This document shows positions 1 through 23,385 of a stretch of 23,385 bases of DNA, one piece after another. The position numbers were made by a program, and so were the translations under genes. Position 1 is the first letter of the stretch. The number at the start of each line of letters is the position of its first letter. Source of the DNA: a virus; the IMG/VR virus record IMGVR_UViG_3300032224_000746, positions 1 through 23,385 of that record, one strand, 5' to 3'. The notes under the pieces are model-generated. The model worked only from the letters and a program-made list of their open reading frames with translations. It did not search any database and was not told the origin of the DNA.

Positions 1-1867
1 GCTGCTGTAGATAATCCATTGCCCTACCAGGCATCGCACCAATGCGGAGTGCCTGAGTACGGATTGCGCCACCAGCGCTGCTGGCAAATCCAGCGGCTCT
101 TGATGCTCCAGACGCTACCACATCGCTTGCACCTCGGATTGATCCGAGCACTGCATTTCGAACTGGCATGCGGATAGGTTTGCTAATCCTCCAAAGAGGA
201 TCAGCAACGCGCTTCTTAATGATATCTCCGACAGCAATGAAGCCTTTCTTCATCTCGGCAAAGAATACAGACCACTTATTAATCTTAGCAAGGGATTGCA
301 TTGGCGCAATGATATTCTTCTTAAGCACTGCACCCATTGCAGTCTGTTTCATAATGTAGTTCAACTCTCGCCAGCCTACGCTGAGGAGTGCGATTGTCCC
401 AGAAAGAACAAGGAGTGAACCAACAAGCGAGAGTGCTGCTCCGCCAAGGAGCATGAAGTTTCCGATCATTGATGCTAGACCCTTGTTATTAAGGATCACA
501 GACTCAAGATTCTTAGACAACTTTTCCATCACGTCAGCAGCATTAGCAAGAGCAGGAGCCATTGCGTTACCAAGTGCAGTGCGAATAGCCTGGAAGGACG
601 CAGTAATTCGAGTCTGCGAAGCCTGCGCCGATCGACCAATTGTCTCTAGGTCAGTATTAAAGTCTTTCGTTGCGTTTGCAAGTACATTCGTGTACTTGCT
701 CGTCTCGAAGAGGCTCTTGCCATACATTTCATACGACTTGATGCCAGCCTCGATAGTCGACACGAGAGGAGCCATCTCGTTCTGCGTTGACATGATCGCT
801 AGGATCTCAGCACGGCGTGCTGGAGTTACCTTAGCAAGTGACTGAGTAAGAGTATCAATATATTGACGGTATCCGATGAAGGACCCGTTCTTCTTCATGA
901 CGGTATCGAAGGTCTTGCCTACGCCAAGCGTTGCAGTGAATAGACCATCGAGCGCCTTCCTAGCCCTATCGCTAGGGTCAACCATCTTCGTAAGAGTCTG
1001 TCGTAATGCTCGACCAGCCTGACCACCCTTGATCTGCTCGTCTGAGAACTCAGAGAGTACGATGAGGGTGTCGTTGAAGGTTGCGCCCATCTGCTTAGCG
1101 ATAGGACCAACCATCTTGAACGCTTCGAAGTAGTTTGTCATTTCTGCAGCAGACTTTTGCGTCACTGCATAGAGTTTCGCCATGATATCTGGAACGTCTG
1201 CTAACGTCATTCCAAACTCATTAACGATACCGTTTACGCCCTTAATAGCAGTTTCAAGACCTGTGGATGTAATACCAGCAGCCTTGAGAATCGGCGTAAA
1301 CTGAGCCATGACCTTATTAAGATCCTCTTGGTTCTTAACGGTCACACCAGTAGTAGATGCGTAGAAGTAGAGACCTTCGGAGATAGTTGTGGCATCAAAC
1401 ATACCGAACGATCGAGCAAGATCATTAGATGCCTTGATAACCATATCAACAGATTGAGCCGTCTGCTCAGCGCTGCCAGCCGTCATGTCAAATGCGGCTA
1501 CGGCACGTCGTGCCTGATAGTCAATCTCTGCGAAGGCGCTGACCCAGCCTTGTACTGCGTCGAGCGCAGCCTTGCCCAAAGCCTGAGCCTGGTAGCCAGC
1601 GACCGATAGGGCATACGCCTGCCGACGAGCCTGATCGATGGATCGCTGGGTGTCTCGGTATGCAGTCTGACGACTTTTTGCCGCCCGTTGTGTTGCAGCA
1701 TTATTCTTGTTAAGGGCGGCATTCTCCGCGTTAACTGCTCCAGCGCCGCCAGCGCCGCCAGCGCCGCCAGCGATCTTCTTTTTGGCGTTAACAGCCGCTT
1801 GAGCGATCTTGTTAAAACCAGTAACGCTGCTCGTGCTATCAATATGAATATTTGCGTCTCGTGCCAT
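1..1867 (-). CDS. Phage tail tape measure protein, N-terminal part (C-terminus outside window)
   Basis: About 622 codons are visible; the gene continues past the left edge. Tape measure proteins set tail length and occupy the tail lumen. Residues about 110-330 resemble the TP901 tape-measure core (PhageMin_Tail), including AEMTNYFEAFKMVGPIAKQM and, some 20 residues later, a QIKGGQAGRALRQTLTKM stretch. A hydrophobic helix (MLLGGAALSLVGSLLVLSG) lies near residues 470-495, as expected for a protein that meets the host membrane. Residues about 32-41 are a Gly-Gly-Ala repeat. The start at 1867 has GAGG six bases upstream. The position directly after the tail chaperone genes supports the call. A strong intrinsic terminator lies between them and this gene. 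Confidence 0.93.
   Translation of the reverse strand, partial: MARDANIHIDSTSSVTGFNKIAQAAVNAKKKIAGGAGGAGGAGAVNAENAALNKNNAATQRAAKSRQTAYRDTQRSIDQARRQAYALSVAGYQAQALGKAALDAVQGWVSAFAEIDYQARRAVAAFDMTAGSAEQTAQSVDMVIKASNDLARSFGMFDATTISEGLYFYASTTGVTVKNQEDLNKVMAQFTPILKAAGITSTGLETAIKGVNGIVNEFGMTLADVPDIMAKLYAVTQKSAAEMTNYFEAFKMVGPIAKQMGATFNDTLIVLSEFSDEQIKGGQAGRALRQTLTKMVDPSDRARKALDGLFTATLGVGKTFDTVMKKNGSFIGYRQYIDTLTQSLAKVTPARRAEILAIMSTQNEMAPLVSTIEAGIKSYEMYGKSLFETSKYTNVLANATKDFNTDLETIGRSAQASQTRITASFQAIRTALGNAMAPALANAADVMEKLSKNLESVILNNKGLASMIGNFMLLGGAALSLVGSLLVLSGTIALLSVGWRELNYIMKQTAMGAVLKKNIIAPMQSLAKINKWSVFFAEMKKGFIAVGDIIKKRVADPLWRISKPIRMPVRNAVLGSIRGASDVVASGASRAAGFASSAGGAIRTQALRIGAMPGRAMDYLQQ
1742..1772 (-). 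repeat. 9-bp tandem repeat inside tape measure gene (Gly-Gly-Ala)
   Basis: The 9-base unit AGCGCCGCC (plus strand) occurs three times in a row plus a partial copy. It encodes a short flexible Gly-Gly-Ala run near the N-terminus of the tape measure protein. Perfect copies in frame suggest a slippage-prone length-variable spot. Confidence 0.85.
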
Positions 1868-1879
1868 TGCATACCTCAA

Positions 1880-1918
1880 ATAAAAAGAGTCGCCCACCCC
1901 GCACAGACGGGGTGGGCG
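1880..1918 (-). terminator. Intrinsic terminator between tail chaperones and tape measure
   Basis: The arms CGCCCACCCCG (1891-1901) and CGGGGTGGGCG (1908-1918) form a perfect 11-bp stem with a 6-base loop. On the minus strand the stem is followed by CTCTTTTTA, a classic U-tract. It acts on leftward transcripts, just after the chaperone genes and only a few bases before the tape measure ribosome-binding site, so it should lower tape measure transcription relative to major tail protein. Confidence 0.85.
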
Positions 1919-1928
1919 CGTCTGCGGG

Positions 1929-2183
1929 CTATTTAGTCAGTTGCTTCATTGCCACCGTGCGTTCTGCCAGCATAAACTGGAAGAATGAATCTACGATGAA
2001 TGAGGGCTGATCCAACAGTCCGCCAGAGTATGGCAAGCAGAGGTAGCCAGATGGCACGTTGACCATCCTAACTTCCGTCTGCTTGCCTCCCTGCTTTGGT
2101 ACTTCGTGGATGACCAGTTGTCGCGTTCGACATTGGTCGTAGAGGGCGTAAGCCTCGCCAAGCCTAGGGTATTGCTCGATCAC
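1929..2183 (-). CDS. Tail assembly chaperone, T part of G-T frameshift product
   Basis: This frame encodes 84 residues from a GTG that overlaps the stop of the upstream gene (GTGA). I think it is made mainly as the C-terminal extension of the upstream chaperone by -1 ribosomal frameshifting, because the frame is open back to a GGGAAAG slippery heptamer at 2231-2237 and lies in the -1 frame. Two overlapping frames just before the tape measure gene is the conserved arrangement of tail assembly chaperones in long-tailed phages. They bind the tape measure protein and help tube polymerisation but are absent from the virion. Independent start at the GTG is possible; AGGAG lies too close to be ideal. 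Confidence 0.8.
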   Translation of the reverse strand: MIEQYPRLGEAYALYDQCRTRQLVIHEVPKQGGKQTEVRMVNVPSGYLCLPYSGGLLDQPSFIVDSFFQFMLAERTVAMKQLTK

Positions 2184-2575
2184 TCCTGAACGAGCGTAAC
2201 CTTCGGCTGCCCCTTTAGCGAGGTCAAAGGCTTTCCCTCTTCCGCCTTATTCAACGACTGAGCGTTGAAGTGCTCAAACAGTGTGTTATCAACCCACTGA
2301 GCAGCCTCGGCAGAAAGGGTGTAATACGTATCGAGGGTTGGAGCGTCATCAACGGACCAGCCAACGAGAATATTCTTGAACAGAGTCTCCACAATGCCCT
2401 CGACAGTCGAGATCATTTGTGCAGATTCAGCAGTCTCAAAGCCAGCCGAAGGCATAACCTTTAGAATTGCATTTACCTCTCGCTTTGAAAGGTTCTGTCG
2501 TAAATCGAGCCAGTCACCTGACTCATGTGTATATCGCTTAACCTCATTGAGGTCAACGGGACGAAGGAAAGCCAT
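2180..2575 (-). CDS. Tail assembly chaperone, G part
   Basis: The product is 131 residues from the ATG at 2575. A TTG three codons upstream is open but would sit almost on top of the ribosome-binding site GAGAGGGG, so the ATG is preferred. The protein is mostly helical, with acidic and hydrophobic runs. Recognition rests on context rather than on a clear motif: it lies between the major tail protein and tape measure genes, is of typical size, and carries a slippery heptamer near its 3' end. It should act with its frameshifted longer form as a chaperone for the tape measure protein during tail assembly. Confidence 0.82.
   Translation of the reverse strand: MAFLRPVDLNEVKRYTHESGDWLDLRQNLSKREVNAILKVMPSAGFETAESAQMISTVEGIVETLFKNILVGWSVDDAPTLDTYYTLSAEAAQWVDNTLFEHFNAQSLNKAEEGKPLTSLKGQPKVTLVQE
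2231..2237 (-). promoter_or_regulatory. Programmed -1 frameshift slippery site GGGAAAG
   Basis: On the minus strand the zero-frame codons read GAG GGA AAG, so the heptamer G-GGA-AAG is in correct phase for -1 slippage. It is the same heptamer that phage lambda uses in gene G. After slippage the -1 frame has no stop before it enters the downstream T frame. Confidence 0.85.
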
Positions 2576-2613
2576 GGGAGTCAAACCCCTCTCTTATATG
2601 CTATTTTTTAATA

Positions 2614-3618
2614 TCAGGCAATGCCAGCGGCAGAGCCAGTCTTTGTGTTCACTAGCGTGACAGTGGCAACATCGCCGCTGACAGGCTTAAGAACGGTGCA
2701 TTCAACATCCTGCGAGATGAAGTCGCCAGCCGAAAGCGGAACGCCAACGGTGCGGTACTTAACTCGTGGCAGGCTTACCACAAGACTGTGGTAGGTCGAG
2801 CCAGTGATGAGTGGTCCACGGAAGGTCAACTCAACAGCAAACTCGCTGTCATTGAGAAGACGATCGTACTCAGTCCCATCCTGGAAGTCCATGCTCATCG
2901 AGAGCGAAATCTCTCGAGCGCCCATAGCCACGCGGCTGTAGCCACGGGTCTGTCGCAGCGTACCAATGTGCTCCACATTGTTGTTGACCGAAAGCGTTAC
3001 GTCCTTAACGATGGCGCTATCTGTACCGCCGATCGAAACCTTAGCACCATTAAAGTGGAACGGGTTGACCGATACCGCTGCATAGGCAGGGGTAAGTGCC
3101 GATACTGGTGAGACCTTTTGGCGGTCAGTGCCGTCAAGACCGAGCGAAGCGGTCACGATCTCGCCGTAAGAGGCGCGTAGTTCAAGTGTGTTCACACGAA
3201 CACCAGAATACTGCATCTGCAGTGCGCCAGTTGATCCACCGTCAGCACCAGCACTATAACGCTCGAACGTCAACGTTGGGGAAGCGTTGCCTGGGGTGAA
3301 AACGTGGCTGTAAGCGCCAGCAGCACCAACGACACCAGTCGAGGCGCTAGTAGCGGCAAATGCCGACTTCAGAAGGAGTTCAATATCCTCTGAAACAAGC
3401 GGCATTTCAAGTGACCCGTTCACGCTGAACGGAGCAGGAAGCGCAAGCGTCATGTCGCGCGACCCACGAATGGTCATTGGTGAGAGATAGTCGTTAGTGT
3501 CGTCGAACGATACGCTAGTAGCAGCAAGGAACTTATTGACGGTAGCAAATGTACCCTCAGTCGTTTCCTTACCAAAACCGACGTAACCAAGTGCGCCGAC
3601 TCCGATGTTATTAGCCAT
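2614..3618 (-). CDS. Major tail (tube) protein
   Basis: This is a 334-residue protein rich in Ser, Thr, Gly and Val with alternating hydrophobic residues, as expected for a beta-sandwich tail tube subunit. The N-terminus (GVGALGYVGFGKETTEGTFA) is typical of phage tail tube proteins that open with a Gly-rich segment and a KETTEGT-like turn. The ATG at 3618 has GGAGAA upstream. It lies between the tail terminator and tail chaperone genes, the usual place for the tube protein. The length is somewhat above the common 150-250 residues, so the C-terminal third may be an extra immunoglobulin-like or decoration domain (inference). Confidence 0.82.
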   Translation of the reverse strand: MANNIGVGALGYVGFGKETTEGTFATVNKFLAATSVSFDDTNDYLSPMTIRGSRDMTLALPAPFSVNGSLEMPLVSEDIELLLKSAFAATSASTGVVGAAGAYSHVFTPGNASPTLTFERYSAGADGGSTGALQMQYSGVRVNTLELRASYGEIVTASLGLDGTDRQKVSPVSALTPAYAAVSVNPFHFNGAKVSIGGTDSAIVKDVTLSVNNNVEHIGTLRQTRGYSRVAMGAREISLSMSMDFQDGTEYDRLLNDSEFAVELTFRGPLITGSTYHSLVVSLPRVKYRTVGVPLSAGDFISQDVECTVLKPVSGDVATVTLVNTKTGSAAGIA

Positions 3619-3638
3619 GGCTATTTATTCTCCATATC

Positions 3639-4109
3639 TTATCGGGCAAAGCCCTTTGAAATCATCAGGCTTACCCTGCCTGTCTTGACGATCGCGTTTC
3701 CGCGTGGCTCGACATCATATGTCGTATCGACCACGATAGTGTCGATAACGAGACCGTCGAGTTGCCGCTTGTCTTGCTGCCTAAACCACCGCGCGATGAG
3801 TTCTGCAGCCTGGACCAAGATCCTATCTCCAATCGCCTCCGAAGAGTCGAGTTCAAAGAACTGGCGTGCGTCGATCATAAGCAGAATGTCCACATTTAAG
3901 GACCTGCGATCGTATCCAGTTGTCTCTGCGTCTGGTGACTCAGATTTTGGTTCTACAATAATTGCTGGCATCAGGCTCTGTGGGATTACTCCAGGGTCAC
4001 CGAAGTATACATCCTTAACTTCCAGAACATCAGAGATGCCATCTGATGTTCTAGGAAGAGCGATCATCGCCTTAATTTCTGCGATGAGTCGATCAATAAC
4101 TTGTTCCAT
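3639..4109 (-). CDS. Tail terminator / minor tail protein
   Basis: The product is 156 residues starting MEQVIDRLIAEIKAMI. I chose the ATG at 4109 because AGGAGG lies four bases upstream; an in-frame ATG at 4133 would overlap the upstream gene and lacks this site. The N-terminal amphipathic helix, then strands such as LMPAIIVEPKSE and LNVDILLMIDARQFFE, fit the alpha/beta fold of gpU-like tail terminator proteins, which cap the tail tube at the head-proximal end. The assignment relies on size, fold pattern and gene order (tail completion, this gene, major tail protein). Confidence 0.65.
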   Translation of the reverse strand: MEQVIDRLIAEIKAMIALPRTSDGISDVLEVKDVYFGDPGVIPQSLMPAIIVEPKSESPDAETTGYDRRSLNVDILLMIDARQFFELDSSEAIGDRILVQAAELIARWFRQQDKRQLDGLVIDTIVVDTTYDVEPRGNAIVKTGRVSLMISKGFAR

Positions 4110-4117
4110 GTTCCCTC

Positions 4118-5008
4118 CTAGGCGCGATGCCAAGCCTTGCCGCTGCGAAGGAATTTTTCCTCGACAGTTTCAATGTTATCTTGGTTCAGGACAATGCTAT
4201 TAAGAATTCTTTTCTTAATAGCGTAGCCGATGAACTTGTAACCTTGACTTGACTTATTCTTGATATCGCCAATCGGATAGAACTTTCTCGGTGGGACTGG
4301 GCGAGCGCCCTGACCCCATACCGAAGAAATATAACCATATTGGTGCAGCGCCTTCCATGAACCCGCACCAGGCGAAAGATCCATACGGAAGGAAGCCATT
4401 CTTACATCTTTTCCGCCGCTGATGGCAAGCAAAACTTTTAGTTTGATCTTGTCCGCAGAAGCCTCAGTTTTGTAACTTGCATTACTTTCCATTCTTGGCG
4501 CTGTGCTGCTGCTGCTTTTCTCTCCAGTGACAACGCTTTTTAGCGCGCCAGTGTTGCGGAGAATGTGGTCATAGCCGCGCTTTGGAAGGTATGCGCCACC
4601 AACGGCAATATTAAATCCTTCATTTTTTCTGGATCGTTTACTCTTGAGTGTTTGCGTTGAATTGGTTGTTCTTGTCTGGTTAGCAGTAGCCGCAGTAAGG
4701 CGTTGCCATTTCTGACCGCCATGTGCGCCTTCTGATTTAAATTGTGCTTTAGCAAAATTGTACATGCCTTGTTCAACGTTTTTAAAAATTTTGGCATATC
4801 CAGTAGAGAATCTCTTCGTACGATTTTTCTGATTAATCATATTGTCCGCAATAACGCTCAATGTTTCAAACTTAATATCAAGAGTTACTGATGACATTCT
4901 TCGGTCTGCAAGAGAAGCCATTGGAATAAATCTTCCACGCGGCGTAACAGCGTAGACGATCTTTGATCGAGCAAATACTCGCTTCGTCGTCTGAGGTGAT
5001 CGCAGCAT
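4118..5008 (-). CDS. Tail completion / HK97 gp10-like or virion morphogenesis protein
   Basis: This is a 296-residue basic protein. Near the C-terminus it has LHQYGYISSVWGQGARPVPPRKFYPIG, quoted here only as the key parts HQYG and RPVPPRKFYPIG. This HQ-G...P-R-F signature is typical of the gpS/HK97 gp10-like family of tail completion proteins that join the tail to the head connector. An N-terminal helical segment (MINQKNRTKRFSTGYAKI) precedes GGQKWQRLTAATANQ, also typical. The gene starts 3 bases after the upstream stop and ends 9 bases before the start of the tail terminator gene, so it is operonic. It is longer than common family members (about 130-200 residues) because of extra sequence in the first third. 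Confidence 0.72.
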   Translation of the reverse strand: MLRSPQTTKRVFARSKIVYAVTPRGRFIPMASLADRRMSSVTLDIKFETLSVIADNMINQKNRTKRFSTGYAKIFKNVEQGMYNFAKAQFKSEGAHGGQKWQRLTAATANQTRTTNSTQTLKSKRSRKNEGFNIAVGGAYLPKRGYDHILRNTGALKSVVTGEKSSSSTAPRMESNASYKTEASADKIKLKVLLAISGGKDVRMASFRMDLSPGAGSWKALHQYGYISSVWGQGARPVPPRKFYPIGDIKNKSSQGYKFIGYAIKKRILNSIVLNQDNIETVEEKFLRSGKAWHRA

Positions 5009-5010
5009 GG

Positions 5011-5577
5011 CTACACCCCGATTCGTCGTCGGCGGTAAATCCCTAGAAGGTCAGCGATCTGCTGTGAACTGATTGGAATAATTTCTGGGACCGTATCCTG
5101 AGCGCCACCATAGTCAGGTTTAAGCAACTCACTCATAAATAGCGCTGTCGCATGCTTGATTGCTGGAGGAAGAGTTGCATACCCTGCAGAATACACGATG
5201 GTGTACTTAGCGCCAGCGGAGAATGATGTAATTTCGCTATTTGGACCAAGGATAATTTTTCCGTACTTATCCCCATCTGTTGTGCGAGTAAGCGAAGAAC
5301 CAGTAACAGTAGTGGTCACTGGAGTAGTAGCAATAGTTACCTGCGAGAGAGACGTAATTGATAGGATTGGATACTGATTTGTAAGATATGTCGCAGTACC
5401 ATCACCAATAAATGTCTCGGTATATGTCGTCTGTTCAAAGATCCGCTCGCAGAAAGATTCTACCTGTTCTGTTGCGATCTCAATGAGAGAGTCCAACTGG
5501 TCCGAAGAGTACTGGCGAAGAGCCACTCCTAGCGGCTTATTCTTGAACTCATCCGCTGTAATGTACTTTCGAGCCAT
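5011..5577 (-). CDS. Head-tail connector (gp6-like adaptor)
   Basis: The product is 188 residues. It opens with MARKYITADEFKNKPLG, continues with a helical segment (SDQLDSLIEIATEQVESFCER), then a beta-rich middle, then IVYSAGYATLPPAIKHATALFMSELL. That last motif, a YxAGYxxxPxxIxxA turn, is characteristic of gp6-like head-tail connector proteins, which form the ring under the portal. The ATG has GAGG six bases upstream. It is followed at once by the tail completion gene, as expected for a neck module. Confidence 0.82.
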   Translation of the reverse strand: MARKYITADEFKNKPLGVALRQYSSDQLDSLIEIATEQVESFCERIFEQTTYTETFIGDGTATYLTNQYPILSITSLSQVTIATTPVTTTVTGSSLTRTTDGDKYGKIILGPNSEITSFSAGAKYTIVYSAGYATLPPAIKHATALFMSELLKPDYGGAQDTVPEIIPISSQQIADLLGIYRRRRIGV

Positions 5578-5585
5578 TGGTTACC

Positions 5586-5798
5586 TCATCTCTTCTTTCG
5601 AAGACGTGTAAATGCAGATTGAATGCGTCGGAATACTCTTGGACGACGAGCGCCCGCAAGAAGACGAGCAATGCTAATAACGCGCAACTTGCGCCTACGA
5701 AAGATTGCTCTACGCTTTCCTCCAAGGTCAAGTTTCTTATTGCGCTGTAGTACTGCCCTCTTGAGCAGGCTTTTGTTCCGAGCGAAGGGTCGAGCCAT
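5586..5798 (-). CDS. Small very basic protein of unknown function
   Basis: This 70-residue protein has roughly 25 Arg or Lys and only one acidic residue. No named family is recognised. Evidence that it is real: GGGAGG lies six bases before the ATG, and its stop falls 8 bases before the connector start. Its 5' end overlaps the last 62 bases of the glycosyltransferase gene in another frame. The charge suggests binding to DNA, RNA or acidic protein, for example as a virion nucleic-acid-binding protein, but this is inference. The alternative is a chance reading frame, made less likely by the good ribosome-binding site and by filling what would otherwise be a gap in a tight operon. Confidence 0.6.
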   Translation of the reverse strand: MARPFARNKSLLKRAVLQRNKKLDLGGKRRAIFRRRKLRVISIARLLAGARRPRVFRRIQSAFTRLRKKR

Positions 5799-6942
5799 TG
5801 AAAGCCTCCCTCAAATATTCTTTATAGGTGTCCCAAGTGAAATCTTTAGCGCGCTCAATGCCCTTCTTGGACATGATCGCGCGGCGCTCTGCGCTCTTAC
5901 GAAGTCTGCCAATCTCATCAGCGATGACGGATGGCTTGATATTCGCGTATCGGCTGTGGCTCTTGTTTACTGCCCAGTCATTGACTTGTAGTTTTACTCC
6001 AGCATTACCAATAACTTCAGCACCTGCACCGTAGTTCGTATGTAGTACTGGGAGACCGCATGCCATTGCCTCAGCAAGCGGAAGACCAAAGCCTTCGACC
6101 TGAGAGGGCAAGACAAATACGTCTGCCATGTTGTAGAGGTCGATAAGACCTGGCTTATCGACTCCACGCAGTTCAGTAGCGTCATTGTGCCGCTTGTGAT
6201 CTGGGGGAAAGAATACTCGGTCAGAAATGCCCATCTCTACCGCGAGTCGCGGGAGATTGTGTCCGCCAAGATAATAGTTATTGAATGGAAGAGTATGAGC
6301 ATAGAGGATCACGTCTTTGTACTTGCTTGCAAGGATACTAATCCCCTCAAACAGTCGCGCCCACTGCTTTCGTTCAACGTTCTGCGCAACGCACATTACG
6401 ACAAACTTATCGTTCCAACCTACAGAATACCGTTTGGCATCTCGCTCATCCGCACTCATTGGTGCGAAGTCGCTCGAAACCCCATGGTACGCCATCTTCG
6501 CTGTGAGACCCGCTGCCCGCAGGATTTCTACGCCGTAGTTCGAGCACGTGATTAGATTTAGGTTCGGAGTCTGACTGAAAATATCGACCCACTGCTGATT
6601 TAGCGGCGCTCCTTCGATTGGAACGTACGCTGTGATTGGCAGTTTGTACAGACTTTGCTTTAGCAGCCATGCTGTCACCGTTCCTGGATCACCAATAATA
6701 TGCACTGCATCAGGAGCATGCTGCTCCACAACGCCATCCACTAGTGTCCAGCCAATTGAGTCAATTGCCTGATTGTTGACTGGGAAGAACGTACCGTTCG
6801 GGATCTCCCGCTCAGTAGTATCCTGTCCACCGATAACAAGCAACTCATGACCTGCATCGGATAGTTCCTTGTAGGCAATGGAATTAACAATACCAAAGCC
6901 AGTCTTAATGAACGGAGAGTCACCAAGCATCAGGATTTTCAT
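5737..6942 (-). CDS. Glycosyltransferase, GT4 family (GT-B fold)
   Basis: This 401-residue protein transfers a sugar from a nucleotide-sugar donor to an unknown acceptor. The N-terminal Rossmann half starts MKILMLGDSPFIKTGFG. The C-terminal half has NVERKQW (around residues 189-194, the R/K donor-phosphate site) and the retaining GT4 signature E-x7-E at E283 and E291 within VEGFGLPLAEAMACG. There is no membrane segment, so it is cytosolic. GAGGAG precedes the ATG. It lies inside the head-neck operon between the major capsid and connector genes, so it is probably made late and may decorate a virion protein or modify a surface target. Glycosylation of phage DNA is another option, less likely from its late position. 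Confidence 0.92.
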   Translation of the reverse strand: MKILMLGDSPFIKTGFGIVNSIAYKELSDAGHELLVIGGQDTTEREIPNGTFFPVNNQAIDSIGWTLVDGVVEQHAPDAVHIIGDPGTVTAWLLKQSLYKLPITAYVPIEGAPLNQQWVDIFSQTPNLNLITCSNYGVEILRAAGLTAKMAYHGVSSDFAPMSADERDAKRYSVGWNDKFVVMCVAQNVERKQWARLFEGISILASKYKDVILYAHTLPFNNYYLGGHNLPRLAVEMGISDRVFFPPDHKRHNDATELRGVDKPGLIDLYNMADVFVLPSQVEGFGLPLAEAMACGLPVLHTNYGAGAEVIGNAGVKLQVNDWAVNKSHSRYANIKPSVIADEIGRLRKSAERRAIMSKKGIERAKDFTWDTYKEYLREAFNGSTLRSEQKPAQEGSTTAQ

Positions 6943-6944
6943 TA

Positions 6945-7175
6945 TTACTCCTCGGTAATCTCCTTATAGCCATTCATCCGCATTCGGGAAACCCAATGAG
7001 GATTAATAGCAGGAACCTTTGCAACACCAGCAATTACTTCAACTTCACCGTCATAAAAATGCTCGATGCAGTCAATGTTTTCGCCGCTCTCATGTCGCAT
7101 ATACACGAACTCACTCTCAACAGTGTCAACTCGTGAAATACCAGGAGCAACTCGTTCTTTCTTTTCGCTAGGCAT
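6945..7175 (-). CDS. Small conserved-looking protein, unknown
   Basis: The product is 76 residues from the second of two adjacent ATGs. The first (7178) lies only three bases from AGGAGG, while 7175 has a spacing of six. The protein is acidic with several beta-type stretches (FVYMRHESGENIDCIEH, EVEVIAG) and the segment INPHWVSRMRMNGYKEI at the C-terminus. I do not recognise the family. Its position right after the major capsid gene and before the glycosyltransferase is compatible with a small capsid accessory or partner of the glycosyltransferase. It ends 2 bases before the next start, so translation may be coupled. Confidence 0.7.
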   Translation of the reverse strand: MPSEKKERVAPGISRVDTVESEFVYMRHESGENIDCIEHFYDGEVEVIAGVAKVPAINPHWVSRMRMNGYKEITEE

Positions 7176-7198
7176 CATATGCCTCCTTTACTTTTGAT

Positions 7199-7266
7199 TG
7201 GCGGGGGAGCCAGCCCTCACTGGAGCCAGCACCCCCGCCAGAATCATACACTAGTCAGAAGACTAG
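7199..7266 (-). terminator. Two hairpins after the major capsid gene
   Basis: A 9-bp perfect stem (TGGCGGGGG 7199-7207 with CCCCCGCCA 7232-7240) encloses a smaller CCAG/CTGG pair. Just upstream in the leftward transcript lies CTAGTC-AGAA-GACTAG (7251-7266). No U-tract follows, so this could be a pausing or partial terminator, or an mRNA-stabilising element that keeps capsid message abundant. Confidence 0.45.
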
Positions 7267-7273
7267 GGCAAGA

Positions 7274-8146
7274 TTAGATCGAGAAACCCTTGAGGCGCAC
7301 TGGGCGACCCTCAAGCGCGAATCCGAAGTAACCCTTAATGAAGAAGTCCTCAGAGTCCTTTACCTTCGCCAGAGGCTCAAACGTAAAGTCCTGATTGACG
7401 ATCAACTTCATGTCCGAGCGACGTGCAACGAGAATCTCGTCGGTCGTCATGTGCATGTCGGTGACGATCGGAAGACCATCATACGAAAGAACTCGGAAAC
7501 CAGCGCCTACTTCAACGCGGTCAACGAAGCGCTGCTGCGCCTGAAGAAGAGCGTTGATCTTTCGGCGAACAGCCATAGACGTGACGAGAACATCGCCTTC
7601 GCCCTTGGTGTCGTCAATAGCCTTGTCAATCATGGCAAGGGTAAGAGCGCCTGAGGCAGTGGTCGTACCACCCTCATCGCCTGGTGCTGAACTGTTTACC
7701 TGGGAAAGAGCACCGATCAACTCGTTGCTCGAATCGCCCGTCCCGTCGCCGTGAATGAGGGCAGTCGTAAGACGCTCAGCAATGACCTGCGAATGAATGC
7801 GGATCTCTTCCTGAAGTGCGTTTACAACGCCGCCCGAAGCGGCGATAAGAGGACCAGTGACCTCACCACGGGTGTACAGGAACTTAACGTTCTTGGCAAC
7901 CTTAGCGTAGGTCGACTGCGAAGCGCTTGGCAGTGAGCCACCGTCAGCAGCGAATGCAGCATCAGGAAGCGCCGTGCGCTTGCGGATGTAGTAGGTCTGG
8001 GTGGGCCACTGAACGCGGGTCACCAAACCAAGAAGCGGGGTAGCCTTAGAAACGTAGTCACGAATAACTGGATCAACTACCTCAGGAATGAGGTACTGAC
8101 CAGAACCCGCAGCCAACGCGCTAAGCGCTCGCTCGATGTCAGCCAT
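7274..8146 (-). CDS. Major capsid protein (HK97 fold)
   Basis: This 290-residue protein lacks a long N-terminal scaffold domain. The N-terminus has YLIPEVVDPVIRDYVSKATPL, an N-arm motif common in HK97-like capsid proteins, followed by QTYYIRKRTALPDAAF. The middle has IHGDGTGDSSNELIGAL, the typical G-x-G-T loop, and the C-terminal half has the P- and A-domain type strands DGLPIVTDMHM and DFFIKGYFGFALEGRPVRLKGF. AAGGAG lies eight bases before the ATG. The gene directly follows the protease-scaffold gene, as usual. The missing delta domain is explained by the scaffold-like tail on that neighbour. Confidence 0.93.
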   Translation of the reverse strand: MADIERALSALAAGSGQYLIPEVVDPVIRDYVSKATPLLGLVTRVQWPTQTYYIRKRTALPDAAFAADGGSLPSASQSTYAKVAKNVKFLYTRGEVTGPLIAASGGVVNALQEEIRIHSQVIAERLTTALIHGDGTGDSSNELIGALSQVNSSAPGDEGGTTTASGALTLAMIDKAIDDTKGEGDVLVTSMAVRRKINALLQAQQRFVDRVEVGAGFRVLSYDGLPIVTDMHMTTDEILVARRSDMKLIVNQDFTFEPLAKVKDSEDFFIKGYFGFALEGRPVRLKGFSI

Positions 8147-8171
8147 CTTTAAATCTCCTTAGTATTATTTA

Positions 8172-9659
8172 TTACTTCTTGTAAATATTGTTGAGAGCAT
8201 AGCGAAGTCGGTCTTCGGGAGCCATGCTGCCCAAATCGATCTCATCGCTCTCGAACTTCTCACGGACCACTGCAGCAGGAACCTTACCAGCGGGCATCTC
8301 TTCGAGTGCCTTAATGTATTCCGCCTGCTTGTCAACGGTCTCGCGAAGGACTGCCGTGCTCTCGTCAACCTTAGCGGTGACAAAGGCGGTAATCGCATCA
8401 GCAAGGTCGCGCTTAATAACGACCCCGTTGAAGTCCACATCATCGTCGGGAGCAGTAGCCTCAACAGCAACTGCTTCCTCGGTCTTTGCAGCCGTCTCTT
8501 CCTCTTCCGTGATTCCGAGCGCAGCAACCTGCTCATGAAGCGCCTTAAGTGCAGCCATGAACGCCTTAGCGTCCTTCTTAGCGATGCGAGCGCGATCAAC
8601 CTCTGCCTCAGGAGCAGCAGCCTCAACAGGCACTACTTCCTCGACAGGAGCCTCTACAGGAGCCTGCTCTTCCACAACGTCAGCGACGACGGGAGCCGCA
8701 GACTCGGTGGCGACGTTCTCTACCTGCTCAGCAGGTGCGTCAGCCTTGACGAGTTCCTCTGCCATAACCTCTCCATTCTCCTCGCTATCAATTGAGCGAG
8801 CGAGTACTGTTCCAAACGACGGAACCCACGAAGGGCGCGTCGTGTTGCTAATCTCCTTGAGAGCAATGCGCAGGAAACGAATCACCTGCTCACCAGTAGT
8901 CTCATCTCGGAGAACTTTATATTGAACACCGTCACCAGCGATCGACATTCCATACTGCTTGCCATTCTTAATTCTGCTATGCAGATAAAGGGCTGCAGGA
9001 TTTTCTGCGTCGAGGCGAACGGCTACGTTCAATCGATAGTCAGAATCGACAGAGCCAGAAACGACACTGCCGAGTTCGCGAAGCACGCCATCCTTTTGAT
9101 GGTGATCGAGGTAAGGGATTGGGTCACCCGCCGAAGCGCGCTGTTCAATCTGCTTTGCGAAGTCCTCGATTGCGGTTGTATCCATCTCAGTGCCATGCGA
9201 ATCTCGCTCTGGACCAGATGCTTGACCATAGATATAAAGACCGTCAGCGGTCTCTTCTGCTCGGTCAACTGGGATTGTAATCTTCCAGTGATTAGTGCTC
9301 AATTCATACTCCTCAGTTGAACGCTCAACGATCAACTTCTTAGGAATGATCCACAACTTACAAATGCCAAGAGGATCAATATCGCCCTTGACAACTTCGC
9401 AGCCTCGAGGACCATCATATTGAACGCAATTTGCGCAAAGAAGACCACTCTTTTGGAATGGGTTCTTATCTCCTGGACCATAATGTGCTCCATCAGGACC
9501 AGAGCCTTGATCAAATTTGCCATACTCTTCAACCATATCAGCATATAGTTCATACATGCCATCCTGACGCTTAGTCAATGGATAGATAGGATTTCCAATT
9601 GGTTCTTGAGAATCGCCGCTCATATCTTGGGAATTCATCATCCCGTTATCTTCTGCCAT
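8172..9659 (-). CDS. Prohead protease fused to acidic scaffold-like domain, with N-terminal 4-Cys motif
   Basis: This 495-residue protein has three parts. Residues about 75-100 carry Cys75, Cys78, Cys87 and Cys100 (CANC...GC...IDPLGIC), which could bind a metal or an iron-sulphur cluster. Residues about 125-290 resemble a herpes-type (assemblin-like) phage prohead protease: YIYGQASGPERDSHG, then YLDHHQKDG with candidate catalytic His186, and YGMSIAGDG with candidate nucleophile Ser239. Residues about 297-495 are Glu/Ala/Val-rich and then helical, like an internal scaffold. The protease would process scaffold and capsid inside the prohead. Location between portal and major capsid fits. The ribosome-binding site is weak and the gene starts 7 bases after portal ends, so coupling is likely. 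Confidence 0.8.
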   Translation of the reverse strand: MAEDNGMMNSQDMSGDSQEPIGNPIYPLTKRQDGMYELYADMVEEYGKFDQGSGPDGAHYGPGDKNPFQKSGLLCANCVQYDGPRGCEVVKGDIDPLGICKLWIIPKKLIVERSTEEYELSTNHWKITIPVDRAEETADGLYIYGQASGPERDSHGTEMDTTAIEDFAKQIEQRASAGDPIPYLDHHQKDGVLRELGSVVSGSVDSDYRLNVAVRLDAENPAALYLHSRIKNGKQYGMSIAGDGVQYKVLRDETTGEQVIRFLRIALKEISNTTRPSWVPSFGTVLARSIDSEENGEVMAEELVKADAPAEQVENVATESAAPVVADVVEEQAPVEAPVEEVVPVEAAAPEAEVDRARIAKKDAKAFMAALKALHEQVAALGITEEEETAAKTEEAVAVEATAPDDDVDFNGVVIKRDLADAITAFVTAKVDESTAVLRETVDKQAEYIKALEEMPAGKVPAAVVREKFESDEIDLGSMAPEDRLRYALNNIYKK

Positions 9660-9666
9660 CTAGTGC

Positions 9667-10908
9667 CTAACCCTTCATCGGGGTAGTAGCGCCAGTCTTG
9701 GATGAGAGAATTGCTTGCGCGGCGCTATCAACATCTGCTACTGGCATTAAGCCAAGAGGAGTTGAGAGCGAAGCAATATCTCCACCATCGATCGGCGGAA
9801 GACCCAGTTTATTACGTACATAATTGATCGTGTAGATGCCGTGTGTCAAGCCCTTGATGTACATATCCATCTGTGCTGACTCATCACGATAGTCAACTTC
9901 GGAATGCTGGAATAGCACATCCTTAATATTGAAGATCGTATAGAGAAGATGCTCACTCATTACCTCTTCGACGATTGCCTGTAATGGCTTGATCGTCTCA
10001 GATCGGAATGTCTTGTCATTCTCTGCGGACTGTGATCGGTTTGCGCTCTCAGACGTTCCACCCAACTTAGTATAGGGAAGGTCATAGACTGCAAGGATCT
10101 CCATGGTCAACTGCTTACGACCCTCAATGAACTGCATTTCTGCAGGAGAGGAGACCGACTTGCTCACATCGACATCGCCCTCTAGGAGCAATGGCTTATG
10201 GGCATTTGCAGCCGACGTGTATTCCTTCTTAAGGAACTCACGGTTGCGCTCAACTTCCTCACGGGAAGCATTACGCATATTGAAGACAATACCAGTCTGC
10301 GCGGAGTTTGCAAAGAACGCCTCGTTGTAGGTCTGTGCAAACAGATCCTGAGCAACCGTTGAAGTCAACGACTCTAGTGGGCTAAGCCCATAAAGATCAT
10401 TGTCTGGCGCTGCAAACTTAAAGTGTACAAACTCAGTTGGTTCGTACTGGGTTTCAATACCAGTCTTTACATTGCGGACAATGTACGAAGTAACTTCGCG
10501 TGTATTTCGGTCCACGACAATATTGACGCTCGATGGAGCGACACGGATCATCTGAAACGGCACACCATTGCGTGCTGGCAGTAGATACCAGTAGGCATCA
10601 CCGTAGACCAAAAGGTCTCGGTATGTCTCGCGAAGAAGAGAGATAGCGTTTGATCGCTGCAAAATCTCTTCGACCTTTGTCGCAGATCGCTCATTGAGCG
10701 GCTTTGATCGGTCACGAGGAACGAATTGAAAACCAGATGCAACAGCGGTGCGAGCAATCTTATCGACTACTGACCGCACAATTGGATGCTGGCGATACAT
10801 GTTTGTATATGTTGCCCAGGACTTTGCTGGGGTTTCTCGAAAATTGTCACCAGTAATAGAAACAATATTCGAAGCGCGCTCAACCTTGACCGCTTTAGTC
10901 TTCGCCAT
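9667..10908 (-). CDS. Portal protein (HK97-like)
   Basis: The product is 413 residues from the ATG at 10908, which has AAGGAGG six bases upstream; an in-frame upstream ATG has no such site. Portal dodecamers form the DNA entry vertex and dock terminase and connector. Diagnostic stretches are HPIVRSVVDKIARTAVASGF near the N-terminus, VYGDAYWYLLPARNGVP, EFVHFKFAAPDNDLYGLSPL and YTINYVRNKLGLPPIDGGD near the C-terminus. These are typical of the HK97-type portal family, and length is normal. It overlaps the upstream zinc-ribbon gene by 14 bases and precedes the protease-scaffold gene. Confidence 0.93.
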   Translation of the reverse strand: MAKTKAVKVERASNIVSITGDNFRETPAKSWATYTNMYRQHPIVRSVVDKIARTAVASGFQFVPRDRSKPLNERSATKVEEILQRSNAISLLRETYRDLLVYGDAYWYLLPARNGVPFQMIRVAPSSVNIVVDRNTREVTSYIVRNVKTGIETQYEPTEFVHFKFAAPDNDLYGLSPLESLTSTVAQDLFAQTYNEAFFANSAQTGIVFNMRNASREEVERNREFLKKEYTSAANAHKPLLLEGDVDVSKSVSSPAEMQFIEGRKQLTMEILAVYDLPYTKLGGTSESANRSQSAENDKTFRSETIKPLQAIVEEVMSEHLLYTIFNIKDVLFQHSEVDYRDESAQMDMYIKGLTHGIYTINYVRNKLGLPPIDGGDIASLSTPLGLMPVADVDSAAQAILSSKTGATTPMKG

Positions 10909-11110
10909 TCTCAGCCTCCTTGGACTTGCTTGAGATGAAGACGGCATCGCCGCTTCGCCACGTTACGGTCATAGCGCACTTGCGACAAGGACCGCTTACG
11001 CGACCATCAATCTCTCGGAATAGGTCTTTGAACTTAATGCGCAGAACTTTGTCGTCACCTTCAATCCCGAAAAGTGACCCGCAGTGCTGGCACTTCACAG
11101 GATTTGGCAT
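10895..11110 (-). CDS. Small zinc-ribbon protein
   Basis: The product is 71 residues with two CxxC knuckles, CQHC near residues 6-9 and CRKC near residue 46, the normal layout of a zinc ribbon. The ATG at 11110 has GGAAGG eight bases upstream; longer in-frame starts run into a low-complexity spacer and are not favoured. The C-terminus is charged (SSKSKEAENGED) and overlaps the portal start by 14 bases, which suggests translational coupling. Role unknown; short zinc-ribbon proteins near terminase and portal genes occur in many phages and may bind nucleic acid. Confidence 0.75.
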   Translation of the reverse strand: MPNPVKCQHCGSLFGIEGDDKVLRIKFKDLFREIDGRVSGPCRKCAMTVTWRSGDAVFISSKSKEAENGED

Positions 11111-11201
11111 ACATAGCCCTTCCATTAAGGTGCGTTGTGTGAGCGGGGGGAGGGGCAGCCTCAACCGTCGCCAGACAGGGACCCTCTGGGTATGTCTCCC
11201 G

Positions 11202-11253
11202 CCCACGTAAGGTTCCGCTGCCTACAAAGCGAGCAGACGGAAGTTGACGTGGG
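11202..11253 (-). promoter_or_regulatory. Long imperfect inverted repeat after the 48-residue gene
   Basis: Arms at 11202-11217 and 11238-11253 match at 13 of 16 positions (CCCACGT and TTCCG blocks) around a 20-base loop. It begins right after the stop codon of the upstream leftward gene, within a 144-base gap before the zinc-ribbon gene. There is no U-tract, so it may be a processing or stability hairpin, or a weak terminator. Confidence 0.5.
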
Positions 11254-11254
11254 A

Positions 11255-11401
11255 TTACTTCTTCTTTCCAGCAGCCTTACGCGCCTTATCAGCGCTTGCA
11301 AGAGCCATAGCAATCGCTTGCTTCTGGGGATGACCCTTCTTCATCTCGGCTGAGATGTTTGCAGAAACGGTCTTTGACGAATAGCCCTTCTTGAGTGGCA
11401 T
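11255..11401 (-). CDS. Small basic phage protein (MPLKKG type), unknown function
   Basis: The product is 48 residues: it opens MPLKKGYSSKTVSANISAEM and ends in a Lys-rich tail, with HPQKQAIAMALASADKARKA between. This belongs to a widespread set of tiny proteins in phages and bacteria recognised by MPLKKG-S-KTxSxNI and PQKQAxAIAL; I know of no established function. AAGGAG lies eight bases before the ATG, overlapping the end of the terminase gene. Lys/Arg content suggests nucleic acid binding (inference). Confidence 0.88.
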   Translation of the reverse strand: MPLKKGYSSKTVSANISAEMKKGHPQKQAIAMALASADKARKAAGKKK

Positions 11402-11413
11402 TCTTGTGACTCC

Positions 11414-12835
11414 TTACCAGGCGAAGTTAATCGCTGGTGACTTGCGCCCAACTCCGTAGAGTGCGAGCATTGCGGACCAATAGTAGTCATCGTGTTCGTT
11501 GTCTCGTGCTCGAAACAAGTAGTTCCCAGCCTCTGACTTGCGACGCTCGATAGAGTGGATCTCATGCAGTAGATCGCGATGCCGAGGCATGCGGATCTTA
11601 CCAGTCTGCAGATCGCTCTTGAACGACGTTGCCCAATTCTCTTTGAGTGCTTGGGTAAAGACAACAGGCTCGACGATTCCACCATGGGAAGCAACGAGAC
11701 GCTCTGCAATCACCGCGCCAACGCCAGTAGCGTCGACCGTGACCCGCAAGGGCTTGAGGTCTTTAATCAATTGCTCAAAGAACTGGACCTGCTTTTCGTA
11801 GTCGTCCTGAGTTTCGAAGGTCTTCACAATCGTCTTCACGTCAGTCTCCTCGTCGAGGTGAGCAACAGTGACAACGGTTTTGTCTACCTTTTTTGCAAGG
11901 TCGATACCAATGCAGTACTTAAGCGACGGGTCATAGGCTTTTCCCAGAAGTTCGTCATCGACGTTTTGGACGATGAGACCCCATGGGTAAAAGTTGACCG
12001 TCTCGTCAGCGAACGAGCACTCGTATTCCTGTCTGAAGGAGTCGATGCCCATATTGTTAAAGATTGACTTGATTGAATCAGTTCCCCAGCGGTTGACCCG
12101 CTCAGGTGTATCGTAATCGGCTGCTAGCGCCGTGCTCTCTGCGGGGTCGATCGACATGATCGAACACTCCCACCATGGAACGATATGAACTGAGTACTCA
12201 GGGTAACGAGCACGGTCGTTGGCGATCTCAAAGAACAAGCCGCTCTTACCGAGTGGCGTTGATACGATCGTGAGCCGTGAGTCACCGCGAGTAGTCGCAG
12301 GAATTGCTGCGTCATAGAGTTTCCGAGCGTCGCGAATGAACGCGAACTCATCGAAGTAGACATCCTTCTCTCCACCGCGCACTGCTGAAGACGCAGGCTG
12401 CGAGATCAGATAAGAGGTGTCTGGGTGGTTGTGGAGGCTGAACTCGAACTCAGCCGATGTGTAAATCGGCGCTCGGAATCCCGATAGTTCTGGGATAGAG
12501 AAGTAGAATTGCTTGGCGTAGTTAACCTTGTCAGAGGCTTCCTTCTGGTTAATCGAGACGTAGTTCACCTTCTTTGACCGATTGGTCAAGATGCGGTGCA
12601 GTCCCTCACCAGAGATGATGTACGAGAAGCCAATCTGTCGCGACTTGGCAACGAGACGGAACTTACTCTTGTCGTTCAGGAAGCGAATCTGATACGGTTC
12701 CAGTTTCGTCGGCATCCCCTTGGTCTCCGTCAGGAGTTCCAGGAAGAGCGACGGAGATTCCTTCAATAGCGCTGCCAACTGCTCCCGCGAGGGTTGCGAG
12801 CCGTGCAGTGTCAATTCCTCTGGATTCAAATACAT
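11414..12835 (-). CDS. terL: Terminase large subunit
   Basis: The DNA-packaging motor and headful or cohesive-end nuclease, 473 residues if read from 12835. The ATPase half has a Walker A-like KSRQIGFSY (residues 64-72), Walker B DVYFDEFAF (D158, D162, E163) and coupling motif STPLG (192-196). The nuclease half has acidic residues at GIDLA (D312), VDATG (D368) and HDDYYW (D449/D450), an RNase H-like set. The ATG at 12835 lacks a ribosome-binding site and overlaps the small subunit by 173 bases. An in-frame ATG at 12715 (residue 41) has GGAG nine bases upstream and a 53-base overlap, and may be the true start. It acts with the small subunit and portal. Confidence 0.95.
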   Translation of the reverse strand: MYLNPEELTLHGSQPSREQLAALLKESPSLFLELLTETKGMPTKLEPYQIRFLNDKSKFRLVAKSRQIGFSYIISGEGLHRILTNRSKKVNYVSINQKEASDKVNYAKQFYFSIPELSGFRAPIYTSAEFEFSLHNHPDTSYLISQPASSAVRGGEKDVYFDEFAFIRDARKLYDAAIPATTRGDSRLTIVSTPLGKSGLFFEIANDRARYPEYSVHIVPWWECSIMSIDPAESTALAADYDTPERVNRWGTDSIKSIFNNMGIDSFRQEYECSFADETVNFYPWGLIVQNVDDELLGKAYDPSLKYCIGIDLAKKVDKTVVTVAHLDEETDVKTIVKTFETQDDYEKQVQFFEQLIKDLKPLRVTVDATGVGAVIAERLVASHGGIVEPVVFTQALKENWATSFKSDLQTGKIRMPRHRDLLHEIHSIERRKSEAGNYLFRARDNEHDDYYWSAMLALYGVGRKSPAINFAW

Positions 12836-13232
12836 TTTGTATAAACGTCACGGCGTTCGGCACATCGTCGCCCTTCTCGTGCTTTTCCATCTGGAAACGG
12901 AGCGCGAGGAGTTCTTTGATGGTGCTGGAGCGCTGTGTCGCCTCCCGTGTTAGTTGCCCACCCGTAATCTCGTCGGCGAGTTGGGGGAGCAGGGCTTTGA
13001 GTTGGAGTGACAAGAAGATGTCGATGTCCTTCTCAAGCACGGGCTTTTCTTGACCACCGAGGACCCCAGACAGGTAGTTCCAGTCCTCGCGGGACAGGAA
13101 CGGAGCCAGTTTGTCTTTGAGCGCGTCCACGGAGACCGAATCGGTCTTTGGCTTGGTCCGCGCCCCCTTGGGTCGTCCTCGGTTTGCCGCGCCCACCGAG
13201 GCAGTCGCGGCACGCTTGGTTGTATCGGACAT
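12663..13232 (-). CDS. Terminase small subunit (putative)
   Basis: The product is 189 residues. A basic N-terminus (ANRGRPKGARTKPKTDSV, an AT-hook-like GRPKG) is followed by helical sequence (VDALKDKLAPFLSREDWNYL, DIFLSLQLKALLPQLADEI) and an acidic tail. Small terminase subunits recognise phage DNA and stimulate the large subunit; they vary greatly in sequence. The assignment rests on location immediately upstream of and overlapping terL, the basic DNA-binding-like N-terminus and helical core. It is the first leftward gene after the divergent control region. The ribosome-binding site is weak (GTAGAG). Confidence 0.7.
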   Translation of the reverse strand: MSDTTKRAATASVGAANRGRPKGARTKPKTDSVSVDALKDKLAPFLSREDWNYLSGVLGGQEKPVLEKDIDIFLSLQLKALLPQLADEITGGQLTREATQRSSTIKELLALRFQMEKHEKGDDVPNAVTFIQNVFESRGIDTARLATLAGAVGSAIEGISVALPGTPDGDQGDADETGTVSDSLPERQE

Positions 13233-13671
13233 CTGTGTGTCTCTACTTTCGTAAACGTTTTTTTAAAATTTTGACTCCCCCATCAGTTGTACCAGTCAGG
13301 CTGGTCAGCCAGGGGATAGCCGTAATTTTTTTTTAGACTTTCTTCCAGTTTAGCCTGGTAAGAATAGTCTTCCTACTCTATATGGGATTTAGGGTACTGA
13401 TTCGTCCTGATATTAAACATAGAGTATGACTTTTACCAAGGAGCACCCCAGTTTACCCTGTTTCGGCGTTTTTTTCATTTTCCTGCCAGTGCCTGCCAGT
13501 CTTTCTGGATTCTGCCAGTTTACCTAGGGTATGGGTAAAAAAGTTAGAAAACTGCATGTATTTCCTCACGCTACCAGCCCGAGATAAGGAAATAGGCGAT
13601 GGAGCGTATTTGAGGGTGGATTTTAGTGTGATTTTTCGCGGATTCTGCCCCTCGTGCGTGGGATTCTCTCT
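13233..13671. promoter_or_regulatory. Divergent intergenic region with CCAGTTTA / CTGCCAGT repeats
   Basis: No gene is seen here. It contains T runs near 13258-13272 and 13324-13334 and a set of related short repeats: CCAGTTTA followed by pyrimidine-rich sequence at 13345, 13448 and 13515, CTGCCAGT at 13483, 13493 and 13512, and the palindrome ACCAG-TCAGG-CTGGT at 13291-13305. TACTCTAT (13374-13381) is inverted at 13419-13426. This is AT-richer than either side and lies where leftward and rightward transcription diverge, so it probably holds promoters and operators, or a replication origin with iterons. I could not point to a convincing -35/-10 pair. Confidence 0.55.
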
Positions 13672-13703
13672 CTACGGGACGGGACGCGAAGCGTCCGCCG
13701 TAG
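13672..13703 (+). promoter_or_regulatory. Leader hairpin before the first rightward gene
   Basis: CTACGG and CCGTAG enclose an inner stem GGACGC-GAA-GCGTCC. It is followed by GGATACGGAAGGGG and the ATG, resembling the leader hairpin and AAGGGG site of several downstream genes, although element A itself is absent here. Confidence 0.6.
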
Positions 13704-13723
13704 GATACGGAAGGGGTACGGAT

Positions 13724-14512
13724 ATGATCGCAACGGATACGCGCACAATCGCAACGCTAGACGCGGCGGACGCGCTAGCCGTGCTAGCCGCTAGCGTATC
13801 GGCTAGCGCGCGCCTCGCCCTGCTAGGCACGGGGGACGCGGACGATATCGCGGCGGAAGCCTACGCCGCTTGGCTTACGGCGGGAAGCCCCGCCGCGTGG
13901 ACTATCGCGGATGCGATCCGCGCGGGCGTGGCTTCGCTTCGCCCTAGCCGCGAGGGGCTAACGGATGATGAGGGCGGGGACTACGGGTTAGCCGTCTACG
14001 CATCCGCTAGCACGGCGGACGGGCTTACAATCGGGGACGCTATGGATGCGATCCGCGAAGACGCTACGGGCTACGCCGTACGCACGGACGGCGTGCGGGG
14101 CTTCGCGGATGGCGCGCGCTTCGCTATCGTCTACGCGGCGGACGGGTACGATACGGACGGCGCAACCTATACGGACGCTAGCGGGGCTAGCGTCTACGGG
14201 ATGGACGCGATCCTAGCGGCGCGATCCGCCGCGCTTCGCGAGGATACGGCGGGGGAGCACGGGCAAGCCGCCGCCGCGCGAGGGGCTAAGAATCAAGCCG
14301 CTAGCGCGGGGACGGATGCCGCCGTAGCCGCCGCGTATCGGGCGGATGGCGGCGGCAAGGGCTACGCGGCACGGATCGCCGTAGCCCTCGGATGGCTTAG
14401 CGCGGACGCTACGGACGCGCAACGCCTCGCCGCTATGAATCGCGTACGGGTAGCCGTATCGCGGATGAATCGCCGCACGGACGGCGAGGATACGCATAGC
14501 GCGCGGGACTAG
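13724..14512 (+). CDS. Ala/Asp-rich protein, unknown; weak sigma-factor-like pattern
   Basis: The product is 262 residues from the ATG at 13724, chosen because GGAAGGGG lies upstream, just as before other rightward genes; longer in-frame starts lack this. About a third of residues are Ala, there is no Cys and very little Lys. Two stretches recall ECF-type sigma factors: GDADDIAAEAYAAWL followed by AAWTIADAIRAGVASLR (region 2-like), and near the C-terminus ARIAVALGWL then RVRVAVSRMNRR (region 4-like helix-turn-helix). The similarity is weak and judged by eye. Base use is extreme: many CTAG and GCTAGC words and almost no CAG or CTG. It leads the rightward array, fitting a regulator, but function is not established. 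Confidence 0.72.
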   Translation: MIATDTRTIATLDAADALAVLAASVSASARLALLGTGDADDIAAEAYAAWLTAGSPAAWTIADAIRAGVASLRPSREGLTDDEGGDYGLAVYASASTADGLTIGDAMDAIREDATGYAVRTDGVRGFADGARFAIVYAADGYDTDGATYTDASGASVYGMDAILAARSAALREDTAGEHGQAAAARGAKNQAASAGTDAAVAAAYRADGGGKGYAARIAVALGWLSADATDAQRLAAMNRVRVAVSRMNRRTDGEDTHSARD

Positions 14513-14763
14513 CCCTAGCGGGGAGGGGGACGCGCCCCCTCCCCTAGCGTAGCCGTGAAGCCCTTACCCGTAGCGGGTAGGGGCTTCATAGCGTCTAGGG
14601 GCTAGCGCGTAGCCGCCGCACGGATGGGCTAGCGTAGGGCTAGGAAGCCCGTAGGGACGCGATACGGGACGCGGCGCGGGATTGTAGCCCCTAGCCCTAG
14701 CGCGGGGCGTAGCGGGGCGCATACGCGGACGCGCCGCACGGCTTCGCATAATCCGCCGCATCC
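14513..14763 (+). terminator. Tandem strong hairpins and CTAG-rich noncoding stretch
   Basis: Right after the stop, GGGGAGGGGG-ACGCG-CCCCCTCCCC (14520-14544) forms a perfect 10-bp stem, flanked by CTAGCG on each side. A second stem at 14557-14587 pairs GAAGCCC...TACCCG with CGGGTA...GGGCTTC. No U-tract follows either. The remaining 175 bases hold no gene that I can support; they share the CTAG-rich, CAG/CTG-free composition of the preceding gene. Confidence 0.55.
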
Positions 14764-14851
14764 AAGTGTGTAATGATCGGGGATGGGTAGCAAGCCCGTA
14801 ATGATGTCGGTGGATAGTGGAGGGGCGGGATATACCCGCTCCCCGATAGTG
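14764..14851 (+). repeat. Cassette leader 1: elements B and A plus leader hairpin
   Basis: Element B (AAGTGTGTAATG) is at 14764-14775 and element A at 14792-14818 with central triplet ATG; their starts are 28 bases apart. A leader hairpin (GGGGCGGG with CCCGCTCCCC, 14822-14844) is bounded by TAGTG at 14815 and 14847. AAGGGG and the start codon follow. Confidence 0.85.
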
Positions 14852-14862
14852 TAAGGGGTGTA

Positions 14863-15051
14863 ATGATGAGCAAGGGTGATAAGGCGTTCGTGATCGCTAG
14901 CGTAGTGATCGGCGCAGCAGTAGGCACACACTTCGCGGATATTGTCGGCGGGATTGTCGGCGGATTCGCAGGGCTAGGCGCAGCGTGCGTAGCCTACGCA
15001 ATCGGGGATGAAGTCAATATGCGACTGGCGGAGCATTACCGCAAGGCGTAA
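14863..15051 (+). CDS. Small membrane-associated Gly-rich protein, unknown
   Basis: The product is 62 residues. Residues about 8-50 are hydrophobic and Gly/Ala-rich (FVIASVVIGAAVGTHFADIV, then GGIVGGFAGLGAACVAYAIG), enough for one or two short membrane helices with glycine-zipper spacing. The C-terminus is charged. Two adjacent ATGs (14863, 14866) follow AAGGGG; either may be used. It could be a small membrane-acting protein, for instance a superinfection-exclusion or holin-like peptide, but nothing specific supports that. Confidence 0.7.
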   Translation: MMSKGDKAFVIASVVIGAAVGTHFADIVGGIVGGFAGLGAACVAYAIGDEVNMRLAEHYRKA

Positions 15052-15059
15052 GGGTAGAC

Positions 15060-15093
15060 GGGACGGGTAGGGGTAGCATCCCCCTCCCGTCCC
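15060..15093 (+). terminator. GC-rich hairpin after gene
   Basis: GGGACGGG and GGGG pair with CCCC and CCCGTCCC around a six-base loop, a 12-bp stem with small bulges that starts 8 bases after the stop codon. No U-tract follows. Confidence 0.5.
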
Positions 15094-15105
15094 GCTACGC
15101 ATACC

Positions 15106-15159
15106 AAGTGTGTAATGGTCTAGGTTGGGGCTAAGCCCGTAATGATGTCGGTGGATAGT
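15106..15159 (+). repeat. Cassette leader 2: elements B and A with no gene following
   Basis: B is at 15106-15117 and A at 15133-15159 (triplet ATG), starts 27 bases apart. No ribosome-binding site and start codon follow; instead a strong hairpin comes 28 bases later and then the next leader. The stretch 15052-15363 between genes therefore contains two leaders and two hairpins but no supported gene. Confidence 0.82.
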
Positions 15160-15187
15160 GAGCCGCAATAAGAGCGGCGGGGCAAGG

Positions 15188-15216
15188 GTCTAGGGGGATA
15201 CGGATGCCCCCTAGAC
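15188..15216 (+). terminator. Perfect 10-bp hairpin in the gene-less cassette
   Basis: GTCTAGGGGG (15188-15197) pairs perfectly with CCCCCTAGAC (15207-15216) around a nine-base loop. It occupies the position of the hairpin that normally follows a gene, but here it directly follows element A. Confidence 0.5.
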
Positions 15217-15232
15217 GCACCCTATCCCGCAC

Positions 15233-15349
15233 CATTACGCACTTGCTTGCGATTCCGAACGCGCCTAAGTGTGTAATGATCGCGGATGGGGTGAAAGCCC
15301 GTAATGATGTCGGTGGATAGTGAGGGGTGGACGATCCATCCCCGTAGTG
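15233..15349 (+). repeat. Cassette leader 3: inverted arm, B, A and leader hairpin
   Basis: The inverted arm CATTACGCACTT (15233-15244) faces B (15267-15278) across 22 bases. A is at 15295-15321 (triplet ATG), 28 bases after B. The leader hairpin GGGGTGGA/TCCATCCCC (15324-15343, one bulged base) lies between TAGTG at 15318 and 15345. Confidence 0.85.
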
Positions 15350-15363
15350 CGAAGGGGTACGAT

Positions 15364-15705
15364 ATGGGACTACTCGCAACGATCCGCGCTAAGGGCGGCG
15401 CAACGCTAGACGCGGCGACGCTTACGGACGCGGGACTATCGGACGGGTACGCCGTAGGGATGGCGCAGGGAACCGCCCTGATGCTACCAGACGACGCGGA
15501 TGATACTACGCTAGGGCTAGCCCTTAGCCTGATCGCAGGGGCGTACGGATGCGCCTTCGTGGGGGCTTGGGTAGCGGATGACGGGGTACACCTAGACCCC
15601 GTAGCCGTAGTCCCTACCCTAGCGGACGCTATGGACGCGGGGCGACGCTACCAGCAGCGCGCCGTGTACGATATCGCAGGGGCGACGGAGCACGCCGTAG
15701 CCTAA
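15364..15705 (+). CDS. Hypothetical protein, unknown
   Basis: The product is 113 residues from the ATG at 15364, placed after GAAGGGGTACGAT, almost the same upstream sequence as the 13724 gene. It is Ala/Asp/Gly-rich, with LADAMDAGRRYQQRAVYDI near the C-terminus and two internal Ala/Leu-rich helices (LGLALSLIAGAYGCAFVGAW). I recognise no family. An upstream in-frame ATG inside element A would add 20 residues that translate the repeat and hairpin, so it is not preferred. Codon use is CTA- and ACG-rich as in the first rightward gene. Confidence 0.72.
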   Translation: MGLLATIRAKGGATLDAATLTDAGLSDGYAVGMAQGTALMLPDDADDTTLGLALSLIAGAYGCAFVGAWVADDGVHLDPVAVVPTLADAMDAGRRYQQRAVYDIAGATEHAVA

Positions 15706-15706
15706 G

Positions 15707-15737
15707 GGGGACGGGGGGCGGGCGCAAGCCCGTCCCC
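15707..15737 (+). terminator. GC-rich hairpin after gene
   Basis: GGGGACGGG (15707-15715) pairs perfectly with CCCGTCCCC (15729-15737), beginning right after the stop codon. There is no U-tract. Confidence 0.5.
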
Positions 15738-15747
15738 TATCCCGTAC

Positions 15748-15864
15748 CATTACACGCTTGTTTTGGTGTGCCTTGCGCGTGGAAGTGTGTAATGATTAGG
15801 GATGGGCAACAAGCCAGTAATGTTCTCGGTGGATAGTGAGGGGTGGGCTTCCATCCCCGTAGTG
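15748..15864 (+). repeat. Cassette leader 4: inverted arm, B, A and leader hairpin
   Basis: The inverted arm CATTACACGCTT is at 15748-15759, B at 15783-15794, and A at 15811-15837 (variant AAGCCAGTAATG, triplet TTC), B to A 28 bases. The hairpin GGGGTGG...CCATCCCC (15840-15858) lies between TAGTG copies at 15834 and 15860. Confidence 0.85.
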
Positions 15865-15876
15865 TAGGGGTGAAGT

Positions 15877-16020
15877 ATGTACGCAGAATCGGATAAGTTT
15901 ATTGCGGATTGTGAAGTGTGCGCGATTCTAGGCATCCGCTCCCTCGCGCGATTCTTGGGCGGCGGGCGTTGGCTATGCGATCCGTGCTCGGTGGACTTCA
16001 TCAAGGCGCGTAGGGGATAG
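15877..16020 (+). CDS. Small zinc-ribbon-like protein
   Basis: The product is 47 residues with two CxxC pairs: CEVC (residues 12-15) and CDPC (residues 34-37), 18 residues apart, a standard zinc-ribbon spacing. AGGGGTGAAGT precedes the ATG. The rest is short and basic at the C-terminus (FIKARRG). Probably a nucleic-acid or protein-binding knuckle; no specific family recognised. Confidence 0.72.
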   Translation: MYAESDKFIADCEVCAILGIRSLARFLGGGRWLCDPCSVDFIKARRG

Positions 16021-16027
16021 CCCTCAT

Positions 16028-16145
16028 CATTACACACTTCGGCGCGGTCGGCGCGCTTACCAAGTGTGTAATGGTGAAGGTTGGGCGACAAGCCCGTAAT
16101 GTTCTCGGTGGATAGTGGAGGAGCAGACAAACTGCTCCCGTAGTG
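16028..16145 (+). repeat. Cassette leader 5: perfect inverted B pair, A and leader hairpin
   Basis: CATTACACACTT (16028-16039) and AAGTGTGTAATG (16062-16073) are a perfect 12-bp inverted repeat with a 22-base loop that itself contains repeated GGCGCG. A is at 16090-16116 (triplet TTC), 28 bases after B. The hairpin GGAGCAG-ACAAA-CTGCTCC (16120-16138, including one A shared with the loop) lies between TAGTG at 16113 and 16141. Confidence 0.88.
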
Positions 16146-16158
16146 TAAGGGGTGCGAT

Positions 16159-16386
16159 ATGGTTAGGCTTATGATCCAAGTATTCGCGGAAACCACATAC
16201 GAGCGGGCGTTCTACGAGGTAGAGATTGCGGCGCGTACCGAGAAGGGCGTATTCCGCGAGGCGAAGAAACTCGCAACCGCCCTAGCCGCAACGCTGGAAG
16301 GGCGCACAATCGCAACCGAGGTGATGCTTACGGAAAACGCGCAACGCGCCGCGTATGGGACGGTCATCCGTAGCAACCACCGCTAG
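16159..16386 (+). CDS. Hypothetical protein, unknown
   Basis: The product is 75 residues. It starts with beta-type sequence (RLMIQVFAETTYERAFYEVEI), followed by a helix (VFREAKKLATALAATLEG) and a short C-terminal strand-like part. AAGGGGTGCGAT precedes the ATG. A small alpha/beta domain is likely. I recognise no family, and there is no cysteine, signal peptide or membrane segment. Confidence 0.72.
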   Translation: MVRLMIQVFAETTYERAFYEVEIAARTEKGVFREAKKLATALAATLEGRTIATEVMLTENAQRAAYGTVIRSNHR

Positions 16387-16392
16387 GACTTC

Positions 16393-16428
16393 GGTAGGGG
16401 GCGGGGTCGTATCCCTCCGTCCCCTACC
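16393..16428 (+). terminator. GC-rich hairpin after gene
   Basis: GGTAGGGG (16393-16400) pairs with CCCCTACC (16421-16428), with further inner CGG/CCG pairing. It begins 6 bases after the stop codon and directly abuts the following inverted B arm. Confidence 0.5.
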
Positions 16429-16545
16429 ATTACACGCTTCCGTGCGTTCCGATACGCGGGCAAGTGTGTAATGGTGAAGGATAGGGGTAAAGCCCGTAAT
16501 GTTCTCGGTGGATAGTGGAGGGACGGACAATCCGCCCCCCTAGTG
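16428..16545 (+). repeat. Cassette leader 6: inverted arm, B, A and leader hairpin
   Basis: The inverted arm CATTACACGCTT is at 16428-16439, B at 16462-16473 (22-base loop), and A at 16490-16516 (triplet TTC), 28 bases after B. The hairpin GGGACGGA...TCCGCCCC (16520-16538) lies between TAGTG at 16513 and 16541. Confidence 0.86.
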
Positions 16546-16557
16546 TGAGGTGTAGCA

Positions 16558-16884
16558 ATGGGAAGAGTAAGCAATAGAAACGCGGATGCGCATATCCGCA
16601 ACGCGATCCCGTTCGTAGGGTCTAACTTCTACGGGGTAGACGGATCGCATAGCCGATACGGATCGGCGCGATGGTATCTATCGGGCGCGGCGGAGGAGCG
16701 ATTCCATAAGGATCAGGCAGCGGGGAAGATTCATTACTCGGTCTGGTCTTATAGCACGCCTATCGCGTGGCTTGTGGAGGGCGAGGGCTGGGTTATCCCG
16801 CCCGTCAAGTACTCAATGAGCACGGGGCGACACCAGTCCTATGTGCGCCGCGCTACGGCGGGGCAAGCAATCGCAACGGCGTAG
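16558..16884 (+). CDS. Conserved phage protein with SYxTPIAW motif, unknown function
   Basis: The product is 108 residues. The segment VWSYSTPIAWLVEGEGWVIP followed by VKYSMSTGRHQSYVRRA matches a pattern I know from uncharacterised phage and plasmid proteins, in which a TPIAW strand, a W-x-P turn and S-x-T-x-RHQ are conserved; I recall these as DUF proteins without known activity. The N-terminal half is basic and includes FVGSNFYGVDG. GAGGTGTAGCA precedes the ATG. Possibly a small nucleic-acid-related domain, but the role is unknown. Confidence 0.8.
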   Translation: MGRVSNRNADAHIRNAIPFVGSNFYGVDGSHSRYGSARWYLSGAAEERFHKDQAAGKIHYSVWSYSTPIAWLVEGEGWVIPPVKYSMSTGRHQSYVRRATAGQAIATA

Positions 16885-16891
16885 GCGGTAC

Positions 16892-16919
16892 GGGGGGCGG
16901 GCGAGGTAGCCCGTCCCCC
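16892..16919 (+). terminator. GC-rich hairpin after gene with G-U wobble
   Basis: GGGGG-G-CGGGC pairs with GCCCG-T-CCCCC, an 11-bp stem containing one G-U pair that is stable only in the rightward transcript. It starts 7 bases after the stop. Confidence 0.5.
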
Positions 16920-16930
16920 TATACCCCTAC

Positions 16931-17100
16931 CATTACACACTTCCGAACTGCGCCGAACTACCCAAGTGTGTAATGATGCTGGATGTGCCTAAGTGTGTAA
17001 TGGTTGGGGATGACCCGCAAGCCCGTAATGTTCTCGGTGGATAGTGGAAGGACAAGCAACAATGCTAGACACCAAGCCCGTAATGGACTCGGTGGATAGT
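16931..17100 (+). repeat. Cassette leaders 7 and 8: B-B-A plus a second A in tandem
   Basis: The inverted arm CATTACACACTT (16931-16942) is followed by B at 16964-16975, a second B at 16991-17002, and A at 17019-17045 (triplet TTC). Starts are spaced 27 and 28 bases. A further A copy (triplet GAC) follows at 17074-17100. This is the densest element cluster in the window and begins a 679-base stretch (16885-17563) without a firmly supported gene. Confidence 0.85.
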
Positions 17101-17217
17101 GGAGGGGCAGACCGAATCCTAGGAATCGGTACGGACTTCCAATGGTGAGGCTCTTGGACGAGCGAGCAGTTATGCCGCAGCCATAAGTGCGGGTATAAGA
17201 GAAGCAAAGGGCGATGA
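17062..17217 (+). pseudogene. Possible small reading frame interrupted by TGA, ending in a Cys/His knuckle
   Basis: An ATG at 17062 preceded by GGAAGG opens 28 codons, which read through element A copy 8, then meets TGA at 17146-17148. The same frame continues for 22 codons (GSWTSEQLCRSHKCGYKRSKGR given in parts: GSWTSEQLC, RSHKCGYKRSKGR) to a TGA at 17215. The second part looks protein-like, with C-R-S-H-K-C, but has no start codon of its own. It may be a decayed small gene into which an element was copied. A chance frame is equally possible. Confidence 0.3.
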
Positions 17218-17297
17218 CCGCTAAACCAATGTATCGGAGGAGCGGTAGGGCGCGAGGAGGGCAACCCCGACGGGGGCAAACCCGAATCAACCCGAAT

Positions 17298-17333
17298 AAG
17301 AGGGGGGCTACCCGACGGGGTAGTCCTCCTCTT
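17298..17333 (+). terminator. Very long hairpin (16 bp) with two G-U pairs
   Basis: AAGAGGGGGGCTACCC (17298-17313) pairs with GGGTAGTCCTCCTCTT (17318-17333), including two G-U wobbles that favour the rightward RNA. It is the hairpin closing the cluster before the next leader. Confidence 0.55.
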
Positions 17334-17349
17334 GCTATCCCCGTCCTAC

Positions 17350-17439
17350 CATTACGGGCTTGTTTTTTATCCGATCAAGTGTGTAATGATGAGGGTTGCG
17401 CCGAAATAACCCAAGCCAGTAATGATCTCGGTGGATAGC
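17350..17439 (+). repeat. Cassette leader 9: inverted arm matching A, then B and A
   Basis: Here the left arm is CATTACGGGCTT (17350-17361), the exact complement of the A start AAGCCCGTAATG rather than of B. B is at 17377-17388 and A at 17413-17439 (variant AAGCCAGTAATG, triplet ATC, ends GGATAGC). Only a doubtful 20-codon frame follows. Confidence 0.82.
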
Positions 17440-17469
17440 AGAGGGGCGACTCCAATAAGGAGCAGAGAG

Positions 17470-17532
17470 ATGGGGGCTATACGCCCTCCCGCCGCAGGGG
17501 GTAAAACTGCCGTCCCTCTACTAAGCCAGTAA
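17470..17532 (+). CDS. Doubtful 20-residue reading frame
   Basis: AGGAG lies seven bases before an ATG that opens 20 codons (MGAIRPPAAGGKTAVPLLSQ) and stops with the TAA inside the next element A. The frame also contains a GGGGGC/GCCC hairpin. Position after a leader and stop inside the next one fit the local cassette pattern, but the length allows no firm call. Confidence 0.25.
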   Translation: MGAIRPPAAGGKTAVPLLSQ

Positions 17533-17549
17533 TGGTATCGGTGGATAGT
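17523..17549 (+). repeat. Element A copy 10 (compact leader)
   Basis: Variant AAGCCAGTAATG, triplet GTA, then TCGGTGGATAGT. AGGAGG follows directly, without a leader hairpin, and the ATG is at 17564. Confidence 0.85.
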
Positions 17550-17563
17550 GAGGAGGTGTACCA

Positions 17564-17752
17564 ATGGCAGTAGGCGTGAACTTGACTGACCTGATTCGCT
17601 ATGAGCAGGGCGAGATGACCGAGGAGGAGGTCGTGAACTTCTTCCAAGACCTCTACGACTCTGGGGTATGGCATCAACTACAAGGGCATTACCAGCGCAC
17701 GATGAACGATCTCGTTCAGGCGGGACTGGTATCGGTGTTCGGGAGCAACTAA
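17564..17752 (+). CDS. Conserved small phage protein (DUF7417-like), unknown function
   Basis: The product is 62 residues. DLIRYEQGEMTEEEVVNFFQ, then LYDSGVWHQLQGHYQR and a hydrophobic end (LVQAGLVSVFG) match a small family common in phages of Actinobacteria, recognised by YExGExxEEExxxxFQxLxDxGxxWQLQGxYxR. I associate it with DUF7417 from memory. It is helical, acidic and probably cytosolic. GAGGAGGTG precedes the ATG. Biochemical role unknown. Confidence 0.85.
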   Translation: MAVGVNLTDLIRYEQGEMTEEEVVNFFQDLYDSGVWHQLQGHYQRTMNDLVQAGLVSVFGSN

Positions 17753-17783
17753 CTACACGGGGGACGCACTACCCCCGACTTCT

Positions 17784-17815
17784 GGGACGGCAGGGACGCA
17801 CCCCCCTGTCGTCCC
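17784..17815 (+). terminator. 12-bp hairpin after gene
   Basis: GGGACGGCAGGG (17784-17795) pairs with CCCTGTCGTCCC (17804-17815), one G-U wobble, in the rightward transcript. No U-tract. Confidence 0.5.
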
Positions 17816-17828
17816 TACTACCATAGGC

Positions 17829-17990
17829 AAGTGTGTAATGGTTGGGGATGGGTGGCAAGTGTGTAATGTTGTGGGTTGGGTTGGCAGAACTGGGCAGGAT
17901 TGGGGGCGGATGGTAAAGAAAACCTAACCTAACCATAATCATTACACACATAATCGCACGGAGCGCGTTGGTAGGATGTAGCGTGTAATG
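17829..17990 (+). repeat. Two B elements and a long G-U-rich inverted repeat in a gene-free stretch
   Basis: B copies at 17829-17840 and 17857-17868 are 28 bases apart. The sequence from 17857 (GTGTGTAATG...GGTTGGGTTGG) is inverted at about 17922-17949 (CCTAACCTAACC...CATTACACAC), pairing with two G-U wobbles. A further GCGTGTAATG is at 17981-17990. A degenerate A start (AAGCCTGTAATG) is at 18013. The interval 17753-18238 holds these repeats and leaders 11 and 12, and no gene that I can support. Confidence 0.7.
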
Positions 17991-18065
17991 GTAGAGGTGT
18001 ATAGATAGGAGCAAGCCTGTAATGATCTGGGCTAATCCGTGCGTAGAACACCTGTTCTAGCCGTC

Positions 18066-18092
18066 AAGCCCGTAATGATATCGGTGGATAGT
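18066..18092 (+). repeat. Element A copy 11, no gene following
   Basis: The triplet is ATA. The downstream 83 bases contain AGGAG but no usable start codon before the next element at 18176. Confidence 0.85.
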
Positions 18093-18175
18093 AGGAGATA
18101 GCGACATAGAGGAAGCGGGTATAGACCCCCCTATATATCGCCATATTTCTGCGGTATTTCGGCGCGATTATTGGG

Positions 18176-18229
18176 AAGCCCGTAATGGTGTCGGTGGATA
18201 GTGAGGGGATCGGTGTGATCCCCATAGTG
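18176..18229 (+). repeat. Element A copy 12 with perfect leader hairpin
   Basis: A is at 18176-18202 (triplet GTG). GGGGATC (18205-18211) pairs perfectly with GATCCCC (18217-18223) between TAGTG copies at 18199 and 18225. GAGGTG and the ATG follow. Confidence 0.88.
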
Positions 18230-18238
18230 GAGGTGGGT

Positions 18239-18475
18239 ATGGCTGAGCAGGAGTTTATCAACATTACGCCTAGCAGCGACGGCTACGCAATGATGGCGGC
18301 GGTGTTCGCTGAGGATATTCTCGGCAACATCCGCAAGAGTGATCGCGAGCGTATGACCTCGCTCTTGGGATCGGTTATCAACATTTCGGCGCACTTGGGC
18401 AACGCAGCAGCGCAGGACGACGCGGACGCGATCAAAGCGTACGAGTGGCTTGTGGAGCGGTTCCCCGCAAAGTAA
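18239..18475 (+). CDS. Hypothetical protein, unknown
   Basis: The product is 78 residues from the ATG at 18239, after GGAGGTGGGT. The protein is largely helical (GYAMMAAVFAEDILGNIRKS, then LLGSVINISAHLGNAAAQDD) and ends AYEWLVERFPAK. No family recognised. The stop codon TAA overlaps the first two bases of the next element A. An in-frame ATG within element A would add 18 residues read through the hairpin and is not preferred. Confidence 0.75.
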   Translation: MAEQEFINITPSSDGYAMMAAVFAEDILGNIRKSDRERMTSLLGSVINISAHLGNAAAQDDADAIKAYEWLVERFPAK

Positions 18476-18526
18476 GCCCGTAATGGTGTCGGTGGATAGT
18501 AGGAAGCCCCCGTTGGGGGAGTAGTG
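18474..18526 (+). repeat. Element A copy 13 with leader hairpin; overlaps preceding stop codon
   Basis: A is at 18474-18500 (triplet GTG); its first two bases complete the TAA of the gene before it. CCCCC-GTT-GGGGG (18507-18519) forms the leader hairpin, followed by TAGTG and GAGGTG. Confidence 0.86.
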
Positions 18527-18535
18527 GAGGTGTGT

Positions 18536-18907
18536 ATGGCGTACTACAAGGGGAATACATCATTACCAGAGCATTGGGGAACGATTGAGCACACGGATCA
18601 CGCAGGGGTAGTTCGGCGCACTAGGCGGTGGATGGCGTACGAGGGTGCGGATACCCTTGATGACTTCCGTCAAGCGTGGAAGCGCACCCGTGTCTGGAAG
18701 TGCGGGATCGCTCATCACGATGCGTATCGGATTGAGCCTACGCCGTGCGCGGTGTGCGGCGTAATGATTACTGAGGAAGTCGGGCAAGACAACCGACCCT
18801 TCGTTGAGTGGCGACGCGGGTGGGCAGACTTGCGGGTCAAACATTACAAGTGCGCGTGGGGTCAGACTCTCAACGCGGTGGTGAACCTAAGCAGGGAACT
18901 AGCCTAA
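18536..18907 (+). CDS. Hypothetical protein with CxxC motif, unknown
   Basis: The product is 123 residues from the ATG at 18536, after GGAGGTGTGT. It contains CAVC (around residues 79-82) and a later HYKCAWG, which may form a metal site with the HH pair earlier (IAHHDAYRI). The N-terminal half is aromatic and charged (RRTRRWMAYEGADTLDDF, QAWKRTRVWKC). I recognise no family. Its stop TAA overlaps the next element A. Confidence 0.74.
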   Translation: MAYYKGNTSLPEHWGTIEHTDHAGVVRRTRRWMAYEGADTLDDFRQAWKRTRVWKCGIAHHDAYRIEPTPCAVCGVMITEEVGQDNRPFVEWRRGWADLRVKHYKCAWGQTLNAVVNLSRELA

Positions 18908-18932
18908 GCCCGTAATGGTGTCGGTGGATAGT
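18906..18932 (+). repeat. Element A copy 14 (compact)
   Basis: The triplet is GTG. The element starts inside the stop codon of the previous gene; AGGAGGTG and the ATG at 18945 follow without a hairpin. Confidence 0.88.
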
Positions 18933-18944
18933 AGGAGGTGGAGT

Positions 18945-19166
18945 ATGAAGATCGGTAGCGCAGAGCGATATGGTGAGCACTATCAAGTGGTTCGGATGTT
19001 CTTTGAGGATCGTCCGCGCGAGGTGGTCGCGAAGTATATGACCCTTGCGGAAGCGCAGGAGTGGTGTCGCGATCCCGAAACTAGCAGCAGCACGGCGACG
19101 AGCGCGGAAGCGGTCGCCCGTACGGAGAAGTTGGGCGCGTGGTTTGACGGCTACGAGGAAGTCTAA
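18945..19166 (+). CDS. Conserved phage protein (EAQxWCxDPETSS type), unknown function
   Basis: The product is 73 residues. The pattern YMTLAEAQEWCRDPETSSST followed by TSAEAVARTEKLGAWFDGYEE matches a small family I know from many actinobacteriophages and other phages, with invariant EAQ, C-x-DPETSS and G-x-WFDGYE. No function is known to me. AGGAGGTGGAGT precedes the ATG. It likely forms a compact alpha/beta domain in the cytosol. Confidence 0.85.
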   Translation: MKIGSAERYGEHYQVVRMFFEDRPREVVAKYMTLAEAQEWCRDPETSSSTATSAEAVARTEKLGAWFDGYEEV

Positions 19167-19173
19167 CCGCAAT

Positions 19174-19258
19174 CATTACGCGCTTCGGCGCGTGTGGAAG
19201 TGTGTAATGGTAAAGGATGGGCAGGAAAAACAAGCCCGTAATGATGTCGGTGGATAGT
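19174..19258 (+). repeat. Cassette leader 15: inverted arm, B and A
   Basis: The inverted arm CATTACGCGCTT is at 19174-19185, B at 19198-19209 (12-base loop), and A at 19232-19258 (triplet ATG), 34 bases after B. The stop-proximal sequence TAACCGCAATCATTAC recurs at 20883. Confidence 0.85.
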
Positions 19259-19271
19259 GAGGAGGTGGAGT

Positions 19272-19364
19272 ATGAAGGTTCGGTGCGATGAGTGTGGTCG
19301 GGTCTTTGACCTGAGCAACAATGAGCAAGCGCAGGAGTGGGCATACGGACACGATTGCGAGTAA
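19272..19364 (+). CDS. Tiny C2HC zinc-finger-like protein
   Basis: The product is 30 residues: CDEC (residues 5-8) and a C-terminal H-x-C (GHDCE) form a plausible CCHC-type zinc knuckle. GAGGAGGTGGAGT precedes the ATG. The TAA stop overlaps the next element A, so this gene is a complete minimal cassette from one element to the next. Confidence 0.75.
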   Translation: MKVRCDECGRVFDLSNNEQAQEWAYGHDCE

Positions 19365-19389
19365 GCCCGTAATGATATCGGTGGATAGT
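19363..19389 (+). repeat. Element A copy 16 (compact)
   Basis: The triplet is ATA. The element overlaps the previous stop codon by two bases, and AGGAGGTGGCT leads straight into the ATG at 19401. Confidence 0.88.
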
Positions 19390-19400
19390 AGGAGGTGGCT

Positions 19401-19817
19401 ATGAAGATCACAAGCGTGGTACTGGAAGCAAGCGACGCGGTGAATATCGTAGTGGGCGCGATTGAGGGCGGCACGGGGTATTGGGCTGAGTGTACCGACT
19501 ACAAGTGGAAGCGTTGGTATGTGAATCCCGATGCTAAGTTTGACGACCCCGACCACGACAAACTACGGGATATCCCGCGCGACGAGGTGCTCGTCCGTAT
19601 CAAGGAAGACGAGGACAACGGCGAGCCGACGCGCGAGGTGAACGACTGGTTTGAGATCACGACGGAGAACTTGGAGCGAGCGGTGTGCGCCGTGCTCAAT
19701 AGCGAGTACGCCCATACCATCTCGTTTGACGCATACGGCGGAGAGATAGATGTGGACGCGACGGGCGCGGATATCATCTTTCAGTACGCAATGTTCGGGG
19801 AACTGGTCTTCGCATAA
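19401..19817 (+). CDS. Acidic hypothetical protein, unknown
   Basis: The product is 138 residues from the ATG at 19401; a GTG two codons earlier lies within the ribosome-binding site and is rejected. The N-terminus (MKITSVVLEASDAVNIVVGA) looks like a beta-strand pair, and YWAECTDYKWKRWYVNPDAK is aromatic. The second half is strongly acidic (RIKEDEDNGEPTREVNDWFE; ISFDAYGGEIDVDATGADII). No recognised family. Strong acidity may indicate a DNA-mimic or inhibitor-type protein, which is speculation. Confidence 0.75.
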   Translation: MKITSVVLEASDAVNIVVGAIEGGTGYWAECTDYKWKRWYVNPDAKFDDPDHDKLRDIPRDEVLVRIKEDEDNGEPTREVNDWFEITTENLERAVCAVLNSEYAHTISFDAYGGEIDVDATGADIIFQYAMFGELVFA

Positions 19818-19818
19818 C

Positions 19819-19845
19819 AAGCCCGTAATGGTGTCGGTGGATAGC
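19819..19845 (+). repeat. Element A copy 17 (compact)
   Basis: The triplet is GTG and the element ends GGATAGC. It follows the previous TAA after one base. AGAGGAGGTGGAGT leads to the ATG at 19860. Confidence 0.86.
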
Positions 19846-19859
19846 AGAGGAGGTGGAGT

Positions 19860-20138
19860 ATGTACGAGATGATGACTTGCTCTGAGTGTGGGGAGATGGC
19901 GTACTACCCCGACGAGGTTGCTGTTGGGTTCTGGGTTCACGACGGCGGTCTTGCGGTCAAGGACAATATCTTCGCGACGCTGAGCGTAGCGGATATTACT
20001 GACGCAACTGGGACGAGCGTGCCAGAGGGCGCGAAGGTCTATTGCTTGGAGTGTACGCCGTGCGAGTGCGGCGATCACCAGAAGTTTGCGCCGCACACGG
20101 CAGAGAATATCGTGGCATACGAAGGAGGCTCAAAGTGA
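19860..20138 (+). CDS. Zinc-ribbon-like hypothetical protein
   Basis: The product is 92 residues. CSEC (residues 7-10) and a C-terminal cluster CLECTPCEC provide at least four ligands for zinc. Between them is a beta-rich acidic stretch (VGFWVHDGGLAVKDNIFATL). GAGGTGGAGT precedes the ATG. It is the first gene of a five-gene run with overlapping or near-touching genes and no element A between them, so these are probably co-transcribed. Confidence 0.75.
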   Translation: MYEMMTCSECGEMAYYPDEVAVGFWVHDGGLAVKDNIFATLSVADITDATGTSVPEGAKVYCLECTPCECGDHQKFAPHTAENIVAYEGGSK

Positions 20139-20269
20139 GCACGAAGGTATGGTGCGACGACTGCGAGCGCACGGAGATTGTCTGCGAGTGCGTAGACAAT
20201 AAAGATCGGGATAATGCTTGCTACGAGTTAGAGCAAGCAGAGAACTGCGAACATAGTCAGGAGGGGTAG
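20135..20269 (+). CDS. Small Cys-rich protein, unknown
   Basis: The product is 44 residues from a GTG that overlaps the preceding TGA (GTGA). AAGGAGG lies seven bases upstream, which supports the GTG. Cysteines occur as CDDC and CEC plus two more, and the sequence is otherwise acidic. It probably binds a metal. The four-base overlap with the previous gene implies translational coupling. Confidence 0.65.
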   Translation: MSTKVWCDDCERTEIVCECVDNKDRDNACYELEQAENCEHSQEG

Positions 20270-20270
20270 G

Positions 20271-20561
20271 ATGAGTCATATCAAGGAAACAAAGCGGTTC
20301 CTCGCTGAGGTGGACTTCCGCGCGATCAAGCGCGTAGTCATCTTCGCGGAGGATGAGGGCGACGCTATGGGTCGGCTAATGACGACCGATGTGGAACTCT
20401 TTATGAGCGACTCTGGTCGGCGCGATCTTTATGTCGGCTATGGCATTGAGGTCTTGGGTGATGAACCTGCGGGACACGGGTCTGGCAGCGTCTATGTGGT
20501 CGGCGAGGTGGACGAGCGCGAGAGCGCGCGCACCAACACGATTGTGGTGGGCAATGATTAG
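20271..20561 (+). CDS. Hypothetical protein, unknown
   Basis: The product is 96 residues. It begins MSHIKETKRFLAEVDFRAIK, then VVIFAEDEGDAMGRLM, a beta-alpha pattern, and ends with Gly/Ser and Val-rich strands (GSGSVYVVGEVDERESARTN). AGGAGGGGTAGG precedes the ATG. No recognised family, no membrane segment. It overlaps the next gene by 8 bases. Confidence 0.72.
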   Translation: MSHIKETKRFLAEVDFRAIKRVVIFAEDEGDAMGRLMTTDVELFMSDSGRRDLYVGYGIEVLGDEPAGHGSGSVYVVGEVDERESARTNTIVVGND

Positions 20562-20739
20562 GCGCGACGAGCCGAACGGGGAGTTTCTAGTTTGCGACTG
20601 CGGCAACGATGTGATGAGCGACGGGTTTGACCCCGTTGATCCGCACACGGGCAAGGTAGTTGAGCCGACCCCGTTGGAGTGGGACGGAGTATCGTGGCAA
20701 TGCCACAAGTGTAAGGTGATTGAGCCAGTAGCATTATGA
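20554..20739 (+). CDS. Small zinc-ribbon-like protein
   Basis: The product is 61 residues with CDC near the start (FLVCDCGNDV) and CHKC near the end (WQCHKCKVI), a plausible zinc ribbon. The ribosome-binding site is weak (GTGGTGG), but the ATG overlaps the previous stop region, so translation is probably coupled. Function unknown. Confidence 0.68.
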   Translation: MIRRDEPNGEFLVCDCGNDVMSDGFDPVDPHTGKVVEPTPLEWDGVSWQCHKCKVIEPVAL

Positions 20740-20753
20740 AAGAGGAGGACAAA

Positions 20754-20885
20754 GTGGTTATCAAGGGCGAGAACCGACACCGCAAGGTGGAGAAGCGCAA
20801 GCGCGCAATGCTGATGAGCGGCAAGGGTACGCTTCGGCAGCAGAACGAACTTGCTGCGAAAGAGCGGCAGAAGCGTCAGGGCTAA
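20754..20885 (+). CDS. Small very basic helical protein
   Basis: The product is 43 residues from a GTG with GAGGAGG five bases upstream. An in-frame ATG at 20736 (ATGA overlap with the previous stop) would add six residues including the ribosome-binding site itself, and is second choice. It is rich in Lys, Arg and Gln (RHRKVEKRKRAMLMSGKG; LAAKERQKRQG) and likely one or two helices. RNA or DNA binding is plausible from charge only. Confidence 0.62.
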   Translation: MVIKGENRHRKVEKRKRAMLMSGKGTLRQQNELAAKERQKRQG

Positions 20886-20892
20886 CCGCAAT

Positions 20893-21003
20893 CATTACTC
20901 ACTTGTCCAACGCAAGTAGAAGTGTGTAATGTTCTAGGTTGCCTATAAGAAAATCAAGCCCGTAATGTTGTCGGTGGATAGTGGGAGAACAATCTCCCTA
21001 GTA
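20893..21003 (+). repeat. Cassette leader 18: inverted arm, B, A and leader hairpin
   Basis: The inverted arm CATTACTCACTT is at 20893-20904, B at 20920-20931, and A at 20956-20982 (triplet TTG). The leader hairpin GGGAGA-ACAA-TCTCCC (20983-20998) lies between TAGTG (20979) and TAGTA (20999). Confidence 0.85.
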
Positions 21004-21014
21004 TGGAGGTGGGT

Positions 21015-21317
21015 ATGTCTATGGCGAAACATTGGAACAAGGTGGAGGCGTGGCTCCACGACGCTAAGGGTATCGCGTTTGACGATTGCCACAAGATTTA
21101 TGTCTTGATGGACGAAGAGCAGATGGCTTTGATGAAGGAGTACGGGTATGACCCGCTGATTTCTTCCGACACAATGACTATTGACGAGATGCTCAGCACG
21201 CTGAAACTTTGGTACAAGAAGTCGTGTATGTTGCGATTTATCAACGCGGTGAGCACGAATCACGAAGACCCGAACTTGGGCTTTGTTGATCTGATCCCGC
21301 AAGGTGCTGACGAGTAA
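21015..21317 (+). CDS. Conserved phage protein (EYGYDPLI type), unknown function
   Basis: The product is 100 residues from the ATG at 21015 after GGAGGTGGGT; a second ATG two codons later is also possible. Recognisable conserved segments are LMDEEQMALMKEYGYDPLI, LSTLKLWYKKSCMLRFINAV and LGFVDLIPQG, a pattern I have seen in uncharacterised proteins of actinobacteriophages. It is acidic, helical and cytosolic. The stop TAA overlaps the next element A. Confidence 0.8.
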   Translation: MSMAKHWNKVEAWLHDAKGIAFDDCHKIYVLMDEEQMALMKEYGYDPLISSDTMTIDEMLSTLKLWYKKSCMLRFINAVSTNHEDPNLGFVDLIPQGADE

Positions 21318-21342
21318 GCCCGTAATGATGTCGGTGGATAGT
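21316..21342 (+). repeat. Element A copy 19 (compact)
   Basis: The triplet is ATG. It starts within the preceding TAA and is followed by GAGGAGGTGGTT and the ATG at 21355. Confidence 0.88.
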
Positions 21343-21354
21343 GAGGAGGTGGTT

Positions 21355-21621
21355 ATGAGTAAGGCTGATGGGTTTGGTATCCGTCATCGCGATTGTGGTG
21401 GTCGGCTGATGTCGCAAGAGGCGACTATTGTCTACCACTCAATAGAGGCAGACGGCAAGGGTAGTTGGAAGTATGACGGGTGGGAAGTTGGTCGTGATGA
21501 ATCAACTGACCAGATCGGCTTCTCCTGTGATCTATGCGACGAAACAATCCCGTGGTCTGGATTTGAGATGATTCAGACTGACGAAGATTGGTGGGGGTTT
21601 TATGGTGGCAAGAGTGTCTGA
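21355..21621 (+). CDS. Hypothetical protein with Cys pair, unknown
   Basis: The product is 88 residues. RDCGGRL near the N-terminus and CDLCDE near residues 59-62 could form a zinc ribbon; between them is EATIVYHSIEADGKGSWKYD. The C-terminus is Trp-rich (WSGFEM...DEDWWGFYGG). GAGGAGGTGGTT precedes the ATG. The 3' end overlaps the next gene by 20 bases. Confidence 0.75.
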   Translation: MSKADGFGIRHRDCGGRLMSQEATIVYHSIEADGKGSWKYDGWEVGRDESTDQIGFSCDLCDETIPWSGFEMIQTDEDWWGFYGGKSV

Positions 21622-21829
21622 CGAGGTTGGCGTAGAGGTAATGGGATTCACGGCTACGGATGTCCTAGCGGTAATCCGCGAAGACGAGGACTTTATGTCG
21701 GAGGCTGAGGCTGAGAAGTTTCTGCGCGTAATGGGCAGAAAGTTTCAGGATCGCCTAACTGAGGAGGGCTTTGATATCCTCAGAACATTTGTAGAGATGT
21801 ACCGCAAGGAGGTGGCTGATAATGGCTGA
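21602..21829 (+). CDS. Hypothetical helical protein, unknown
   Basis: The product is 75 residues from the ATG at 21602 (GGTGGGGG upstream). An internal ATG at 21641 (MGFTATDVLAVI) also has GAGG nearby and may be the real start. The core is helical and acidic (IREDEDFMSEAEAEKFLRVM; LTEEGFDILRTFVEMYRKEV). No family recognised. It overlaps both neighbours, pointing to one transcript. Confidence 0.68.
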   Translation: MVARVSDEVGVEVMGFTATDVLAVIREDEDFMSEAEAEKFLRVMGRKFQDRLTEEGFDILRTFVEMYRKEVADNG

Positions 21830-22088
21830 GGTAGTAAGTGGTCGCAACTTGACGACCATTGTGCTCAACGAAACGGAGGTTCGGTATCTGCGGGATGTGC
21901 TCTCCGATGTGGAGATTCGGTCGCGGCAAGAAGATTCGTTTGCGGCTACGCAGATTGCCGTGCTCTACGAACTATGGACGGCTGTGTCTGACGCAGAGCA
22001 GTTTGAGCCAGAGGAAGACCTTCTGACTGCGGCTGGTGAGGCGTATCACTTCCGCGAGCCAGACTTGGCTGAGCCAGACGGCAAGTAA
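21822..22088 (+). CDS. Hypothetical acidic protein, unknown
   Basis: The product is 88 residues. TIVLNETEVRYLRDVLSDVE is a helix-type segment also seen in other small phage proteins, and the C-terminus is acidic and unstructured-looking (REPDLAEPDGK). AAGGAGG lies nine bases before the ATG. It overlaps the previous gene by 8 bases, and its TAA stop overlaps the next element A. Confidence 0.74.
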   Translation: MAEVVSGRNLTTIVLNETEVRYLRDVLSDVEIRSRQEDSFAATQIAVLYELWTAVSDAEQFEPEEDLLTAAGEAYHFREPDLAEPDGK

Positions 22089-22113
22089 GCCCGTAATGGT
22101 GTCGGTGGATAGT
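22087..22113 (+). repeat. Element A copy 20 (compact)
   Basis: The triplet is GTG. It overlaps the previous stop by two bases; AGAGGAGGTAGT leads into the ATG at 22126. Confidence 0.88.
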
Positions 22114-22125
22114 AGAGGAGGTAGT

Positions 22126-22356
22126 ATGAACGACGGGTACATTAGGGTTCGGATCAACGATGTTCGTTGGGCAGCATTGTGCTACGACAACGACACGCAC
22201 GCTTGGGGCGGGACAATCTGGGAGAAGTCGGCTGATGGCAACGACTACGCTCTTGGTGCTACCGCAGGGTTCCCTGTTGAGGGCAAGCATAATATCCACA
22301 ATGTCGCGGCACTTGTGGAGAATATCGTGGAAGGAGAGAACGGCTATGGCAAGTAA
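22126..22356 (+). CDS. Hypothetical protein, unknown
   Basis: The product is 76 residues. It begins MNDGYIRVRINDVRWAALCY, followed by WGGTIWEKSADGNDYALG, a beta-rich pattern, and ends with a helix (NIHNVAALVENIVEGENGYGK). The ribosome-binding site is GAGGAGG. No recognised family. It overlaps the next gene by 11 bases. Confidence 0.72.
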   Translation: MNDGYIRVRINDVRWAALCYDNDTHAWGGTIWEKSADGNDYALGATAGFPVEGKHNIHNVAALVENIVEGENGYGK

Positions 22357-22522
22357 TAAACTTCGGATGGCTAAGAAGGTAAGGTCGCTCCGCCCGTACT
22401 CCGTGATCCTCGCTGAGGCACGAGAGCGCGAGCGAAAGACGACCCTGTTGATCGCCTATATGAGCCTTGCTCTGGCGATGTTTGGAATCTACCTTGCGGG
22501 GATCGCAATCGGTAGCAACTAG
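22346..22522 (+). CDS. Small single-pass membrane protein
   Basis: The product is 58 residues. A basic N-terminal half (MASNKLRMAKKVRSLRPYSV) is followed by EARERERKT and one clear membrane helix at about residues 34-56 (LLIAYMSLALAMFGIYLAGI). Positive charge before the helix suggests the N-terminus stays in the cytosol. GAAGGAG is upstream of the ATG. A role in lysis or exclusion is possible but not indicated by sequence. Confidence 0.72.
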   Translation: MASNKLRMAKKVRSLRPYSVILAEARERERKTTLLIAYMSLALAMFGIYLAGIAIGSN

Positions 22523-22523
22523 C

Positions 22524-22550
22524 AAGCCCGTAATGGGTTCGGTGGATAGT
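22524..22550 (+). repeat. Element A copy 21 (compact)
   Basis: The triplet is GGT, the most divergent in the set. It begins one base after the preceding TAG, and AGGAGGTGGAGTT leads to the ATG at 22564. Confidence 0.86.
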
Positions 22551-22563
22551 AGGAGGTGGAGTT

Positions 22564-23286
22564 ATGCCTAACTGGTGTAAGAATCGGGTACTAGTAATCG
22601 GGGACGAAACGCAACGAGCAGAGGTATCGGCGTTCGTGTACGGCAGCGACGAGCAGAAGTTTGACTTCTCAAAGATCGTCCCGCCGCCAAACACGGCAGC
22701 CTACTCTGCTACGGCAAGCAGCACGGATTATGCTTGCGGCTGTAAGTCTGAGTATGTGGGCGAATCGCCTGACGGGTCGTGGCAGATCAACGGCAAGGAA
22801 GTCGTTGGCGGTCGCTGCCCAGAGCACGATAAGATTTGTATGATGGACTCGCCAGACAACTGGTACAACTGGAATGTTGAGCATTGGGGTACTAAGTGGA
22901 ACGCTGGCGACGAGTATGTTTCTGACGACAATGGTGTCTGGGGATTTGATACGGCGTGGTCGCCAGCCGAGCCTGTGATTCGGGCGTTGGCTGAGCGGTT
23001 CCCCGATATCACTTTCATCCACGATTATGTGGAGCAGGGCATCGCGTTCGTTGGTCGCAAGGTTTACAACGCGCCAGAATCAGACGAGGCTCGCGATAGG
23101 TTTGCGACGATTGTCTGCGGTGGAGACTCTCACTCAGACGAGTGGTATGGCTTCTCGTATGACGAGGAAGTCATCCCTCCTCAGATGCTCCTAACGGAGT
23201 GTGAGATTGACGCTGAGCAGCACGGCACGCTTGTCTGGTGGGCTACGGCTAAGGCTCTATTCCCTGAGGGTGGGTGGGGCGGCTGA
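22564..23286 (+). CDS. Api92/DUF1281-like ferredoxin-fold protein
   Basis: The product is 240 residues. The start MPNWCKNRVLVIGDE matches the hallmark MPNWCxNxLxIxG opening of the Api92/YubB-like (DUF1281) family of phage and plasmid proteins, and VWGFDTAWSPAEPVIRALAE followed by RFPDITFIHDYVEQGIAFVG matches its C-terminal ferredoxin-like part. A Cys-rich insertion lies between (YACGCKSEY ... GGRCPEHDKIC). The family's biochemical role is not established. AGGAGGTGGAGTT precedes the ATG. The gene ends TGATG, overlapping the next start. Confidence 0.85.
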   Translation: MPNWCKNRVLVIGDETQRAEVSAFVYGSDEQKFDFSKIVPPPNTAAYSATASSTDYACGCKSEYVGESPDGSWQINGKEVVGGRCPEHDKICMMDSPDNWYNWNVEHWGTKWNAGDEYVSDDNGVWGFDTAWSPAEPVIRALAERFPDITFIHDYVEQGIAFVGRKVYNAPESDEARDRFATIVCGGDSHSDEWYGFSYDEEVIPPQMLLTECEIDAEQHGTLVWWATAKALFPEGGWGG

Positions 23287-23385
23287 TGCAGACCTTTCTT
23301 CCGTACAATGATTTCGTCAAGTCGGCGCAAGTCCTTGACCGCCAGAGGCTTGGGAAGCAGAGAGTAGAAACACTCCAACTTCTCA
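23286..23385 (+). CDS. MSMEG_6728-like protein, pyrimidine-dimer glycosylase-type (partial, N-terminus)
   Basis: Thirty-three codons are visible before the window ends. MQTFLPYNDFVKSAQVLDRQ followed by RLGKQRVETLQLL matches the conserved start of the MSMEG_6728 family, which is related to the T4 endonuclease V/pyrimidine-dimer DNA glycosylase group; the LDxxRLGKQRVE motif is its most recognisable part. In that group the enzyme excises UV photoproducts. Activity here is inferred only, as most of the protein is outside the window. The ATG overlaps the preceding TGA, so the two genes are coupled. Confidence 0.85.
   Translation, partial: MQTFLPYNDFVKSAQVLDRQRLGKQRVETLQLL

Follow-up and report, generated by a model that had tools for sequence, protein, structure and literature searches.

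In phage T5, for which the order of DNA entry is known, our counts find neither GAATTC nor GATATC, the sites of EcoRI and EcoRV, in the first 30 kb from the entering end. In a T5-like phage, EcoRI sites have been described as absent from the pre-early region (PMC13250531). For lambda, a link between the direction of ejection and the distribution of restriction sites has been proposed, the entering end deciding the exposure to enzymes (PMC10287942). The leading region of conjugative plasmids, which enters first, is specialised against host defence by carrying anti-defence genes (Samuel et al. 2024, PMC11541004). A genome-wide deficit of Type II sites has been reported for prokaryotic viruses (Rusinov et al. 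2018, PMC6286503), and a study of avoidance in plasmids likewise treats whole genomes (PMC10359461). Restriction-site avoidance is usually scored in this genome-wide manner, and averages over a genome would conceal any polarity. Phages A-4L, Nostoc N1 and T7 have lost one or two words broadly or over the whole genome, without nested, end-anchored segments. GATC and GGCC are entirely absent from A-4L (KF356198), as is GGCC from Nostoc phage N1 (KU234532).

The window analysed here is the whole stretch of 23,385 nucleotides of the virus record IMGVR_UViG_3300032224_000746. It had no megablast match to any phage record. A search of IMG/VR with its large terminase subunit (TerL) yielded 17 loci, of which G000 is the window itself; G000, G003 and G005 constitute clade A, and G001 and G002 clade B. 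T5 was absent among the TerL tblastn matches listed, the best of which had 29% identity, and these comparisons do not indicate kinship to T5 (Demerecviridae). The only relative of TerL in bacterial genome contigs was a 25% match in a Cloacimonadota MAG, and the capsid and other phage proteins likewise gave no useful clue to the host.

The early arm and its boundary

Counts of all 16 palindromic tetranucleotides divide the window at about position 13,556. The early arm to the right (13556..23385) has no AATT, ACGT, AGCT, CATG, CCGG, GGCC, TCGA or TTAA and a single TGCA, located near the far end of the window. The odd-length or gapped sites GTNAC, CCNGG, GGNCC, CASTG, TTNAA, TGWCA and CTNNAG are also absent from this arm, while GATC, GTAC, CGCG, GCGC and ATAT occur about as often as expected or more. 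The late, structural arm (1..13555) strictly avoids only AGCT (0 against 53 expected), CCGG (0 against 55) and GGCC (1 against 55), other palindromes being ordinary. Over the entire window, AGCT and CCGG are thereby missing and GGCC is found once. GTAC, CGCG, GCGC, CTAG and usually GATC are spared palindromes at normal or high levels, and the avoidance is therefore word-specific and not directed at palindromes as such. It covers noncoding DNA of the early arm as much as coding DNA. The original prediction, which was concerned with the kilobase at 13730-14763, missed that nine palindromic tetranucleotides are gone from the right arm, but for a single copy of one, and that three are missing, or nearly so, from the whole window. 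That kilobase is the end, or tip, of a larger site-free arm.

In the late arm, genes on the minus strand encode the major capsid protein (7274..8146; PHROG 212, E 1e-15), the portal protein (9667..10947; PHROG 12, E 3.5e-63), the terminase large subunit (11414..12835; PHROG 2, E 2e-36) and, upstream of terL, a putative terminase small subunit without PHROG match (12663..13232). The terminase genes are separated from gene 1 of the early arm by a noncoding stretch (13233..13580) that is conserved in G003 and G005; its part at 13233-13556 carries CTGCCAGT repeats and GTAAAAAAGTTAGAAAA. The last CATG (13555), TGCA (13553), TTAA, AATT and ACGT before the site-free arm are all located in this stretch, which we consider a candidate packaging site or genome end. 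Gene 1 (13724..14512, plus strand, 262 residues) is the first gene of the early arm and occupies the same position in G001-G006 and G013. It had no PHROG, Pfam or convincing PDB match, and its AF2 model is poor (pLDDT 59). A sigma factor, considered from the motif EDLIQEA/DADDIAAEA, was unsupported by Pfam and PDB profiles.

The first 10 kb of the early arm encode small proteins, mostly without match, a pyrimidine dimer glycosylase being among the few that were matched. More than 20 copies of a leader element, AAGCCCGTAATGNTNTCGGTGGATAGTG, are found between the small early genes on the plus strand (14763..22559; e.g. 14791-14827, 15294-15330 and 21315-21351). In a small alignment of copies the element is often followed by a hairpin, in which five of the 11 predicted pairs display compensatory change. 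It is possibly a phage promoter or leader; it had no Rfam match and no matches in a pattern search of viral contigs. No known anti-restriction gene was recognised. The original prediction had also called for a search for a phage methyltransferase, and neither the motif [DNST]PP[YFW] nor a C5 motif was found in long frames of the 17 contigs, the complete 57-kb relative G002 included, with the exception of one spurious frame. Self-methylation was accordingly rejected as a reason for the return of sites.

Site return and restriction specificities among relatives

In close relatives (77-99% TerL identity) whose contigs extend sufficiently, the boundary likewise lies upstream of the terminase genes, and the boundary with gene 1 first is common to all relatives long enough to show them. 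The complete relative G002, of clade B, is 57,186 bp long with identical 127-bp ends and was on this basis treated as circular, with 57,059 bp. With regard to a T5-type long terminal repeat with injection stop, the only end repeat seen in G002 is the 127-bp overlap, which is compatible with circular assembly. Measured from the boundary, the first site in G002 appears at 8.6 kb for TGCA, 15.0 kb for TTAA, 17.4 kb for CATG, 18.2 kb for AATT, 20.8 kb for ACGT, 22.4 kb for TCGA, 24.2 kb for GGCC and 27.7 kb for AGCT, and CCGG never appears. The longest gaps of seven words (AGCT 27.9, TCGA 23.0, ACGT 21.3, AATT 18.7, CATG 17.4, TTAA 15.2 and TGCA 8.6 kb) all begin no more than 600 bp from one boundary, and that of GGCC (27.1 kb) begins within 2.9 kb of it. 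In genomes simulated by an order-3 Markov model, the longest gaps for the same seven palindromes reached at most 2.2-4.6 kb, and among the non-palindromic tetranucleotides listed for G002 the longest gap is 2.9 kb. Several words remain below their plateau density for some kilobases beyond the first site, which indicates that the relaxation is mostly graded.

G005, G001 and G001b follow the same plan as G002 with differences in detail. The order in which sites return is only weakly common to relatives (Spearman 0.49, P 0.04 for G002 and G005; other pairs not significant). The gene-1 allele of G001b, G004 and G006 carries CATG and TGCA sites and may have come in by recent exchange with a lineage whose hosts differ. 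In G001b the word CATG, though present in gene 1, is missing from the roughly 16 kb that follow. Relatives at 67-74% TerL identity (G008-G010) have other genome-wide word losses and no site-free arm in the available contigs. Distant relatives (47-49% identity) display no polar pattern in the available stretches; their word losses comprise AGCT in two and scarcity of TTAA in the GC-rich ones. Further relatives of the early arm were searched for and none was found.

Some side observations belong to these genomes. CCGG is also at zero in the complete 57-kb G002, and AGCT is avoided throughout only in G000, G003 and G005. In two distant TerL relatives, L065 and L063, AGCT is absent throughout loci of 10-21 kb, other palindromes being without polar avoidance. 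The contig of G001 (IMGVR_UViG_3300027608_000021, 83,149 bp) holds two copies of a genome region about 55 kb apart and about 77-90% identical, and is probably two related phages joined in assembly. In the early arm of G002, at positions 11186-14330 of its record, a MoxR-like AAA ATPase precedes a protein whose CobT-like (cobalamin biosynthesis) match is weak.

The purged words, asymmetric ones included, coincide with known restriction specificities (REBASE prototypes). Depleted early and not late in clade A are GTCTC, CTTGAG, CTGGAG, CTGAAG, RGCGCY and GTYRAC, and in clade B GAAGAC, RGCGCY, GTYRAC and CASTG, GTCTC being spared. Two asymmetric words, the sites of BsmAI (GTCTC) and BbsI (GAAGAC), are purged in opposite clades: GTCTC stands at 2/56 early against 89/72 late in clade A and at 100/60 early in clade B, and GAAGAC at 0/14 early against 31/17 late in clade B and at 18/12 early in clade A. 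RGCGCY, GTYRAC, CASTG, CCWGG, CTGGAG, CTGAAG and CTTGAG are all at zero in the early arm of clade A. Roughly two dozen specificities, a number that depends on how nested words are counted, are involved in this clade; the purge extends over about 10-28 kb.

The loss of a site in place can be followed for GATC. The early arms of G000 and G005 are 85.2% identical over 7,982 bp and hold 35 and 0 GATC, respectively, against 40 and 40, with 20 shared, in late arms that are 84.8% identical over 7,836 bp. Of the coding GATCs in the G000 early arm, 44 can be aligned, and G005 has lost every one, with varied substitutions and with the amino acids unchanged at 24 of them. Such lineage-specific, varied and often synonymous loss, in arms of equal divergence, speaks against an origin in protein change, mutation or import, and the alignment indicates that selection acts on DNA and not on protein. 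Depletion beyond Markov expectation, the match to specificities and synonymous site loss together agree, at the level of sequence, with restriction-site avoidance. Escape from restriction had been among the causes put forward in the original prediction, and it is supported in general form; the single target containing CAG/CTG that was envisaged is not, as about two dozen specificities are purged and the CTAG palindrome is untouched.

Word bias at the tip of the arm

The strongest word bias, assessed by word counts, dinucleotide ratios and Markov models, is found at the tip of the early arm (13730..14763), where G+C is 70%. More than 20 CTAG, many as GCTAGC, with one CTG and no CAG had been noted here by eye, and the counts are 21 CTAG (2.9 expected at order 0), 10 GCTAGC, one CTG and no CAG. 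Outside 13.0-15.8 kb, CTAG reaches a maximum of five in any 1,034-bp stretch, and every such stretch has at least eight CAG+CTG. The proposed check of k-mers against Markov models leaves the tip an outlier in both models used. In 2,000 simulations of an order-2 model of the window, CTAG had a mean of 3.0 and a maximum of 11 and CAG+CTG a mean of 32 and a minimum of 16; a model preserving the dinucleotides of the tip itself gave 8.1 CTAG (maximum 19) and 15 CAG+CTG (minimum 4). The statements that the bias crosses the coding boundary, fades rightward and is absent from the left arm are likewise borne out. TA is enriched 2.7-fold in gene 1 and 3.9-fold in the 251-bp noncoding part, and CA/TG is reduced to 0.43 and 0.34 times in the same two parts. 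With distance rightward from the tip the TA ratio runs 2.84, 1.78, 1.33 and 0.93 and the CA ratio 0.39, 0.84, 0.89 and 1.02, and the left arm has 22 CTAG against 53 expected and normal or high CAG.

The depletion of CAG/CTG at the tip is about 40-fold, and the distortion, like the purge of sites, weakens further from the end. The trinucleotides lost at the tip vary by lineage: CAG in G000 and G003, AAG/AGA in G003, ACA in G005 and GAC in G002. The gain of CTAG as a mere by-product of banned words was rejected, simulations lacking those words giving 3-4 CTAG against the 21 observed, as was a prediction of the tip vocabulary by the load of purged sites, with which no correlation was seen (Spearman -0.11). 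The absence of CAG/CTG is not predicted by the list of purged Type II sites. Restriction-site avoidance accounts only partly for the gain of CTAG and the loss of CAG/CTG, and that the latter is the extreme of the same avoidance gradient is the least secure of our conclusions.

Entry polarity, alternatives and known systems

In many tailed phages the end packaged last enters first, and packaging begins beside the terminase genes; the gene-1 end would thus be the entering end. The last-in-first-out rule has been questioned for lambda (PMC10287942). We infer that entry begins at the gene-1 boundary, that the selecting agent is host restriction and that protection builds during entry. The right arm would then lead the genome into the host, and a site located there would be exposed to active host enzymes at a time when no phage product has been made, DNA arriving later being safer. 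Selection would strip this end of both palindromic and asymmetric targets, about two dozen Type II specificities in all, for the most part through silent substitutions. Because the danger of a site would fall with distance from the entering end, each specificity would be purged to its own distance. A single declining danger curve, weighted by how much each enzyme matters, would produce the nesting, and the purge would reach deepest for the most important specificities, perhaps those commonest among hosts. In the first kilobase, targets that are weak or rare, asymmetric or non-Type-II ones included, may be counterselected too, and a small vocabulary of CTAG, CGTA, GCTA, GATC and CGCG with nearly no CAG/CTG could result. 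Polar restriction-site avoidance, in which the leading DNA has to withstand host restriction until phage counter-measures take effect, is in our judgement the probable explanation.

The avoidance could instead be tied to early genes and not to the order of entry, if the genome enters fast and a cut in an early gene is fatal, a late cut being repairable or coming after protection. The purged part coincides with the early gene block and the late genes are spared, but the avoidance tapers from one end, and how far it reaches depends on the word. The gradient also runs through small-ORF, AAA/VWA and replication genes alike and covers noncoding DNA equally, and we regard this explanation as unlikely. 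Recent import had been suggested in the original prediction, and the early arm might stem from a phage of another host with another restriction repertoire, the gradient being a mosaic of imports. The sharp boundary at 13.55 kb would agree with such an origin, and the gene-1 allele of G001b, G004 and G006 with its different avoidance set suggests some exchange at the tip. It is nevertheless very improbable for the arm, since gene 1, the boundary and the nested pattern are the same in relatives from separate metagenomes, and since G000 and G005 differ to the same extent in early and late arms, at about 85% identity, with GATC purged in place.

Hardly credible is a mutational or base-composition process at the arm end that makes the word bias without restriction selection, although a local process of this kind had also been suggested. 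Exact zeros are found for words of 4-6 bp that match restriction sites, with sister words normal, and sites are lost word by word, through many substitution types and at synonymous positions, with word sets that are lineage-specific; the high TA, low CA/TG and high G+C of the tip and the bias of its noncoding DNA are what such a process has in its favour. For the tip only, and compatible with polar avoidance, a separate three-base pressure may remove CAG/CTG independently of the Type II gradient, e.g. avoidance of CRISPR PAMs, of asymmetric Type I/III/IIG targets or of initiation signals. We hold this as a tentative possibility: the depletion is of a size that the Type II site list does not predict and other lineages lose other trinucleotides, but the distortion fades in step with the purged sites.

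Returning to polar avoidance, we lean towards regarding the genome as a readable gradient, in which the sequence alone would record the polarity of entry, the restriction repertoire of the hosts and the danger of each enzyme over entry, with the vocabulary of the tip squeezed down to trinucleotides. With such a gradient one could test from sequence alone which genome end leads, list the restriction enzymes of consequence in uncultured hosts and gauge how late in entry each of them is still dangerous. The early small genes would also be marked as places to seek counter-restriction proteins.

No description of a nested multi-enzyme gradient was found in the open-access literature, subscription papers being mostly outside the search, and its novelty is provisional to that extent. 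It appears undescribed so far, with T5 as a one- or two-enzyme precedent. As in the prokaryotic viruses of Rusinov et al. 2018 (PMC6286503), Type II sites are under-represented, but that analysis is genome-wide and its text is without 'early', 'injection' or 'first-step', whereas the avoidance here is position-dependent. The plasmid leading region is likewise first-entering DNA specialised against host defence; there anti-defence genes serve this role and PMC11541004 is silent on depletion of recognition sites or palindromes, whereas here the sequence itself is without targets. For lambda the relation is a proposal (PMC10287942), and the present window adds a sequence record, from an uncultured phage, consistent with such pressure. 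There is also a likeness to the first-step-transfer, pre-early DNA of T5, in that the site-free stretch starts at the end that enters first, here presumed to be that of gene 1. In T5, however, one or two specificities of 6 bp are involved and no 4-bp palindrome is affected, whereas here about two dozen specificities are purged to nested distances and three of them window-wide.

Follow-up and report, generated by a model that had tools for sequence, protein, structure and literature searches.

A 27-bp element repeated along the rightward arm of a phage as a candidate promoter for a phage-encoded specificity factor

We analyzed a 23,385-nt stretch of DNA from an uncultured phage (IMG/VR record IMGVR_UViG_3300032224_000746; hereafter the window), in which a 27-bp sequence, AAGCCCGTAATGNNNTCGGTGGATAGT (element A), is present in 21 copies, all on the + strand, between 14792 and 22550. 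Most likely, the repeats serve as promoters private to this phage and are recognized by a specificity protein that it encodes. We consider it reasonably probable that host polymerase is redirected to element A by such a protein, for which gene 1, at the start of the arm, is the likeliest source. Close relatives of this phage carry the same layout with other element sequences, and the candidate factor diverges along with them.

Element A and the upstream element B

The original prediction of a 27-base element in 21 copies was borne out, with all copies on the + strand and a chance expectation of 0.00 (100 dinucleotide shuffles). At a threshold of up to three mismatches to AAGCCCGTAATGNNNTCGGTGGATAGT, 17 of the 21 copies were exact, three had one mismatch and one had two, and the whole-record search that had been proposed returned no additional copies outside the array (23.4-kb record). 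The array had been placed at 14764-22550; the end is correct, whereas 14764 is the start of the first element B, described below, and the first A begins at 14792. Nor is the triplet that had been called variable free to vary, as its middle base is T in 19/21 copies, and the NT that follows GTAATG is common to the A triplet and element B. A ribosome-binding site and ATG had been expected right after most copies. We found a Shine-Dalgarno sequence (SD) and ATG directly 3' of A in eight copies (ATG at +12 to +15 from the A end), but a 5' hairpin stands between A and the SD/ATG in another eight (ATG at ~+33 to +45), and five (at 15133, 17019, 17074, 17413, and 18066) lack an ORF, so that a gene starts at fixed geometry 3' of A in 16/21 copies. 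The genes and hairpins flanking the copies are unrelated to each other in sequence. The copies are as follows:

14792-14818, + strand: A copy 1; 5' hairpin, then gene 14863-15051
15133-15159, + strand: A copy 2; no ORF downstream
15295-15321, + strand: A copy 3; hairpin, then gene 15364-15705
15811-15837, + strand: A copy 4; hairpin, then gene 15877-16020
16090-16116, + strand: A copy 5; hairpin, then gene 16159-16386
16490-16516, + strand: A copy 6; hairpin, then gene 16558-16884
17019-17045, + strand: A copy 7; no ORF; A copy 8 follows 55 bp later
17074-17100, + strand: A copy 8; precedes a conserved structured non-coding RNA
17413-17439, + strand: A copy 9; precedes a ~80-nt hairpin-closed RNA without ORF
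17523-17549, + strand: A copy 10; SD and ATG immediately 3', gene 17564-17752
18066-18092, + strand: A copy 11; no ORF
18176-18202, + strand: A copy 12; hairpin, then gene 18239-18475
18474-18500, + strand: A copy 13; overlaps the upstream gene's stop codon; hairpin, then gene 18536-18907
18906-18932, + strand: A copy 14; SD/ATG immediately 3'
19232-19258, + strand: A copy 15; SD/ATG immediately 3', gene 19272-19364
19363-19389, + strand: A copy 16; SD/ATG immediately 3', gene 19401-19817
19819-19845, + strand: A copy 17; SD/ATG immediately 3', gene 19860-20138
20956-20982, + strand: A copy 18; hairpin, then gene
21316-21342, + strand: A copy 19; SD/ATG immediately 3'
22087-22113, + strand: A copy 20; SD/ATG immediately 3'
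22524-22550, + strand: A copy 21; SD/ATG immediately 3', gene 22564-23286

Upstream of A we found no conserved -35 and no other promoter-like conserved sequence before the A-led units. The AT-rich part of A touches the probable transcript start, a geometry nearer to that of single-subunit polymerase promoters. A leader peptide beginning at the ATG inside A was considered and rejected, since this ATG is in frame with the gene in some copies only and synonymous variation is slight.

A second element, B (AAGTGTGTAATGNTNNNGGWTGGG; 13 copies on the + strand), usually lies 27-28 bp upstream of A (GTAATG to GTAATG). The two are forms of one wider motif, sharing the left part, while the ATAGT end and the gene start are absent from B. 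A further nine copies of B are inverted and lie at the 3' ends of genes; these inverted copies are found mainly in the lineage of the window.

14764-14787, + strand: element B, 28 bp 5' to A copy 1 (measured from GTAATG to GTAATG)
15106-15129, + strand: element B, 27 bp 5' to A copy 2
15267-15290, + strand: element B, 28 bp 5' to A copy 3
15783-15806, + strand: element B, 28 bp 5' to A copy 4
16062-16085, + strand: element B, 28 bp 5' to A copy 5
16462-16485, + strand: element B, 28 bp 5' to A copy 6
16964-17014, + strand: element B, tandem pair with a spacing of 27 bp; A copy 7 follows at 28 bp
17377-17400, + strand: element B, 36 bp 5' to A copy 9
17829-17880, + strand: element B, tandem pair 28 bp apart, without A
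19198-19221, + strand: element B, 34 bp 5' to A copy 15
20920-20943, + strand: element B, 36 bp 5' to A copy 18
15221-15244, - strand: inverted B-like element where a unit ends (3' side)
GTAATG at 15753, 16033, 16433, 16936, 17355 (A-like left part), 17945, 19179, and 20898, - strand: other inverted elements

In six arrays we averaged folding energy over 28-nt windows around A, a measure that was informative where averaged base-pair probability was not. Windows within A folded weakly, whereas the strongest or nearly the strongest folding came from windows whose first base lay at the 3' edge of A or shortly before it, so that in all six arrays the hairpins begin at this edge; as RNA, element A is itself unstructured (z 0.22). 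Directly 3' of copy 8 lies the following feature:

17101-17345, + strand: structured non-coding RNA

This RNA shows covariation and no conserved ORF, and it is preceded by A in six phages that represent four element types. An Rfam search of the array returned only chance-like miRNA matches on inverted repeats. These observations bear on whether A could act in the leader RNA, as a translation-initiation or RNA-processing signal read by a phage RNA-binding protein. Such a role would suit the eight copies that adjoin the SD and the eight that precede a hairpin and SD, and the start-associated sequence (SAS) of cluster K has been proposed to act in translation (PMC3203893); however, a pure translation signal would not explain A before a non-coding RNA and other ORF-less stretches, A has no structure of its own, and B occurs upstream without an SD and also in inverted copies. 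We therefore regard an RNA-level signal as distinctly improbable.

Concerted change of the elements between relatives

Two relatives, L010 and L011, have large terminase subunits (TerL) 98% identical to that of the window and carry an array before orthologous genes. Nevertheless, in both of them every intact A copy is changed to another sequence, and B is changed too: counted in the window, L010, and L011, the window type of element occurs 21/0/0 times, the L010 type 0/25/0, and the L011 type 0/0/16. More distant relatives have further versions (GTTAGGNTYYAGGGTATAT in G006/L014, L019, and L020; GAAATGNTNTCGGCTAGAG in L018 and L017; CGTAACGNNNNNCACTAAACCGT in L022) and keep the layout, with A adjoining the hairpin or SD and, in several, B ~26-29 bp upstream. 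In phages with different element types, the copies stand at equal positions relative to orthologous genes. The search of related phages that had been suggested thus has a divided outcome, in that the exact A sequence is absent from the relatives while the system is present with other sequences; the exact pattern had no match in IMG/VR, and megablast of window positions 10000-23385 against cultured phages returned none. One site appears to have been left behind:

18013-18039, + strand: probable relic element, GTAATGATCTGGGCTAAT, without its own gene

At this site L011 retains an L010-type sequence, GTAATGGTCTGGGTTGAT, and the version in the window is decayed; judged from these sequences, it is probably a site that escaped the concerted change.

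Because all copies change in concert between close relatives, their sequences imply a phage-encoded factor that recognizes them specifically. The copies could alternatively be alike through gene conversion or duplication of a mobile cassette, with no shared functional signal, as the array-like organization and near identity of the copies might suggest; but the flanking genes and hairpins are unrelated in sequence, orthologous genes have their elements at equal positions despite different element types, and the ORF-less copy at 18013-18039 appears to have escaped the change, which leaves this explanation exceedingly improbable. Among the shared signals that had been listed for A, a phage-specific promoter gains support from the concerted change, the hairpins at the edge of A, and the position of A before a non-coding RNA. 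A recombination site or integron-like cassette is disfavored, since by inference there is neither an integrase nor a shared core, and the positions are tied to gene starts.

The repeat-like arrays of some distant relatives are tRNA genes. The contig ends of G006 overlap by 127 bp, which makes it circular at ~57 kb. A search of genome contigs with a TerL alignment gave one remote match, from which no host was inferred.

Gene 1 as the candidate specificity factor

The most likely candidate for the specificity factor is the following gene:

13724-14512, + strand: gene 1 (262 aa), the candidate specificity factor; opens the rightward arm ahead of the array and lacks an A element

Gene 1 is 70% identical to its counterpart in L010 and 52% in L011, against 98% for TerL and 76-100% for most array genes. 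Between GTTAGG-type and GAAATG-type phages its identity is 39-42% (74-98% for most genes), and between two GTTAGG-type phages with the same element it is 78%. Putative promoter and candidate factor diverge together between relatives, as a correlation only. For the HTH_3 regulator (78 vs. 77%) and AAA (94 vs. 95%), identity is unlinked to element type, and the HTH_3 regulator of G006 was rejected as the factor for this reason. Other genes also diverge fast, namely g2 (62 aa, membrane-like) and two more, with a dependence on the element that does not appear in all comparisons. Gene 1 is present only in loci with arrays or with too little upstream DNA to tell, and it was not detected in the tRNA-array relatives.

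The gene 1 family has a predicted C-terminal helix-turn-helix and a possible sigma region 2, to which the modeled protein of a relative bears a weak resemblance. In a six-frame Sigma70_r2 search, the gene 1 of one relative was the only viral match (E 0.014). When the model of the G006 gene 1 (pLDDT 59.6, low confidence) was compared again with structures drawn from Foldseek candidates, the top three matches were sigma-28 (Z 6.3, 60 residues, 2.5 A) and sigma factors made up most of the 50 matches listed; Foldseek itself gave no match for this model at E <= 0.001. For the protein encoded by gene 1 in the window itself, modeling gave a poor structure that contributes little. Sequence searches with gene 1 found no match in Pfam or among PDB sequences, only unrelated weak matches and no sigma in NCBIfam and PHROGs, and no similarity among INPHARED phages; hhalign against sigma alignments gave 2-3.5% probability over 14 residues (column shuffles <=0.5%).

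Two other proteins could in principle read the elements. A might be the promoter of a single-subunit, T7/T3-like RNA polymerase supplied by the phage or a helper, with ~20-bp recognition, an AT-rich melting stretch (ATA, TATAT, TAAA), and a G at +1. The compact, very highly conserved A, which abuts the hairpin or SD and has no -35, would fit, as would ATA followed by GTGGAGG and the presence in L022 of CACTAAAC, which we take to resemble a T3 promoter. Yet no PF00940 match was found in 17 records, a search in which control genomes were silent too, and in the circular G006 the long ORFs not opposite real genes encode only tail, MuF, VWA, and similar proteins. We consider such a polymerase unlikely. 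A and B might instead be operators of a phage repressor or activator, in the manner of stoperators, where one protein reads 20-40 asymmetric sites along transcription and diverges with them. In how many sites there are, in their shared orientation, and in their divergence alongside one protein, A and B agree with what has been published for stoperators (PMC6550527), the tandem spacing of 27-28 bp suits cooperative binding, and a helix-turn-helix is predicted in gene 1. However, A is not scattered but holds a fixed place relative to the hairpin or SD at gene starts, its right part ends where transcript structure begins, the A-led units have no other promoter-like sequence in front of them, and the HTH_3 regulator of G006 does not track the element type; operators thus appear rather improbable.

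A proposed mechanism and its relation to known systems

We propose that A is a promoter, repeated in front of almost all genes and RNAs in the rightward arm, to which host RNA polymerase would be redirected by the gene 1 product, a candidate divergent sigma-type factor. Because gene 1 heads the arm and has no A, its expression would come first, presumably driven by a host-type promoter, and its product would then activate all A sites. Transcripts may start within the right half of A or at its 3' edge; the RNA would then begin with a stabilizing hairpin and ribosome-binding site, or directly with the latter. B would be a putative second binding site 26-28 bp upstream, mostly where an intergenic gap precedes the unit, and when the specificity of the factor changes, all A and B sites would change along.

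Retargeting a global transcription factor is expected to be nearly impossible, since every one of its sites would have to be altered along with it. Yet a number of closely related phages differ here at each of ~16-25 sites, and both a candidate protein and a site that was probably left behind can be named. They offer a natural series for the evolution of promoter specificity and possibly a set of phage promoters that are orthogonal to each other, and they may serve as a model for the start-associated repeats of actinobacteriophages, which have long lacked an explanation. In annotated phages, the gene 1 family has no sequence-detectable relative. Only tentatively do we suggest that it is a new family of phage transcription-initiation factors acting on a 27-bp, start-adjacent promoter without a -35, which with 20-40 sites would form an orthogonal gene-by-gene system, switching specificity as a unit between phages with 85-98% identical core genes and insulating co-infecting relatives.

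Several known systems share parts of this design. Like the T7/T3-type promoters, A is compact, highly conserved, and directly upstream of a 5' hairpin or leader, and its specificity varies between relatives, but no corresponding polymerase gene was found in the 17 records searched, where the controls were silent too. The stoperators of cluster A mycobacteriophages are likewise 20-30 asymmetric sites along transcription that diverge together with their protein; they lie mostly off promoters and gene starts, whereas A lies at gene starts (16/21) in fixed relation to the hairpin or SD (PMC6550527). Halovirus HF2 also has repeated intergenic sequences, which reporter assays identified as promoters, but these are archaeal TATA-box promoters that are conserved between relatives and show no concerted switching (PMC8707807).

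The SAS/ESAS system of cluster K mycobacteriophages, which the original prediction had named as the closest precedent, is a fair analogy in layout: short asymmetric repeats of a single orientation adjoin start codons, and roughly half of them have a further repeat upstream (PMC3203893, PMC11373665). The ESAS consensus varies between subclusters, and ESAS may hold promoters (PMC3203893, PMC11373665); similar repeats occur in Microbacterium cluster EF (PMC7302621). SAS, however, is a 13-bp sequence (GGGATAGGAGCCC) within the ribosome-binding site, whereas A has 27 bp, another sequence, and a place before the SD (PMC3203893), and SAS is constant across cluster K, unlike A. ESAS is an upstream pair of 17-bp imperfect inverted repeats; B is a direct repeat of the left part of A, 27-28 bp upstream, with inverted copies only at the 3' ends of some units.

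By analogy, a phage-encoded sigma factor with its own promoters would be a closer mechanistic precedent than SAS/ESAS. Such factors are gp36 of phiEco32 and gp47 of Salmonella phage 7-11, and the gp36 promoter is a single element, tAATGTAtA, without a -35 and with a start 6-8 bp downstream (PMC8948821). The 7-11 consensus, GTAAtg-(16)-aCTA, was not found as such; A contains GTAATGNT, comparable to the gp36 element. As in phiEco32 and 7-11, one phage protein is proposed to redirect the host polymerase to repeated phage-specific promoters, and both factor and promoter sequence differ between related phages; unlike in those phages, which have 6-8 promoters for middle and late genes, there are at least 21 here, before almost each small gene.

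Repeated elements in the rightward arm

The single virus record of 23,385 bases carries leftward genes up to ~13.2 kb (terminase, portal, major head protein, connector, glycosyltransferase and tail proteins), followed by a rightward arm of small genes that starts at 13.7 kb. The original prediction of a repeated 27-base element (A) in this arm was confirmed, as A occurs 21 times, on the + strand only, where chance would give none; 24 of its 27 positions are fixed, with few deviations, while the triplet first described as variable has T as its middle base in 19 of the 21 copies. A second element (B) has the left part of A (AAG...GTAATGNT...GG) and lacks its ATAGT end. We counted 13 B copies on the + strand, single or in tandem, with B mostly 27-28 bp and sometimes 34 or 36 bp upstream of A (GTAATG core to core), and several units have a B-like copy in reverse orientation at their 3′ end. 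A search for conserved sequence upstream of the A copies without B found none.

Downstream, a Shine-Dalgarno sequence (SD) and ATG follow A directly in 8 copies, a hairpin lies between in 8, and 5 have no ORF. Folding energies were compared in six arrays (the window, its relatives L010, L011 and G006, and two in the related contig G010). Averaged over 28-nt segments, the energy was weak within A and reached its strongest value, or nearly so, in segments starting at the 3′ edge of A or slightly upstream (in the window's array, -2.4 kcal/mol at 15 nt upstream of the edge vs. -6.5 at the edge; -1.0 vs. -6.9 kcal/mol in G006), and the hairpin sequences vary from phage to phage. Most simply, transcription would start within the right half of A or at its edge; a start past the end of A would not fit, since the RNA has to contain the complete hairpin as well as the SD. 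One A copy precedes a larger structure:

17101-17345, + strand: structured RNA of ~240 nt, directly 3′ of the A copy at 17074

This RNA is common to six phages with four element types (the window and counterparts in L010, L011, L030, L029 and L026), among which we found no conserved reading frame; in all six it directly follows an A element, and it has no Rfam match. Eighteen base pairs are changed on both sides, and the share of paired cells is 95%, compared with 86.5% for shuffles and 40-51% for slid controls. Separately, an ~80-nt stretch without an ORF (17440-17521) lies between two A elements, with a closing stem that begins at the end of A; L010 has a short perfect hairpin there instead.

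Concerted change of the element among relatives

Among terminase relatives taken from IMG/VR, L010 and L011 share 98% of the terminase (TerL) with the window. L010 has the element AAGCCCGTAATGNTNNGGGTTGATAGT in 25 copies and L011 has NAGYCCGTAATGNTTGGTGTATAKAGT in 16; each of the three types is confined to its own genome, with zero copies in the other two, and the differing elements are carried by the same genes. At 18013-18039, where the window reads GTAATGATCTGGGCTAAT, L011 has GTAATGGTCTGGGTTGATTCG, the L010 type, and this site, which has no ORF, appears to be left over from an ancestor with L010-like elements. The A/B layout is also kept in G006/L014, L019 and L020 with GTTAGGNTYYAGGGTATAT, in L018 and L017 with GAAATGNTNTCGGCTAGAG, and in L022 (64% GC) with CGTAACGNNNNNCACTAAACCGT. 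Replacement of all copies would be expected if one phage-encoded protein read them all.

Other features of these relatives were recorded. Seven (L021, L022, L023, L057, L069, L070 and L078) carry 25-46 tRNA genes beside the terminase gene, and the terminase frame at L011:7351-8769 has one internal stop codon. On the 83-kb contig G010 (L026-L029), the small-gene arm and gene 1 each occur in two versions, which are separated by roughly the length of one genome, differ in element type and have flanks ~80-85% identical; either two strains were assembled together or two genomes lie in tandem. In the window, a frame running off the contig end (23287-23385) resembles a pyrimidine dimer glycosylase gene at the same place in G006.

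Gene 1 as candidate specificity factor

Gene 1 (13724-14512) is the first gene of the arm, stands before the first B/A pair without an A of its own, and has relatives at the same position in array-bearing phages, the L022 counterpart being assigned by position and resemblance of sequence ends only, as the profile did not detect that ORF. It was undetected in relatives with tRNA arrays and without an element array. Its identity is 70% to L010 and 52% to L011, vs. 98% for TerL and 76-100% for most array genes. With G006 (GTTAGG-type) as reference, gene 1 is 78% identical to a same-element phage and 39-42% to GAAATG-type phages, which have 93-95% identity in TerL and 74-98% in most genes; in this comparison the identity of the HTH_3 regulator, SSB-like and AAA proteins shows no dependence on element type. 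Low values in this comparison are also found for two small genes (49% and 58%) and g2 (43%), so that gene 1 is the strongest candidate factor but has competitors. Upstream, ATGTATTTCCTC lies at 13547-13570 and also before the gene 1-like ORF of the distant L022, and is possibly part of the promoter making gene 1; several short CCAGTTTA/CTGCCAGT-like repeats, possible regulator sites, lie at 13280-13530, in the intergenic region from which the terminase genes and gene 1 diverge.

Searches of Pfam, PDB sequences and cultured phages gave no match to the gene 1 family. Searching in six frames with Sigma70_r2 turned up a single viral hit, a weak one to the G010 phage's gene 1 (E 0.014), and with hhalign against a sigma alignment the only similarity was a 14-residue stretch around EDxxQEA, with a probability of 2-3.5% (column shuffles ≤0.5%), far from proof. 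Foldseek gave no significant match for the AlphaFold model of the G006 protein (pLDDT 59.6). In a second look at structures, sigma factors made up most of 50 rows for this model, some matching region 4 at residues 148-206, and the top row was sigma-28 region 2 (Z 6.3, 2.5 A, residues 1-60), though Z below 8 in a helical protein may reflect common arrangement only; the window's own model was poorer, with one sigma-type row. We lean slightly toward a sigma-like protein, as a lead.

Proposed mechanism and known systems

In phiEco32, gp36 uses a single element (tAATGTAtA) that lacks a -35 and places the start 6-8 bp downstream; the 7-11 gp47 promoter is GTAAtg-(16)-aCTA (PMC8948821). Were GTAATGNT in A a -10-type element, transcription would be expected to begin near A positions 20-23; the hairpin and SD would then be part of the RNA, and no -35 would be required. 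Alternatively, the start could lie immediately 3′ of ATA, as with promoters of the T7 type, but no T7-type polymerase was found with the PF00940 profile in 17 records (control genomes were silent too) or among the long ORFs of the circular G006. Of the functions originally proposed for A (promoter, translation or RNA-processing element, recombination site), a phage-specific promoter is best supported.

In the literature searched, we found no earlier description of elements switching together or of a link between such switching and gene 1, and both are apparently new. The SAS/ESAS system, the precedent first suggested, offers a reasonable parallel in layout, but its sequence, position and repeat type do not match (PMC3203893, PMC7302621, PMC11373665). 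Co-divergence is common to A and the cluster A stoperators (PMC6550527), which do not share its gene-start geometry; for the repeats of halovirus HF2 (PMC8707807) promoter function is proven, but their sequence, unlike that of A, is kept between relatives. A direct precedent for the proposed mechanism is provided by the phage sigma factors of phiEco32 and 7-11 (PMC8948821).

Follow-up and report, generated by a model that had tools for sequence, protein, structure and literature searches.

About twenty genes and small RNAs of an uncultured phage most likely have their start signals in the repeated units of its early region. In the window, that is, the whole stretch of 23,385 nucleotides analysed here (IMG/VR record IMGVR_UViG_3300032224_000746), two related elements, A and B, form an array along this region. 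We consider it probable that the array consists of about 21 single-block promoters (A) read by a phage sigma-like factor encoded at 13724-14512, with B as an auxiliary copy.

Two elements built on one core

Element A (AAGCCCGTAATGNNNTCGGTGGATAGT) and element B (AAGTGTGTAATG...) have one core in common, and the skeleton AAG-NNN-GTAATG-N5-GG is found in both, which bears out the proposal of the initial annotation that they are two versions of a single unit. The B head AAGTGTGTAATG with up to two mismatches gave 25 matches against 1.3 expected, which is not chance, and the exact A pattern gave 21 against 0 expected. The array contains 21 A, 13 exact forward B and 7-8 inverted B copies (Table 1) and extends to 22.5 kb, past the interval first described. 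In seven leaders an inverted B is followed by a B with 12-23 bp between them, and B is often also found inverted just past the previous gene. As a separate matter, reading the A block as a coding mini-ORF (ATG NNN TCG GTG GAT AGT) was ruled out by the lack of synonymous-site variation of the block in its 21 copies.

The spacings reported initially are correct: B to A is 28 bp at 14764/14792, 27 at 15106/15133, and 28 at 15267/15295, 15783/15811, 16062/16090, 16462/16490 and 16991/17019, and B to B is 27 at 16964/16991 and 28 at 17829/17857. Spacing is non-random, with nine GTAATG pairs at 27-28 bp against 0.24 expected. The further idea that the leaders are built of 28-base units in tandem holds as a preference for 27-28 bp in these seven leaders, but not as a strict tandem, since three additional B-A pairs lie at 36 bp (17377/17413), 34 bp (19198/19232) and 36 bp (20920/20956), and no B lies within 60 bp of 10 of the 21 A copies. 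A leader consists of a single A, in many cases with one B (once two) upstream at a preferred distance. In relatives the typical B-A distance depends on the phage (26, 27-28, 29 or 36-37 bp), and distances of 30-33 or 39-45 bp are almost absent.

Table 1. Positions of the candidate factor gene, elements A and B, and the non-coding RNA in the window
Feature	Position	Strand	Basis or remark
Candidate trans-acting factor (putatively sigma-like, 262 aa), first early gene	13724..14512	+	divergent from small terminase gene; no A/B upstream
B, 12-bp head	14764..14775	+	AAGTGTGTAATG pattern scan
A, leader of ORF 14863	14792..14818	+	A pattern
B	15106..15117	+	pattern scan
A, then hairpins and inverted B, no ORF (short RNA?)	15133..15159	+	A pattern
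Inverted B, 1 mismatch	15233..15244	-	pattern scan
B	15267..15278	+	pattern scan
A, leader of ORF 15367	15295..15321	+	A pattern
Inverted B, 1 mismatch	15748..15759	-	pattern scan
B	15783..15794	+	pattern scan
A, leader of ORF about 15877	15811..15837	+	A pattern
Inverted B, exact	16028..16039	-	pattern scan
B	16062..16073	+	pattern scan
A, leader of ORF 16159	16090..16116	+	A pattern
Inverted B, 1 mismatch	16428..16439	-	pattern scan
B	16462..16473	+	pattern scan
A, leader of ORF 16558	16490..16516	+	A pattern
Inverted B, exact	16931..16942	-	pattern scan
B, first of tandem two (27 bp)	16964..16975	+	pattern scan
B, second of tandem two	16991..17002	+	pattern scan
A	17019..17045	+	A pattern
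A adjoining conserved non-coding RNA, 5' side	17074..17100	+	A pattern
Conserved structured non-coding RNA, G+C-rich hairpin at end	17101..17335	+	conservation in relatives
B, 36 bp from A	17377..17388	+	pattern scan
A	17413..17439	+	A pattern
A, leader of ORF 17564	17523..17549	+	A pattern
B, first of tandem pair, no A close by	17829..17840	+	pattern scan
B, second of A-less tandem pair (28 bp)	17857..17868	+	pattern scan
Inverted B, 1 mismatch	17940..17951	-	pattern scan
A	18066..18092	+	A pattern
A, leader of ORF 18240	18176..18202	+	A pattern
A, leader of ORF 18536	18474..18500	+	A pattern
A, leader of ORF 18945; Shine-Dalgarno immediately 3'	18906..18932	+	A pattern
Inverted B, 2 mismatches	19174..19185	-	pattern scan
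B, 34 bp from A	19198..19209	+	pattern scan
A, leader of ORF 19272	19232..19258	+	A pattern
A, leader of ORF 19401	19363..19389	+	A pattern
A, leader of ORF 19860	19819..19845	+	A pattern
Inverted B, 1 mismatch	20893..20904	-	pattern scan
B, 36 bp from A	20920..20931	+	pattern scan
A, leader of ORF 21015	20956..20982	+	A pattern
A, leader of ORF 21355	21316..21342	+	A pattern
A, leader of ORF 22126	22087..22113	+	A pattern
A, leader of ORF 22564	22524..22550	+	A pattern

Placement of A and the proposed start of transcription

Every one of the 21 A copies is forward (+ strand), and none lies outside the early region. Within 0-5 nt 3' of A there is a Shine-Dalgarno, a 5' hairpin, or a conserved 235-nt structured non-coding RNA, and A followed by a hairpin or Shine-Dalgarno is the layout of most leaders in the window phage and in L010, L011, L014, L018 and L020. 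The arms of these hairpins vary in sequence from gene to gene, with complementarity kept. Such a forward, close placement indicates that A is an element of transcription start, not a translation signal or a recombination site, and its position after terminator-like hairpins and directly before 5' hairpins and the non-coding RNA argues for a promoter rather than only an operator. Of the "multi-site operator" suggested initially, the multi-site array stands, but "operator" is probably too weak for an element in promoter position.

In each of the six phages an A directly precedes the structured non-coding RNA. In the window phage, L010 and L011, conservation of this RNA sets in at the first base past A, though A differs, and the RNA adjoins each phage's own A. 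Rfam gave no match above threshold in the window and relatives, and the RNA had no match in isolated phages. Weak miRNA-like Rfam matches at 16408-16493 correspond only to the inverted B/B hairpin.

Judging from this layout, transcription would start close to the GATAGT with which A ends. This final hexamer (GATAGT/TATGGT) resembles a -10 box (xAxxxT), and a more ordinary reading of the transcription start could be built on this resemblance. A start 7 nt past that hexamer would, however, remove the hairpins and Shine-Dalgarnos, so the start is expected no later than the last base of A. Upstream of the A copies lacking B there was no conserved -35, and a scan of the early region for host sigma-70 promoters gave 2 against 5.4 expected by chance, none of them at leaders. 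The scan also found none in 13200-13800, the stretch where the candidate gene would have its proposed host-type promoter. Against the promoter reading, A extends over more bases than a typical -10 element requires.

The layout is much like that of the start-associated sequences (SAS/ESAS) of Cluster K mycobacteriophages, where a short repeat stands by start codons, an inverted-repeat pair lies upstream in about half, and the consensus is subcluster-specific (PMC3203893); here too an inverted-repeat pair precedes a subset of gene-start repeats. If A acted likewise on RNA in translation initiation, as proposed for those sequences, it would not be expected to head the non-coding RNA and the 15133 leader, both ORF-less, nor to be separated from the Shine-Dalgarno by a 20-35 nt hairpin, as it is in many leaders, with 5' hairpins between A and the start codons. 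The sequence is also different, since the 13-bp SAS consensus GGGATAGGAGCCC gave three matches with two mismatches each and none in A. We therefore regard a role in translation as very unlikely; Cluster K ESAS themselves contain putative promoters (PMC3203893, PMC11373665).

Promoters of a T7-like, single-subunit phage RNA polymerase, in which a recognition block leads into a TATA-like site for melting and transcription starts at G, would also account for a single block with a TAAT...TATAG-GGAG layout, phage-specific specificity and a start right after ATA. The T7 promoter consensus was unmatched, and in a 55-kb stretch running from terminase to terminase in an 83-kb record, a scan of the larger non-structural ORFs identified no polymerase. 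PF00940 matched 0 of 14 records, but the controls were silent too, so this does not establish absence. Taken together, such promoters seem highly improbable.

Co-variation of the array with a candidate factor

Each relative has its own version of A, namely TCGGTGGATA in the window phage (21 copies), GGGTTGAT in L010 (23), GGTGTATA in L011 (16), GTTAGGGTTTAGGGTATA in L014 and L020, and GTGAAATGATNTCGGCTAGAG in L018, and because of this the exact A pattern matches no other contig in IMG/VR. The relatives keep the B-A arrangement with their own sequences, as would be expected if many sites served a single trans-acting factor, and the copies within one genome have all changed together, which points to a factor acting in trans. 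Between phages whose terminases are 93-99% identical the site sets differ, each with roughly 10-23 copies, and the group contains at least five such sets. The structural region had no match at the DNA level among isolated phages, in which terminase relatives were below 30%, and a terminase search of GTDB genomes for the host gave only a 25% relative.

Early-gene order is largely conserved among close relatives, and the early region is mosaic between them. An integron-like array, in which A and B would be exchange sites for small genes, could explain that mosaicism and the packing of each gene between repeats. We consider this extremely unlikely, as we do the "recombination array" of the initial annotation: the tyrosine integrase family PF00589 is absent from the window and from the records, partly fragments, of five relatives (control 14/14), with only the distant G008 having one, A is strictly oriented and tied to gene and RNA starts, and the gene order is largely kept.

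The gene at 13724-14512, whose product is unannotated, precedes the array. The array begins 79-260 nt past its stop, and in six of seven phages the 1200 nt upstream of its end hold no element. Between L018 and L020, whose motifs are different, identity is 93% for TerL, 83% for a neighbouring gene and 43% for the candidate. Candidate identity is 78-92% among same-motif phages and 33-70% where the motif class differs, and the putative promoter set thus co-varies with the candidate factor. ORFs 6945 and 14863 have diverged to about the same degree, so fast evolution is not unique to the candidate.

A phage-specific consensus that shifts genome-wide with a binding protein, at many one-orientation sites in short intergenic gaps, is also a property of Cluster A mycobacteriophage stoperators, although these are repressor sites, mostly off promoters, with a consensus absent here (PMC6550527). 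By analogy, A and B could be asymmetric sites at which a phage repressor blocks or tunes each early gene; the inverted B copies and the A-less B-B pair at 17829/17857 are operator-like, and three relatives have a CI-like HTH gene. Between two motif classes, however, this protein, from the only such gene found (the window fragment ends short of that region), keeps 78% identity and an almost unchanged recognition helix, and it seems not to follow the motif. The L5-type stoperator consensus, the 13-bp GGTGGMTGTCAAG, had one match at two mismatches (1.07 expected), and other subclusters differ in consensus. Furthermore, six of seven records have no integrase, and the base-exact link of A to 5' hairpins, Shine-Dalgarnos and an RNA start has no counterpart in stoperators. 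A repressor array is therefore unlikely.

Possible resemblance of the candidate to sigma factors

Pfam, PHROG and PDB sequence searches with the candidate gave nothing at a usable threshold, and the protein had no match in isolated phages. The sole match to PF04542 in the 83-kb record is inside the candidate, at an E-value of 0.014, below the cut-off, and PF08281 (region 4) did not match it. In hhalign comparisons, the N-terminal profile scored 25.3 with ECF sigmas against at most 17.7 in 150 column shuffles, and the C-terminal profile scored 16.2 with sigma against 14.6 in shuffles.

Structure models of the L020 and L018 orthologues were poor (pLDDT 60 and 64, pTM 0.33 and 0.49). For the L020 model, Foldseek listed mostly sigma factors, with E-values of 0.3 or worse. 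Residues 1-60 of the candidate model, at a pLDDT of about 60, align with sigma-28 region 2 (Z 7.1, rmsd 2.5, 60 aa), and region 2 alignments to the SigE N-terminal domain and SigA domain 2 were obtained at the same pLDDT; residues 152-207 of this low-confidence model align with sigma region 4 (9m9e_F, 46 aa, rmsd 2.5), and the C-terminus is predicted to form a helix-turn-helix. Foldseek with the L018 model gave no sigma factors among the matches listed, and re-alignment of that model picked T4 gp55 (Z 4.3, 64 aa) and sigma L. At low confidence, the candidate may thus resemble sigma factors in regions 2 and 4. We infer that it works as a sigma factor, and it may belong to the sigma-70 family.

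The predicted helix-turn-helix would also suit a MotA-like activator, which would bind the A and B cores and recruit host RNA polymerase with host sigma to a weak -10 in A. The B-A and B-B distances fall into discrete classes (26-28, 34-38 and 46-50) that differ by about a helical turn, which would suit a protein bound on one DNA face, and the final hexamer is xAxxxT-like in most A copies of every phage. Against this, ten A copies are without B, the N-terminal part of the candidate, not the HTH alone, resembles sigma region 2, and the start position implied by the hairpins fits poorly with a -10 at the final hexamer. We consider the candidate improbable as an activator.

Proposed mechanism and comparison with known systems

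In the sigma-factor reading that we prefer, A would be a self-contained phage promoter of about 27 bp without a separate -35. There would be about 21 of them, one for each gene or small operon and others for non-coding RNAs. B would be a second copy of the recognition core lacking the 3' start segment, presumably an auxiliary or tandem, non-initiating site upstream. Host RNA polymerase with the phage-encoded sigma-like subunit would be the reader; the candidate gene would be expressed first, from a host-type promoter, and the array switched on afterwards. The relatives would each have swapped all signal copies together with the factor, so that genomes otherwise nearly alike would use different "promoter languages".

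By analogy, the proposed factor is best read as working like T4 gp55 or phiEco32 gp36. T4 gp55 is a minimal late sigma factor that reads one block, in single TATAAATA promoters, as the proposed factor would, and it surfaced on re-alignment of the second model. T4 late promoters require the sliding clamp and gp33 as well. The phage sigma gp36 of phiEco32 reads the single-element promoter tAATGTAtA (PMC8948821), and the likeness would extend to a sigma-like subunit for host polymerase, one conserved block without -35 and a TAATG core. Starts in phiEco32 are 6-8 bp downstream, and the equivalent place in A would be GATAGT. Unlike the present case, with about 21 putative promoters in the early region and a tandem B, phiEco32 has six, for middle and late genes; the candidate also has no sequence match and an apparent C-terminal HTH. 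GTAATG is the upstream element of the late promoters of phage 7-11, GTAAtg-(16)-aCTA, read by SaPh711_gp47, and a related phage with a divergent sigma has a different promoter (PMC8948821). A has no aCTA 16 nt past GTAATG, and the shared hexamer is likely a coincidence.

Implications

These phages may represent an unrecognised, very fast-diverging sigma family, each member with its own set of up to about 20 single-block promoters replaced genome-wide in step with it and often paired with a non-initiating B, a proposal which we make tentatively and hold to fall somewhat short of probable. Regulatory evolution has long posed the question how a specificity factor changes jointly with its full set of sites, and near-identical terminases beside different site sets, each matched to its own version of the protein, make it directly testable by factor and promoter exchange between relatives in vitro. 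If true, the group would offer mutually insulated promoter-factor pairs, in effect orthogonal sigma-promoter pairs arrayed by nature on genomes that are otherwise nearly alike, and would reveal a sigma-like family overlooked by current profile libraries.

Results

The window, a 23.4-kb genome fragment from an uncultured tailed phage, carries two repeated elements, A (AAGCCCGTAATG-NNN-TCGGTGGATAGT) and B (AAGTGTGTAATG-RTNNNGGWTGGG), in the leaders of its early genes. A is present in 21 exact copies (none in shuffles), and B in 13 exact forward copies plus 7-8 inverted ones with at most two mismatches. The initial annotation had taken A and B as two versions of one unit, rightly, as both contain AAG-NNN-GTAATG-N5-GG; its coordinates and its 27-28-base distances in leaders 1-7 are exact, and nine GTAATG pairs are spaced 27-28 bp apart, against 0.24 expected under random placement. 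The strict 28-base tandem is wrong, because three additional B-A pairs are spaced 36, 34, and 36 bp apart and for 10 of the A copies no B lies within 60 bp, and so is an end at 17.87 kb, since the array extends from 14.76 to 22.55 kb. Thus, a leader consists of a single A, frequently with one B at a favoured spacing. The observation is real and wider in generality than originally described. We judge the suggested recombination array to be incorrect.

After gene ends, an inverted B and a B lie 21-23 bp apart (see table). Folded as RNA, such a pair could give a long hairpin that may act as a transcription stop or an RNase III site. Besides the conserved RNA described below, one more non-coding stretch is conserved (84% in the close relative L010, 74% in L011); it has two A copies, a B-B pair and one inverted B, along with degenerate copies, but no clear gene, and may represent an RNA or an origin.

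Coordinates of features in the window and in related IMG/VR loci
Feature	Locus	Position	Strand	Context
Terminase, portal, major head and tail genes	window	2.6-13.2 kb	-	
Small early genes	window	from 13.7 kb	+	
Candidate factor gene, 262 aa	window	13724-14512	+	
A element	window	17074-17100		ahead of RNA
Conserved structured non-coding RNA	window	17101-17335	+	directly behind A
Conserved non-coding RNA	L010	5544-5777	-	directly behind own A
Conserved non-coding RNA	L011	3353-3585	-	directly behind own A
Conserved non-coding RNA	L014	1192-1419	-	directly behind own A
Conserved non-coding RNA	L018	5631-5859	-	directly behind own A
Conserved non-coding RNA	L020	5447-5671	-	directly behind own A
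Inverted B and B	window	15233-15278, 15748-15794, 16028-16073, 16428-16473, 16931-16975		after gene ends
A, two hairpins, inverted B	window	15133-15244		
Second conserved non-coding stretch	window	17750-18185		
MoxR-type ATPase and VWA-domain genes	L033	10221-13389	-	early region
MoxR-type ATPase and VWA-domain genes	L030	4672-7801	-	early region

Every A points in the sense direction. At tight gene junctions it begins at the stop codon of the preceding gene and is followed, 0-3 nt after its last base, by a Shine-Dalgarno sequence; at wide junctions a hairpin begins 0-5 nt 3' of A and is followed by a second Shine-Dalgarno, its arms keeping complementarity with leader-specific sequence. A start 7 nt past the last hexamer would remove the hairpins of L014 and L020 as well as the tight-junction Shine-Dalgarnos, which suggests a transcription start no further downstream than the end of A. 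No conserved -35 was found upstream of A copies without B, and host sigma-70 promoter matches were not enriched.

A 235-nt RNA with no apparent ORF starts immediately after one of the A copies. This RNA (~230 nt among the relatives, with a G+C-rich terminal hairpin) has a DNA identity of 73-88%, several early proteins being only 40-60% alike, and matches neither Rfam nor isolated phages. Its alignment supports structure: at 12 pairs, one sequence or more differs at both partners, and roughly half of these pairs belong to the terminal hairpin. In the window, L010, and L011 the RNA is kept from its first bases while A is different in each, which places the promoter/transcript boundary there, and a role confined to translation is hard to square with an A that heads a non-coding RNA. 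Altogether, A is quite probably a promoter. Another stretch of about 110 nt, consisting of A, two hairpins, and an inverted B without an ORF, is possibly a very short RNA.

The structural region of the window matched none of 50,697 phage records at the DNA level. IMG/VR holds close relatives (L010 and L011), with 98% in the large terminase, TerL, along with a wider group (L012-L025), in which TerL is 67-79%. Orthologous leaders of L010 and L011 have the B-A arrangement of the window with other A tails, uniform per genome (TCGGTGGATAGT in the window, NGGGTTGATAGT in L010, TGGTGTATAKAGT in L011). In the wider group the core differs too: L014, L019, and L020 have GTTAGGNTTNAGGG-TATAWGGT as A and GTTAGGNTYTAGGG-TCAG as B, L017 and L018 both have GTGAAATGATNTCGGCTAGAGGGT as A and GTGAAATGNTNNTGGC as B, and the distant L022 has GTAACG...CACTAAACC as A and GTAACG...CAC[GT]GAC as B, spaced exactly 29 in three of three leaders. 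Comparison of these versions indicates that the 3' block of A is missing from B in all the phages. When pooled, B-A distances form classes of 26-28, 34-38, and 46-50 with hardly any in between; their separation by about one helical turn is only suggestive, since many of the pooled leaders are homologous.

The 83-kb record IMGVR_UViG_3300027608_000021, holding loci L018, L020, and L031-L033, contains two different, related phage units in tandem with different promoter classes and a terminase-terminase distance of 55.3 kb, so that the complete gene set of one unit is visible; it may represent prophages in tandem, two concatenated phages, or a chimeric assembly. In the relatives' early region, a MoxR-type AAA ATPase adjoins a VWA-domain protein, resembling chelatase-like pairs.

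Every phage has one early gene ahead of the array, oriented divergently to the terminase genes. For six of the seven phages, the region 5' of this candidate factor gene is free of elements and the array starts 79-260 nt past its stop codon, L022, where the ortholog is doubtful, being the exception. Window positions 13560-14760 contain 21 CTAG versus 3.6 predicted by base composition (about six-fold excess), and the structural half is poor in CTAG (21 versus 52); G+C content is 67% in 13560-14760 versus 51%.

The family alignment (A1) shows 'ADxEDxAQEA' close to the N-terminus and a C-terminal helix-turn-helix, and Pfam, PHROG, and PDB sequences gave nothing at a usable score. Sequence gives two independent hints. 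The sole PF04542 match in the 83-kb record lies inside the candidate gene, below cut-off (E 0.014). The N-terminal profile scored 25.3 against a 20-ECF-sigma profile over a short stretch of ~20 columns, versus at most 17.7 in 150 column shuffles. A weak AlphaFold2 model of the L020 ortholog (pLDDT 60, pTM 0.33) retrieved mostly sigma factors with Foldseek, none at E < 0.3; re-alignment placed residues 1-60 onto sigma region 2 (sigma-28, Z 7.1, rmsd 2.5 over 60; also SigE N-terminal domain and SigA domain 2) and the C-terminal helices onto region 4. A model of the L018 ortholog (pLDDT 64, pTM 0.49) retrieved no sigma with Foldseek, and re-alignment ranked T4 gp55 second (Z 4.3, 64 aa) and sigma L eleventh, which helical proteins can reach by chance.

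Between L018 and L020, TerL is 93%, a neighbouring gene 83%, and the candidate protein 43% identical, and the motifs are completely different. Candidates sharing one motif class are 78-91% (L014, L019, L020) or 92% (L017, L018) identical, and the window, L010, and L011 (TerL 98-99%) combine candidates 55-70% identical with three A versions. A CI-like HTH protein, the control, shows 78% identity and an almost unchanged recognition helix between L014-type and L018-type records. The candidate is not the sole fast gene; ORFs 6945 and 14863 show similar divergence.

Discussion

The closest established precedent for the A array is the single-block promoters of phiEco32 gp36 (tAATGTAtA), with starts 6-8 bp downstream (PMC8948821); the related phage 7-11 has GTAAtg-(16)-aCTA and a divergent sigma (PMC8948821). 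Stoperators and their protein also change together genome-wide (PMC6550527), and Cluster K SAS/ESAS have the same layout as A/B (PMC3203893); the consensus of neither is present here.

The elements, their placement, their concerted change, and their co-variation with the candidate are direct observations, and an array of phage promoters co-evolving with a sigma-like factor is, as a whole, their best reading, one that we hold to be somewhat favoured. The first early gene would be expressed from a host-type promoter, although none was recognised in 13200-13800. The candidate product would then bind host core RNAP and open A at its NANGNT-GG core, with transcripts starting ~6-8 bp downstream, near GATAGT, and opening with a protective hairpin or directly with a Shine-Dalgarno. 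B, which has the recognition core but no start segment, may accommodate a second holoenzyme or aid its loading, and an inverted B after a gene, being able to pair with the next B as an RNA hairpin, may have a role in ending upstream transcripts. On this reading, the array would operate like a phage sigma regulon, and the protein is a candidate member of the sigma family.

Follow-up and report, generated by a model that had tools for sequence, protein, structure and literature searches.

How do phages keep a set of small early genes exchangeable when those genes lie packed end to end? The question is raised by a phage fragment in IMG/VR (record IMGVR_UViG_3300032224_000746; the 23,385 nucleotides analysed are referred to as the window), in which most small early genes or gene groups lie directly 3' of a short repeat, element A, near their ribosome site and start codon. 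According to the original prediction, several stop codons are completed by the first bases of the next copy of A, so that ORF plus element would form exact units which recombination between copies could move without scars.

The Window and Its Relatives

TerL, the portal and the major head and tail proteins were recognized on the minus strand of the window with PHROGs, and from 14.7 kb onward the plus strand carries an array of small genes. The portal matches are phrog_12 and phrog_2662, and the best named TerL matches, to Brevibacillus and Thermus phages, have ∼29% identity. Neither the exact A pattern in viral_contigs nor a megablast of the window against phages gave a match, because the leaders are altered in the relatives; a TerL search did recover relatives (17 loci). 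The same search of genome_contigs gave no relative. Two relatives, G2 (L010) and G3 (L011), have a TerL 98% identical to that of the window, and for G6 and G10 the identity is 77–79%. G10a and G10b are two halves of one 83 kb contig. The contigs are metagenomic, and among the relatives' records only G6 (57,059 bp, circular) appears complete, as judged from its 127-bp terminal repeat. Two large ORFs (718 and 573 aa) considered as candidate proteins were discarded as ORFs antisense to DnaB, nuclease and other genes, based on their composition and on the genes of the opposite strand.

Element A and the Small-Gene Array

Element A (AAGCCCGTAATGnnnTCGGTGGATAG) occurs in 21 copies, all on the plus strand between 14792 and 22549 and confined to the small-gene array. 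Sites resembling AAGCCCGTAATG are far above chance (31 at two mismatches or fewer, against a shuffle mean of 1.5). The core of A comprises 12 bp, is asymmetric and has a single orientation; it is uniform inside one phage and differs among close relatives. The conserved part reaches through GATAG as far as the ribosome site.

Copy 1 with its 5' hairpin (14792–14820) precedes g1 (14863–15051), and copy 2 (15133–15161) has no assigned gene behind it. Copies 3 (15295–15323), 4 (15811–15839), 5 (16090–16118) and 6 (16490–16518), each with a hairpin, precede g2 (15364–15705), g3 (15877–16020; the unit is missing in G2 and G3), g4 (16159–16386) and g5 (16558–16884), respectively. Copies 7 (17019–17047) and 8 (17074–17102) form a tandem pair, the latter directly upstream of a conserved, structured, noncoding RNA-like unit (17100–17345). 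Copy 9 (17413–17441) is a AAGCCAGTAATG variant, copy 10 (17523–17551) precedes g6 (17564–17752), and copy 11 (18066–18094) has no gene directly behind it. Next come copy 12 with hairpin ATCGGTGTGAT (18176–18238) ahead of gene X (78 aa, 18239–18475), copy 13 with hairpin (18474–18535) ahead of gene Y (123 aa, 18536–18907), and copy 14 (18906–18934) ahead of Z (18945–19166). Copy 15 (19232–19260), with a B stem-loop (CATTACGCGCTT ... AAGTGTGTAATG; 19174–19209) upstream, precedes g9 (19272–19364), copy 16 (19363–19391) precedes g10 (138 aa, 19401–19817), and copy 17 (19819–19859) precedes g11. A further B stem-loop (20893–20934) lies upstream of copy 18 with its hairpin (20956–20984), which is followed by g16 (21015–21317). 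The last copies, 19 (21316–21344), 20 (22087–22115) and 21 (22524–22552), precede g17 (21355–21621, absent from G2), g20 (22126–22356) and g22 (22564–23286). All of these features are on the plus strand.

The close relatives carry altered A-type leaders, AAGCCCGTAATGnnnnGGGTTGATAG in G2 and TAGCCCGTAATGnTTGGTGTATAnnGT in G3. The leader of G10b (GGTATGTTAGGGTTTAGGGTATAnnGTAGG) is unrelated to A and equally repeated, that of G6 is a near relative of it, and G10a has another repeated leader unrelated to A (ATATGTGAAATGATyTCGGCTAGAGGGTAGG). All 33 leader-type matches in G6 lie on the plus strand within one array, none of them in structural or replication genes. Leader sequence differs between relatives that share orthologous genes.

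Stop Codons Completed by the Leader

As predicted, five genes end in a TAA that shares its AA with the next A copy. These are X (TAA 18473–18475), Y (18905–18907), g9 (19362–19364), g16 (21315–21317) and g19 (22086–22088), and the copies involved start at 18474, 18906, 19363, 21316 and 22087. Two further genes, g10 (TAA ending at 19817) and g21 (TAG ending at 22522), were also correctly described as stopping one base short of A. A stop frame at 17532, already named as doubtful, is a TAA within copy 10 (17530–17532, offset +7) and represents a chance frame without gene support.

Five of the seven genes directly abutting A therefore overlap it. With a chance of 1/12 for each (correct frame, and T as the base preceding A) this gives P ∼7e-5, and under a generous chance of 1/4 P is 0.013. 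The other 14 copies are preceded by a B stem-loop or by noncoding DNA, and as only two of them have a T in front, this base does not belong to the repeat as such. Flush stops were also found in the relatives across leader types (T/AAGCCC, TAGCCC and TA/GGTATG, with the joint marked by a slash): TAA at −1 three times and TAG at 0 once in G2, TAG at 0 four times (one in a doubtful ORF) and TAA at −1 once in G3, and flush TA/G stops six times in G10b and twice in G6. That unrelated leader sequences show the same flush fit suggests a constraint of design and not a chance property of a single repeat.

Gene Gain, Loss and Order at Leader Borders

When the differences in gene content and order between the relatives were aligned, their breakpoints, far from avoiding A and B, were found at A-bearing borders. 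In six arrays, breaks are seen in 56 of 67 leader-bearing border types and in 2 of 16 leaderless ones (Fisher p 1.5e-7), where the counts were made within two relative groups from gene lists curated by hand and are not independent events, the number of independent rearrangements being modest, and where the borders without a leader lie mostly inside gene groups possibly kept together for function.

Single units that are present or absent with a leader at both junctions are g3, P, Q, F11, F18 and F34. The interval between g10 and g11, occupied by copy 17 alone in the window, holds a leader-flanked P in G2 and a leader-flanked Q, from the same family as F14, in G3. The order X-F14-F20 in G10a corresponds to X-F7-F14-F20 in G6 and to X-F11-F7-F14-F18-F20 in G10b, and each gene is one leader unit. 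At the single-unit indels the aligned pieces overlap across approximately one leader (window 19819–19855 for P, G2 10911–11007 for g3, and G6 1457–1495 for F11, 2103–2127 for F18 and 56607–56671 for F34). The window leader between g10 and g11 is hybrid-looking, as it matches the left half of the G2 leader between g10 and P and the right end of the G2 leader between P and g11. For F18 in G10b, both flanking leaders are identical over ∼60 nt. One g17 junction lies within the 5' codons of the next gene and not at A.

Neighbouring leaders showed no clear excess of likeness over distant ones (p 0.05 to 0.45), and local conversion was rejected as a reading of this weak signal. Breakpoints at gene ends could also stem from selection instead of leader homology.

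ORFs That Move Without Their Leader

The order of X and Y is X-Y in the window and Y-X in both G2 and G3. As a Y homologue is found upstream of X in G6, Y-X is likely the ancestral order. The first leader keeps a ATCGGTGTGAT-type hairpin and the second a CCCC-loop-GGGG hairpin in all three phages, so the leader position that precedes X in the window precedes Y in G2 and G3. Only the ORFs were exchanged, and the leaders with their hairpins stayed in place. The left junction of the swap is the TAGTGGAGGTG ribosome-site box, which lies downstream of A just 5' of the ATG.

Gene g10 is also present in G10b, whose leader is unrelated, and identity there spans AGGAGG to TAACA only and includes no donor leader. 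The dS of g10 between the window and G10b is 0.59, lower than that of three structural genes (1.06 to 2.9) and of most other shared array genes (1.3 to 2.4), and g10 was therefore probably exchanged after the lineages had split. In phages L048–L053, the g10 homologues are part of ordinary overlapping gene runs without leaders.

The notion of ORF plus element as an exact unit thus fits the single-unit indels and fails for the X/Y swap, where leaders were kept and ORFs exchanged; the unit is not always A plus ORF. Recombination from A to A, as originally predicted, is largely supported by these alignments with respect to the gain, loss and reordering of units at leaders, but does not cover the X and Y or g10 ORFs, which moved leaderless.

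Element A as a Probable Transcription-Start Leader

The noncoding RNA behind the tandem A pair is conserved in six phages and contains no conserved ORF. It has 12 predicted pairs with compensatory changes and a terminator-like 3' stem. A search of Rfam gave no family for it. In the L079 contig, the same RNA is located behind TTGACA, and no A was seen there. Four matches to the RNA motif in genome_contigs were rejected as chance matches in other sequence.

Hairpins start right after GATAGTG in the window, G2 and G3, and their sequences differ between the phages with the folding kept. The distance from A to the ATG is variable owing to these inserted hairpins. Element B (AAGTGTGTAATG) pairs with an upstream arm as a stem-loop, CATTACRCRCTT ... 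AAGTGTGTAATG, and is absent from many units. Both arms have changed together in G3. In the window and G2, most deviations of the left arm from the complement are G.U-compatible and B is constant, which suggests that the stem-loop pairs as RNA.

No sigma-70-like or other promoter-like site besides A was found on the plus strand of the array. A itself was rejected as a sigma-70 promoter, given that there is no sigma-70-like site on this strand, and with GATAGT as a classical −10, transcription would start within the hairpin or the ribosome site. A search for a T7-type RNA polymerase (PF00940) in nine records, of which only G6 appears complete, gave no match, nor did the controls. As A precedes the noncoding RNA, is followed by hairpins and is the only promoter-like site on the plus strand of the array, it is probably a transcription-start leader, and we infer that transcription begins at or just before GATAG.

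Comparison With Known Repeat Systems

PeSL (promoter early stem-loop) is a small cassette reported to recur among the accessory genes of a variable early region (Arbiol 2010 and Comeau 2014, cited in PMC4503421). The array resembles PeSL in the shuffling of genes at a repeated small element, which here may likewise combine a stem-loop with a putative promoter. Gain, loss and shuffling at leaders were found between close relatives, and stem-loops lie upstream of many A copies; the promoter position is a predicted one, and no sigma-70 match was seen. The differences lie in the phage group, as the TerL and portal matches given above do not indicate a T4-type myovirus, in a putative promoter unlike sigma-70, and in the B stem-loop, which is missing in many units. 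The leader here also completes the previous stop codon, and its sequence varies among relatives sharing orthologues. PeSL cassettes of T4-type phages combine a promoter and a stem-loop and undergo modular shuffling (cited in PMC4503421). They are the closest working analogue, and the mechanism thus has precedent.

The closest anatomical analogue is the SAS of cluster K mycobacteriophages, a 13-bp sequence (GGGATAGGAGCCC) located upstream of start codons and within 3–7 bp of them (PMC3203893). SAS and ESAS are short asymmetric repeats with one orientation, found in the non-structural half only, and stops can fall inside the repeat; approximately half of the copies have an upstream inverted repeat, the consensus of which differs between subclusters (PMC3203893). 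An asymmetric repeat in one orientation near start codons, stop overlap and inverted repeats upstream of a subset of copies, the CATTACRCRCTT ... AAGTGTGTAATG pairs, are all seen here. In contrast to SAS/ESAS, A has another sequence (AAGCCCGTAATGnnnTCGGTGGATAG), a longer unit, a hairpin after the repeat that makes the ATG distance variable, copies that also precede a noncoding RNA, and an association with the gain and loss of units. Neither PeSL nor SAS/ESAS is matched in all its defining features, and the new elements are the flush stop codons and the leader replacement between relatives sharing genes.

Proposed Explanation and Alternatives

The explanation that we consider likely is that A is a phage-specific start leader whose homology drives the gain, loss and reordering of single genes, with flush stops keeping the products intact. 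This compact leader would start transcription at or just before GATAG, provide the downstream gene with a ribosome-binding site and in many cases a 5' hairpin, and be repeated ahead of almost all the small early genes or gene groups. Where a copy directly follows a gene, it would begin at the last sense codon of that gene and finish the stop with its first bases. Single genes could be added, removed and reordered by homologous or annealing-type recombination between leaders, as these are the sole sequence common to neighbouring unrelated genes, and the ribosome-site boxes at the leader 3' ends may be additional recombination sites. The flush joint of stop and leader would leave every product intact. 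Both this recombination mechanism and a leader sequence that tracks a phage-specific recognition factor are what we infer here. More tentatively, the leader might be a phage-type-specific promoter that is replaced genome-wide when the recognition factor changes; genes would then be cartridges whose ORFs are exchanged exactly from ribosome site to stop, even across unrelated leaders, since every leader type completes the upstream stop. The array would be a sequence-level case of phages keeping accessory early genes as an interchangeable shelf, with one gene, one start signal and a built-in stop.

The sequence of a stoperator is specific to each phage type, and A and B might likewise be phage repressor sites that block elongation or initiation, with the differences between relatives reflecting immunity types. 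The stoperators of cluster A mycobacteriophages are asymmetric repeats as well (PMC9283540), the 12-bp core of A behaves as such sites would within and between phages, and both G6 and G10 encode an HTH_3 regulator. We nevertheless regard this as rather unlikely, because the conservation of A runs on through GATAG to the ribosome site, because the G.U-compatible changes opposite a constant B suggest RNA pairing, and because stoperators are spread across the genome, whereas the leaders occupy promoter positions in one early array and are lacking from structural and replication genes. A translation-start element without a transcription role, as proposed for SAS, would also suit the position of A, which adjoins the ribosome site and the start codon in almost all genes or gene groups of the array. 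An untranslated, terminator-ended RNA behind a tandem A pair and a variable distance from A to the ATG make this quite improbable. The likeness to integron cassettes that had originally been drawn, one gene with one recombination sequence as the exchange unit, is an analogy only. Whole units are indeed exchanged between short repeats, but site-specific recombination of the integron type acting on A is hardly credible: neither a tyrosine-type integrase nor another recombinase is among the families listed, in part the first 25, for the non-structural genes scanned in G6 and G10, no palindromic attC-like fold was seen, no unit is inverted, and the repeat is located ahead of the gene and not behind it.

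Compaction and selection could also suffice, if a required regulatory leader and tight packing were combined with illegitimate recombination filtered for intact genes, leader homology being irrelevant. Stops that are flush even between unrelated donor and recipient leaders, the entry of g10, joined at AGGAGG and TAACA alone, into a phage whose leader is of another type, and the g17 junction outside the leader would all be expected in that case. We consider it unlikely, because borders lacking a leader hardly ever break in these arrays (2/16, compared to 56/67 for those with one). As borders with and without leaders lie side by side in these arrays, an old question in phage mosaicism, shared boundary sequences or selection alone, becomes testable. 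Homology between leaders is further favoured by the leader at both ends of each single-unit indel, by the hybrid-looking leader between g10 and g11 of the window and by the identical pair that flanks F18 in G10b.

A conserved noncoding RNA and candidate regulators

A noncoding RNA unit of about 220–240 nt, conserved, structured, showing covariation and ending in a terminator-like 3' end, lies at 17100–17345 of the window; it has no match in Rfam. The unit recurs in relatives at loci L026 (15228–15465, minus strand), L029 (13402–13645), L030 (1177–1421, minus), L033 (15356–15597, minus) and L036 (10861–11096, minus), and is also carried by L079 (about 900–1125), a 90.8 kb phage contig not among the TerL relatives.

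HTH_3 regulators of 150–153 aa are encoded at loci L031 (18369–18830, minus) and L035 (11194–11646, minus). Their N-terminal part is unmatched, and they are possible readers of the leader repeat or of the stem-loop element B.

The 83 kb contig IMGVR_UViG_3300027608_000021 (L033–L036) carries a second TerL gene and a second array, the two arrays differing in leader type, and represents either two adjacent phage genomes or a chimeric assembly.

Sequence composition

GGCC occurs once in the window (about 79 expected) and CCGG never (about 75 expected). This extreme avoidance spans the entire window and the relatives G2, G3, G4, G6, G9 and G10, and suggests that the lineage is under strong pressure from restriction in its hosts; counts are near-normal in the more distant relatives G12 and G13.

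Positions 13690–14760 are GC-rich, at 69% (51% in the sequence left of them). Most of a 318-aa ORF (13556–14512), without a match in PHROGs, falls within this stretch, where CTAG and CGCG words are numerous.
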